From: Branchiostoma floridae
Taxonomy: Eukaryota; Chordata; Leptocardii; Amphioxiformes; Branchiostomatidae
Direction of reading: 5' to 3'
DNA: 64,000 nt
Assembly: GCF_000003815.2 (NCBI RefSeq)
Contig: NC_049981.1
Coordinates: 4,857,021 to 4,921,020 of the forward strand
Numbering within the stretch: the stretch's first letter is position 1; each line of letters starts with the position of its first letter. Shown piece after piece: positions 1-64,000 of the stretch. A model generated the notes under the pieces. The model had not been told where the DNA came from and made no database searches. It was given only the letters and a program-made list of their open reading frames with translations. A program made the translations under genes and the position numbers.

Positions 1-390
1 AAGAACCCCCACACGTGCGATGGTGCGGTGTGAGATGAGTATACATGGCAAGAAATTGGACATTGTGAAACATGGGGCATTTCCAAACCTAACAGAAGAC
101 CTAACGTAGAATGATATAATTGCACCCAAGGGAATTCACCGATTTTTGCAACACAATCCACCTTACATGCCAATCAGGTACTTGAATTTCATGTTGTCTG
201 GGCTGGGACAGTATACACATTTTCCATCAACCCTTCGTCCAAAACCCTCCACAGCCTAACAAGGGACACACGCCATCATGACACAAGAGGGACAACGAGT
301 CTCAAGCAAACCTTACATAACGGCATTAGCACGGGTGGTCCTTCTTAACAAGACACAAGACACACGCAACCAAGTTTTTCCACCTTACGT

Positions 391-790
391 CTCGAGCTGC
401 GATTTTTTAGTCAACCCTTACGTTACGGAAGCCTGGCCGCTATATCTAGCTGCGATTTTTTTGTCAACCCTTACGTTACGGAAGCCTGTCCGCTATATCT
501 AGCTGCGATGTTTTCGTCAACCCTTACGTTACGGAAGCCTGTCCGCTATCTCGAGCTGCGATTTTTTAGTCAACCCTTACGTTACGGAAGCCTGTCCGCT
601 ATCTCAAGCTGCGATGTTTTAGTCAACCCTTACGTTACGGAAGCCTGTCCGCTATCTCGAGCTGCGATTTTTTGGTCAACTCTTACGTTACGGAAGCCAG
701 TTCAAGCCAGTTGCGTGTCCGCTATCTCGAGCTGCGATCTTTTCGTCAAACGTTACGGAAGTGGTCCTGTGTGGCTCGTTGACGGAAGTG
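391..790. repeat. 53-bp minisatellite, about 7 copies
   Basis: The word GCTGCGAT recurs at 396, 449, 502, 555, 608 and 661 with an exact 53-base step, then at 731 after a 17-base expansion. Each unit also carries CAACCCTTACGTTACGGAAG. Units differ by only a few bases, so the array is young. The period is not a multiple of three, so the open frames running through it are by-products. Bases 1-390 and 790-1056 show nothing I recognise. Confidence 0.93.
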
Positions 791-1818
791 GTCAATTATA
801 CGCAAAATCCAAACACTCAGGGCCCCAACGAATATCGAAACAGTCTATATAAAGACACGAAAATATGAAAAAATGGAGCGTTTAATACCAGTCCTACAAG
901 CACAATATGTGAATTGACCAGGAACCATCCCATACTGCTCACACACACCAAGGTTTCATACCTCTTGTTAAACAGTCACACTGAGACCACAAAAACTACA
1001 GCTTGTCGGTCAGTTCATGGATCAAAGCAGTTGTGGGGGTGTCTTGCTCCTTTTTGGCGACGCCTCAGGGGCGAGCCTAATGTTTATAGTGTGCGACCGT
1101 TTGACAGGAATTCTAGGAATTCCGCAGGCATGCGAGGAATTTTTCTACGGGGAATTTTTCTACGGGTATTTTCTACGGGTATTCCCTAGGGAATTTGTTT
1201 TTGTGTGTGACTTTAGTCTGCTTTGGGTATGGCGTATAATAAGATGACGTGACCGATGTTATAAACCAGGATTTCATGTTTTAATACTCGTTTCACCATC
1301 AAGTATACAGCACATTACATTTTTTAACAAAATACCCGATATTATGTATCGTTAGGGTAGAATTGTGGGTCAGTTATATTTTTTGCTTGACCATTCGGCG
1401 TAATGATGTCGTGTATGTATGAGGATTGTTTTGTTTCGTTTGAAGGTTTTTATTTCATATCTTTCTGTTATTTCATTTTGTATGGTTGTGTGACGCTTGA
1501 ATCCCTTTTTTTCTCATTGCTGTGATGTTCATTTGGTTACCAAACCATCGCGACAAAGGGGTGTACTTGTCAGTCGATTCTTCCTGTAACCTGGGGGTTG
1601 TCATGCCGGCGTTCACCTGTGGGGACAGATTGTGAGAAAGGATTGATATGAAGTATTTTTGCAATAGTGATACTAACTTAGCAACTTTTGTATGTCTGGA
1701 TCGGTAAAGTGTTGTTTTCTGTTAGTTACAGGCCGTCGGTAGTGATGTAAGGCATCAAAGTAATTCAGATATAATTTATAGCAAAAGTCATACATATTGA
1801 ATTACAGCGCTTATATTG

Positions 1819-2092
1819 TCATGTCAAGTCAAAGTCCTTCCCGCTCCATGGTGCATAGGGCGGCGCCCATGTTCTTGCAGTAACCCTGGGCCAAACAAAT
1901 GCAATTACTACAGTAGGGGGCCAGGACACTGGCTGTGGTGTGTGTTCAAATTACATACTCTTTCCCGAATGCTGAGTGCTAAGCTGAGAAATTAGCACGA
2001 CCATTTAACACGTCATACTATATTGGCCGGGGATCGAACTTACGACGTACCGAATGCATGGCGAAGACTTTTCCCACTCGTCTCATTGCACC
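1819..2092 (-). repeat. tRNA-derived SINE, left-arm copy
   Basis: Read on the minus strand, it starts with a tRNA-like head (A-box-like GAGACGAGTGGGAA; B box GTTCGATCCCC near 2035) and continues into a body of about 200 bp ending near GACTTGACATG. The same body appears at 46293-46574 and 61640-62026, sharing blocks such as TTTCCCGAATGCTGAGTG and GGTGTGTGTTCAA. That makes it a dispersed family rather than a tRNA gene. The mirror copy lies at 29031-29304. Confidence 0.75.
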
Positions 2093-2099
2093 GGCGATA

Positions 2100-4835
2100 A
2101 CGCTTGTGCAGCCAGACAACAATACTCGTGATGCTAACGTGCTGTTACTTTGACCGATGAGGTCTATTTCTCTTATAACCAAAGGGCACAAAAGTGCATT
2201 ATCATTTACCTTTTGGTGTAGCCCGAGTTTTGAATCATTAAAGAAGTTTCAGAAATAAAATGTACCACCGTGAATAAGAAATAATGACACAAAATATTCT
2301 TTCTCGGCTTGGCTTCGCATGATCGAAGGCACATCACAATATCAATATACATGTCGGCTTAAAAGCCACAAGCGACGGCTATCGGGTCTAAAGTGCAGTA
2401 CACTGTTACGTCGGGTTGCGTAAACCAGTATACAGAATATTTCGTCCATCATACAAGTAAAACGGCTGCATTTGCAAGAGATATCCAACTTCTACGTGTG
2501 GAAGGGTGGTAAAGGTGATTGGAAAAGCATCCTGTATACAACGGCTATATCATCACCAGCCTGTAATAAGACAGAATGAAATAAGTCACATGTACGCTCA
2601 CCGCTATTAAACTGCTTGGAGGACAATGGGTGATCAGATTACCGGTACCGTTTTGGCTACAGTCAGAGTGATAAGACGGCGGGCGATCGGAGGACGGATG
2701 GGAGTATGGCAGTTCCGGCAATCGTCGGTTAATTGACGACTCGTGCTCAGCAGTATTACTATAGAACTGTGGATACGTGCTTGACTGTACTAGTCCACAG
2801 ACGATAAAGGGTGAGTGAAACGCAGAGAAAAAGATGATTGAGAACGGGGACCCCGGTAACAAATCGTATCTTTTACTTTAAGACCACGGGAAACAGATGA
2901 ATATGACCACGAGAAACAGAAGCGTTTGTTGTTCGGCGGCGGCAAGGTGGCGAATGGAATTCCACAGAAGGGCCTCATGGAGTGCTGATATCTTCGGCCG
3001 ATCAAAAACAAAAGGGTTGTGCCTGGTTGTGCCGTAAACAACATGTGGTATGAGTAACAAACTGCCAAGAAGTTTCCACGTTGAAAGATATTCTCTAAAC
3101 AAAATAAAAAAACTCTGGCGAAACACGGTCACAGATGAAGACTAATTTCTACACAACAATACGCTGTAAAAATGCCAAAACTATAATGCCGTTAATATGG
3201 GACTCATATTTTATCTTGCCGAAACGTGATGTTGGCGGACTTTTTGAAGACCAAGGTCTCGGGCGGTTTGGGGTAAGATTTGGGCCCACGAGATTAAGGT
3301 TGGCAGTGTTACTCAACCCAAGCACACAGTCCCAAAATCCACCTGGTACGATTCACATCGTAACGCTCTCGGTTTATTTAGCTCTAGTCACTCTTAACAA
3401 CTTGTGACGTATCTATTATACACATAATACATGCTATCATTAGCAAGGTACTCTCACCGAAATTGAGTCGCTTGTGCATGTTCACTGTCCAGTTGAAGCG
3501 CCGCGTCTAACTCGGCCGACCTTGTCCGCCGAGCCATCTCCGCCTGACTAGATAGTCAGTGATCGATCTTTAGTGGGAAGCAAACTGACGCTATTCTGAG
3601 GGCTGCCATTGGTTGGAAAATGTACTTGTGCAGTTCCTATTTGTCAATGTTTACAGACTGACGTCAGCACGGTGACCAATCCCAAGACGATGTCCAGACG
3701 ACGGCCAGGGACCGCCCGTTTTGTTTGTTTTAACTATCCAAGCGGGGACGATATAGTCACAGCTTTCAAAACGGGGATTGAAATGTAACCAAAAAGGATC
3801 TATTTTACGATGGGTATATTGCAACCTAACAACGCTAAAAGCAATAGCAGCGAATCAGAACATTATAACCCGGAACTTTTTCATGCCTACCTTAAAAATT
3901 AGTACTAAGTTTTAACGGCTACAATGTTTCCTGTTTATTGGCGAAGCGTAAAACAATAGATATATCTTGTACCGTCTTCTCTGAGGTGCGCTTATCGGGT
4001 AGTTTAGTTGATATTTTTGATCATGCATCATATACTGGGCGATGTTAAATTCAGTATCTCCGGTAACAGTCCTGGTTATATTGACCTCTTATTTTCTTTT
4101 TCCAAAATGTGACTAGACATTGCATCTCCGAGGTTTATACTACTCTAATTAGATACAAAAATAAAGGACTTTGCCCCATCATCTTGTATGCAGATACACA
4201 CCAACATGTGTTGCATCAATCACACACGAATCGTAATCCACAATGTATGGCGTACATGAGTTATTACCTCGTAAGCTACCATTTGTTAAGCTGGCTCTAT
4301 CTCACTCTTTAAATACAAGGGAAGAATCACACTTAAATACACAGACGTATGTCACTTGATGACAATGTTAACCACTTTAGAAGAACAAACACTCAAAGCT
4401 ATACCTGAGTCCGATTAAATTGTGTTAATAAGCAATTGTACATACAGACATTTTCTCATAGACTGTCTATAGATAATGGTAAGTTAAGATTCTTTAAGAA
4501 ACTAAAGAAGGGATACTCAATGTAAACTTATTTAACATCACTAGATAATATCGAGGTCAGATCGGCAATATGCAAACTAGCTACCCGTGGGCGAAAGAAC
4601 CTGTAATCATTGTATTGCAAAACCGGTGGAAGACGAGATACATTTTATTTCTAACTGCTTCTCTAATGACCAGGAAAGAAAGGAGTAATATGAAGAGGTT
4701 TGCAAAACACACAAAAACTTCCAAACGCTTACCGACATCCCTGTATGGCACATCCGCTAGCCTGTTACTCACAGGATAGGCATGGGAACCAGTGAACAAC
4801 TAGAGGGGCGAGTCAGAACAGAAATAAACAACATC
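2100..4835. other. Left-arm stretch without a recognisable gene
   Basis: It contains several short open frames (63-105 codons), on both strands and overlapping each other, for example at 2545-2862 and 3135-3407. None matches a family I know or has convincing splice structure. The 90-codon frame at 3135-3407 and its mirror at 27724-27996 differ by one residue, which only reflects overall arm identity. A hidden non-coding or lineage-specific gene cannot be excluded. Confidence 0.5.
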
Positions 4836-4906
4836 CCGACTCCCGGGATTCGAACCCGCGCCGAACCCGGGCAGCCGGATCACAAATCACACGTGCTAAC
4901 CACAAC
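4836..4906 (-). repeat. tRNA-like sequence (SINE head or tRNA pseudogene), left arm
   Basis: On the minus strand there is an A-box-like TGGTTAGCACG and a B box GGTTCGAATCC at the spacing of a tRNA gene. The T arm pairs GCGGG with CCCGG with one mismatch, but I could not fold a clean acceptor and anticodon stem. It is a tRNA-derived relic rather than a working tRNA. Its mirror copy is at 23330-23400. Confidence 0.55.
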
Positions 4907-4909
4907 AAC

Positions 4910-6845
4910 AAAAGCTCAAGAGCTGTTGGCGTGGTCAGTTTGGCAGCGCTAGAACCCACTGTTACAATAGCAATGTTCGTTCTTCCCACCACGCCGTGCT
5001 AAGAAAGAATGACCGCTTGAGGAATAAAATGTGTCCCGCATGTGCCAGTGTCCGGCAGTCCGGACCGCCTGGAAGGCCTGGCTCTAAACAAAAGGCAGTT
5101 CAACAGACCGTTTCTGATTAGCACAACGCTTGTTGCGGGTGTGACGAAAAGCCAGCACCACATGGCACAGATGACACAGACTTGTCATTTCCATGGTGGT
5201 CCGGTGACAATAAATCATGCGGTCTGCTTTTAATACAAGGAATTCCTGCTTTTACAGGAGTTTACATCAACACAGCTTGTCGTTCAAATTCATTCCTTTC
5301 AAAACATTGTTTCTGTCGTAACTATCCAAACGGGGGCGATTCAGACGCAACCAACTATCAAAACGGGAGATTGAGATGTACCTATCAAAAAGGGGGTACT
5401 TTACGATTGCTACATTGCAACCTAAAACGCTAAAAACAACAATAGCGAATCAAAACATTTAAACCCTTTTATGCCTACCTTAAAAACTAGTGCTAAGTTT
5501 TAACGGCTACAATGTTTCCTGTTAATTGACGAAGCGTATTTAAATAATGAATTCTTGGACCGTCTTTCTTGTGGTGTGCTTCAACAGTCGGCCGTATGAT
5601 TTTCGCCCGTACTGATATTATCTAATATTTTAACAATAATAAGCGACACTGTTCCCTTTCAGCTTGTCATTGATCCGGGATGTATCAGTACATATGGGAA
5701 TATGGTGTCGCGATCCATATTTTCTTAGGCATCGGCGAAATGAACTTGCGATGTATAAACGATAAATAACTCGCAACTCGCCCTGATAATCCGTCTCAAA
5801 CTAGGCATCTTATCCACTGTCTAGTGATTAATCGAATAGTTTAGTTGATTTTTGTTTATCATGCATCAAATACTGAGTCATTTCAAATTAAAAACTTCCG
5901 TTAACAGTCCTGGTTTTACTGACCCCCAATTTACTTGTTCCCAAATGTGTCTAAATGGGGATTGCTACTCTGAGGTATATACTGCTCTGATTAGATACAA
6001 AATAAAACACGTTTGTATCCACTCCGCCACATTTATCTTCTATCAAAACACATACCAACATGTCTTGTAACAACCACACACGAATGTATTGACATTTTAA
6101 CAGAGAGAACTAGGGTATCCATGTTACACGCTGCAACTATAGCGGGAAAGAAATGCATTGTGCATAGGTAGAATGATCTAACAAAACCTCATGATTTGAC
6201 CCAAATATGGCAGAAACGATTTAAGGTTCACGATTCACTCTGGCACTCCGTTCTCAACTTGAATGTTTAACGTGAGTCGGTGAGGAAGGGGGTTGGTACA
6301 ATTTGGCAAAGAAAAGGCACGGGACATGACACTACATGAGCACGGTTTGGAGATTTTTAAAGCCGAAACCATGGAGGCAAAAAATCTGGTTGTGGTTCAA
6401 AGATGCCAGAGATCAGGGGAGGATGTTTGGCCAAATCTGCTGCAATTAGCTGTCACAGAAAATGAGTTACGACCAGGGCTGGGGCCAGGGGTAGCCTGAC
6501 TAAAATCAAGCCCCTAGCGGCCGGCCCTACAATTGCCGCCACCCTATGGGGAGGGGGTCTGTCATTAAGCCCAGCCGGCGAGAGAGCTTGTGTAAACACA
6601 GGCTAGGGCCAGGGGGTACGTATGAAATGTCAGAGTGGCCTTGACTGCACTGTAGGTGTACGGAACGAAGAGTAGAACAGATGGCAAAAATTATCGTGGT
6701 GATTCTCAGAATCCGGCGATGTGACAAATTTAGTCACTGTGTCAGATAGATAGTATGTCGACCAAACACCTAGAAAACCACGACAACGGAACTTATGCAT
6801 GTTTCACGAAAATTCAAGACTTCACATCTAAACTTTCACGCTAAC
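4910..6845. other. Left-arm stretch without a recognisable gene
   Basis: Scattered frames shorter than 85 codons occur on both strands. Parts of the stretch resemble the neighbouring 3720-4240 region: the words AACGGCTACAATGTTTCCTG, TAGTTTAGTTGAT and GATTGCTAC or its variants recur in the same order. This suggests an older direct duplication of about 600 bp inside the arm (3720-4240 and 5310-6070). Confidence 0.5.
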
Positions 6846-6878
6846 CAAGGAGCTTTTATCACTGATAAAAGCCCCTTG
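6846..6878. mobile_element. 33-bp mobile hairpin with 7-bp target duplication
   Basis: The insert starts CAAGGAGCTTTTATCA and ends TGATAAAAGCCCCTTG, a 16-bp stem with one mismatch around a single central base. It is flanked on both sides by CGCTAAC (6839-6845 and 6879-6885). The mirror position in the right arm has one uninterrupted copy of that word (21392-21398), which is an empty site. The same terminal ten bases occur in the 32-bp insert at 18308-18339. Confidence 0.85.
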
Positions 6879-7306
6879 CGCTAACAGAGATGGGGTTTTG
6901 TGTGCGTGAAAAGTTGCGCATGAAAATCTGCGGGTGACAACATGCACATTCTCTTATTTCCCGGGGATTTGAAAAGTTTTTGTACTTTTACATTTAAGAT
7001 ATCTAAACAGAACGCTCAAAACCTTTTGACACCATTAGTGTTGATAATTAGCAGGGATTTTAACCCATGTCCTATCCGGTATTAAACTTCCCAGGGTGGT
7101 GTCCCTGCAGACGTGTTACACGTTCGCGTATACAAGAACGGGATCCCGTCTGTATTTCCCAGTTGCCGTTATATCAGAAGAAAACTAATTCACATCCAGT
7201 ATTCTAAATCCACATAGTATGGTGTCCCTAGGGGTAGGGGTGTACTAAGTAACGACTAAATTGACTAAGTTGGAGACGTCCACCATTCAACTGACTGGTC
7301 TCCCTA

Positions 7307-9773
7307 CACTACAAAAAATCTTTTTTCTTATTTTTCTTGTTTTCTTGTTTTTTCTTACGGAGAGAAAAAGTCTCTTGTATAAAGAAAGGTTGAGAAAAGC
7401 AAGAAACCTCCTGTAAAACCTTTGTATGCTAATTCCTACACAAAGATTTTTATTCTTGTTTTTTCTTAACTGAAGAAAATATTTCTAATATAATGATCAC
7501 TGAGCAAGAATGTTCAAGAAATTAAAGTAGAACTTTCTTTTCCAGTCTTTACACAAGATTTGCTTCTTGTTTGTTCAAATGGAAAATATTGCAGAATCTA
7601 TCCTGAAGATTATTATTCTTGCCTTATACCAGTTTTTTCTTTAGGATTTGTTTTTACCAGAATAACATTCTTGAACTTTCTTGTTGTCTCAATGTAGAAT
7701 GTCCGAGAAACGTAATTCTTGGTTTTCATGTTATAACTTAAGAAAATGCAATAGTTTTTTAATCAGTTTCTTGAGCAAATACTGTTCAACAAAGAAAAGA
7801 AAAAAAAGAAAATCAAGAAATTGCAAAACAACTTATAACTAGCATGAAATTCTTAAATGTTCTTGAATGTTTCTTTATCCATAAAGTTTAAGAAAAGACG
7901 TTTCTTGTTTTTCTTGATGATATGTAAGGAGATATTATCATATTTTTCAGAACTCACTTGACTGAATACTAATAAGAAAAACAAGAAATTATGAAACAAG
8001 CTATGACTAGCAGAATATTCTTGAATGTTATTATGTTTCTCATCAAGAAAATTTAAGAAAGATGATTCTCGTTTTTCTTAATAATATTTAATGAAAACAA
8101 TAAAAGTATAATTTTCTCCTTATATTCTTGACAACTACGTTTAAACAATTGGAGCATCAAGATATGAAAAATAATTTTGAGCTAGCATTGATTTTCTTTT
8201 GTTTTCCCAATACGAGAGTTAAGAAATATTTTCTTGCAGTAAGATTCTTCATTTTGCTAAGGATCATGGGAAATTACTCCCATCATCCTTTGCTGCGATT
8301 TTGAACTGGGAGTCACAGTTGCAAGTCACAGTGCTCCAGCTCTGTAGTTTTTTTGCCTCAGATGTCCTTTAGTTCTTACATTAACAGGGAAAAAATATGA
8401 TGTGTTTCGTAAAGATGATTTTCTGCATCATGTGGGACCTTGCATACAACGTGGCTAGCTTTTTTAAAGTTTCAAAATGCTACCGAAGCCAAGGCCAAGC
8501 CGGATGCCCCCCTCCCCCATGCAGGTATGTTAGCCATCTTACTTGGAATACGATTTCCAAAGCTACTATTTCTGTAGATGTTTATCATAAACCAATCAGT
8601 AATTACAGAATATGTAAGTAGAGTGCATGAAATTCTGCAGAATACAAAGAATTGACTATAATATTTGTAAAGAAGGAAATGTATAGAGATGTTGGCCTTT
8701 ACAAGGGGAGGGGGGGCGATATAAGAATTGATGATCATTCATGGTCTTTGTGTGTTGTTCTAGGCTCAGAAACCTGCTGGTACAAGGAGGATGTTCCCAT
8801 CTCAACTTTGGAAAAGCCCATAACAAGAAGAAGTCTTCATTATAACTACAGCAACGGCAACATTGTAGCTCTAATGGTTTCAGATAAGGACAATTACTGT
8901 AAATGCAGAAATGTTCGCGGTGGATTAATGTTCGCGGTTTTTGCGGTGACCACTTCACCGCGAATTTAAAACCACCGCGAAAATTTTTCTATTATGATAT
9001 TAGATTGCAGTCTATGGTGTTACCGCGAACTTAAGTCCACCGCGAAAAGTCCTTTTTTCCGCTACCGCGAAATTAAATCCCCGCGAACTTAAATACATTT
9101 ACAGTAGTTATAGTTGGCTGCACGGTACTGTATCAGGAAAAAATGTCAATAAGCAAGCGTAGTTACAAAATGGTTGATTTTTGCAATCTTTGGTAAGGAA
9201 TTAGTAATCGAGGAAAACACCACAAAACTTGTATGAATCATATTGATGATAATAAATATGATTGCCATCATGTATTGACATAACTGTCAACATTGAGTTG
9301 TTTGTACTCTTTATATAAGAATGTTAATCTAGTGTAAGAAACTGATTCTAGGTTTGTAGTTGCAAGAAATTTAGTCTTGAAGACAGAATGGCATTGCAGG
9401 CACAAAAAAGCTCAATCTTCATGCAAGAAAGCGATTCTTGTACTACATATAAGAAATTCACTCTTGGAGACAGAAAGTAATTCCTCATACAAGAACCTCA
9501 ATCTTCATGCAAGATTAAGAATTCATTCTTGATGTAAGAAATTCATTCTTCAGCATGCATGTATTAGAAACAGATTCTGACCACAAGAAAACTATTCTAG
9601 AAGTTTTGGTCCATTAGCGATAAGAAAAAAATTCTTAGCACAAGAAAAATATGGGTTTCTTGAATTTTCTCAAAACAGGGATTCTTGTATACAGAATGAT
9701 ATTCTTGCTGAAAGATTAGTTTTCTTTGTTCAAGAAAAAACAAGAAAGATAAGAAAATTCATTTTTTGTAGTG
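7307..9773. mobile_element. CACTA-like non-autonomous DNA transposon
   Basis: The termini are a perfect 13-bp inverted repeat (CACTACAAAAAAT and ATTTTTTGTAGTG) with weaker symmetry further in, flanked by a TA duplication (7305-7306 and 9774-9775). The right arm has the empty TA site at 20971-20972, so the limits are exact. The interior is A/T-rich and crowded with short TTCTTG/CAAGAA words in both orientations, especially in the outer kilobase at each end. That resembles the subterminal repeats of CACTA (En/Spm) elements. I find no transposase. A 210-bp foldback element is nested at 8896-9105. The superfamily call rests on the termini and the subterminal repeats. Confidence 0.85.
8896..9105. 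mobile_element. Nested 210-bp foldback (MITE-like) element
   Basis: The termini ACTGTAAATG and CATTTACAGT are inverted. The interior has several copies of the palindromic pair TTCGCGGT / ACCGCGAA, giving a strong multi-stem foldback. It sits inside the CACTA-like element, so it moved in later or was carried along. I could not define a target duplication. Confidence 0.6.
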
Positions 9774-9775
9774 TA

Positions 9776-10715
9776 GGCGTAGGGATGTACCAACCAACGA
9801 ATAAATTGACTAAGTTGGAGACGCCCACCTTTCTCATGCAAATAAAAGCAATTAAAGAATTAACAAAAATGGAAACAGTAAATCAACCTATGTTACTGAA
9901 CATCTTTATTCATAACATAAACAAAGTAAATTCTAACGGTCATGAAAGAAAGTCAGAAAACGAACAAGACAATAATAAAAAGATTCTTGTAACAAGAAAA
10001 TGTACAAACAGCGCTACATCAAAGACATGAAAAATATAACCTCCTTGGTTACATCAAGCTAGGGAACAAGTTCCAAAATAGTAAAGAAAAACTTTAAAAA
10101 GTAGAGATGCTACATAAAATCATGAGCGTTAAATTGATAAAAACGAGGCAAACGTGAGGCATACAATCAATACTTCCATAAACGAGAAACATACTAAAAT
10201 TGCAGAAGATAATGCATGATGTGGTCTACCAGGAAGGGGTCGAACTGGGAACAGGACAGCTCGTCAGAACGGTTGCACCAGCTGGGTGAATGAAATAGGG
10301 GAGGGGGCAGCGACATTGGCCGGTCTGTCTGGCAGGAACTGGTCAGTATCAAAACTACAGAACAGTTCGGCAGAGATGCCAATAGGCTGCAGCAAAACGT
10401 CCGCCAGCTCAAGCTGGAACTCAGACGTGTCGGGCTGTGTACGGAACTCGTCCTAACATACTGTGAAAACGGCTGAACATACTCGAGAAATTGGCCTTCC
10501 AGACATGCCACGTCCTACCAAGGAGGTTGAAAGAGGGGAAGGAGTCGGCTCATAATTTGTCCCTTTTGAACCATCTTCGACTCACTTTTGAAAAAAAAAA
10601 AACATTAACATTAAGGTGCAAATTGGTCTTGATTTACATACACCCAACCGACTATCGGCATTGTTTTTATTGTTCACTCTTATTGACAAGCAATTGCAAG
10701 TAAGTAACGGTCTCC
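9776..10715. other. Left-arm stretch without a recognisable gene
   Basis: Just inside is the second copy of a direct repeat of about 60 bp (GACTAAGTTGGAGACG and its neighbours; first copy near 7230-7285) into whose junction the CACTA-like element inserted. Frames at 9785-10030 and 10194-10511 mirror frames in the right arm and show no domain I know. Confidence 0.5.
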
Positions 10716-10911
10716 GCACTGGTGTTCCAGTGCTGAATCAATGGGTCGAATCGGCCTCAGCACTGGTTTTCCAGTGCTGAACAATCGTCAGCGCTGGTTT
10801 TCCAGTGCTGAACGGCCTTGTTCCAGTGCTCATGCTCCCTCAGCACTGGAATTCCAGTGCTGAACCCAATGCGAGCACTGGATTTCCAGTGCTTAACTTT
10901 TCCGGTGCTGG
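10716..10911. repeat. Array of CAGCACTGG palindromes, left arm
   Basis: Near-palindromic units of 22-25 bp built as CAGCACTGG, a 3-5 base centre, CCAGTGCTG occur at 10716-10737, 10757-10781, 10788-10812, 10840-10864 and 10873-10896. Half units occur near 10822 and 10898-10911. Spacers are 6-27 bp and unrelated. Each unit can form its own hairpin. The mirror array is at 19776-19971. Confidence 0.9.
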
Positions 10912-12132
10912 ACTTCTAATAGGGCCGGCCTCGGTCCCTGCCGCTGCCATGAGGTCATGACTAGCTCATTATGCGGCTTTTATGGGGAGTCAAACATGGC
11001 TTACAAAGGACTGCCGCCGGCACGCCGGAACAATAGGACACAGCAGGGTTTAACATCGCAAAACAAAGGCCGCGGCAAGGTGCTAATTTTGGGCCGACTC
11101 CTTTCATTTGAGGTCAGGTTGGGAACTGGGATCAAACTGACATACACCCAAAAAACAATGGCATTGTGGTGCAAAAAAGTGTTGTAAAACCTGACATGAA
11201 TTTCACACAACCCTCATGAGCAAAAGGTGTGAGGCGCCATCACCAGGGTCATGAATGACAAATAGGAGANNNNNNNNNNNNNNNNNNNNNNNNNNNNNNN
11301 NNNNNNNNNNNNNNNNNNNNNNNNNNNNNNNNNNNNNNNNNNNNNNNNNNNNNNNNNNNNNNNNNNNNNNNNNNNNNNNNNNNNNNNNNNNNNNNNNNNN
11401 NNNNNNNNNNNNNNNNNNNNNNNNNNNNNNNNNNNNNNNNNNNNNNNNNNNNNNNNNNNNNNNNTGATCTAACTACTAGTATACCTGGGCGGCTACAGTG
11501 AGAACTTCCTTTGGTATGCAATCGCTCGACACATCACATATCGCTATCAAAGGAAAAGGCCGGTGTCATAACGTTGAGAGATCTTTTGTCGGCCTAACAG
11601 CAGAAGCCATTTGTTTTGCATATAGATTAATCGCCTTCGAGAGAACTGTTATACGACATGGTGTGAATGAATACCTCCCGCGAGGCATTCTACCACCCTC
11701 TTGTAAGGCCACATTTGTAAGGTTTTATCCTTGATTGTATAAATAGGTAACGGGGGAATTTTGATATCGCAGCGTTGACCAAACACCCAACGAAAGCAGT
11801 AATGATTACAGACTTCAACCCCCGTACACGCCCGACAACACGTAGAAACTAAGTTTTCTATGCTGATCATGAGTCTCCGTAAGGTGAAGATCTTATTATG
11901 CCTCCAGGTGTGGTTGTACCTATTATTTTAGACGTCATTTTCATGTCTAACAAATGAGTGCTCACATTCATCACAGAAAGTTGAGAATGAACAAACAAGG
12001 CATAGCCACAAGTGGGAAGTACCAGAACATATCACGAGACAGATACATGATACAAACGTCCGGTGAGAGACAATAGAGGCACGCTTGCGAATGTGGTGAA
12101 ATTTCACCAAATTGCACTACTAGTATTTTGGT

Positions 12133-12696
12133 TTATCGTCTGCTGTCATTGTATATGACCCCGGCGGTGGAAAGACTCTCCTGTCCCGAAGTTAGCCTGG
12201 CCAATCCACGGTAGACTGGATTCCAGGTTATTTTTGTACCCGCTCGATCTTCATGGATTGCAGCGCCGTGATCTTTACTGTTACTTTGCTGCACCTTAAG
12301 GTGTTTGATACAAACTTCCCCAAGTGCACAGTAAACATGAACACACTCATCATGCGTTGTCGACTTACAGTATCTTTGGTTTGGAATGTGGTAGTCACCC
12401 TTTGAGTCGGTGTGACAAATGGGCCTGTCATGCTCACGACTCTCTACACATACACGACTTATTAGCCCCATGCAGGACTGAGTCCGGCATGTTATGACAA
12501 ATTTTCCCCTTTTAACGTTTATTTCTATGTACGTTGTAGAACCATTCGGTGCAAGCCGGGCTAAGAAAGCTACGAGAGGTGTGCCTCGATCACAACATTC
12601 ATGTATGATCGACTTAAAGATGAGTCGCGCCCTGGACCGCCTGATCAAGGCAGGCACGCAGGCGAAACCCAACAAAAAACATACTGTATTGTCCAA
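12133..12696 (-). CDS. Doubtful 187-codon ORF in the left arm
   Basis: This is an open frame of unknown family. It includes a segment containing HVYCALGEVCIKH that is echoed in an overlapping frame by HVYCTIPWTFCIKH, because the DNA at about 12285-12360 and 12722-12800 is a diverged direct repeat. In the right arm the same frame is stopped after 126 codons by the 32-bp hairpin. No splice sites, domain or signal peptide stand out. I treat it as probably non-coding. Confidence 0.15.
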   Translation of the reverse strand: MDNTVCFLLGFACVPALIRRSRARLIFKSIIHECCDRGTPLVAFLARLAPNGSTTYIEINVKRGKFVITCRTQSCMGLISRVCVESREHDRPICHTDSKGDYHIPNQRYCKSTTHDECVHVYCALGEVCIKHLKVQQSNSKDHGAAIHEDRAGTKITWNPVYRGLARLTSGQESLSTAGVIYNDSRR

Positions 12697-14221
12697 ACAT
12701 TACGTAGTATAGCTTAAAGATACCGTGTTGCACCTTAGGGTGTTTGATACAAAATGTCCAAGGTATAGTACAGTAAACATGAATACACTCTTCATGTCGT
12801 GTAGACTCAAACATCAAGATGTTCTTGAGATACATAGCAGGACTGGTCTAACCATTTTAAAGCTAAGGGTACAAACCGACGTACGTGCAACTGCGAGTGC
12901 GTGGTGTCTACGTGCCACAACTGGTGCTGGTAAACGGGCTGCTAACTTTAGCTCGGTCTTGCAGATGGGGCATTGTGGACGGTTATAATTGTTTAACTTA
13001 ATTCAAGGTGAAATATGGTCAATGAGATCAGCTGTGTTGTATTTTATAAGGTCAAAGGTCACATAACAGCGTTTAACGGTTCATTTCTTATGGAATCCTA
13101 TACTGGTCTTCCCATAACTGTTGTTAGGCATAATTTGGAAAGATGTAAATGTTTTGAAGAAATATTAGACAAGTAAGAGAGGACGTCCTAGTCACAACGA
13201 GGTTTGATTAGAGGATGTAGTGCCCCACCGTTATACACATGGTTTAGCGTTTCTGTGTTTGTTTAGATCAGAATAAAATATGCGTTACTGATAAGTGATA
13301 ACCAAAGGCATCCATGAGGGAGGGCCTCGAGGAAATAAGTACCACATAATCGCCCCCCCCCCTTCACGGAGATGTAAACAAACCGCCACTGATCACTAGA
13401 ACAGAACCACTCACACTCACAGAACAGAGCAGAACCATCGCGACGATAATCACGCTTACCCAAAAGGATGACATGTCTCTTCCTCCTCCTGACATAACCT
13501 TAAACTAAGATGCCCCATCTCATGTTCTCCCTGGAGCGCCCAGCTTCCGATAAGGGCCCGGCCACCCACGTCACCAAGCGGCAAGCGGGTAGGTGGCACC
13601 CCGTGGCCGGCATGGGCCCGACGAACACGTGTCCCGGCATAGGAAGTAAACCCTTCAGTTTGACGTAAACCCGACCTCACTATCCTTCTGGGCCCCCAAA
13701 ACGTTCATCGCTAGGTCGCTGCACGAAAACGTGGACGTATGGAAAAAAAAGCTAGAAAAATTCTTGGGACAAGGGCCCGGAAGTCCTTTTTTGGATAAAG
13801 AATAAAGTTCGGGATAAGAAATCCTTTAGAGGGCAGACGTAAACAGGACTCTCGTCTAGATCACAAACCACCAGGGCACATATCGAACAGGTCGTCATGT
13901 ACACTGAGTAGCACGGAACAAAACTAAGTCGGCATGAAGAGTGGCTTCTGTATCATGATCATGCCCTACTTCCACGGGGAGTATTTCAAAATAGGAAAAT
14001 CCCGACGAAGGAGTGTCCGTTTGCGTTTTAATCACAGTTAGCACGTTTCAAGATCCATACCCTGGGAGCGAGACAGGACCGGGTAGCTAGCGAGTTTAGT
14101 TCGGGGAACCAAGCCAGTCAGCCCGCCGATCTCACATTAGCGCTCCGGGGGAGTTTAACCCGAAGGAGTTATCGCTACCCTTTTGGGGGAAAGGGCAGGT
14201 GGACCTTACAAAGTTCCAGCC

Positions 14222-14596
14222 TTAAAGTTCTGCTGTTATTTTGAAAAATAGCTCATTACACCCTTGAGCCATATCTAGTCCCTGATTCGCTACTACAATA
14301 GCCTGCTGACCAACTGTGGTGTGTTGTAGCTGGCTACCTGGGGTGGTTATCAATCCTAGGTTCTCCTCTCTCTGACCAAGGGCATTGGAGAGCCATTCTA
14401 CAGTCATCCTGCCAGACCCCAGCACGATAGATATTGAGATTGGGCTACGGTGTGGTAACCAGGCTCGATCCCGGCTGGCTCCCAGGGAAAAAGATCCACG
14501 AAACGCACATAACTTTGACCCGTATTTCAACTGAACCGAGAAGTTTTTACCCGCAAGTACCAACCTACCGTAACTTTCTATCTCCCTGTATGCCAC
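14222..14596 (-). CDS. Doubtful 124-codon ORF, left arm
   Basis: No family is recognised. The mirror frame (16023-16397) stays open but differs at five bases, four of which change the residue. That pattern gives no sign of protein-level constraint. It is listed only because it is one of the longer gap-free frames in the arms. Confidence 0.12.
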   Translation of the reverse strand: MAYREIESYGRLVLAGKNFSVQLKYGSKLCAFRGSFSLGASRDRAWLPHRSPISISIVLGSGRMTVEWLSNALGQREENLGLITTPGSQLQHTTVGQQAIVVANQGLDMAQGCNELFFKITAEL

Positions 14597-15036
14597 AGAA
14601 GGTCGTTTAGCTCTTGATCTTCGAGCAGATGTTATAGAATGGCTTATTCATATACCTACATCAACATTGCAGCATTGGCCAGATGCCTTGATTCCTTGGA
14701 ACCGCTGCCATAAACACTTATCTGGCCAGGCGCAGATTATTGCAAAATATCAATGTAACATGTAGCATGTTTGACATAATCATATTAATTTTAGTTTAAT
14801 TGTATTGATATTTCTTCATGATAATACTTAACTTGTGTATCAACAACATCATACTACACAGTACATTAAGCCAACGTATCGCGACACTACGACACTAGCA
14901 CATACAGCCCGGAACATCATCATGACTTACCAAGCATACAATTCCTCAATCATCTCTATCAACATACAATACAATACGTTACAAAAAAGTCAAACAATAT
15001 TACCGTCGCCATGGCAATGCTTTTTCATTGCCACAC

Positions 15037-15582
15037 NNNNNNNNNNNNNNNNNNNNNNNNNNNNNNNNNNNNNNNNNNNNNNNNNNNNNNNNNNNNNNNN
15101 NNNNNNNNNNNNNNNNNNNNNNNNNNNNNNNNNNNNNNNNNNNNNNNNNNNNNNNNNNNNNNNNNNNNNNNNNNNNNNNNNNNNNNNNNNNNNNNNNNNN
15201 NNNNNNNNNNNNNNNNNNNNNNNNNNNNNNNNNNNNNNNNNNNNNNNNNNNNNNNNNNNNNNNNNNNNNNNNNNNNNNNNNNNNNNNNNNNNNNNNNNNN
15301 NNNNNNNNNNNNNNNNNNNNNNNNNNNNNNNNNNNNNNNNNNNNNNNNNNNNNNNNNNNNNNNNNNNNNNNNNNNNNNNNNNNNNNNNNNNNNNNNNNNN
15401 NNNNNNNNNNNNNNNNNNNNNNNNNNNNNNNNNNNNNNNNNNNNNNNNNNNNNNNNNNNNNNNNNNNNNNNNNNNNNNNNNNNNNNNNNNNNNNNNNNNN
15501 NNNNNNNNNNNNNNNNNNNNNNNNNNNNNNNNNNNNNNNNNNNNNNNNNNNNNNNNNNNNNNNNNNNNNNNNNNNNNNNNNN
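15037..15582. other. Assembly gap at the palindrome centre
   Basis: The gap is 546 N. Both edges carry the same hairpin-forming word: GCCATGGCAATG, a short A/T spacer, then CATTGCCACAC on the left, mirrored on the right. The two arms are therefore still paired at the gap edge, and the true spacer or symmetry point is unseen. The long open frames drawn across this gap consist mainly of N and are not genes. Confidence 0.97.
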
Positions 15583-16022
15583 GTGTGGCAATGAAAAAGC
15601 ATTGCCATGGCGACGGTAATATTGTTTGACTTTTTTGTAACGTATTGTATTGTATGTTGATAGAGATGATTGAGGAATTGTATGCTTGGTAAGTCATGAT
15701 GATGTTCCGGGCTGTATGTGCTAGTGTCGTAGTGTCGCGATACGTTGGCTTAATGTACTGTGTAGTATGATGTTTTTGATACACAAGTTAAGTATTATCA
15801 TGAAGAAATATCAATACAATTAAACTAAAATTAATATGATTATGTCAAACATGCTACATGTTACATTGATATTTTGCAATAATCTGCGCCTGGCCAGATA
15901 AGTGTTTATGGCAGCGGTTCCAAGGAATCAAGGCATCTGGCCAATGCTGCAATGTTGATGTAGGTATATGAATAAGCCATTCTATAACATCTGCTCGAAG
16001 ATCAAGAGCTAAACGACCTTCT

Positions 16023-16397
16023 GTGGCATACAGGGAGATAGAAAGTTACGGTAGGTTGGTACTTGCGGGTAAAAACTTCTCGGTTCAGTTGAAATACGGG
16101 TTAAAGTTATGTGCGTTTCGTGGATCTTTTTCCCTGGGAGACAGACGGGATCGAGCCTGGTTACCACACCGTAGCCCGATCTCAATATCTATCGTGCAGG
16201 GGTCTGGCAGGATGACTGTAGAATGGCTCTCCAATGCCCTTGGTCAGAGAGAGGAGAACCTAGGATTGATAACCACCCCAGGTAGCCAGCTACAACACAC
16301 CACAGTTGGTCAGCAGGCTATTGTAGTAGCGAATCAGGGACTAGATATGGCTCAAGGGTGTAATGAGCTATTTTTCAAAATAACAGCAGAACTTTAA
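16023..16397 (+). CDS. Doubtful 124-codon ORF, right arm
   Basis: This is the mirror partner of 14222-14596. Four of the five differences are replacements (for example serine to leucine and leucine to glutamine). The frame carries no motif I can name. Confidence 0.12.
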   Translation: MAYREIESYGRLVLAGKNFSVQLKYGLKLCAFRGSFSLGDRRDRAWLPHRSPISISIVQGSGRMTVEWLSNALGQREENLGLITTPGSQLQHTTVGQQAIVVANQGLDMAQGCNELFFKITAEL

Positions 16398-16742
16398 GGC
16401 TGGAACTTTGTAAGGTCCACCTGCCCTTTCCCCCAAAAGGGTAGCGATAACTCCTTCGGGTTAAACTCCCCCGGAGCGCTAATGTGAGATCGGCGGGCTG
16501 ACTGGCTTGGTTCCCCGAACTAAACTCGCTAGCTACCCGGTCCTGTCTGGCTCCCAGGGTATGGATCTTGAAACGTCCTAACTGTGATTAAAACGCAAAC
16601 GGACACTCCTTCGTCGGGATTTTCCTATTTTGAAATACTCCCCGTGGAAGTAGGGCATGATCATGATACAGAAGCCACTCTTCATGCCGACTTAGTTTTG
16701 TTCCGTGCTACTCAGTGTACATGACGACCTGTTCGATATGTG

Positions 16743-16798
16743 CCCTGGTGGTTTGTGATCTAGACGAGAGCCCTGGTGGTTTGTGATCTAGACGAGAG
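16743..16798. repeat. 28-bp tandem duplication private to the right arm
   Basis: Two identical adjacent 28-base units begin CCCTGGTGGTTTG and end CTAGACGAGAG. The left arm has one unit at the mirror position near 13850. This accounts for the offset change from 30619 to 30647. Confidence 0.92.
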
Positions 16799-17950
16799 TC
16801 CTGTTTACGTCTGCCCTCTAAAGGATTTCTTATCCCGAACTTTATTCTTTATCCAAAAAAGGACTTCCGGGCCCTTGTCCCAAGAATTTTTCTAGCTTTT
16901 TTTTCCATACGTCCACGTTTTCGTGCAGCGACCTAGCGATGAACGTTTTGGGGGCCCAGAAGGATAGTGAGGTCGGGTTTACGTCAAACTGAAGGGTTTA
17001 CTTCCTATGCCGGGACACGTGTTCGTCGGGCCCATGCCGGCCACGGGGTGCCACCTCCCCGCTTGCCGCTTGGTGACGTGGGTGGCCGGGCCCTTATCGG
17101 AAGCTGGGCGCTCCAGGGAGAACATGAGATGGGGCATCTTAGTTTAAGGTTATGTCAGGAGGAGGAAGAGACATGTCATCCTTTTGGGTAAGCGTGATTA
17201 TCGTCGCGATGGTTCTGCTCTGTTCTGTGAGTGTGAGTGGTTCTGTTCTAGTGATCAGTGGCGGTTTGTTTACATCTCCGTGAAGGGGGGGGGGGCGATT
17301 ATGTGGTACTTATTTCCTCGAGGCCCTCCCTCATGGATGCCTTTGGTTATCACTTATCAGTAACGCATATTTTATTCTGATCTAAACAAACACAGAAACG
17401 CTAAACCATGTGTATAACGGTGGGGCACTACATCCTCTAATCAAACCTCGTTGTGACTAGGACGTCCTCTCTTACTTGTCTAATATTTCTTCAAAACATT
17501 TACATCTTTCCAAATTATGCCTAACAACAGTTATGGGAAGACCAGTATAGGATTCCATAAGAAATGAACCGTTAAACGCTGTTATGTGACCTTTGACCTT
17601 ATAAAATACAACACGGCTGATCTCATTGACCATATTTCACCTTGAATTAAGTTAAAAATTATAACCGTCCACAATGCCCCATCTGCAAGACCGAGCTGAA
17701 GTTAGCAGCCCGTTTACCAGCACCAGTTGTGGCACGTAGACACCACGCACTCGCAGTTGCACGTACGTCGGTTTGTACCCTTAGCTTTAAAATGGTTAGA
17801 CCAGTCCTGCTATGTATCTCAAGAACATCTTGATGTTTGAGTCTACACGATATGAAGAGTGTATTCATGTTTACTGTACTATACCTTGGACATTTTGTAT
17901 CAAACACCCTAAGGTGCAACACGGTATCTTTAAGCTATACTACGTAATGT

Positions 17951-18331
17951 TTGGACAATACAGTATGTTTTTTGTTGGGTTTCGCCTGCGTGCCTGTCTT
18001 GATCAGGCGGTCCAGGGCGCGATTCATCTTTAAGTCGATCATACATGAATGTTGTGATCGAGGCACACCTCTCGTAGCTTTCTTAGCCCGGCTTGCACCG
18101 AATGGTTCTACAACTTACATAGAAATAAACGTTAAAAGGGGAAAATTTGTCATAACATGCCGGACTCAGTCCTGCATGGGGCTAATAAGTCGTGTATGTG
18201 TAGAGAGTCGTGAGCATGACAGGCCTATTTGTCACACCGACTCAAAGGGTGACTACCACATTCCAAACCAAAGATACTGTAAGTCGACAACGCATGATGA
18301 GTGTGTTCAAGGAGCTTATATTGAGATATAA
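17951..18331 (+). pseudogene. Right-arm counterpart of the doubtful ORF, truncated by a hairpin insertion
   Basis: It matches the left-arm frame at 12133-12696 up to the insertion at 18308, where the hairpin adds 39 bp including the target duplication. The frame then reads into the hairpin and stops at 18331. If the left ORF were a gene, this would be a disrupted copy. More likely neither is coding. Confidence 0.2.
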
Positions 18332-18339
18332 GCTCCTTG
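18308..18339. mobile_element. 32-bp mobile hairpin with 7-bp target duplication
   Basis: A perfect 14-bp stem (CAAGGAGCTTATAT and its complement) closes a four-base TGAG loop. It is flanked by GTGTGTT on both sides (18301-18307 and 18340-18346). The left arm has the unoccupied site at 12340-12346. It shares CAAGGAGCTT termini with the hairpin at 6846-6878, so the two are copies of one family. Its insertion cuts a 187-codon open frame that is intact in the left arm. Confidence 0.88.
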
Positions 18340-19775
18340 GTGTGTTCATGTTTACTGTGCACTTGGGGAAGTTTGTATCAAACACCTTAAGGTGCAGCAA
18401 AGTAACAGTAAAGATCACGGCGCTGCAATCCATGAAGATCGAGCGGGTACAAAAATAACCTGGAATCCAGTCTACCGTGGATTGGCCAGGCTAACTTCGG
18501 GACAGGAGAGTCTTTCCACCGCCGGGGTCATATACAATGACAGCAGACGAAAAACCAAAATACTAGTAGTGCAATTTGGTGAAATTTCACCACATTCGCA
18601 AGCGTGCCTCTATTGTCTCTCACCGGACGTTTGTATCATGTATCTGTCTCGTGATATGTTCTGGTACTTCCCACTTGTGGCTATGCCTTGTTTGTTCATT
18701 CTCAACTTTCTGTGATGAATGTGAGCACTCATTTGTTAGACATGAAAATGACGTCTAAAATAATAGGTACAACCACACCTGGAGGCATAATAAGATCTTC
18801 ACCTTACGGAGACTCATGATCAGCATAGAAAACTTAGTTTCTACGTGTTGTCGGGCGTGTACGGGGGTTGAAGTCTGTAATCATTACTGCTTTCGTTGGG
18901 TGTTTGGTCAACGCTGCGATATCAAAATTCCCCCGTTACCTATTTATACAATCAAGGATAAAACCTTACAAATGTGGCCTTACAAGAGGGTGGTAGAATG
19001 CCTCGCGGGAGGTATTCATTCACACCATGTCGTATAACAGTTCTCTCGAAGGCGATTAATCTATATGCAAAACAGATGGCTTCTGCTGTTAGGCCGACAA
19101 AAGATCTCTCAACGTTATGACACCGGCCTTTTCCTTTGATAGCGATATGTGATGTGTCGAGCGATTGCATACCAAAGGAAGTTCTCACTGTAGCCGCCCA
19201 AGTAATACTAGTAGTTAGATCATGGGAGTGGCCTGACAATGTGGGGACCCCAACAAACTCCAAGGGTGGCGGAGCAGTACCAAATCCACATAGTCAGGTT
19301 ACTCCCAGAATCTAACTGACTTAGAACATGGCCATCTTTCCGAAGCAAAAATACACTTTTTTTAGTCATTTAGAAACATGCAGTTTTCCTAGCTAGCGGA
19401 CAGACAGGCTACATTCTTCTCCTATTTGTCATTCATGACCCTGGTGATGGCGCCTCACACCTTTTGCTCATGAGGGTTGTGTGAAATTCATGTCAGGTTT
19501 TACAACACTTTTTTGCACCACAATGCCATTGTTTTTTGGGTGTATGTCAGTTTGATCCCAGTTCCCAACCTGACCTCAAATGAAAGGAGTCGGCCCAAAA
19601 TTAGCACCTTGCCGCGGCCTTTGTTTTGCGATGTTAAACCCTGCTGTGTCCTATTGTTCCGGCGTGCCGGCGGCAGTCCTTTGTAAGCCATGTTTGACTC
19701 CCCATAAAAGCCGCATAATGAGCCAGTCATGACCTCATGGCAGCGGCAGGGACCGAGGCCGGCCCTATTAGAAGT

Positions 19776-19971
19776 CCAGCACCGGAAAAGTTAAGCACTG
19801 GAAATCCAGTGCTCGCATTGGGTTCAGCACTGGAATTCCAGTGCTGAGGGAGCATGAGCACTGGAACAAGGCCGTTCAGCACTGGAAAACCAGCGCTGAC
19901 GTTTGTTCAGCACTGGAAAACCAGTGCTGAGGCCGATTCGACCCATTGATTCAGCACTGGAACACCAGTGC
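19776..19971. repeat. Array of CAGCACTGG palindromes, right arm
   Basis: This mirrors 10716-10911 with the same order of full and half units. One spacer differs between the arms (a GTTTGTTC context near 19902 against ACAATCGT on the left), while the palindromes themselves are almost unchanged. Confidence 0.9.
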
Positions 19972-22900
19972 GGAGACCGTTACTTNNNNNNNNNNNNNNN
20001 NNNNNNNNNNNNNNNNNNNNNNNNNNNNNNNNNNNNNNNNNNNNNNNNNNNNNNNNNNNNNNNNNNNNNNNNNNNNNNNNNNNNNCAATGCCGATAGTCG
20101 GTTGGGTGTATGTAAATCAAGACCAATTTGCACCTTAATGTTAATGTTTTTTTTTCAAAAGTGAGTCGAAGATGGTTCAAAAGGGACAAATTATGAGCCG
20201 ACTCCTTCCCCTCTTTCAACCTCCTTGGTAGGACGTGGCATGTCTGGAAGGCCAATTTCTCGAGTATGTTCAGCCGTTTTCACAGTATGTTAGGACGAGT
20301 TCCGTACACAGCCCGACACGTCTGAGTTCCAGCTTGAGCTGGCGGACGTTTTGCTGCAGCCTATTGGCATCTCTGCCGAACTGTTCTGTAGTTTTGATAC
20401 TGACCAGTTCCTGCCAGACAGACCGGCCAATGTCGCTGCCCCCTCCCCTATTTCATTCACCCAGCTGGTGCAACCGTTCTGACGAGCTGTCCTGTTCCCA
20501 GTTCGACCTCTTCCTGGTATACCACATCATGCATTATCTTCTGCAATTTTAGTATGTTTCTCGTTTATGGAAGTATTGATTGTATGCCTCACGTTTGCCT
20601 CGTTTTTATTAATTTAACGCGCATGATTTTATGTAGCATCTCTACTTTTTAAAGTTTTTCTTTACTATTTTGGAACTTGTTCCCTAGCTTGATGTAACCA
20701 AGGAGGTTATATTTTTCATGTCTTTGATGTAGCGCTGTTTGTACATTTTCTTGTTACAAGAAACTTTTTATTATTGTCTTGTTCGTTTTCTGACTTTCTT
20801 TCATGACCGTTAGAATTTACTTTGTTTATGTTATGAATAAAGATGTTCAGTAACATAGGTTGATTTACTGTTTCCATTTTTGTTAATTCTTTAATTGCTT
20901 TTATTTGCATGAGAAAGGTGGGCGTCTCCAACTTAGTCAATTTATTCGTTGGTTGGTACATCCCTACGCCTAGGGAGACCAGTCAGTTGAATGGTGGACG
21001 TCTCCAACTTAGTCAATTTATTCGTTACTTAGTACACCCCTACCCCTAGGGACACCATACTATGTGGATTTAGAATACTGGATGTGAATTAGTTTTCTTC
21101 TGATATAACGGCAACTGGGAAATACAGACGGGATCCCGTTCTTGTATACGCGAACGTGTAACACGTCTGCAGGGACACCACCCAGGGAAGTTTAATACCG
21201 GATAGGACATGGGTTAAAATCCCTGCTAATTATCAACACTAATGGTGTCAAAAGGTTTTGAGCGTTCTGTTTAAATATCTTAAATGTAAAAGTACAAAAA
21301 CTTTTCAAATCCCCGGGAAATAAGAGAATGTGCATGTTGTCACCCGCAGATTTTCATGCGCAACTTTTCACGCACACAAAACCCCATCTCTGTTAGCGTA
21401 AAAGTTTAGATGTGAAGTCTTGAATTTTCGTGAAACATGCATAAAAGTTCCGTTGTCGTGGTTTTCTAGGTGTTTGGTCGACATACTATCTATCTGACAC
21501 AGTGACTAAATTTGTCACATCGCCGGATTCTGAGAATCACCACGATAATTTTTGCCATCTGTTCTACTCTTCGTTCCGTACACCTACAGTGCAGTCAAGG
21601 CCACTCTGACATTTCATACGTACCCCCTGGCCCTAGCCTGTGTTTACACAAGCTCTCTCGCCGGCTGGGCTTAATGACCCCCTCCCCATAGGGTGGCGGC
21701 AATTGTAGGGCCGGCCGCTAGGGGCTTGATTTTAGTCAGGCTACCCCTGGCCCCAGCCCTGGTCGTAACTCATTTTCTGTGACAGCTAATTGCAGCAGAT
21801 TTGGCCAAACATCCTCCCCTGATCTCTGGCATCTTTGAACCACAACCAGATTTTTTGCCTCCATGGTTTCGGCTTTAAAAATCTCCAAACCGTGCTCATG
21901 TAGTGTCATGTCCCGTGCCTTTTCTTTGCCAAATTGTACCAACCCCCTTCCCCACCGACTCACGTTAAACATTCAAGTTGAGAACGGAGTGCCAGAGTGA
22001 ATCGTGAACCTTAAATCGTTTCTGCCATGTTTGGGTCAAATCATGAGGTTTTGTTAGATCATTCTACCTATGCACAATGCATTTCTTTCCCGCTATAGTT
22101 GCAGCGTGTAACATGGATACCCTAGTTCTCTCTGTTAAAATGTCAATACATTCGTGTGTGGTTGTTACAAGACATGTTGGTATGTGTTTTGATAGAAGAT
22201 AAATGTGGCGGAGTGGATACAAACGTGTTTTATTTTGTATCTAATCAGAGCAGTATATACCTCAGAGTAGCAATCCCCATTTAGACACATTTGGGAACAA
22301 GTAAATTGGGGGTCAGTAAAACCAGGACTGTTAACGGAAGTTTTTAATTTGAAATGACTCAGTATTTGATGCATGATAAACAAAAATCAACTAAACTATT
22401 CGATTAATCACTAGACAGTGGATAAGATGCCTAGTTTGAGACGGATTATCAGGGCGAGTTGCGAGTTATTTATCGTTTATACATCGCAAGTTCATTTCGC
22501 CGATGCCTTAGAAAATATGGATCGCGACACCATATTCCCATATGTACTGATACATCCCGGATCAATGACAAGCTGAAAGGGAACAGTGTCGCTTATTATT
22601 GTTAAAAGATTAGATAATATCAGTACGGGCGAAAATCATACGGCCGACTGTTGAAGCACACCACAAGAAAGACGGTCCAAGAATTCATTATTTAAATACG
22701 CTTCGTCAATTAACAGGAAACATTGTAGCCGTTAAAACTTAGCACTAGTTTTTAAGGTAGGCATAAAAGGGTTTAAATGTTTTGATTCGCTATTGTTGTT
22801 TTTAGCGTTTTAGGTTGCAATGTAGCAATCGTAAAGTACCCCCTTTTTGATAGGTACATCTCAATCTCCCGTTTTGATAGTTGGTTGCGTCTGAATCGCC

Positions 22901-23329
22901 CCCGTTTGGATAGTTACGACAGAAACAATGTTTTGAAAGGAATGAATTTGAACGACAAGCTGTGTTGATGTAAACTCCTGTAAAAGCAGGAATTCCTTGT
23001 ATTAAAAGCAGACCGCATGATTTATTGTCACCGGACCACCATGGAAATGACAAGTCTGTGTCATCTGTGCCCTGTGGTGCTGGCTTTTCGTCACACCCGC
23101 AACAAGCGTTGTGCTAATCAGAAACGGTCTGTTGAACTGCCTTTTGTTTAGAGCCAGGCCTTCCAGGCGGTCCGGACTGCCGGACACTGGCACATGCGGG
23201 ACACATTTTATTCCTCAAGCGGTCATTCTTTCTTAGCACGGCGTGGTGGGAAGAACGAACATTGCTATTGTAACAGTGGGTTCTAGCGCTGCCAAACTGA
23301 CCACGCCAACAGCTCTTGAGCTTTTGTTG
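19972..23329. other. Right-arm stretch without a recognisable gene
   Basis: This mirrors the left-arm region 4907-10715 but lacks the CACTA-like element and the 33-bp hairpin. The two empty sites are at 20971-20972 and 21392-21398. The direct repeat with GACTAAGTTGGAGACG lies near 20925-21010. No gene was recognised. Confidence 0.55.
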
Positions 23330-23400
23330 TTGTGGTTAGCACGTGTGATTTGTGATCCGGCTGCCCGGGTTCGGCGCGGGTTCGAATCCCGGGAGTCGGG
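23330..23400 (+). repeat. tRNA-like sequence (SINE head or tRNA pseudogene), right arm
   Basis: This mirrors 4836-4906. The A-box-like TGGTTAGCACG starts near 23333 and the B box GGTTCGAATCC near 23380, followed by CGGGAGTCGGG. The anticodon stem does not pair well, so a functional tRNA is unlikely. Confidence 0.55.
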
Positions 23401-24018
23401 ATGTTGTTTATTTCTGTTCTGACTCGCCCCTCTAGTTGTTCACTGGTTCCCATGCCGATCCTGTGAGTAACAGGCTAGCGGATGTGCCATACAGGGATGT
23501 CGGTAAGCGTTTGGAAGTTTTTGTGTGTTTTGCAAACCTCTTCATATTACTCCTTTCTTTCCTGGTCATTAGAGAAGCAGTTAGAAATAAAATGTATCTC
23601 GTCTTCCACCGGTTTTGCAATACAATGATTACAGGTTCTTTCGCCCACGGGTAGCTAGTTTGCATATTGCCGATCTGACCTCGATATTATCTAGTGATGT
23701 TAAATAAGTTTCCATTGAGTATCCCTTCTTTAGTTTCTTAAAGAATCTTAACTTACCATTATCTATAGACAGTCTATGAGAAAATGTCTGTATGTAAAAT
23801 TGCTTATTAACACAATTTAATCGGACTCAGGTATAGCTTTGAGTGTTTGTTCTTCTAAAGTGGTTAACATTGTCATCAAGTGACATACGTCTGTGTATTT
23901 AAGTGTGATTCTTCCCTTGTATTTAAAGAGTGAGATAGAGCCAGCTTAACAAATGGTAGCTTACGAGGTAATAACTCATGTACGCCATACATTGTGGATT
24001 ACGATTTCGTGTGTGATT

Positions 24019-26969
24019 TGCCTTAGCGGCAAAATGCTCTGAGGCCAGATTAGTGGCCGTTGTGATGGAGTGATGTTGTGATGTTGAGATGAACGGACTT
24101 GTTCAAAATCTACAATGCATTTGTATACAACTTAAAAGCTCTGTCGTGAGTCATTTTCTGTGGTCCGTAATGGGGCCTGATATTTGATTAGATTAAATGA
24201 ATGAAGTATGATATTCCTAAGATTGATACAGCATATAATCAAATTATTGCTCTTACATTTTAACGTTGTATTACCAATTCATAAAGATGAAATGTTTTCC
24301 AAATAAATCGTGTATATATATATAACAGTTACATATAGCCTATCCCAGATTCCTTTGCGACTTAGTTAATATTCATTAGTAGGGTTCGCAACGCACATGC
24401 GTGCGGCGGTGGTGTTTTCCGTGCGTGTAGCGATTTTCGATTGATCGCCGTGTAAAATTGAGAAAGGCCTAGAACTTCAAACTTACCAGAATTGTAGTAT
24501 ATAGTATGGAGGCCCTGGCAATGTAAAAATTTTAAGCAGGGGATAAAAGATTGTTGAGATATGGCCTTCGGGAAAATGCCTCGCGAGACGGGAAAGTCAC
24601 TTCCGCGTTTATGTGTTCGAGCGCTCTGCGGGCATGGCGTTGCGTCAGCCAGATTTGCATCTCAGCCTTATTTGGAAGCAACCCGTATATGGTAGGATTG
24701 GATAGACAAGAAAACAAGCTACAATTTGGTACGTGAAACTTTCTTGTACCGCAATTTTAAGGTGGTTTACCTCCAGTTTGCAAATTTAGATGGCATTTTT
24801 CACCATTGATGTCTTATTTTTTCCAAAAGTTGCATCCATGTGTGTAACAAGTGGTTTCTAAGCTTTAAAATGATGTATAACATGTGTAGGTTTGTTGTGA
24901 GTTAGCGATGTGAATGTTCAACATGTGCGACTCGCTCCGTGTGGTGTGCCGAGTCCGGGCCGTGAGTTACGGCCGTAGGACCCTGCATGTTAGGCGGGTC
25001 CATAATTATCAAAATATTCTCGTTTCCATGTAAATAATTAGCGTATTGATATTCATTAAATTGTATACAGATAGCCTTTATAAGTGTAGATACATTGTAT
25101 GTTCCGACACGTTTGTTTCAGGTTTGAGACGCAAAATTTTTGTTTTCTTTGTCACCAACTTCATGAAAGGAAACATCATTTGGAAATGTGTCCAACGTGA
25201 GCATATTTACGTTGAGATGATCACTGAAGTTCAATTTTTACCTTGTAAGATCCAAAAAATTAATAACATAGCAAGTTGTGTTTGTTGTTGAATGTGATAT
25301 CAAGGGCATAGAGGTTTTTGCTGATATTTCCAATGTTAAAAGTTTTCAGATTTGCAAGATGCTGCATTGGGAATAGCACCTGGAACATCATAGAAGAAAT
25401 TGAGATGGCACAGAGGGAGAATTACAATGTATCAACCATTCAAAGCTGTGCAGCTTAGAAGAGGAGCTACCAAGTCTTTTCAAACATATGTTGTAATGTC
25501 AAAGAATTATCAATTGTTCAATAAACTTGAATAAACCAGTTACAAAGTCAGGTGGTCATGGTTCATAGGTAATATCTTTATATACTTTTGGTCATCAGAT
25601 GTCGTAAAAGTAGTATTTCCTGGTGAAATGTGATAGTTTTGATGGCAAATTTAGAATTAGCATGTGCCAAAACCCTTTAGTAGTAAGGTATGCTGATATT
25701 CAATGCTTATGGTCAGACTGTGAAAGGGAATAACTCAAGAAGGGGTTGACGGATCATCATGATTATTGGTATGTAGATAGATTAAGTGATGCTTCGTGTA
25801 ATTAAATATTAATTATGCAAATCAGAATCTTATTTGCATAATTGATGTGGAAATTATCTAAACTATTTCTATTCTGTTATATTAAACATGTGATATTTGT
25901 CACTGAGATAGAGAAGAATGTTGAAAAGTAATTTTTTATGTGGACTTATATAAGTGACAGGTGCCGATGACCTTTGACCTTTTGAGATATGTTACAAATT
26001 AGTATTTTTGATTACACATAATCTCGTAACCATGTCTCTAGAATGTCTGCAATAAACTGTTAAGAGAATCTACTACATATTTCCAATAATATCTGAAATA
26101 TCTTAGTTATAGGATGAACAGTTTATTGATTATCGCTCTTCAAAAAGGGGTCATCTGGAAATAATTGGCCACTTTTCCAGCTGTGCCATGCTGAAAAAAC
26201 TTAATTTTCAGCAGGTTGACCTCACTTGTAGTGAAAGAAAAAGGCAAATAAACACCTTATCTTTACTTGATTGCTACGAAATACTACTTGGACTGTGCAG
26301 AAAAGAACTTTTGAGTGGCACAATGTTTTTACTTTCTTAATTATTGCTAATTAGAAATGCGATTTTCACACCTGGCGCCACACCTGCGGACACCGCCCAG
26401 CAACTTTAAAGGGCCATATCTCTGGAACGGAAGGTCCGATTTTTGTTCTGTATTTTCATAAATCAACACCCTCTATTAGGGAACACAAATGTTCTGATTC
26501 CCCTGGGTACAAAACAATTTCGACTGGAAACCCTATCATTAGTAGGATTTCCAGTGCGAAAATGGAAATTGCCACGATTTTTCATTGATCGCCCTGTATT
26601 ATCGAAAAAGAACTGGACCTTCTAACTTACCAGATTTGTATACATGTATGTACTATGGAGACCGTGACAATGTAAAAATGTTAAAGCAGGGGTAAACGAT
26701 TGCTGAGATGTCATTTTCTGAAAAGTGCGCTATGATGCAGAGAAGTGACTTCCGGGTTCAGGGGTCACTACACAAATACCTCTGACGTCAGCCTGATTTG
26801 CAGAGCTACGGTCCGGGATCGAGTCCAGGGGAGGGTGATTTTAAATCGTTCTTGTTTCCTTTTTACATCCATTTAATATAAACAATAGTTTCAGCACATT
26901 CCAATAACTAGAAAAAAACCGTGTACACACGCAAACCTTGGCAAAATGCCAGCTTTTTTAAAGCACTTG
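24019..26969. mobile_element. Roughly 2.95-kb block private to the right arm
   Basis: Shared sequence stops after CGTGTGTGATT (ending 24018) and resumes at TTTTTGTATCTAATT (from about 26970). The left arm has only about 55 bp there (around 4157-4212). The block holds two diverged direct copies of a segment of about 240 bp (24434-24672 and 26580-26816), aligned by words such as TTGATCGCC, CTTACCAGA and GACAATGTAAAAATGTTAAA or variants. It also has a piece at 25700-25860 of the octamer repeat family seen at 52560-55470. No coding domain was found. It could be a mobile element, an insertion-deletion event, or ancestral sequence lost on the left. Confidence 0.55.
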
Positions 26970-29030
26970 TTTTTGTATCTAATTAGAGTAGTATAAACCT
27001 CGGAGATGCAATGTCTAGTCACATTTTGGAAAAAGAAAATAAGAGGTCAATATAACCAGGACTGTTACCGGAGATACTGAATTTAACATCGCCCAGTATA
27101 TGATGCATGATCAAAAATATCAACTAAACTACCCGATAAGCGCACCTCAGAGAAGACGGTACAAGATATATCTATTGTTTTACGCTTCGCCAATAAACAG
27201 GAAACATTGTAGCCGTTAAAACTTAGTACTAATTTTTAAGGTAGGCATGAAAAAGTTCCGGGTTATAATGTTCTGATTCGCTGCTATTGCTTTTAGCGTT
27301 GTTAGGTTGCAATATACCCATCGTAAAATAGATCCTTTTTGGTTACATTTCAATCCCCGTTTTGAAAGCTGTGACTATATCGTCCCCGCTTGGATAGTTA
27401 AAACAAACAAAACAGGCGGTCCCTGGCCGTCGTCTGGACATCGTCTTGGGATTGGTCACCGTGCTGACGTCAGTCTGTAAACATTGACAAATAGGAACTG
27501 CACAAGTACATTTTCCAACCAATGGCAGCCCTCAGAATAGCGTCAGTTTGCTTCCCACTAAAGATCGATCACTGACTATCTAGTCAGGCGGAGATGGCTC
27601 GGCGGACAAGATCGGCCGAGTTAGACGCGGCGCTTCAACTGGACAGTGAACATGCACAAGCGACTCAATTTCGGTGAGAGTACCTTGCTAATGATAGCAT
27701 GTATTATGTGTATAATAGATACGTCACAAGTTGTTAAGAGTGACTAGAGCTAAATAAACCGAGAGCGTTACGATGTGAATCGTACCAGGTGGATTTTGGG
27801 ACTGTGTGCTTGGGTTGAGTAACACTGCCAACCTTAATCTCGTGGGCCCAAATCTTACCCCAAACCGCCCGAGACCTTGGTCTTCAAAAAGTCCGCCAAC
27901 ATCGCGTTTCGGCAAGATAAAATATGAGTCCCATATTAACGGCATTATAGTTTTGGCATTTTTACAGCGTATTGTTGTGTAGGAATTAGTCTTCATCTGT
28001 GACCGTGTTTCGCCAGAGTTTTTTTTATTTTGTTTAGAGAATATCTTTCAACGTGGAAACTTCTTGGCAGTTTGTTACTCATACCACATGTTGTTTACGG
28101 CACAACCAGGCACAACCCTTTTGTTTTTGATCGGCCGAAGATATCAGCGCTCCATGAGGCCCTTCTGTGGAATTCCATTCGCCACCTTGCCGCCGCCGAA
28201 CAACAAACGCTTCTGTTTCTCGTGGTCATATTCATCTGTTTCCCGTGGTCTTAAAGTAAAAGATACGATTTGTTACCGGGGTCCCCGTTCTCAATCATCT
28301 TTTTCTCTGCGTTTCACTCACCCTTTATCGTCTGTGGACTAGTACAGTCAAGCACGTATCCACAGTTCTATAGTAATACTGCTGAGCACGAGTCGTCAGT
28401 TAACCGACGATTGCCGGAACTGCCATACTCCCATCCGTCCTCCGATCGCCCGCCGTCTTATCACTCTGACTGTAGCCAAAACGGTACCGGTAATCTGATC
28501 ACCCATTGTCCTCCAAGCAGTTTAATAGCGGTGAGCGTACATGTGACTTATTTCATTCTGTCTTATTACAGGCTGGCGATGATATAGCCGTTGTATACAG
28601 GATGCTTTTCCAATCACCTTTACCACCCTTCCACACGTAGAAGTTGGATATCTCTTGCAAATGCAGCCGTTTTACTTGTATGATGGACGAAATATTCTGT
28701 ATACTGGTTTACGCAACCCGATGTACTGCATTTTAGACCCGATAGCCGTCGCTTGTGGCTTTTAAGCCGACATGTATATTGATATTGTGATGTGCCTTCG
28801 ATCATGCGAAGCCAAGCCGAGAAAGAATATTTTGTGTCATTATTTCTTATTCACGGTGGTACATTTTATTTCTGAAACTTCTTTAATGATTCAAAACTCG
28901 GGCTACACCAAAAGGTAAATGATAATGCACTTTTGTGCCCTTTGGTTATAAGAGAAATAGACCTCATCGGTCAAAGTAACAGCACGTTAGCATCACGAGT
29001 ATTGTTGTCTGGCTGCACAAGCGTTATCGC
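26970..29030. other. Right-arm stretch without a recognisable gene
   Basis: This mirrors 2100-4160. Short frames at 27724-27996, 28030-28254, 28064-28342 and 28270-28587 overlap one another and have no recognisable domain. Nothing else stands out. Confidence 0.5.
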
Positions 29031-29304
29031 CGGTGCAATGAGACGAGTGGGAAAAGTCTTCGCCATGCATTCGGTACGTCGTAAGTTCGATCCCCGGCCA
29101 ATATAGTATGACGTGTTAAATGTCGTGCTAATTTCTCAGCTTAGCACTCAGCATTCGGGAAAGAGTATGTAATTTGAACACACACCACAGCCAGTGTCCT
29201 GGCCCCCTACTGTAGTAATTGCATTTGTTTGGCCCAGGGTTACTCCAAGAACATGGGCGCCGCCCTATGCACCATGGAGCGGGAAGGACTTTGACTTGAC
29301 ATGA
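29031..29304 (+). repeat. tRNA-derived SINE, right-arm copy
   Basis: This is the mirror image of the SINE at 1819-2092, so it predates the arm duplication. The B-box word GTTCGATCCCC is at about 29088, and the head is followed by the family body including CTTAGCACTCAGCATTCGGG. It is nearly identical to the left copy. Confidence 0.75.
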
Positions 29305-30169
29305 CAATATAAGCGCTGTAATTCAATATGTATGACTTTTGCTATAAATTATATCTGAATTACTTTGATGCCTTACATCACTACCGACGGCCTGTAACTA
29401 ACAGAAAACAACACTTTACCGATCCAGACATACAAAAGTTGCTAAGTTAGTATCACTATTGCAAAAATACTTCATATCAATCCTTTCTCACAATCTGTCC
29501 CCACAGGTGAACGCCGGCATGACAACCCCCAGGTTACAGGAAGAATCGACTGACAAGTACACCCCTTTGTCGCGATGGTTTGGTAACCAAATGAACATCA
29601 CAGCAATAAGAAAAAAAGGGATTCAAGCGTCACACAACCATACAAAATGAAATAACAGAAAGATATGAAATAAAAACCTTCAAACGAAACAAAACAATCC
29701 TCATACATACACGACATCATTACGCCGAATGGTCAAGCAAAAAATATAACTGACCCACAATTCTACCCTAACGATACATAATATCGGGTATTTTGTTAAA
29801 AAATGTAATGTGCTGTATACTTGATGGTGAAACGAGTATTAAAACATGAAATCCTGGTTTATAACATCGGTCACGTCATCTTATTATACGCCATACCCAA
29901 AGCAGACTAAAGTCACACACAAAAACAAATTCCCTAGGGAATACCCGTAGAAAATACCCGTAGAAAAAAAATACCCGTAGAAAAATTCCTCGCATGCCTG
30001 CGGAATTCCTAGAATTCCTGTCAAACGGTCGCACACTATAAACATTAGGCTCGCCCCTGAGGCGTCGCCNNNNNNNNNNNNNNNNNNNNNNNNNNNNNNN
30101 NNNNNNNNNNNNNNNNNNNNNNNNNNNNNNNNNNNNNNNNNNNNNNNNNNNNNNNNNNNNNNNNNNNNN

Positions 30170-30642
30170 GTACGATTGATTGATTGTACGGTAATGATAA
30201 TCAAAGGTTGTATAACGTGAATTATCATAAAGCCAGATGACAGCGACCAATCAAAAGGCTCCATTTTCACAATAACCTACGTCATTAATATCCCATATAC
30301 TACCCACCTTCGGGGTAACGGTCTCGTGCTCAGGGTATAGTCAACCATTACTGAGTAGAGGTATCCTTACAACGCTGATAAAGAGAGCCACAAATGGCGC
30401 GCGGTTCTAAGACGAACAAAATATGGGAATAGATCACAAACAGTGTCGTTACGGCAGGTGCAGGGAGTGGTGGTGAGATTTTATCGCCCAGCCATTCAGG
30501 TTAGAAGATTCGAAAGGTAGGGAGAGCAAGAATCCACCCCGGCCAGCAAGAAAAAGGGCCGGACGAACAAAAACTGGATTTCGTCTATTAATGTTATTAT
30601 GTAATGTAATACGCTCTTCAGAGCTGATGATGATAACGTTAA
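30170..30642. other. Spacer between the palindrome and a foldback element
   Basis: Sequence after the 100-N gap no longer matches the left flank of the palindrome. It has the short tandem word GATTGATT at its start, but I see no gene or known repeat. Confidence 0.5.
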
Positions 30643-31757
30643 TGACCCACTTCCCTTCGGTGTATACGGTGCATTAATTCATGGCCGGTGTGACAGCGAT
30701 CTCTCCCCCCCACGAGATCACTAGCGTTTTCGCCCCCCTTTAGCGTCCCCCCCGCCCAAGAACAGCTGGTTACTACATATTACAGGTGCGCTACCTGATA
30801 TTATACTGCACCTGGGGAGTAACGTATATGGTGTGTTACCTGGTACCTATATGGCACCTTATTACCGTACCGTAAGATGTCATACCTCGAAAGTCGATAC
30901 TATATTGTTCGGTGCAAACATGACATTGAAATGAAAAAGACAATTTTTGCAGCTGAGGTGGCATAAAAACAGTGCTACTGCGAACGTATAAATCAACACC
31001 GTCTATGGTACGGAATACGTCAGCTATATGTTTTCAATTTGTCACAGTATTTCTTTCTTGTGCTGGAAACATTTCCAAAGCACTAACAAAAACACACGTG
31101 AATAATAGTTTCTCATTATAAACACTATCTACGCGCAAGTTGATATAGCTGTTGCTAAATGCTACACAAACACTGGTAAAGTACCAGTCTTAAGAAACAT
31201 GGGTAAATGCATCAGTTCCTAAATACTAGAAAAAACAGTAATGATGGAGGTGAAGATATCCCTTGGCCAGGTGCATATACCAAAATGTGCGTTATTCTAA
31301 TTAATACCTAATATTTGCATAATTAATAAAGACATTACATAGTTCTTTTGTGGTCACTTCATGGTAGAGACTTCATATTGGAGATATGAGGGTTGCTTGA
31401 GGACAGGTGAATACAATGAAATACATCTTATGTCAAGACTCAGGTATATGCAATCATGGGAATACAAGGGACCCAACCATCCTTGTCTGAAACAAGTTCA
31501 ACTATCTTATTACCATGTATTTACGTTAATATTGATACTATGAATGGAGTTATGTATCGTGTACTTATATCATTCTGAAACTGAATTTTGTGATTTATAC
31601 CAATCAACTTCTAAAATGTCATGTAAACCCGTTTTTTTTGGGGGGGGGGGCGAAGTCGCTAAAGGGGGGCGAGGTAGGGGTGCGAGATCGCTAGTGATTT
31701 TGCTATAGGAACCGGCCATGAATTATGGCAACGTATACACCAAAAGAAAGCGGATCA
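30643..31757. mobile_element. 1.1-kb foldback element flanked by TTAA
   Basis: The outer ends are imperfect inverted repeats: TGACCCACTTCCCTTCGGTG on the left against TGATCCGCTTTCTTTTGGTG read from the right. The similarity runs inward for about 80 bp, through a shared ATTCATGGCCGGT and a CGATCTC block. TTAA lies immediately outside both ends (30639-30642 and 31758-31761). TTAA targets are used by piggyBac and Kolobok elements, but with no transposase the superfamily is open. The interior also holds an ATTTGCATAATTAAT motif near 31310 shared with the octamer repeats. Confidence 0.7.
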
Positions 31758-31837
31758 TTAACCCTATATTATAATCATTTTATTTGTAGGTTCTGTATTT
31801 GGTAGCGTTTATAACAGTGTGACCATAATCAGATAAT

Positions 31838-32580
31838 GCAGGGTCAGTCTCGGGCTGCTGTAGTGAGCAGTGGTCATGATCAACAGTATGAAGATAGAAA
31901 AAGAAGAACTTTATTGCGCGACTACTGTAACAGGTACAATGTATGGCAATCTGAATATACATGGGAGTTGAACTATATACTATTGCAAATACCTAACGAC
32001 TAATCTAATCTAATGACACATTAGAAACAATCTAGTTAATATCATAAAAGCTAATACTTTAGATCATTATGTCAATATAGCATTGTCTCGTATTTACAAG
32101 GAGTTGTAAATGAATTGGCCTACGTAGGCAGATATATGAACAGGACATGGTAATATCAAATTGAATATCTCTGTCTTAGCATGTGGCAGTAAAATATCGG
32201 ACTTAAATTCAATTGATTGAAATAACTTGTTACGGTCTTCTGCATAAATATGAACCTACGTAATCAAGCAGGCCAGGGCCAGTCTCAGGCTACCACTGAA
32301 TCCAACCCAAACACCCCAGATGCTGTTAGTAATGAAAATTGGTCATGATCACCAGTAGGACGATATAGACCAGCATAATAATTTTGGGCAGGGCCAATCT
32401 CAGGCTTTCATGAAATCCAACATAAATACCACAGCTATTGTTGAGGCTAGTGTCTATGATCAGTCGACAGGATATTCATACTGAGCAGAGCCAGTCTCAG
32501 GCCATCACTGTATGCAACTCAAACAACAGAGCTATTGGACTGACATTGGCCATGATCACCGGTATGAAGATATGAACCAT
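31838..32580. repeat. Degenerate tandem repeat, about 90-bp unit
   Basis: The core AGGGCCAGTCTCAGGC recurs in diverged forms near 31840, 32273, 32393 and 32487. Each is followed 60-75 bases later by TGGTCATGATCACCAGTA or a variant and a GATAT word. This is an old tandem array. An insertion of unrelated sequence separates the first unit from the rest. It includes the word AGAAGAACTTTATTGCGCGAC (31903 on), seen inverted near 56910. Confidence 0.7.
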
Positions 32581-32660
32581 CGGTTATACTTGTCAATGAC
32601 CTTTTCAATCTTCAAGACTCACCACACTGTGGATGGACAAATTTCATTTTATTTACTCTT

Positions 32661-32963
32661 TTGAATATTTGTGAACAACTTCAGCTGCATGAAGTAGAGG
32701 TCGAATGTATTGAGTATGATACCTTTTCAATGGCGGTTGTCATTGTCTGCACTGGTGATCTTTTTAATACCACCTGTCAAATTAATATAAGGAGAAAAAT
32801 CATCAGAATGGCCACACGCCTGAGGAAACTTTATGCTTTGAAATGCAACAGCGAAAACAGGCAGCCTTTAGATGTAAAGATTGTACAAAACACAGGAAGG
32901 CTCCAAATAGTATATAGCACAGAATGTTCGGCCATAGTCCCAGTCCTCACACAGAAGAATTGA
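32661..32963 (+). CDS. Uncertain 100-codon ORF, possible terminal exon
   Basis: The open frame has ordinary amino-acid composition (for example RKIIRMATRLRKLYALKC) and no recognised family. A polyadenylation-like AATAAA lies downstream near 33088. There is no clear acceptor or Kozak context. It could be a last exon, a decayed element, or chance. Confidence 0.2.
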   Translation: MNICEQLQLHEVEVECIEYDTFSMAVVIVCTGDLFNTTCQINIRRKIIRMATRLRKLYALKCNSENRQPLDVKIVQNTGRLQIVYSTECSAIVPVLTQKN

Positions 32964-33274
32964 GTAGGGCTTTTAGAGAATTTTAACAGCAGTGTTTTCC
33001 TTCATGTAGCATTGCTGTTTTTTCAAAAAGAGTCACGACGTGTGGGCTGTATTAATGAGAGTGCATGTGGACATGTGAACACGACTAATGAATAAACTAT
33101 ACGTAAAGAAAATGTTTTATTTGTAACGTTACAGCATGTGTGACAGGTACAGTATATGAAGAAGAACAAAATAGACGGTAGATTCGTTTTTTTAATAGTT
33201 TGTTTTCATTAAATTCATGCAAAATGCTAACTGTCAGAGTAATGTAATATATCGAATAAAGCATTTATCAACAC

Positions 33275-33480
33275 GCCCATCTAAATAAGGCTTTCCCAAC
33301 TCCGCTGCGCAGCAGCCACACCGAGCTCTGCAATTGGTCGATTTTTGGCCGATTAATGTTCCTTAGAGCACTCTCGTGACGTCAGCTTTAGACAATCACC
33401 ACGCCCACGTAAGTAAGACTAATCAAACATTGTTTTTCCAACTCCGTTGCGTCACAGCCACAACGAGCTCGCATCTGAGA
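33275..33480. repeat. Diverged direct repeat, two units of about 130 bp
   Basis: CCAACTCCGCTGCGCAGCAGCC (near 33297) and CCAACTCCGTTGCGTCACAGCC (near 33439) head two units that both continue into CACACCGAGCTC / CACAACGAGCTC, and both are preceded by ACGCCCA. No gene is associated. Confidence 0.65.
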
Positions 33481-33676
33481 GGCACCGGTGCAACAAGAAG
33501 ACTGAGGATAGCGCTTCGTTACCAAGAGAATACTAAAGTAAATAGGCCGCCTAAGTTTGGAGGTAAGTTTGGAGAAACGTAAGGTAAGTAAATTTTCCGT
33601 ATTCAAATCCCTTGGTGAAAAGTAATACGTTATGACCTAAAATATGAAGGCATTTGGAAACCTTCAAGACGTAAAA

Positions 33677-33712
33677 CGATGCTACAGCCAAAAATGTATG
33701 GCTGTAGCATCG
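33677..33712. repeat. 36-bp perfect hairpin
   Basis: A 14-bp perfect stem, CGATGCTACAGCCA and its complement, closes an eight-base loop. No obvious duplication flanks it. Its size and structure resemble the 32-33 bp mobile hairpins, but its sequence is unrelated. Confidence 0.85.
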
Positions 33713-33929
33713 CTTCTAAATAACTTGACAGGGCTACATCATTAGAGAGCACGTGAAATTCAAACTTTAAAACATGGGGATAGGGCATGTTCCTCACTAG
33801 CCGATTTTATTTCTTTGGATTTTTTTTTANNNNNNNNNNNNNNNNNNNNNNNNNNNNNNNNNNNNNNNNNNNNNNNNNNNNNNNNNNNNNNNNNNNNNNN
33901 NNNNNNNNNNNNNNNNNNNNNNNNNNNNN

Positions 33930-34761
33930 GGTGCACCCATTGCTATTCCCTTTTCCACTGTTGCCATCCTGTAGTGAACTGTGGTGTGGTTACACTAACT
34001 CTGAAGTCCTGGAAGTAGTTCTGAATCATGGTTCTAATGGTCTCTGGCACCCAGAAGAAGTTCAGTGCATAGTGGATTACGCTGTGCGGTACTGCCCCAT
34101 ATGCATTGGTGAGATCTAACCACACTACGTGCAAGTCCTCCTTTTGGCGTCTTGCCATCTGAATCTGTTGCCAAATCGTGCTTGCGTGTTCGATGCATCC
34201 AGGAAAGCCTGGCACCCCTGCCTTCTGGACTTCAGTGTCAATGTAGTTGTTGGCGAGCAGGTAGGTTATCATCCGCTTTGTTAAGATGGAGAAGAACAGC
34301 TTTCCCTCTACATTCAAAAGTGATATATTTCGGAACTGTTTGATGTCTGTAGAAACCTTCTCCTTTGGGATCAGTACTCCTCCTGCTCTTCTCCAAGCAC
34401 TAGGGATACACTGTTTATTCCATGCAACTCTAAAAAGCTTCCAGAGCAGTCTCACAACCTTTGGACACTTCTTGTATATCTGATAGGACACACCGTTTGG
34501 CCCTGGTGCTGAACCAGCCCTCGCTTTCTTGATAGCCGTCTCCAACTCGCTCCACCTGGGGAGGGATGCATCAAAGGGTATTTCGGGTTCAGTTGGTCTG
34601 GGTACGTACCCTGGAGACCCCAACTCTTCATCTCTCTGGGGATCGCTGTACGTTTGTTTGAGATGCAACTCCAAATCTTCCCTAGAAATCTGAAGAGAGC
34701 CTCCCTTCTTTTCCTCAAGCAAGTTTCTAGCAAACTTGTATGGGTTTTGTACTTGTACCAT
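33930..34761 (-). pseudogene. Non-LTR retrotransposon reverse-transcriptase fragment (decayed)
   Basis: The minus-strand frame carries fingers-palm motifs of a reverse transcriptase in order: AGSAPGPNGVSYQIYK, then LIPKEK, FRNISLLNVEGKLFFSIL, PGFPGCIEHASTIWQ and VVWLDLTNAYGAVPHS, where the D of WLDL should be the first catalytic aspartate. A stop occurs at 33943-33945, while the expected GIAMGC motif continues in the next frame, so there is a frameshift. The F/YADD box would lie in the 100-N gap at 33830-33929 or beyond. The upstream limit coincides with the edge of a 585-bp inverted repeat. Such sequences are common in cnidarian, amphioxus and fish genomes. The clade is not assigned. Confidence 0.85.
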
Positions 34762-35337
34762 TATACAGTAGAGAGATTATGGGATGACTTACATTGGAAA
34801 TATCATGCATTCCAGTACGTCTCGGTTGGTATCTTTCTTTGAAGATATGATATCAACTTTATTTATCTAGGTGTAAGTCTTCTGCTTGTGCTGGTTTGTA
34901 CCAAAGTATCGTTGAAGGAATATGCAGATGATTTCATAAATACATTTACGCAATAAATGGGATAATGTTGTTTTTTTTTTCTTACAGATATTTCTGGGGC
35001 AGTTAAAATGTGACAAGCTGTCAAAATGGGTATCACAACAAAAATTATAAATGCATCATCCATCAATTTCTTCTAAGTACTATTGGCCTTTAAACCGAAT
35101 AGCACTTCACTAAAGAATGAATCATGTTGATCAATGAATATTTATTGTTAAAATGATAAAAAGTATACATATATATTGTAAATGGAAATGCAGGTATATA
35201 AACTAGTTTTAATCTCATGGATATGCGCAACAGTGTAACAGGCTTCTGAAGAAAAACTAAGTGTAAACAAATATAACACAAAACAATACAACAAGTTATG
35301 CATAGTATATGCAAACGTCAAAGCTGAAAACGATTAA
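34753..35337 (-). repeat. 585-bp inverted repeat, left copy
   Basis: This is the reverse complement of 43627-44211 with high identity over its whole length, apart from small indels (for example ATGCATTCC present only here). The inner edge is GCTGAAAACGATTAA and the outer edge TTGTACCATTATACAG. It lies about 720 bp beyond the stop codon of KLHL-A. It has no coding content that I trust. Confidence 0.92.
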
Positions 35338-35429
35338 ATTTACAGTCAGACTCTGTTCCATACAAGCTCTCACTACCCTGGGCTCCGTGGAGACCTATAA
35401 CGAAGGGCCTGGCCTACAAGGGTTGCTAG

Positions 35430-35640
35430 AATCAAACATTAGGCTCACATTAAAAAAAAACCTTAGCTAGGCTAACACACAAGGCTTAGTAATGCTCACA
35501 TACAAAACTAAGTCAGGCTAACATCCAAAACTTAGTGCATGGCAACGTTCAAATCTTATTCAGACTAACATACAAAACTTAGTCAGGCTCACATCCAAAA
35601 CTTAGGGTAACAAACAAAACATACTTAGGATAACATACAA
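35430..35640. repeat. Degenerate short tandem repeat downstream of KLHL-A
   Basis: There are about eight variants of a 22-26 bp unit resembling CTTAGTCAGGCTAACATAC followed by AAAA. It lies between the 585-bp repeat and the KLHL-A 3' end. Confidence 0.8.
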
Positions 35641-36060
35641 AGTGGGCGAAAAATACAAAATTAAATACAGGAAAAACTTTTATAGGACAGGAAAATGTAA
35701 GTACAATTGTAATATAAGTACAATTGTTTTGGCATTTTATAAAGAGTGTATCTAGCAATTGCAACTGTTTGCATGCGTGGAAGACACATCAAGTCAGTCA
35801 CGAGAAGATGAGTATATTCAAACTTCAGAAAAAAGAACCATAAACGTTAACATACTCCTAGCAATGTGCATAGTACATATGGCGGTGTCGATCTCTGCTT
35901 TCAGGCCATTTGGCTACACCACTTTGTGAATGGGTTTTCGTCAAAATGCAACTTGTTTCAGATGTTCCAAAAGATCTATCCCACTTTGGGATTCTCCTCA
36001 AAAGCCGAATTCTTAACACAAATATTATTTAACAATCCTGCCCTGTAAGATTGTTACATT

Positions 36061-38885
36061 CTAGATGTCCTTATCCTGCACTTTAAGATACGGTAGGTAT
36101 ATACGCGCAGGGCACAGGCGAGCATACCGGAAATATTCCTTATTAGGCAAAGTGGCATTCAAGTCTCTCCAGACATCATCAGACTTGTCAAACACATATA
36201 CTACGTGTTCTTCTTCATCCTCATTATGATCATAGCAACANNNNNNNNNNNNNNNNNNNNNNNNNNNNNNNNNNNNNNNNNNNNNNNNNNNNNNNNNNNN
36301 NNNNNNNNNNNNNNNNNNNNNNNNNNNNNNNNNNNNNNNNNNNNNNNNNNNNNNNNNNNNNNNNNNNNNNNNNNNNNNNNNNNNNNNNNNNNNNNNNNNN
36401 NNNNNNNNNNNNNATTTTCAGCAAGGTAGTATAAAGTTTGATCAACTTCAACGAGGTGCTCATTTAGGCAATTCAAATGGTGTTCCGGTCGCAGCGACTT
36501 AGATATTGAAGACATACTAGCATTTTTCCACACATTCTCCGCATGGTTGTATTTAAACACAGACCGATCGTTACTCTCTCGATCACGAGTCAGGACGTAG
36601 ATGTTGTTATCACTGGTGACTGTCAAATCCATGGCTCCAGGACGGTCTTTACGATTGTAACTGCAGGTGATGTACTTCCCTTCCAGAGGGTTCATGAAGA
36701 GGAGATCACCGGAACTGAAGAGGGTAGAACACATAAGCAACAGTCAATAAAATGGATTTGCATACCCTTTTTCTAGGAATGAGGCCAATGTCACAGCATG
36801 CACTGACGTTATCTGTCAAATCTAACCTTGTAGCCTCAGAGAAATTAAATTCAGTAAGTGTTGGGATTTGACCCAGGGCCTTTTTATTGTATTCCATGGA
36901 AAATGTGTATTGCAGGACGTCAAAATGTGGAATAACCCTGTATAAGGATTGTAGAGCCAGAAGGTAAAACGAGGAAGTATATACTGACTTAAAATCAGAC
37001 AGCAGAACCATTTCTGTAGTCCTCCCAAGTCTAGGTTTCAGGTCATTGTTTCCTTTCTCTACAAAATTCTTGATGACCTCAGAACTCCCAGGATCCTCCC
37101 TGATCAGCGAATGTTCCAAGATGGCTGCCGTGTCATCTGAGGTCAGTTGGCCGAAGCGGATGTGAGTGAGGATGCTGGGTAGGTGGTGCAGTCTGTGGGG
37201 TACAAGAGATTCAAATGGGGGTGTTAAACATTTAGACATTGAAGAGGAAAATTTAGGTATCTTAAGTCTCAGGGAAAGACAGGTAAAATCATTCATCAAA
37301 AACTGCAAGCTTCTACAGTCATACATGCAAATGATGCAATGCAGTATGTAGACAACGATACCTATAATTATATAACACCCACCTATCCTCCTTGCTGTGC
37401 TGCACCCATCTCACCACAGCCTCCCACACTGTTGTCTCCTCTTTAACATCCAGCTCATCGTGGCTGATGATCTCAGTCAGTTGATTCACACTCAAGCTGC
37501 AAAACTCCTCACTGAAGGAAAACTGTGGAGGAACAGTTTACATGTTGGATAACCCTTGACACAAGGCCTGTTAAAACTGAACAGTAAACACTACAAGTTA
37601 GGGAATACTCCTAGGCGGCATAGAAAAGTTACCGTCACTTGGGTTTTGCAAGACAATTTAGTTTCAAGATTCATGATCTGCAAAGGTGACCTACTATCAA
37701 AATGTAAGTCCCACCTCAGTAAAGTTTATATCGATCCACTCCACACAACGCCTCAGGAGAATATCTACAGAAAAAACATCAGCAAACTTGTACATGTCCA
37801 CACAGGTGGAGCGCTCCACATTCATGGCCATATAGCTGATGCAGGTGTCTCTCACATAGTCCAGTTGGAGGAGGTCGGCTGCCTGGTACAGGGGCTGCAC
37901 TTTGTCCAGGGACACATGCAGAGTTCCCGAGTAGATGTAACTCAGGAGCTCCCCAAATATGTCTGCATCCAAACCCTGCAAAACAGTTAGTAATAACAAT
38001 GTGCAAACATTCAACAAATAAGGTATCATTGTAAGGGTGTATAAAGTATTATCCCAACTTCCTCACATTGACAGACGACTAGAAAGCCACTTTTCTCTTG
38101 AAATCGCAGAACCCACAAATTTTAGAAAATGTGGGCGTTTCGTCTCCCTCTGCTTCCAAAAAAGAAGTCAAACCCAACCTGTTTAGAAATAGCCAACACT
38201 AGTATTAGATTAGAATATTGGTTATGACTGTCCATTGTCACTATGTGTATACCATGTACTTGCAATTAGCCCTCGGGCACGAACTTGCAAATAAACTTCT
38301 ATAGAGAAGGGAAATATATCACAATTTGCTTGATTATCTTAATTTGAAGGTCATTTTTTCTCCCATTCTGTTATCTTATCTCCATAATCTCTCTCTTTGT
38401 TTGAAGATACATGCTCATAGTAATGTGGCCAAAAACATGAACTTTGACCTCAAAATTTCAAAGAGGTCAGTAGGTGGGGAGGGGGGCATATCTAGAGAAA
38501 GAAAAGTTAAACATTTGTTCGTTTTGGTAAACAATGAAATTACCATGTTTTAGATGTTCTCTATGGTACGTAGCATCTTTGGAAGTTCTCTGCTTCACTC
38601 TATTCTAACTCAATTCTACACCAAACCTACCTGTAAAGCAACCGTCTTCTGACGACTTTCCGCCATGTCACTTGTAAACATGGCCCTGAAGTAGGGGCTG
38701 GCCGCCGACAGAACAAGCCGATGGCAGGGAAACCGCTGGCCCTCAACTTCAAGGACGACATCCTGCAGTACCCCAGCCTTCTGTAAGTCACCTACAGTTC
38801 CAAGAAACCCGTGCAGATAGCTCTCGTCTTGGTAGGAACGAGGACGAACTGTGCTGACGTGGGCTTCTCGGTCTGCGGCAGCCAT
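36061..38885 (-). CDS. BTB-BACK-kelch protein (KLHL-A), five exons, gap in last exon
   Basis: This is probably a substrate adaptor of a Cullin-3 ubiquitin ligase; that role is known for the family and not shown here. Exons read from GT-AG signals: 38631-38885, 37715-37975, 37383-37522, 36989-37192 and 36061-36714. Phases match those of KLHL-C and KLHL-D. The first 85 residues begin MAAADREAH and include the BTB core (DVVLEVEGQRFPCHRL, then SPYFRAMF). Exon 2 completes BTB and starts BACK (YIYSGTLHVSLDKVQPLY), exons 3-4 carry BACK (SHDELDVKEETTVWEAVVRW), and exon 5 encodes the kelch part. A 173-N gap (36241-36413) lies in exon 5; its size does not keep frame, so it is probably inexact. The frame resumes after it and ends at TAG 36061-36063. 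The start has a good context and matches the paralogues. Confidence 0.9.
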
Positions 38886-39299
38886 GTTGATGATGATGGT
38901 ATGCCCGAAGGGTCAAAGGGTACGTACTCTAGACAAGCACTGATTACCCGTATAATGTAGCACTGATTACCCGTATAATGTAGCACTATGAATTCTTCCA
39001 TCATTTCTTGAGATGGAAGATACCAGTATCTGATGTAAATAACTGATATTGATACCTGTACCACTGGCAAGAAGGTTATGTTTTACTCGCCGTTCTTTGA
39101 GCGTTGGTTTGATAGAGTGAAAATATACCCCCATTACACGATGCTTCAACATGATTTNNNNNNNNNNNNNNNNNNNNNNNNNNNNNNNNNNNNNNNNNNN
39201 NNNNNNNNNNNNNNNNNNNNNNNNNNNNNNNNNNNNNNNNNNNNNNNNNNNNNNNNNNNNNNNNNNNNNNNNNNNNNNNNNNNNNNNNNNNNNNNNNNN

Positions 39300-40975
39300 N
39301 NNNACATAGATGTTTTGCAATAAATGTGATGAATGTAGTGATTTTTGTTTCGCTAAGAAGCCCCTCAAAGCTGAGAGAATTTAGAAAGGATGCTTTCATA
39401 GAAGTAATTATGACACAATTTAGTTTTAACCCTCTTCAAAGTAAAATTGGTCGTTAGACAGAATAAAACAAAACGACGACTATATTTCCGTCAGTAAATA
39501 TTCATTGTTCAAAAGTGATACAAACTTTTCATTCATTTTATGGATGGGACTGATTACTTCCATGTACTCATATTGACAACAAATGACTTAGCTACTTCTC
39601 TTGACACCAGATTCCAAACAGATATGATTATAACTGACTTTGCTAAGGCATTCAACAAAGTGCCCCACAACCGACTTCTCATGAAGTTAAAAAAACTACG
39701 GTATTTCAGACCAATTGCTCAAACGGATAACGAACTTCTTAACAAATCGTAAACAAAGGGTAGTGGTTGGGGGTGAACACTCTGAATGGTCCTTGGCCCA
39801 TTACTATTTCTTATCTATATAAACGACTTAGCTGACGACCTAAATTCCAACATTAGACTCTTCGCAGATGACTGTGTCATCTACAGGGAAATCAAAAATG
39901 ACCAGGACAACTCACTGTTACAAGATGACATTAACAAATTAGACAAATGACAAGAGGAGTGGCAGATGAAATTGCATCCTGACAAATGTCATGTCATGAA
40001 GTTCACACATAAACGTAAACCCAAATTATATGACTATAGGCTAGGTAACCACATTCTGACGGAAACCAGTAATCACAAATACTTGGGTGTTACCTTAAAT
40101 AACCTACTATCATGGTCCAACCATATAGATAACATTACATGCAAAGCAAACAAGACCCTTGGATTCGTTAAGCGCAACTTATTTGACTGCCCCAAAAAGG
40201 TCAAACAAAAAGCCTACACTAGCCTGGTCAGACCCCATCTTGAATATGCCAGTGCAGCATGGGATCCTTATCAGAAAAACCACATTTCCAAACTCGAAGC
40301 GGTCCAAAAAAGAGCGGCTAGATTTGCTTCAAATGTCCCGAACTGTCCAGATTCTCAGATAAGCGCCACCAAACTAGTCTCGGACCTGGGTTGGGATACA
40401 CTCAAAAATAGAAGTACAGCCAACAGACTTACCATCCTCCAGAAATCTAGACAAAATCTCCTAGCCCTACCGGTGGATTACTATTTGCAGCCGAACCCAA
40501 GGCAATCTAGACATAGTCACCCAAACTCATACAAACCCATTAAGACTAATAAAGACTGTCACAAACATTCATATTTCCCAAGAACCACTATCGATCGGAA
40601 TACCCTGCCATACTCAACCACCCTTCAAGCTAATCCCGTCAAGTTTAAGGAAGCGGTGTTGCAACACCTGAGGAACGGTCAATAAACAGCAGCACTACAC
40701 CCTGGATAGTTTGCCCCAACAAAATAAGGGGTGTTATTCAGTACAAGAACAAGAACAAGAACTACTGTCCCAATAGTTTTAACCATTCATTTAGAAGTTA
40801 TGTATGTAGTTTTCTTTGTTCTAATTGTTTATTTTCATTATGTTTCTTTGTATAAGTAGACCCGACCTTGTAGAGGAAAGTTATATTCCTGTTGCAGGAT
40901 CCTCTCAGATCATTTCTGTGAATTCGAATAAATAAATAGATAAATAAATAAATAAATAGATAAATACACATATTA
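39300..40975 (+). mobile_element. 5'-truncated non-LTR retrotransposon (CR1/Jockey-like), dead
   Basis: Reverse-transcriptase motifs appear in three frames. DFAKAFNKVPHNRLL lies in the frame at 39540-39752, then LLFLIYINDLADDL and the catalytic FADDCVIY box (39861-39884). After an in-frame TGA at 39948-39950 comes a 239-codon frame (39966-40685) containing HPDKCHVMKF, KYLGVTL and RPHLEYASAAWDP, typical of the C-terminal part of CR1/L2/Jockey-type ORF2. Two frameshifts and a stop make it non-functional. The 3' end runs into an (AAATA)n-like tail at about 40927-40972. The 5' limit is unclear because of the gap at 39158-39303. Confidence 0.85.
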
Positions 40976-41022
40976 TATGCTTCCTTAACCTGCGCACTAT
41001 TAAACGAGGAAAAATTATGAAA

Positions 41023-41911
41023 TTATTTTATGCCTCTCCTAAGATACCGTGGGCATATACGTGCCACAGGGAAATGAGGTCCACGCGCATCATAGTCATT
41101 ATTAGGCAGGGTGGCCTTCAAGTCTCTCCAGGCATCAGCAGACCTGTCATACACATACAGCAGGTTTCTGCATCTTTCCTCAGGGTCGCTAGTACAGCTG
41201 AACAGTACATGTAGCTGGTTGTCCAGTACGAAAAGACTGGGAACATCGTGGATATCAAAGTCTCCTGGGTTCGGCCAGCTTTGCAGTGTCTGCCATTGGT
41301 CTGACTCTGTGTCGTACACCATAGTCTGAGTTAAATCCATATCGGTACAGAAAATCTCTGTTCCCATGGCGACGGCTGTACAGACTTCAGGAAAGTACCC
41401 TGGTGAGGTCCTCTTGCACCAACAGTCCTGGCTCGGGTCGTAGCGATGCAGTTCGTCGCTTGTAAGGAAGTAGAGGTGTGGGCCACAGGACAATGCTAGA
41501 ACATTGTAGACGGCGGATAGAGTATTGTCAAGCTGCAGCTGTGAACATTCCTCCCAATGGTCTGTGGGCTGGTTGTACTTTATCATCAATAACACGCCTT
41601 CATCTTCATCAACAGCAAGATAGTACAAAATGTGATCAACTTCAACAAGGTGCTTATTGTAGTATTCCAAATCTTTTCCCCGCCTCAGCCACTTAGATAC
41701 TGAGGACATACCAGCATCTTCCCACAAATTCCCCGCATGGTTGTACTTAAACAAGGATAACTGAACGCTACGCTCTTCCTCACAAGTCAGGACGTAGATA
41801 TTGTTATCACTTGTGACTGTCACGTTTGCTGTGTCAGGAAGGTCTTTACGATCATAACTGTAGCTGATGTACTTCCCTTCCGGAGGGTTCATGAAGAGGA
41901 CATCACTGGAA
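41023..41911 (-). pseudogene. KLHL-B: kelch exon of a BTB-kelch paralogue lacking its 5' exons
   Basis: It is homologous to exon 5 of KLHL-A, C and D, with the acceptor at 41911/41912 in the same phase and an intact frame of about 295 codons ending at 41023-41025. Shared blocks include VTVTSDNNIYVL, FKYNHAGNLWEDAG and YDTESDQWQTLQSW. The intron upstream still matches the KLHL-A intron (near 42020-42060 and 43565-43625). No exons 1-4 are found before the single N at 43626, where unrelated sequence begins. It is either a truncated paralogue or a gene cut by a misjoin. The intact frame makes me cautious about calling it dead. Confidence 0.7.
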
Positions 41912-43626
41912 CTGATGAAGAGGGTAGAACACATAAGCAACAGTCAATTATAATGGCCACAAAACTCAACCCTTTCCTCAAGAATGAGGCCCACATCACT
42001 ACATGCACTGTTGTTATCTATCAAATATAATATTGCAGCCTCAAAGAAATGAAATTCAGTATGTGTTGGAATTAGGCACAGAGAATGTTAACACTCAAAC
42101 ACCAATTTGGAAGCCAAGAGTAAATATTGAAGTGCTATTTCAATGCAATGTGAAGAAAAATGCCTTGCTTGACTTTGTCGGTCAATGTCTACTACACTCT
42201 CTCCAAAGTTATTTTTTAAAGGAGATTGATACATTTCTGTGGCAATTATAAAGGAAAGTCAGTCTGGGGTCCAAATGTACAGGTTTTTTAACTAAGTTTT
42301 GAGACCCACGCCTAAACTACTTATAGTATGACTATCAGATTTTCAGAGGATAGTAAGTACGTAAACTAAATCATTACAAGACCCTTTGTGTCATTATCTA
42401 ATAATGTGACCTTATGACGTCATTCAGCTAAGTGAAAAATGAAAAAAGGGCGGCCATCTTGGATTTTGACCAACAACGTCTTGAAATAAGCATCATCATC
42501 ATAAGCATACACTATAAATTATGAACGATAAATGTTACATTGAATTTCATAAGATTTAATCTATGTAATTTAAAAAAAAGTATATAAATCTAACCAAGAA
42601 AAACTTGTTTAAATCTAAAGTGACAAATTTTGGCGAAAATATTGCCGTTGCCTTAGTAACAGAAAAATAGCGAATTTACTTAAGCCACAGCAATTACATT
42701 TTATGGATGACATGCTCTGCAGACTGCAAAAAATTGTGCGATAGGGCGAAAAAAAACAAGATGGCTACATTTTCAAAAATAGGCACCATTAAGTTGTGAT
42801 GAATGTTGTAACAAGAATTACAGGGACAAAACATGGTATCAGAGCCAACAAGGCATTCATTCCTGTATTCAAGACAGTGACACTAGTGTGGCAGACTAAC
42901 ATCACCAACAAAGTTGGTAACCACACTCATGGTTTCCATATTGGTGTCACCTTTACAACAATCCAATAAGTTTTATTTCTACAACTACAGTACTGGGTAC
43001 CTCGGGAGTGTCACTTCTACAAGTACAATTATTAGGCTACAACACAACATATTTGCTCATTTTCTTACTTTGTCTTCATGTTGACCATCCCTGCAGAAGA
43101 AAAAAAATCTTGTTCTTTTTTTTTAAATCAGGCGAAAATTAATGCGCTCGCTGATGTCATCCATAAAATTTACTTGCTGTGGCCTTAGGTGACGTAAAAC
43201 ATTTTGTGATAGAATACCAACTTTGGTAGCTTTACCGCTAGCCTTTCACGAGTTACGCGACATGAAATTTGCTGAGGGACTCAAAATTCCCCTCCCTGTT
43301 CAGAATACGGTTATAATAATTAGAGCAAAATGCTCTGATCTTTTGCAGAAATCATGATAATGAGCTGATATTATCAACACATTATCATATCAAAGTATTC
43401 CTCTCATAATGACTAAGCAATGTATGCACAATCGATATGTATCATCGATAAGAATAGAAACGAAAATTTTCTTGAACAAAACATTTTGAAGTCTGTTTGG
43501 ACCCCACTAGGTCATTTTAGTGGCAAAAAGGAAACGTGTTTGTATTTGCAACATAACTAAGACAGTGAAAATGTGTATTGTAGGACCTCAAAATGTAAAA
43601 TACCTTTTTACAAGGTTTGTAGACCC
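41912..43626. other. Remnant intron of KLHL-B with inserted sequence
   Basis: Both ends match intron 4 of KLHL-A (for example AAGAAATGAAATTCAGTA near 42041 and GTGAAAATGTGTATTG near 43564). The 1.45 kb between them has no KLHL-A counterpart and no coding signal, so an insertion is likely. It ends at the lone N. Confidence 0.6.
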
Positions 43627-44211
43627 NTTAATCGTTTTCAGCTTTGACGTTTGCATATACTATGCATAACTTGTTGTATTGTTTTGTGTTATATTTGTTT
43701 ACACTTAGTTTTTCTTCAGAAGCCTGTTACACTGTTGCGCATATCCATGAGATTAAAACTAGTTTATATACCTGCATTTCCATTTACAATATATATGTAT
43801 ACTTTTTCTCATTTTGACAATAAATATTCATTGATCAACATGGTTCGTTCTTTAGTGAAGTGCTATTCGGTTTCAAGGCCAATAGTACTTAGAAGAAATT
43901 GATAGATGATGCATTTATAATTTTTGTTGTGATACCCATTTTGACAGCTTGTCACATTTTAACTGCCCCAGAAATATCTATAAGAAAAAATAACCCTCTA
44001 TTATCCCTTTTATTGCGTAAATGTATTTATGAAATCATCTGCATGTTCCTTCAAAGCTACTTCGGCATCAAACCAACACGTACAGAAAACTTACACCTAG
44101 ATAAATAAAGTTGATATCATGTCTTCAAAGAAAGATATCAACCGAGACGTACCATATTTCCAATGTAAGTCATCCGCAGACCTATAATCTCTCTACTGTA
44201 TAATGGTACAA
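43627..44211 (+). repeat. 585-bp inverted repeat, right copy
   Basis: This pairs with 34753-35337. It begins directly after a single N at 43626, exactly where intron sequence homologous to KLHL-A stops. The join may therefore be an assembly seam. It lies about 450 bp upstream of the KLHL-C start codon. Confidence 0.92.
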
Positions 44212-44250
44212 ACATTCACATACAAAACGTACTAAATTACCAAAGCAATG

Positions 44251-44295
44251 TGAAAACTCGTTGTAACTGAAGCATATTTTTACAACGAGTTTTCA
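44251..44295. repeat. 45-bp hairpin element
   Basis: A perfect 16-bp stem (TGAAAACTCGTTGTAA and its complement) surrounds a 13-base loop. ATG occurs immediately outside both ends (44248-44250 and 44296-44298), a possible 3-bp target duplication. Confidence 0.8.
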
Positions 44296-44357
44296 ATGAA
44301 AACAGTAAATAAATCAAAACCTAGAATGTACGTTTATCTGTGACGGTAGTCTACATT

Positions 44358-44449
44358 ATGTTACAATTTTAAGACCAGAGGTCTGATCGAAGGTTTGTTG
44401 GTAGGCGCTTTATTTTGTGCACGGATATATGGTCTTAAAATTGTAACAT
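44358..44449. mobile_element. 92-bp MITE-like inverted repeat
   Basis: Perfect 20-bp terminal inverted repeats (ATGTTACAATTTTAAGACCA) enclose 52 bp of unrelated sequence. It lies 63 bp after the 45-bp hairpin. No clear target duplication was found. Confidence 0.75.
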
Positions 44450-44629
44450 CAATCAAAATAAGTCACAAATCAACATCTTATAGTATTAACCTTTCTTTGG
44501 GTAGCCCTGACTGTATTTCTCCTGATTCCACGGCCGAGTAAATAAAATCAAAATCAAACCCTTCCTTCGAGAGAGAAAAAGACAGACTGCTACAATATCA
44601 GGGTAATCAGTGAATGACTTATTACCTTT

Positions 44630-44643
44630 TGACCCTGGGGTCA
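44630..44643. promoter_or_regulatory. Everted TGACCC/GGGTCA motif upstream of KLHL-C
   Basis: TGACCC and GGGTCA are separated by two bases, 17 bp before the start codon. The same motif with one base between the halves precedes KLHL-D (48811-48823). A decayed form (TTTGACCC then GGGCAT) precedes KLHL-A. The halves match the half-site read by nuclear receptors, but the position near the ATG suggests 5' UTR or core promoter. The role is inferred. Confidence 0.4.
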
Positions 44644-44659
44644 TGCCATCATCACCAAC

Positions 44660-47608
44660 ATGGCTGCCGCAGAACCCCACGCCAGCGCGCGTGCAGTTCG
44701 TCCACGTTCCTACCAAGACGAGAGCTATCTGCGCGGGTTTCTTGGAGCTGTGGACGACTTACAGAAGGCTGGGGTACTGCAGGATGTCGTCCTTGAAGTC
44801 GAGGGCCGGCGGTTTCCTTGCCATCGGCTTGTTCTGTCCGCGGCCAGCCCCTACTTCAGGGCCATGTTTACAAGTGACATGGCGGAAAGTCGTCAGAAGA
44901 CGGTTGTTTTACAGGTAGGTCTGGAGTAAGAATGGAGCGAAACAGAGAACTTACAAATGTGACATCTTTGAAATTTGGGGTCAAAGTTCAGATTTGTGAC
45001 CACATTGTAATGAGCATGTATTTTTGACAAAAATAATTCTTTACAGTTGTCAGAAACAGATGAAGTACTAGTAAGAAGTAGTAGAGATTAATATGTAGAT
45101 AACATAACAGAATATGGGAGGAAAATAATAAAGGAAGGTCATTATATATTTCCCTTCTTTATGCACCCTGCCTGATAATGATAACTTATATGTTTAAAAT
45201 TTGAAAATTGTTACGATTTACTGTTTTGCAGGGTTTGGATGCAGGCATGTTTGGGGAGATCCTGAGTTACATCTACTCGGGAACCCTCCATGTGTCCCTG
45301 GACAAAGTGCAGCCCCTGTACCAGGCAGCCGACCTCCTCCAACTGGACTATGTGAGAGACACCTGCAGCAGCTACATTGCCATGAATGTGGAGCACTACA
45401 CCTGTGTGGACCTGTACAATTTTGTTGATGTTTTTTCCGTGGATTTTGTCCTGAGGCGTTGTGTGGAGTGGATCGATATAAACTTCGCTGAGGTGGGACT
45501 GATATTTTGGTAGTACATCACTTTTGTCGATCATCAATCTTGAATAAAAGAAGTTTGTCTTGCACTCACTCAAGTAACTTTTGTATGGCTATCAGAAGAC
45601 CACTCTAAAGGAATATCCCGTAATTTGTTGTGTTAAGTGTTCAATTTTAACGAGCCATATGTTAAGGCTTAACCAACATGCACTCTGCACCTCCACAGTT
45701 TTCCTTTAGAGAAGAATTCTGCAGCCTGAGTGTGAATCAGCTGATTGAGATCATCAGCCACGATGAGCTGGATGTTAAAGAGGAGACAGCAGTGTGGGAG
45801 GTTGTGGTGAGATGGGTGCAGCACAGTAGAGAGGACAGGTAGGTATCATTATTTGGAGTGCGGATTCTCTGTATGACACTCACACATGTCTTAATTTTGG
45901 GTTCAATTCCCAACATCCTAGATTTCTTTGCATTGTTGAAAAACTTATAAGATGCAAATACAGCTGTAGAATATGTACCACTATCCTGTACCATACAGAC
46001 TGCACCACCTACCCACCATCCTCCCTCACATCCGCTTCAACCTGCTGACCTCAGACGACACGGCAGCCATCTTGGATCACCCCCTGGCCAGAGAGGATCT
46101 TGGGAGTTCTGCGGTCATCAGGAATGCGGTACAGAAAGGGAATCCCAACCTGAAGCCGAGGCTTGGGATGACTACAGAGATGGCTGTGCTGTTGAACTAT
46201 CCCCGTAGGTTAGTTAGATATGTACTTTTTTTATTTGTCTGACTTTGTACAATGTTAGTCGTGATTAATCCTTGCATAATGTTAGTTAAAAAAGTTAAAC
46301 CCTTCCCGCGCCAAGGGCGGTGCCCATTTGTGGCACATATGGTGGTGCCCATCTCTGTTTCATTAGCCCTGGACCACACACAACGCAATCACTACAGCAG
46401 AGGGCTAGTCCACTGGTAGTGGTGTGTGTTCAACTTCCATACTCTTTCCCGAATGCTGAGTGCTAAGCAGAGAAAGCAGCATGTATCATTTTTATTGTCT
46501 TTGGTATGACTTGGCCGGGATCGAACTCACGACCTTCCGAATGCGAACACTCTACCCACTAGGCCATTGTACCGTCATTTTGTTCTACTATTAATCTAAT
46601 TCCTACTAATGCTTTAAAGGATGTTTCTCAAGGAGCTACAAAATAAGATAGAACAGTGCATGTGATTTTAGCCTCATCCCAATAAAAAGATATGAATTAT
46701 CGCTCCAGGTTTACTGACTGTGTTTTTTAACCCTCTCCAGTTCCGTAATCAAGGAGTTCCTCTTCATGAACCCTCAGGAAGGGAAGTACATCAGCTGCAG
46801 CTACGACCTCCCTTATGTCCGTGACATGACAGTCACCAGTGATAACGACATCTTTATCCTGCATACTGAGGAATCAGACGAGGAGAATCAGTTGTCTCTG
46901 TTTAAGTACAACCATGCAGAAAACGCGTGGGAACAAGCAGGTGTGTCCTCAATATCTAAGGGACCAGAAGATAATATGTATGAGAGAGGCCTTTATGAAG
47001 TTGATGGGATTCTGTATTACACTGCTGTTGATCCTGAAGAAGACAGACCATTGCTGCAGATGAGAAAGTACAACCCGCACACAAACCAGTGGCAGGAATG
47101 TTCACAGCTGAGACTTAACACGACTCTAGCGTCGTTTGTAGTATTGTCCTGTGGCCCAAACCTGTATTTCCTCACGGACACGGAAGTGTATTGCTACGAC
47201 CCGAAACAGGACCGTTGGTTCGAGAGGACCCCACCAACACTCATAACGGATGTCAGCACAGCTGTTGCTATAGGAACGGAAATTTTCTGCTCGGACTTTA
47301 TATTCACTAAGGCTATGGTGTACGATACAGAGTCAGACCGCTGGCAGGAGCTGAAGGGCTTGCCGAACCTAGAAAACTTTTATGTTGATTATCGGACCAT
47401 TTTTTTCGTACTGGAGAACCAGCTGCACGTGTTGTTAACCTGTACTAGCGACTCCCAGGAAGGCATTGTATATCTTGTTTTTGTGTATGACAGGTCTGCT
47501 GATGCCAGGAGAGACTCGAAGGCCAATCTACCGCATAAGACCTATGAAGTGCGCGGTTCTTATTCCCCTGTGGCACGTATATACCTACCATATCTCAATG
47601 GGACATAA
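44660..47608 (+). CDS. BTB-BACK-kelch protein KLHL-C, 577 residues, five exons
   Basis: Exons: 44660-44914, 45232-45492, 45699-45838, 45999-46208 and 46741-47608, all with GT-AG borders. Together they give 1734 bp, an uninterrupted 577-codon frame plus stop. BTB spans about residues 39-145 (QDVVLEVEGRRFPCHRL; SPYFRAMFTSDMAESRQ; YIYSGTLHVSLDKVQPLY). BACK spans about 150-255 (SHDELDVKEETAVWEVVVRW). The C-terminal kelch part (289-577) has at least four strands of the Y-x-W type (YNPHTNQWQEC, YDPKQDRWFER, YDTESDRWQEL, YDRSADARRD, the last lacking its tryptophan). The usual kelch double glycine is absent. Family members are Cullin-3 adaptors, with BTB binding Cullin-3 and kelch binding substrate. 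Intron 4 carries a SINE. ATG at 44660 is chosen because all paralogues begin MAAA here. Confidence 0.93.
46293..46574 (-). repeat. tRNA-derived SINE in intron 4 of KLHL-C
   Basis: Read on the minus strand: a head with A-box-like TAGTGGGTAGAGTG and B box GTTCGATCCC (near 46518), then the body shared with 1819-2092 and 61640-62026. This copy has the best-preserved pol III boxes of the family here. Confidence 0.8.
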
Positions 47609-48810
47609 AACAAGACAGGGCAAGATTGATTGACTTTGTTTAATCGTTGAATGGTTGTTTAACTGATTAATTTAGTTTAGATCTTAGGTTTTTGCCAAAT
47701 GCTCAACAGTGGGATAGATGTACCAGATTTTATACTTTGGTAGAAGTATGAAGGTTTATGGATTGATAAATTTGCTTCTATAGAGACAGGACTAATGATC
47801 TGTTTCCTAAAAGCTTCGCAGCAGTAGTTACAAGATACATTTATTCTAATTGCATTCCTAGTTAGTAAACTTGAGCATCAATGGTACTATTTGGTGAGGG
47901 TACGGTTGGTACATGTATGTGAGTCCTAGTAAAGTAACCTGGGGTGGCACACAGTCACAGGGAAAGGAAATTTCACGTGTATGTTACAGTATTTTGTGTG
48001 GCGTTATTAACATTGTATTTGTTACTCACCTTACATGTGTATGGTTACATGATCATTTGCATAATTTACTCAAAGTAGATTCGGCCCAGTTTTTATACAT
48101 ATTCCATACAAAATGTAACTGTAATATGCTTTTTACCGTCTTTAAACTTTGAATGTTAATTGGTAGAAAGAAAGAGCAGTCGTTTCGTTAAATACTATTG
48201 TGTTTAATGGTCCGATCGATCTACTCAGAAATTCACAGATAAATTATGCATACTTTTGTCGTAATTCCATCTATGCAAACTGTTTTCTCGCCCCCCTCAG
48301 AGACATCATTAACATGGAAAAATCACAACATAATAGTACAACCGAATAGTACAAAATGTCGATCTGTAGTTTCCAACACAATTGATCCATAACATATCAA
48401 GCCATAACATGTAAATACTTGAAAATATCAATAGTCAAAACAAAAGTTAGCATTTTTTAAAATAAAGGTATTATACTACTTCTACTATCAGTCAGTTAAT
48501 ACAGACTGCGACACGGCACAAAAAGAACTAAACAACAAGGGAGACTATAAAACAAAAATGTACACATTGTAATACACGCAGTGATCGGTAACGTTAGTAA
48601 TGTTAGGTTCAATAGAAGCCACAAAACCAGTACAAGATCTGATTATAGTAAACATGGATCTATGGTAGGCATTCCTTTTTTCTCAAGGAATAATGTCAGT
48701 ACTTTTTCTGCTACAGTGGTCGTAGGTGCTTCACAGCATCAGTGATCCTTGCCCATCTCTTTCTGCTATATTATGGGGGTAATCAGTATATGTCGAATCC
48801 AACTACCCTT
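47609..48810. other. KLHL-C 3' flank and spacer to KLHL-D
   Basis: A 3' flank motif, GGGATAGATGTACCAG (47711-47726), is shared with the KLHL-D and KLHL-A flanks. The rest is A/T-rich with no gene or known element recognised. Confidence 0.55.
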
Positions 48811-48823
48811 TGACCCGGGGTCA
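48811..48823. promoter_or_regulatory. Everted TGACCC/GGGTCA motif upstream of KLHL-D
   Basis: TGACCC and GGGTCA flank a single G, 16 bp before the start codon, within a block (CCCTTTGACCC ... ATCATCA) conserved with KLHL-C. It may be a core-promoter or 5' UTR element. Binding is not shown. Confidence 0.4.
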
Positions 48824-48839
48824 TGGTATCATCATCAAC

Positions 48840-51686
48840 ATGGCCGCCGCAGACCAAGAACCCCACGTCAGCGCAGTTCGTCCTCGTCCCTACCAAGACG
48901 AGAGCTATCTGCACGGGTTTCTTGGAACTGTGGGCGACTTACAGAAGGATGGGGTACTGCAGGATGTCGTCCTTGAAGTCGAGGGCCGGCGGTTTCCCTG
49001 CCATCGGCTTGTTCTGTCCGCGGCCAGCCCCTACTTCAGGGCCATGTTTACAAGTGACATGGCGGAAAGTCGTCAGAAGACGGTTGTTTTACAGGTAGGG
49101 TTGGCGTGACGTTTGGTTAGAATAGAGTGAAGCACGTAACTTTTGGAAATGTTTTACGTATCACAGAGTACATCTAAGACAGGCCAAAGCTACGCAAATG
49201 TTAGACAGTTCATGTCCCCCGTTATACCCCCCTCCCCACTTACTGACCTTTATGGAATTTAGGGGTTAAAGGTCAACTTTGTGGCCAATATTGTTATGCG
49301 TATGTATTCCTTAATTGAAAATTCAGTTGCGCTTAGTTATCAGGAACATATAATTAAATGTGCACTTAGATTTTGTAGATAAAATTGAAGAATGGGATGA
49401 GAATTTGACCCTCAATCAAAGGGATTTCTGATATATTTCCCTGCTGTATATAGAACCATTATAATGGGATTGTTATATGTGGTAAATGTTTGAACATTGT
49501 TACGTTTTATTGTTTACAGGGTTTGGATGCAGGCATGTTTGGGGAGATCCTGAGTTACATCTACTCGGGAACCCTCCATGTGTCCCTGGACAAAGTGCAG
49601 CCCCTTTACCAGGCAGCCGACCTCCTCCAACTGGACTATGTAAGAGACACCTGCAGCAGCTACATGGGCATGAACGTGGAGCGCTCTACCTGTGTGGACC
49701 TGTACATGTTTGCTGATGTCTTCACTGTGGACATTGTCCGAAAATCTTGTCTGAAGTTTATCGATAAACACTTTGTTGAGGTGGGTGTGATGTTTTGATA
49801 GTAGGTCACTTCATTGTTACTTGCCTCTCATACAAGGATAGTTGTGCTCTGTCATGAAAGTCTAGACGAATGGCTTCGTGTGGTAAGGGTCAATTCCTGT
49901 TTGTTATATCTCTTATATAAGTAAATTGATCGTTATTTTAGAGGATGTCACCAAAAAATTTAACTTTGTAACCTTCATAGCTGTCCAAAGAATAATATAA
50001 AGAAACAACCCACCTTTTAGTACTTCTTTTCAATTTTAACCAAGACATTTACCAATAAAAGGTTGTTTTCACACAGTACCATGTACATGTGCCTTCACAG
50101 GTTGCCTCCAGCGAAGACTTTTGCAGCCTGAATGTGAATCAGCTGACTGAGATCATCAGCCACGACGAGCTGGATGTTAAAGAGGAGACAACAGTGTGGG
50201 AGGCTGTGGTGAGATGGGTGCAGCACAACAGGGAGGATAGGTGGGTGTAGGTACACATTGCGGTTTTAACATGAAATAAACGTAATTAATTAAGAAGGTA
50301 ATGTGATATAAGGCAGCCAGGTAAATCTTCACATACCTTTACCCTACAGACTGCACCACCTACCCAGCATTCTCCCTCATATCCGCTTCAACCTGCTGTC
50401 CTCAGACGACATGACAGCCATCTTGGAACGCCCACTGGTCAGGGAGGATCCTGGAAGTTCTGAGGTCATCCAAAATATGGTACAGAAAGGGAACCTCAAC
50501 CTGAAGCCGAGGCTTGGGATGACCATGGAAATGGCGCTGCTGTACAATGCAGCACTAGGGTACGTCTATGCTTATTTATTAAATTTGTCAGCTGTGAACA
50601 ACTATTGCACAATATTATTTCACATTTTATGGTCCTGCAAGAAATGTACTATTCATCTAATTCCTACGTATACCTTTAGATCTTTCTTAAGGGGCTACAA
50701 GATAAGATTTGCTAGAACAGTGCCTCCTGCAATTTCTGTCTCATGCATGTGGAAAGTTATGAGTTTCTTGTCCAACTTTACTTTTGACAGTTTGACGGAT
50801 GTATTTTGTCATCTCTAGTTCCAACGAGCTCCTCTTCATGAACCCTCGTAAAGGGAAGTACATCAGTTGCAGTTACAAGCCAGAAGACCTTCCTAATTCC
50901 TCCATCATGACAGTCACCAGTGATAACGACATCTATATCCTGAACACTAAAGGATCGGAGGATAACAATAAGTTCTCTCTGTTTAAGTACAACCATGCAA
51001 AAAACTTGTGGGAAGACGCAGGTGTGTCCTCGATATCTGAGGGACCAGAAGACGACGTCTCGTATGAGGAACACCTTATTAAAGTTGATGGGACCTTGTA
51101 TTACCTTGCTGTTTATGACTGTCAGTCTTTGCAGCAGATGAGAAAGTACAACCCACACACAAACCAGTGGCAGGATTGTTCACAGCTGCAACTTGACATA
51201 ACTTTCGAGGATGCAGCAGCATTGTCCTGTGGTTCACACATATATTTCCTATCAATCGAGGAAGTGCATCGCTATGAACCAACGGAGGATCGGTGGAGCA
51301 AACGGACGCCACCTGGGGTCATTTCAAATGTCTGTACAGCTGCTGCCATGGGAACAGAGATTTTCTGTACAGATCTCTGCTTCACTTACACGATGGTGTA
51401 CGACACAGAGTCAGACCGCTGGCAGAAACTGCAAGGCTGGGAGAAGCCAGAAAACCTTTATGCTGACCGTTTTCCTGTTCTTTTCGTACTGGAGAACCAG
51501 CTGCACATATTGTTATCCTGTGCTAGCGACCTCCACGAAGACAAAGTATATCTGGTATATGTGTATGACAGGTCTGCTGATGTCTGGAATGAGTTAAAGA
51601 CAAATCTGCCTAATGAGGAATATTATGCGTTTGGTTCTTGTTCCCCTGCGGCACGTGTGTACCTTCCATATCTAAAGGGGACATAA
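48840..51686 (+). CDS. BTB-BACK-kelch protein KLHL-D, 577 residues, five exons
   Basis: Exons: 48840-49094, 49520-49780, 50101-50240, 50350-50559 and 50819-51686. Lengths (255, 261, 140, 210, 868) and phases equal those of KLHL-C, so this is a tandem duplicate. BTB core: QDVVLEVEGRRFPCHRL and YIYSGTLHVSLDKVQPLY. BACK: SHDELDVKEETTVWEAVVRW. Kelch part: YNPHTNQWQDC, YEPTEDRWSKR, YDTESDRWQKL and YDRSADVWNEL, again without double glycines. Exon 1 and the first half of exon 2 are almost identical in DNA to KLHL-C, while the end of exon 2 and exon 5 are clearly diverged. An in-frame upstream ATG at 48810 is possible, but MAAA at 48840 is shared by all paralogues. Expected role: Cullin-3 ligase adaptor. 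Confidence 0.93.
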
Positions 51687-52232
51687 AAACGCATCACTTA
51701 TTACACTATTCAGTGTTAATGTGCAGGATAACATTTAGAGTATGGGTTAGGACTGGATAGCAACAGTTACTTAGATCTTGGCTTTTACTAAATGTTCTAC
51801 AGTATGATAGATGTACCAGGTTTTATACTTAAAAGTAAGTAAAAGTAAAAGTAAGAACAGTTCCCTTCTTTCTTATTAATCGGGCCATATTTCTATAAGA
51901 GACTAAACTGATGTGCTGTGTCTTAAACAGTTTAACAGGAATAATTACAAGATTCCATTACCCTGAGTGTCTTTCTAGTTAGTATACTAGGTCATTCATA
52001 GTATTATTTGGTGAGAGAGGTGGGTAGTATGGGAGCCCTATTCAACTAGTGGCATATATAAAGATATCATGCCCTTTAGAATACTTTACCATCATTGTAC
52101 ATGTTGTACTTTTTGTTACATATGTAATGTTATATGGTGTGATTAACATTGTATTTGTTACGTACCTTACAGATGTGCTTACCAAGCCAAGTTACGAACA
52201 TTAGATTCAAGCTATTACTTTTGTGTTATTAC
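51687..52232. other. KLHL-D 3' flank
   Basis: It contains the 3' flank motif TGATAGATGTACCAGG (51805-51820) shared with KLHL-C, with flanking words also alignable (GGTTTTATACTT; TTAGTATAC). No other gene was recognised. Confidence 0.5.
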
Positions 52233-53150
52233 CTTCGACGAGAAGGTTATATTTTGGGTAGCGTTTGTTTGTTTGTATGTATGTAGAAGACCAGGATAAC
52301 TCAAGAACGCCTGAATGGATTGTATTGATATTTGGTATGTGGGTAGTTCTTGATGAGACCTAGAAACGATTAGATTTTGGGCCCCCTAGCAGCCTGTTAC
52401 GGTACTGCAGCGGAACTTCGAATTCCTGATTTGAAATCTCGAGTTCTGAACATGCTGCGGTTATTATTGTTGAGTGGTAGACAGCTCTTGATGCCGAGAG
52501 TAAGTGGTGTAAGTTTGGGCCCCCTAGTGGCTTGTTTTGGAACTGCAGGACAGGTTTAGTGTCAGACTTTAAAAGGGAATAACTCAAGAAAGGGTTAACG
52601 GATTGTTATGATTTTTGGTATGTAGGTATCTTAAGTGATACTTCATATAATGACATAATAATAATGCAAATCTGTATCTAATTTGCATAATTAATTAGGA
52701 AATTTGGTAAATGCGCTCAGTTCCATTATGGGACCATTGCAACATGTAACATTTGTAACTGAGAAGGACAGGAATATTGATTGATATATATTATGCAAAA
52801 TAAAGGCCTAATTTGCATAATTAATGAGAAAATGCTATAATTTAATTGTGGTAAATGACAGTAAATTTTACTTGTAGCATTTGGAAGTTAAGTACAGGTG
52901 AACATCGTTGAACATTAATTACGCAAAAGAGATCCTTATTTGCATAAACTATAAGAAAATGCGATAAAAGTCCTCTTTCTTAACATAGATTGTGTACGTC
53001 AGCTGTCTGGTGGTGGAGATGATAAGCTGATATGATTTATGCAAATGAGAACCTAATTTGCATAATTAATGACAAACACAATTAATACAGCAGTTGTAAA
53101 GAAAGGTTAGGATCATTTGGCGAAGGTATGGGGTCGTGGAACTCTAGTTT
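52233..53150 (+). repeat. Tandem octamer repeat block, left half of an inverted pair
   Basis: It starts at TTACCTTCGACGAGAAGG and ends near GTATGGGGTCGTGGAACT. The reverse complement of the whole block, in the same order, lies at 54890-55795. Inside are four units of about 120-130 bp, each with an ATGCAAAT-like word, a 9-11 base spacer and ATTTGCAT followed by AATTAAT: 52664-52688, 52793-52817, 52921-52945 and 53039-53063. A single related unit lies at 25700-25860. Confidence 0.8.
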
Positions 53151-53578
53151 TAGGAATAAATGTTTACTGATTGAAAAAAGAGCCCTGGTTTTGTTAAGTA
53201 CTGTTATGTTTGTACTCTAAAGAAGTCTATAGATAAACCATGTATGATTTGTGTCGTGATACCTTCTATCAAAACACAATTCATCACTTCCGAAAATGAT
53301 TTCAGTGGGAAGATAGAATGTAGGATATTAGAGATTTATTTTTGCATCTAATTCGTCACTGTTTTAACCCCCTATAGAAGCCTTCTTGATATGACCCCCA
53401 AAATTGCAAAACGAGTATTTATCAAGTTTCAATTTCCAACAAGGCTACTGGGGCATTAGCCCACCACAGGAATAAAAGACTTGAAGTTGCCCATAGTCAA
53501 AATAAAAAGGATTAACATTTCGAAAGAAAGATACAGACAGGCTTACTATAATCTGAAATGAATCTATCAACAAGGTCA

Positions 53579-54226
53579 NNNNNNNNNNNNNNNNNNNNNN
53601 NNNNNNNNNNNNNNNNNNNNNNNNNNNNNNNNNNNNNNNNNNNNNNNNNNNNNNNNNNNNNNNNNNNNNNNNNNNNNNNNNNNNNNNNNNNNNNNNNNNN
53701 NNNNNNNNNNNNNNNNNNNNNNNNNNNNNNNNNNNNNNNNNNNNNNNNNNNNNNNNNNNNNNNNNNNNNNNNNNNNNNNNNNNNNNNNNNNNNNNNNNNN
53801 NNNNNNNNNNNNNNNNNNNNNNNNNNNNNNNNNNNNNNNNNNNNNNNNNNNNNNNNNNNNNNNNNNNNNNNNNNNNNNNNNNNNNNNNNNNNNNNNNNNN
53901 NNNNNNNNNNNNNNNNNNNNNNNNNNNNNNNNNNNNNNNNNNNNNNNNNNNNNNNNNNNNNNNNNNNNNNNNNNNNNNNNNNNNNNNNNNNNNNNNNNNN
54001 NNNNNNNNNNNNNNNNNNNNNNNNNNNNNNNNNNNNNNNNNNNNNNNNNNNNNNNNNNNNNNNNNNNNNNNNNNNNNNNNNNNNNNNNNNNNNNNNNNNN
54101 NNNNNNNNNNNNNNNNNNNNNNNNNNNNNNNNNNNNNNNNNNNNNNNNNNNNNNNNNNNNNNNNNNNNNNNNNNNNNNNNNNNNNNNNNNNNNNNNNNNN
54201 NNNNNNNNNNNNNNNNNNNNNNNNNN
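53579..54226. other. 648-N assembly gap
   Basis: This sits in the loop between the octamer repeat blocks. Upstream exons of the SLC22-like gene may be hidden here. Bases 53151-53578 show no gene. Confidence 0.95.
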
Positions 54227-54563
54227 GCCCAACCCGGTGATTTCTGCCGTACTGGTTTAAGAAATCTCGCCGTATCCTATAATTTTCGCTGTAACCTTTT
54301 TCCGCCATAGCCAATTGCTGACATCGGGTGGCCACGGGGCGTAAGGTGCACTTGCAAAAGTGTTCTCAAGATTGGGGGTTAGAAGTGTTTGCCAGAGGAT
54401 ACTCTTCCCCAAAATTTTTAAAATAAGATCGAGATAATATCTTCAATTGGATTAAAATCTTTCTGTTGTTCCCACAAAGAAGCGCCCTCTGTCGATTCCA
54501 TTCTAAAGTAAACTTTCAATAGACCATGTTAATCCTTATCTCATGAATGCATGTATTTCACAG

Positions 54564-56270
54564 ACCTCGGCTGGATGACCACTACCCTGGCGATGGCCGG
54601 CAAGTTCTGCATCACCGCCACTTTCGCCATTATCTACGTCTTCTCGGCGGAGATCTTCCCTACTGTTGTCAGGTATATGCTATCATATATCACAATAACT
54701 TTCAAAGTTTCAACTGAATCGCCCAGTTATCTTTATCTCTAGTTATCTTTGTTCGATTGCTCTGGACATGTGACTGGATGAATATGTGACGTTAGCAATT
54801 GGACAAAGGTTGTTAGATACCAATATCGCCTCTTCGTCCCGACTGAGAAAAGGTTGTTGCACCCTGTTGTAGATGGCATCCTTTGCAGTTTTGCTGTTCC
54901 ATAGTGAACCAGAGTTCCACGACCCCATACCTTCGGCAAATAATTCTACCTTTCTTTACAACTGCTGTTTCAATTGTTTGTCATTAATAATGCATAAATT
55001 ATATCAGTTGATCATCTCCTCTACAAGACAACAGACGTACACAATCTATGTTAAGAAAGAAGGCTTTTATCGCATTTTCTGATAATTTATGCAAATGAGG
55101 GTCTCATTTGCAAGATTAAAGTTTAACGATGTTCACCTGTACATTACTTCCAAATGCTACAAGTAAGAAGTTACTGTCATTACCACAATGAAATTATAGC
55201 ATTTTCTCATGAATTATGCAAGTTAGGTCTTTATTTTGCATAATATATATATATATATATTCTTCTCCTTCTCAGTTACAGATGCCACATGTTGCAATGG
55301 TCCCCTAATGGAACTTTGCGTGCTCATAAAAGTTTCATAATTAATCATGCAAATTAGATATAAATCTGCATGATTAATATGTCATTATATGAAGCATCAC
55401 TTAAGCTATCTACATACCAAAAATTCGTTAACCCCTTTTTGAGTAGTTTGTGTAACACAAACTATGCTGTCCAGGGCTGTAACTAGGGGGCCGGCCAATG
55501 TTGGGCGGGCTGCTATAAGCGAGATTCAATCAAACCAAGATGTTCTACTGCAGTACCGTAACAGGCTGCTAGGGGGCCAAAAATCTAATCGTTTCCAGGT
55601 CTCACCAAGACCTACTCACATACCGAATATCAATACAAGCCATCCAGACGTTCTTGAGTTATTCTGGTCTTCTAGATACATACATACATACATACATACA
55701 TACATACATACATACATACATACATACATACATACATACAAACATATAAACGCTACCCAAAACATAACCTTCTTGGCGAAGGTAATTTAATATATCAGCT
55801 CGGATGAACTTCATCTAGCATTCTGGCAAATCCTGTATAAAGTAGACGTTCGGGGCTAAAAACTTGTCATGTCGATCTTGTGACCTCGTAAAAAGCACTT
55901 CACACAACTTTCCTATCCCACCCAGGTGTAAAAGTGTGTGTCTGACTTCGGCTGGGGTGATCAAATGCCGTGGAAGGCGAGGAAAGGGCCCCGCCTCCGA
56001 ATATTGTGCCCTAGACACTGCAATGGATAACAACCAACTGCCATTTACCTTCTGTCTGTCCTTTGTTAAAATGTTTTTGTCCGCTGTTGTTATCAAATTG
56101 AGTGTAGTGCCACATCGGTCTTAATTGTCTTAAGGTAAATAAAAAAAAACATAATCAGTTATATTTGTTGCGTTATTATGAACACAGGCAAATCGGGATC
56201 GGTATGTCCTCCATGAGCGCTCGTGTTGGTGGGATCATCGCGCCATTTATCAACCTGCTGGGCGTCTATT
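54564..56270 (+). CDS. SLC22-like organic ion transporter, two exons of a partial gene
   Basis: Exon 54564-54672 (109 bp) encodes [14 protein letters not shown], then [18 protein letters not shown] and TVVR. That is a transmembrane helix with the glycine-lysine-phenylalanine and SAE-(I/L)-(F/Y)-P-T motifs of the SLC22 (organic cation/anion transporter) branch of the major facilitator superfamily. The next exon starts at 56188, matches in phase, and encodes [17 protein letters not shown] and [10 protein letters not shown], the expected following helix, until the gap at 56271. The N-terminal half and the C-terminus are not visible. In the family these helices (about 10 and 11 of 12) form part of the plasma-membrane transport path. 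The substrate cannot be said. Confidence 0.85.
54890..55795 (-). repeat. Tandem octamer repeat block, right half of an inverted pair
   Basis: This is the reverse complement of 52233-53150. It includes GAGTTCCACGACCCCATACC near 54910, octamer pairs near 55088, 55220 and 55350, and ATAACCTTCTTGGCGAAGG at 55762. It carries an expanded ATAC microsatellite (55676-55740) where the left block has a few GTAT units. It lies in the intron between the two SLC22-like exons. Confidence 0.8.
55676..55740. repeat. (ATAC)n microsatellite
   Basis: About 16 uninterrupted tetranucleotide units lie inside the right octamer block. A short (AT)n tract lies nearby at about 55243-55260. Confidence 0.97.
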
Positions 56271-56370
56271 NNNNNNNNNNNNNNNNNNNNNNNNNNNNNN
56301 NNNNNNNNNNNNNNNNNNNNNNNNNNNNNNNNNNNNNNNNNNNNNNNNNNNNNNNNNNNNNNNNNNNNNN

Positions 56371-57330
56371 AGCGATTACTCAAGCTAACTACCGATGAAT
56401 GTCTTAAGTTGCTGAATACCGGTGGTTATGAATGCTGGTAAATATGCCCACAGCGCTTGACGGAAGCATTACAGACCGGTTGAATTTCGGGAAGGAAGAC
56501 GGCATTGTGGACGAGGAATGATCTCAGCATTGAATTTGGGCTAAGACAGGATTTGTGATAATTGTCTTTGGCCCAGGTCCAAAGTTGGTATCGCAGGATT
56601 AGGCTTACAAAGTACCACAAGAATCCAAGAAAACCCACAAGAAAAATGGAAATATTTCATGTTGTTATGAGACCTACGATCTAGTGATCTGAATATAGTA
56701 TGTATACTTCTACGTATATATGTAGAAATTTTGTCGTATTGGCACAGGTGAAGCTTTCATCGATTGGGTGAAGATATAGCTATACACGAATAAGAAATGA
56801 TAAGCAGAAAAAAAATAAATACACGACTGTACTTTGACCAGCAAACTGAAGTAGTCGTTTACTTATATATAGTTGTTGCCATACATTGTATCATGTACAA
56901 TTGTCGTGCAATAAAGTTCTTCTATATTCTCTACTCTAACGGCTTTAGACAGCAGGGAGTATGTTGACCTGGTCTGGGTCTATTGTATAAAATGTACTTT
57001 GACAAAAAGATACAACATACTACTAACAGGAAAACGTCGTCTAAACAAGTTAATTATCTAGTTGTCGTCTTCAGATCAGAGTAAAACAGTGAGAATACAC
57101 GTGTGGTGTCTATTTCAGAAACGATAAATTGCGATTCAACATTTATTTTTGCTTAGAATGTTTGTTCCACCAATGAGCTTTCATCGCACAACTCTTGATT
57201 AATATATATATATCGTCCTGTAACTAACTTTTTTTCAAAGTTAAAAGACATTGCATAAAAATTGACACGTAGAGAACTCTATGTATTAGCACCATAGAAA
57301 TAGTGACGACGTATAAGGTGATATAGATGA
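56371..57330. other. Spacer between the SLC22-like gene and the laminin-EGF gene
   Basis: It contains the word GCAATAAAGTTCTTCT near 56910 with a downstream-flank relation to 31893-31950 (shared TACAATGTATGGCAA and the GCGAC context, inverted). This suggests the 3' end of a dispersed element. There is a TA-rich tract near 57200. No gene was recognised. Confidence 0.5.
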
Positions 57331-57407
57331 TTTTTAAACATTGCAATCAGGTGCCTTCCAAAGTGGACAAAAGACGTCGCAGCATTCGCACTTCATGCCT
57401 CCGTCCT

Positions 57408-60400
57408 TTACGCTGGGTGGCTCATCACTTTCAGCAGAGCCTGTGGAAAAGAAATAAAATCAAATTCACATATTACATAATGTTACATCTAAGCTAGCCC
57501 AGGAAACATGCTGAAGGCTTAGCATAACTTTTTTTCAGAACTGCTTTGTCCATAGGTAATCATACTTTACTTCCAGTCGTTTATGCATACTTACTACATT
57601 TAGTTGATGTGGACAAAAGCCTGAAAACAGAGACCATTCATCCATTCCTTCATTCTTTTATTCATTCATTTAAGCGTCTCAATTCGATCTACATGTGTTT
57701 TATGGTGATACTACAGCGGTCATAATCAAAGCTGTGCATCATGGGAAATATACACCATGACGTCAGAAATAACCAAAATGGCGGCTCACCTGGGTTTTTC
57801 TCTTGACTGGAAGCAGCGATTTCCGCAGGTGGTGTCTCAGTCTGAATGTTCCTTCAGACGTTGTGTTGGTGAGAGACTGCAGAGAGGACAGGAGGCGGTT
57901 CGCCGCGTCGACCAGTGTGTGTTCTGTCGGCGTGTTGTGTTGGAGATAGCCGTCTAACCGCTGAGACAAATCTGCTACACTCCGTAGTCTGTGCCACAGT
58001 TCAAGTCTGTAATGATAGGCGATATAGTTACAGATAGGGGTCAGTACTGGTACAGAAAATTCAGGTCCAGGTCAAGTTCAGGTCCAGAGGATCAGGTCCA
58101 GGTCCGGACCTGAACCTGTGCCTGATTCAGTATGTGAGAACTTGTGCATGGCCGATACTCAAAACAATGGTCCATTTAACTACAAAGAATCTGTTTTGTG
58201 AAGTATTCGACTCCCACTGGCGTTTTAAAATCCTACAAGGCTATTGACTGTAAAACTTGGTAGTTTTACATGACTATAGACTCTGCTCTATTTCGCTCTT
58301 GTTATTTTCCTCGACCGGTAAGCCCCAAAACGTGTGAATGCCTGATCATATAAACTGTTTTTCAATAGGTCCAACATCCGGTCTACCGATTTTTTCCAGG
58401 TCCGGTTTTTCGGGATCGGTCCAAAGAGAAAAACCGGTTTTGTACCGGTTCATCGTACCGGTACCCACCCTTATTACAGACTCATGATTGATTTTACGTT
58501 TGTGGACTTACCAGTTCGATCCTCAAGTACGTTATTGGCTGTCGGTTATTTCTCACCTCGGTGCCACCATTTGCGGCCTGAGAAGAAACTGAATAATCAA
58601 ACTGATGAAAAGCTACTGTTGACCAAAACTACACCAGTTCATTTTGTGGCAACTTTTTGGCGGTGAAAGGCTTCAAATGCTAACGTCATTGGTTGGATAA
58701 CTAGGTCAGTCTCTATTGTGGACCTTTTTGGTCATTTTGTCCAACTATCATATAGTTCTCTGATAGGTACTCGGTGTTGAGTACGGTTGCAGAGGTCACA
58801 GTGGTCTATTGTGTGTAGTTGAAAAACATCCGACGAAAGTACAACTACTACCAGCTCAAGCTCGCAGTACGTGTTATATCTTAAGGCCCCTTCACACGAG
58901 AGCAAGAATGAGCCGGAATGCCGTCAGAATGAAAATTCTTGTCTATTCCTGGGAATTCGTAGTGTATTCTAGAAATTATCAATGCATTCCAGATATTTGT
59001 GCCCGTTCTTTTGGCTGGCCCGAAAATGTTTGACATGCTAAAAACTTTCGAGGTGCATTTGAAGTGGACAAATATCGAACGGCATTCGAAGTGTATTCTA
59101 AGTCTATTTTAACTATTCTAACTGCAGTATGATGGCATTCTACGGCATTGCAACATTATTCGAAACATTCTCATCTCACATTTGCTCATTCGATGGAGAA
59201 CCGAAACGGCAAGCCACCTCGAATCCGGCCAGAATATGGTCAAAAGAATATCTGGAACGTAGTAAGAATTTCTAGAATACACTACCAATAGAAAATACTA
59301 GGAATAGAAAAGAATTTTCATTCTGACGGCATTTTTGCTCATTCCCTCTCGTGTAATGGGGATATAGGGTCCATTTGGAATTCCCACCCGAATGTGGCAC
59401 GAATTTTGCAAATACTTCATTCCGACTGGTTCTGCTTGATACCTGCTAATTCGGTTTCAGTGTGAAGGCCCTATAATAGCTTCGATCCTAGCTTCATCAC
59501 ATTGAAATCGACCTTGATAGACTTTACTTTACCTGTCGTCTTCTTGTGTGGTTTGGCTGACATCACGTCGGAATCTGTGTAAAATGAGAGGAATACATGT
59601 CCATATCTGCACCATCTTTTTCTGTTGACCAGTTTGCAAACTGTAACCACAATAAACATACACTCCTAAATGGCAAGGATTTGCTATGTAGAGCCTGTAT
59701 TGGCATAAACCTGTATGTGTACATGCATAGCCAGAACAACCGCCTTTCGGAGAAACACGCAAGTTGTGCGACAGTATCAGAACGACCTGTACTGTCACAA
59801 CTAACCTTTGCATAGCTCACTGTGACAAGTGTTTGAAGCAACTCTACGACACTTTTTTTTGCCATGCTAAGAGGAGTGAAAGAAGCCATATTCATCAGGA
59901 TATGAACCATTCCACAACAGAGACAGGAGCCGATACCAACTGCCTGGCACCTTTGACCCGTTGCCCACGTCACATTTCTATCCGGGTCACATGACATAGG
60001 CTTCTGGTCATTGGGATGGATCAGAGTATCAAACTTGTTGGTACGAACTTTACTTTTTGTACGGAAATATCGTATAAATCTTAATGATACCTTCCATGTA
60101 GCAGCGGCAGGCGGGTCCGGACGGCGCAGGGGCACCTGCCGCAGTACCCTCGGCGGAGGATGTCCGGGTTCCCGTAGCGAACTGACGCCGAGCACCGGTA
60201 ACAGAACTCTCCCATGTAGATCAGGTGACATCGCTGAACAAGTGACCACAAAATGAAGTTAGATGTTTTTTGTCAAAACACCGTACGCTAAAAGTAATAA
60301 CAAAACTCGATCGGGTGGGCGCAAAGGTGGTAAGTAAATACTGTTATTAGCCGATAATCTGGTCATACTCACTATTTTGGTATGAGTAGGTCTAGACCTG

Positions 60401-61192
60401 AAAAACAGGCAATTTCAGGTTGGGTCCCCTGGCGGCTTTCTTTCCCATCGCAACTTACTTTCAAACCACAAATTGCATGCAGCTGATTTACTAATATCTG
60501 TGCACTGTATCGTTTTTGTTTTTAAGTAAGGACAAACACCACACCTGAAACCTGGTCGGCGGGTGGCAAGCGTCACTAGTGGTCTGCGTGGCGTCACCGA
60601 CGTACCCACTCTTACACAGCTCACAGTCTCTCCCCTCCGTACCATGCTGGCAGTTCTGTCATATAATATAGAAGCCTTTGGTTGATAATGACATAACTGT
60701 TTCGTTGAAGAGGTCTGACAGCACATATTGATCACGGAGAATGACCTAGTCTCAATCTCGCGAGAGAATACGAGACTAGGTCAGGCTTGCTTAGATCATC
60801 ATTGCGTAGATCACAAATTCGTCTTCTTCTTCTTCTTTCGTATATTTTTAAAAGATCATAACTGTTTCAAGGTCACTGTTACCAAGGAGCTGGTGACGTT
60901 GTTTTTACCTTCGGTTCTTCCTTGCTGGTTGTTTCCTTACAATATACAATGCCCTATCTGGGTGACAACAAGTTGAGAAAAATGCCATCTAGTGACGATT
61001 GTGCAACTGATCAAGTAGATATCGCTTTCAAACATACCCAATTTACAGTTCTCTGCATAACTTTCCCAATTATTTACTAGCCTTCCCATGAAATATACAA
61101 TAGACGATGATATAACGATAAATGAAATTTACTTACCAGACAACGTCCATTGAACGGATCCCGCTCAGAGGAGTGGCCGTAACAAGCGATTT
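57408..61192 (-). CDS. Laminin-type EGF protein with cysteine-rich segment and helical tail, partial
   Basis: Exons were read from splice signals and phase: 61137-61192, 60545-60655, 60091-60233, 59533-59574, 57790-58006, and a last exon from 57440. The first two give a laminin EGF-like module: CYGHSSERDPFNGRCL joined to NCQHGTEGRDCELCKSGYV and GDATQ. The cysteine usual after GHSS is arginine here. The third exon adds six cysteines (CHLIYMGEFCYRC; YCGRCPC). The fifth encodes a leucine-rich, probably helical stretch (LWHRLRSVADLSQRL; LLSSLQSLT). In phase, the last exon stops after about ten residues (57408-57410); another frame of it is cysteine-rich (MKCECCDVFCPLW) and open to 57334. Upstream exons are not identified. 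It is probably extracellular; the domain order matches no laminin I know. Confidence 0.65.
58883..59472. mobile_element. Foldback DNA element in an intron of the laminin-EGF gene
   Basis: The left end AAGGCCCCTTCACACGAGAG pairs with two right ends. The close one at 59268-59363 gives about 95 bp of imperfect inverted repeat, including GCCGTCAGAATGAAAATTCT. The outer one at 59453-59472 reads AGGGCCTTCACACTGAAAC when reversed. This suggests either a nested pair or an element with a duplicated end. No transposase was found. Confidence 0.65.
60742..60783. repeat. 42-bp hairpin with nested palindrome
   Basis: The stem is TGACCTAGTCTC with its exact complement. The 18-base loop itself contains the palindrome TCTCGCGAGA. 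It sits in the intron just upstream of the 60545-60655 exon. No flanking duplication was seen. Confidence 0.8.
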
Positions 61193-61239
61193 CTGAAGTA
61201 AAAAAGAGATTGCCTTAGATGATAGTGCAAGTTCTAGGA

Positions 61240-61340
61240 ATGTTGTATGGGCAAGGTCTTTGTTATGACTGGGCCGGAGATCAAACCGACCTACCGAACG
61301 TAAGGTAATCACTCGCCCCATTAGCATGATTGGACCATTT
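61240..61340 (-). repeat. SINE head fragment
   Basis: On the minus strand it matches only the tRNA-like head of the SINE family (GGGGCGAGTG; degenerate B box GTTTGATCTCC; then GGCCCAGTCATAACAAAGAC). The body is missing, so this is a truncated copy. Confidence 0.6.
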
Positions 61341-61639
61341 TAGGGGTGACTTAGAAATGCATGATAGTTGATAGATAACCTTAATCTCAACACCTTACTT
61401 TTTATGTCGTAGCTCCGAACTTGATCTACATGATGATTTTACAGGAAGTGTTGAAACTTCGTGCCTTTAAGTTAAGTGGAAACAGATGAACGGTTTCTTT
61501 GCAATTCTTTCACGTAAACAAAGTATCTTTACAGTTTATCCATTGCTCCTTTATATGCTAAGAGAAGAAGAGACACGCACACTTATCACGGAGGTAACAA
61601 GACTACTCCATGCGCCATAAGGCCAAGATTTAAGTTAGG

Positions 61640-62026
61640 TTAAGTTTAAGTCCTCCCCGCACCAAATGGTACATCGGGCGGCGCCCCCATCTCCGTTTCA
61701 TTAACCTTGTGCAATCACTTTGTCAGGGGCCGGACAAGTCCACTGGTAGTGGTGTGTGTTGAGTAATCTCCAAGCAGATCCTACGGTGCCATTAGATAGT
61801 ATCAAAGCTAGCCAAGGAGTATAGCCGACCAAAGGGAACTCCCTTTGACTGGCTATACTCCTTGACCAGCTTTGAAAGTTCGATACCATCTTATGGCACC
61901 GTAAGATCTGCTTGGAGATTATGTGTTGAGTGTTAAGCAGAGAAAACCGTATGTTTTAAAGTCTTAAGTATGATTTGGCCGTCGATCGAAGTTACGACCC
62001 ACCGAATGCACTGGTTAGGCCAAGCC
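61640..62026 (-). repeat. SINE copy interrupted by a MITE
   Basis: Body words (CCGCACCAAATGG, GGCGGCGCCC, GGTAGTGGTGTGTGTT) and head words (GGCCGTCGATCGAAG, CACCGAATGCACTGG) of the family lie on either side of a 158-bp insert at 61764-61921. Confidence 0.75.
61764..61921. mobile_element. 158-bp MITE with 9-bp target duplication
   Basis: The termini TAATCTCCAAGCAGATC and their complement extend into a foldback of about 70 bp per arm. It is flanked by TGTGTTGAG on both sides (61755-61763 and 61922-61930). It inserted into an existing SINE. A 9-bp duplication is typical of Mutator-like elements; that assignment is by duplication length only. Confidence 0.85.
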
Positions 62027-62309
62027 TTATCGGAATTAAACCCCTTACACATGAAAGCCTAAGAACCCGCCGACAGTTGCACTTCTTACGGCGATAAGAC
62101 ATAAGTCGTCTTAAGTCTCATGATCTGGTTCCACTTAAGAACTCGCACCAAAGGTTATCATGCGGAAATATGGGAGACCGGAGACGAGGCGATAACGCGA
62201 TGTGGATAATCACCTACGGAACGTGAAACTAGTATTTGTTTGTTACACATTACCGGTAAACGTTAACACACTCACGCACACGGAGAGAGACACGCACAAA
62301 CACAGACAG

Positions 62310-62317
<8 letters not shown>

Positions 62318-62348
<31 letters not shown>
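62318..62348. repeat. (GA)n microsatellite
   Basis: There are about 15 GA units, preceded by imperfect GA/CA repeats from 62280. Nothing else was recognised between 62030 and 62810. Confidence 0.95.
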
Positions 62349-62349
<1 letters not shown>

Positions 62350-62817
62350 GCCAATACAGTACAGCGGGTATCTCATTCGACTGCGCCAAATTCCGCCAGC
62401 CTAGCGAATTTCCCTTGAGGAGCCCTTGAGGTCACAATGGCGTGAGTTGCGTATGACGAGCGAGTTTAATAAATGTAACACAGTGTTCCCCATAACCTAA
62501 AAACCAATACATGTATACAAGTTACAACGGTATGTATCTCCGCAAACACACCCGATTTAAGATCCCATCCGAGAGGGCACCCCTAGCCGACGCTAGGTAC
62601 ATATACTCATTTTCAACTGAGTCGAGTGAGATATAAACAGGAGTAAAATGAGTTTCCCAGGGAGTCAGTGCTCATTGCGACCTGCCAGGAATAACGCACA
62701 ATTCCATCAACAACAGCCGCTTGAGCCTTGAACGGGGACATCTAGCGATACCAACAGGGAAAACAATTAGTTTTTCTATGTCTACGCTATTCTTCTTTAC
62801 GTCTACGCAATTCTATG

Positions 62818-63174
62818 CACCTTTCTCACGCGGCGGCCATAATAGATCTAAAACTTGTTCAATGAGGCAAACAAAAGACTGTCTATCATAATTAGCAGTT
62901 CAACCAATAATAGTCTGCCAATTAGGAAAGCGACCAATAAGAGAATAGCTGCATGTCCGTCAAATAGTTGCATTATTATGTTTTTATTTTGCATCTCTTA
63001 ATGGACTATGGGATCAGTCTACGCTACTCTAAATTGCTATATCTTTTGGTGCATAACACTAGTTATAATATCTATAATTTGATCCTATATTGTGCTGATT
63101 TTAGAAATAAGTGTTGTCTGTTTGCCTCATTGACCTCGTCTTCAAACTATCATGGCTGCCACGTGAGAAAGGTG
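62818..63174. mobile_element. Foldback element with about 60-bp imperfect inverted ends
   Basis: The left end runs CACCTTTCTCACGCGGCGGC through CAATGAGGCAAACA. The right end runs TGTTTGCCTCATTGAC through CATGGCTGCCACGTGAGAA then AGGTG. Identity between the ends is roughly 75%, so it is an old element. Inside, CCAAT occurs twice (62894 on and 62932 on). Confidence 0.55.
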
Positions 63175-64000
63175 AATAAGACCATAGATGCATTAAGTGC
63201 TACTGAACCAACCCTGTAATGTGTCTCAATGGAGTGGTACGCTCATTTATTAGAACCTGTTACCGAGGAAACGGAACCTGGTTCGAATGTTCTGCCTTGC
63301 AAGTTGGACGACACGACGAGGGTGGGCGCCAAGCCGGTGTAACATCCAAAACCATACCCCTGAACAATCTGCACCCCAGTTTATTCTGTCTGGTGGTACA
63401 CTTTAGCCTGTTACATCTCTGCCTTGAGTTGTTCAAAATGTAGGGCCCAATTTTGTAATATTTGAAAACTGTTAGGCAGATTACTGTCCTCGAACGTAAA
63501 TGTACAAGCTGCAACGGGAGAGGTCCATTCTTCAACACGGGTCCAAATGTCGACAGGTTTTAAAAATCATTGTTGCGGATGAATGCATAAATGTTATGAG
63601 TTTTTTGGTGACCCATTGGCATTAACGTCAATCCTTTAAAAGTTCTGCTAAATGTTGGTTTACAGTGATAGGTAAAGGCACAACAACAACACAAACAATT
63701 CTAGAGCAATAAAAGAACCCGACACACAATCGAAAAAAGTAGGTGTGCTTTGCTGAAGTGAATACATGAGCCATTATGACGTCGCATTGGATTACTAGGT
63801 ACGGGTAACAAGCGTCATGCCTCGCTTCAGTTGAGGTCTGTCCTACAAGGAGAAAAAGAATAATTGAGAGACCTTGAGAGTTTATTTGCAAAATCATGCC
63901 CGAAGGCTAATTGCACGTACTGTCTCGAAATAAGAGTAGAGTTTTTCAGTACATAACATTGGTTTCTAATCTACTGCAAGGTGCTAAGTTTACTATTGTA
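63175..64000. other. Right-edge stretch, nothing certain
   Basis: The minus-strand frame at 63628-63897 opens with a hydrophobic, signal-like stretch (LSIILFLLVGQTS) but has no domain, and a possible splice acceptor falls inside it. It could be an upstream exon of the minus-strand laminin-EGF gene or chance. No other feature was seen. Confidence 0.3.

Follow-up and report, generated by a model that had tools for sequence, protein, structure and literature searches.

Short palindromic units in the genome of Branchiostoma floridae as probable excision scars of a P-superfamily transposon

Results

Two short inserts in a large inverted duplication

The window, i.e. the whole 64,000-nucleotide stretch of Branchiostoma floridae DNA that was analyzed (NC_049981.1, positions 4,857,021 to 4,921,020), is part of contig C3 of a 513 Mb genome assembled in 431 contigs. 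Comparison of the first 30,000 bases of the window reveals a large inverted duplication with arms of about 14 kb and a center near 15.3 kb. Aligned blocks of more than 500 bp are 97.6-99.6% identical between the arms, a divergence that would also be compatible with an assembly in which two haplotypes were placed head to head. Each arm carries a short insert, and the features of the region are as follows.

1125-15036, + strand: left arm of the large inverted duplication
6839-6845, + strand: left target copy of insert 1, CGCTAAC
6846-6878, + strand: insert 1 (putative footprint 1), 33 bp, CAAGGAGCTTTTATCA (left end, 16 nt) and CTGATAAAAGCCCCTTG (right end, 17 nt, one substitution)
6879-6885, + strand: right target copy of insert 1, CGCTAAC
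12340-12346, - strand: empty site of insert 2 in the opposite arm, reverse complement
15583-30000, - strand: right arm of the large inverted duplication, extending to at least 30000, the end of the examined stretch
18301-18307, + strand: left target copy of insert 2, GTGTGTT
18308-18339, + strand: insert 2 (putative footprint 2), 32 bp, of a subfamily with ends CAAGGAGCTTATATTGA; this 32-mer is found at 10 places in the genome
18340-18346, + strand: right target copy of insert 2, GTGTGTT
21392-21398, - strand: empty site of insert 1 in the opposite arm, reverse complement

The target copies were read directly in the window and the empty sites were located by alignment of the arms. An earlier note on this DNA had placed the two inserts at these positions, each between exact 7-bp duplications and each with its clean empty site in the opposite arm, and in all of this it was correct. 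It also took the inserts to be separate events, which they are, and insert 2 belongs to a different subfamily from insert 1. As to the ends that it gave both inserts in common, insert 1 differs by one base on the right, where it reads AAGCCCCTTG. Insert 1 is simply 16 + 17 nt of the ends of the parent elements described below, with one substitution.

A possible old footprint of a second end type (GGTT, see below) is located at 20692-20733 and, as its mirror, at 10013-10054, where the order is ATGTAAC, CAAGGAGGTTATATTTTTCATGTCTTTG, ATGTAGC. As it is present in both arms it would predate the arm duplication.

A genome-wide family of short units

The exact pattern CAAGGAGCTT-N4..20-AAGCTCCTTG is found at 508 places in the whole genome. 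The number is a count of places, as the palindromic pattern scores once on each strand per place. The same pattern read backwards has no match, and none was obtained in 100 shuffles of the window. The second end type, CAAGGAGGTT-N2..20-AACCTCCTTG, is found at 1,220 places genome-wide (control 0), and duplications were noted at two of these. Both totals contain some overlapping matches. When the ends are allowed to be 22-82 bases apart there are about 58 further matches, many of which are two neighboring units or repeated end fragments. A BLAST-type search with a unit of 88 nt matched that unit itself and nothing else. The view of the earlier note that this is a dispersed family made by a transposase is supported.

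Hairpins of 18-70 bp flanked by exact duplications were also scanned for with no end motif demanded, in the window and in 20 fetched 10-kb loci. For duplication lengths of 4, 5, 6, 7, 8, 9 and 10 the numbers are 25, 15, 5, 22, 1, 1 and 2, respectively. The 22 hairpins at length 7 consist of 18 units that are the central units of the loci, the two window inserts and two others, and all 22 display (C)AAGGA ends.

Two loci have compound arrangements. At C11:8308523-8308583 a 22-bp GGTT-type unit with the duplication TGTTGAT is nested in a CTT-type unit; this one spot seems to have gone through two rounds of insertion and excision. At L010:3396-3482 there is a 34-bp unit with a third end type, CAAGGACGTT, together with a tandem second copy that is two bases shorter. 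These tandem units include their duplications and lie within a larger local repeat.

Target duplications

The flanks were analyzed in 42 palindromic rows. These come from the top 40 of the 508 places in list order (one counted twice) and from the insert at window position 18308. A 7-bp duplication, for which the earlier note had proposed a test, is exact in 33 of the 42, has one mismatch in six and two mismatches in one. That leaves two rows, both of which belong to L044, the locus counted twice; its exact second copy is 7 bases further out. Among 58 hand-listed exact duplications the commonest target bases are G-T-T-T-A-A-C, with T at position 2 in 46, A at position 6 in 43, G first in 33 and C last in 31. 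Two longer units, of 61 and 88 bp, were also read; one has one-mismatch duplications and the other has none.

A census of single ends was made on contig C1. Sites of the 16-mer CAAGGAGCTTTTATCA not already covered amount to 54 loci, from which 15 copies of another repeat were subtracted as well as L061 and L087, which both continue as long elements, leaving 37. The 7-mer that abuts the end is repeated exactly within 60 bases at 17 of the 37 sites, where control 7-mers taken from further out average 0.3, and the count drops from 17 at length 7 to 4 at length 8. The other 20 sites have no exact duplication within 60 bases; several of these show a one-mismatch copy, which chance can also give.

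The other repeat (L056, L057, L066, L070, L077, L094, L096-L098, L101, L102, L104, L106, L107, L109) contains CTTCCAC (CTTCAAC in L107), which is followed by CAAGGAGCTTTTATCAG and then by unrelated sequence. It carries along a putative excision scar (see Discussion) or an element end.

Length of end kept and junctions

The end in the census stops after 16 nt at 18 sites, 17 nt at 14 sites, 18 nt at two sites and 19, 21 and 31 nt at one site each. Thus 32 of the 37 stop at 16 or 17 nt and five keep 18-31 nt; the sites were chosen for 16 nt of one end, shorter remnants are outside the count, and a single base may match by chance. In the 42 palindromic rows the left remnant is at most 18 nt and the right remnant at most 19 nt throughout. 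The units have the make-up of a footprint, with both copies of the target and, from either end of the element, usually no more than about 17 nt; the exceptions in the census are the five sites with 18-31 nt.

Of the 17 census units with an exact duplication, seven have a nearly complete far end, and in 10 the far end is 10 nt or less with one change allowed (L060, L063, L068, L072-L074, L078, L086, L089, L095). L060, L078 and L089 have hardly any second end to move with.

The 42 rows contain 30 different sequences. Ten of the junctions are blunt, 12 have an overlap of 1-2 bases and 20 have extra bases, a class that includes three rows of the other subfamily because these were scored against the wrong parent. 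Some of the inserted bases repeat end sequence, e.g. in L065 and in several of the wider-spaced matches.

Two intact ends with a common interior, as in a MITE or a minimal mobile unit, are not the rule in this set. The exception is the 32-mer of window position 18308, CAAGGAGCTTATATTGAGATATAAGCTCCTTG, which is identical at ten places in the genome; the five copies with flanks read have five different exact 7-bp duplications. Compared with its own parent this 32-mer represents 17-19 + 14 nt, so that either the remnant extends past 17 nt by one base or more, or a G was added. There are also 46-bp palindromes of TTTTATATCAGATGG type, which are longer than 2 x 17 nt and do not readily fit an origin as scars.

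Long elements with the same ends

The earlier note had proposed to look for longer elements that share the ends and make 7-bp duplications; such elements do exist and have lengths of 1,187-1,190, 1,579 and 8,442 bp. The 16-mer CAAGGAGCTTTTATCA has 549 + 559 sites in the genome, and pairs 1.19 kb apart were found among the approximately 100 sites listed, which cover C1. All four elements of 1,187-1,190 bp on C1 have the 16-nt sequence at either end and lie between exact 7-bp duplications (CACACAC, ATAAAAC, GCCTACC and GTATACC). Three of them are 98.2-99.6% alike; the fourth is turned round and is 97.8% identical to L052. An additional copy, 87.6% identical to L052, has ATTACAT on both sides. 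Three places matched a subterminal motif, among them a diverged 1.2-kb parent. In the subfamily of window position 18308, two pairs of ends are 1,579 bp apart, and in the one that was read GTAACAG is present on either side.

The longest element is located on C19, from position 1980 of L110 into L112. It has a length of 8,442 bp, perfect inverted ends of 31 bp and CTCTAAC on both sides, and its first ~560 bp are 81% identical to the 1.19-kb elements. A relative at L111 has GGTT-type ends at 578 and 8535, where the adjoining 7-mers (CCCGATT, AAGTCAT) are unmatched; it is the exception among eight long elements with both ends read, the other seven having an exact 7-bp duplication.

The 1,187-1,190- and 1,579-bp elements have no transposase coding. 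They are real non-autonomous relatives, and probably arose as internal-deletion derivatives by incomplete copying in gap repair.

Genes of the 8,442-bp element

The open reading frames of the 8,442-bp element and of its relative at L111 are as follows.

L110:3339-5639, + strand: transposase frame with a RAG1_imp_bd match
L111:6646-7404, - strand: transposase frame with a RAG1_imp_bd match
L110:8324-9409, - strand: second open frame, 362 codons, convergent with the transposase
L111:938-1990, + strand: second open frame, 351 codons, convergent with the transposase

Analysis of the 8,442-bp element with Pfam shows the N-terminal part of an RNase H domain (PF21787, 8.6e-22), its C-terminal part (PF21789, 3e-8) and the GTP-binding insertion (PF21788), for which one match is over the cut-off (1.9e-5) and one under it (5.2e-4). 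These P-type domains span the largest frame, of 767 codons, and three open pieces downstream in the right order. With a split RNase H domain and a GTP-binding insertion, the element is predicted to encode a P-superfamily transposase.

A search of the genome with the transposase protein gave at least 39 places. The best scored after the element itself is L111, which is 49% identical and has an internal stop. A genome search with PF21787 gave three loci, two of them long; convincing ends were not found in flanks of 1.5 kb around these loci, and stretches of 10 kb showed them. The P transposase helix-turn-helix domain (PF12017) has no match in the genome, nor has it any in the controls. The THAP domain has no match in the 767-codon frame or in the four downstream and five upstream pieces, where a THAP domain divided among small exons could be missed.

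Near the start of the transposase frame there is a match to RAG1_imp_bd (PF12560), with values of 7.1e-8 and 7.2e-10 in two scans. The origin of the N-terminal region of RAG1 is discussed in PMC8355894 in terms of the sea-slug transposon N-RAG-TP.

The second open frame has no match in Pfam. It is 54% identical between the two diverged elements and therefore probably belongs to the element. An AlphaFold2 model of its protein has a mean pLDDT of 36, and a phmmer search against PDB chains gave no match for either this protein or the 767-codon frame.

Discussion

Origin of the short units

The short units are very probably excision scars of a P-superfamily transposon, and for the most part are not mobile units. 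The earlier note had regarded the 32-33 bp units as themselves mobile, a view that does not agree with remnants that mostly end at 16-18 nt, with far ends that are nearly absent in spite of exact duplications, or with centers that are mostly different. Different centers are expected of repair scars that follow excision of a long element. This reading is based on parent elements that share the ends and duplications, on the P-type transposase gene in one of them, on the length limit, on unequal remnants and on the types of junction.

In the proposed process, a long P-superfamily DNA transposon would insert and duplicate 7 bp of target. Its transposase would later excise it, with one strand cut about 17 nt inside each inverted end. 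This would leave behind the two copies of the target along with a pair of single-stranded tails, each about 17 nt long. The stagger is deduced from the usual limit of 16-18 nt, and its length could be 17 or 18 nt. End joining, microhomology-mediated and probably polymerase-theta-like, would then connect the tails; a few bases may be lost in the process, the tails may overlap briefly, or bases may be added. Each short unit of about 18-50 bp would be the scar of a single excision. Since the inverted-end sequence is the same in both tails, joining them with most of each preserved gives a near-perfect hairpin between 7-bp duplications, which therefore looks like a minute transposon.

That the units are true miniature transposons, mobilized by a transposase that reads just the last ~10 bases, is improbable. 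The exact 7-bp duplications would fit such units, as would the 32-mer at ten places with different exact duplications around each of the five copies read, and six further centers recur 2-5 times in the 42 rows. However, exact duplications are also present in ten census units whose far end is short or missing, the rows hold 30 different sequences, and the kept length mostly ends at 16-18 nt. Recurrence also arises when identical P tails are joined in flies, where two junctions were recovered 14 times each, in 14 isolates apiece (PMC2895639). The 32-mer may thus be taken as the product of a join of 18 + 14 nt that recurred between identical tails, as happens in flies. As the exception it keeps the idea of a mobile unit alive for part of the set. 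The possibility that some scars, above all CAAGGAGCTTATATTGAGATATAAGCTCCTTG, became mobile as a two-ended 32-bp transposon is given only a slight chance. A length of 32 bp is far under the size thought to let two transposase subunits pair ends in cis.

The units might instead be internal-deletion derivatives that arose by incomplete gap-repair copying, like defective P elements, and not by joining of tails. A few units do keep more than 18 nt of an end (31 nt in L108, 21 nt in L105), but break points of this kind would scatter over hundreds of bases, and the stop at 16 or 17 nt in 32 of 37 sites makes this origin very improbable. Chance palindromes, tandem slippage or an assembly artefact have next to no probability. 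The window is itself a large inverted duplication whose arms diverge by a few per cent at most and which could be a matter of assembly; against this are the 508 and 1,220 places compared with zero control matches, and the parents with the same ends, which rule out such an origin for the family as a whole. A hAT origin was also considered, as CAAGG and the T/A target positions fit hAT motifs; it was rejected on account of the P-type transposase and the 7-bp duplication.

Comparison with known systems

The scars most resemble the footprints of the Drosophila P element. P transposase is described as cutting one strand 17 nt inside the element (PMC7776569), and because of this cut the P footprints have the same anatomy as the scars. 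In the repair products described in PMC2895639 the two target copies are retained, each element end is present over 17 nt or less, and the junction classes in Table 1 of that paper are microhomology, blunt joins and insertions, all of which are paralleled here. The fly table (PMC2895639) also has many joins at long microhomologies, in which the tails are almost entirely lost; joins of this near-tailless type would escape the palindrome search used here. The fly footprints differ in having an 8-bp target duplication and in being experimental repair products, whereas the scars have 7 bp and are genome-wide fossils.

Galileo, a member of the P superfamily in Drosophila, has a 7-bp duplication with the consensus GTATTAC / GTANTAC (PMC4168063). 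The 7-bp length is common to both, and the GT...AC target resembles the G-T-T-T-A-A-C found here. The parent elements thus have the 7-bp, GT...AC type of target of Galileo and not the 8 bp of P. In Galileo the inverted ends are long and a THAP domain is present (PMC4168063), in contrast to the 8,442-bp element with 31-bp perfect ends and no THAP domain in the pieces scanned; the RAG1_imp_bd match is at the position occupied by THAP in Galileo. The zebrafish P-like element Pdre2 / THAP9 is described as having a P-type transposase, short inverted ends that start with CA, and internally deleted copies (PMC10983969), and the parent element is alike in all three. It differs from the parent element in its 13-bp ends and 8-bp duplication (PMC10983969).

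The short units also differ from ordinary MITEs. MITEs are small and have inverted ends and a target duplication, whereas most of the short units are without a common interior and some have unequal ends.

In the titles and abstract openings of open-licence PMC papers, which leave subscription papers mostly outside the coverage, no such collection of scars was found for this genome and no P-type elements were found for lancelets; repeat databases are also outside this coverage and the element may be already named.

Significance

Tiny palindromes with perfect target duplications may pass for mobile elements although they are products of repair. The scars also preserve the outcome of many double-strand-break repairs in the germline for which the starting ends were almost the same. 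This natural record comprises 508 places, to which 1,220 are added if the GGTT places are also scars, and the use of repair pathways in a non-model animal could be read from it. With the parent element the P superfamily gains a transposon that makes 7-bp duplications, shows a RAG1-like match in its N-terminal part and carries a second gene in convergent orientation.
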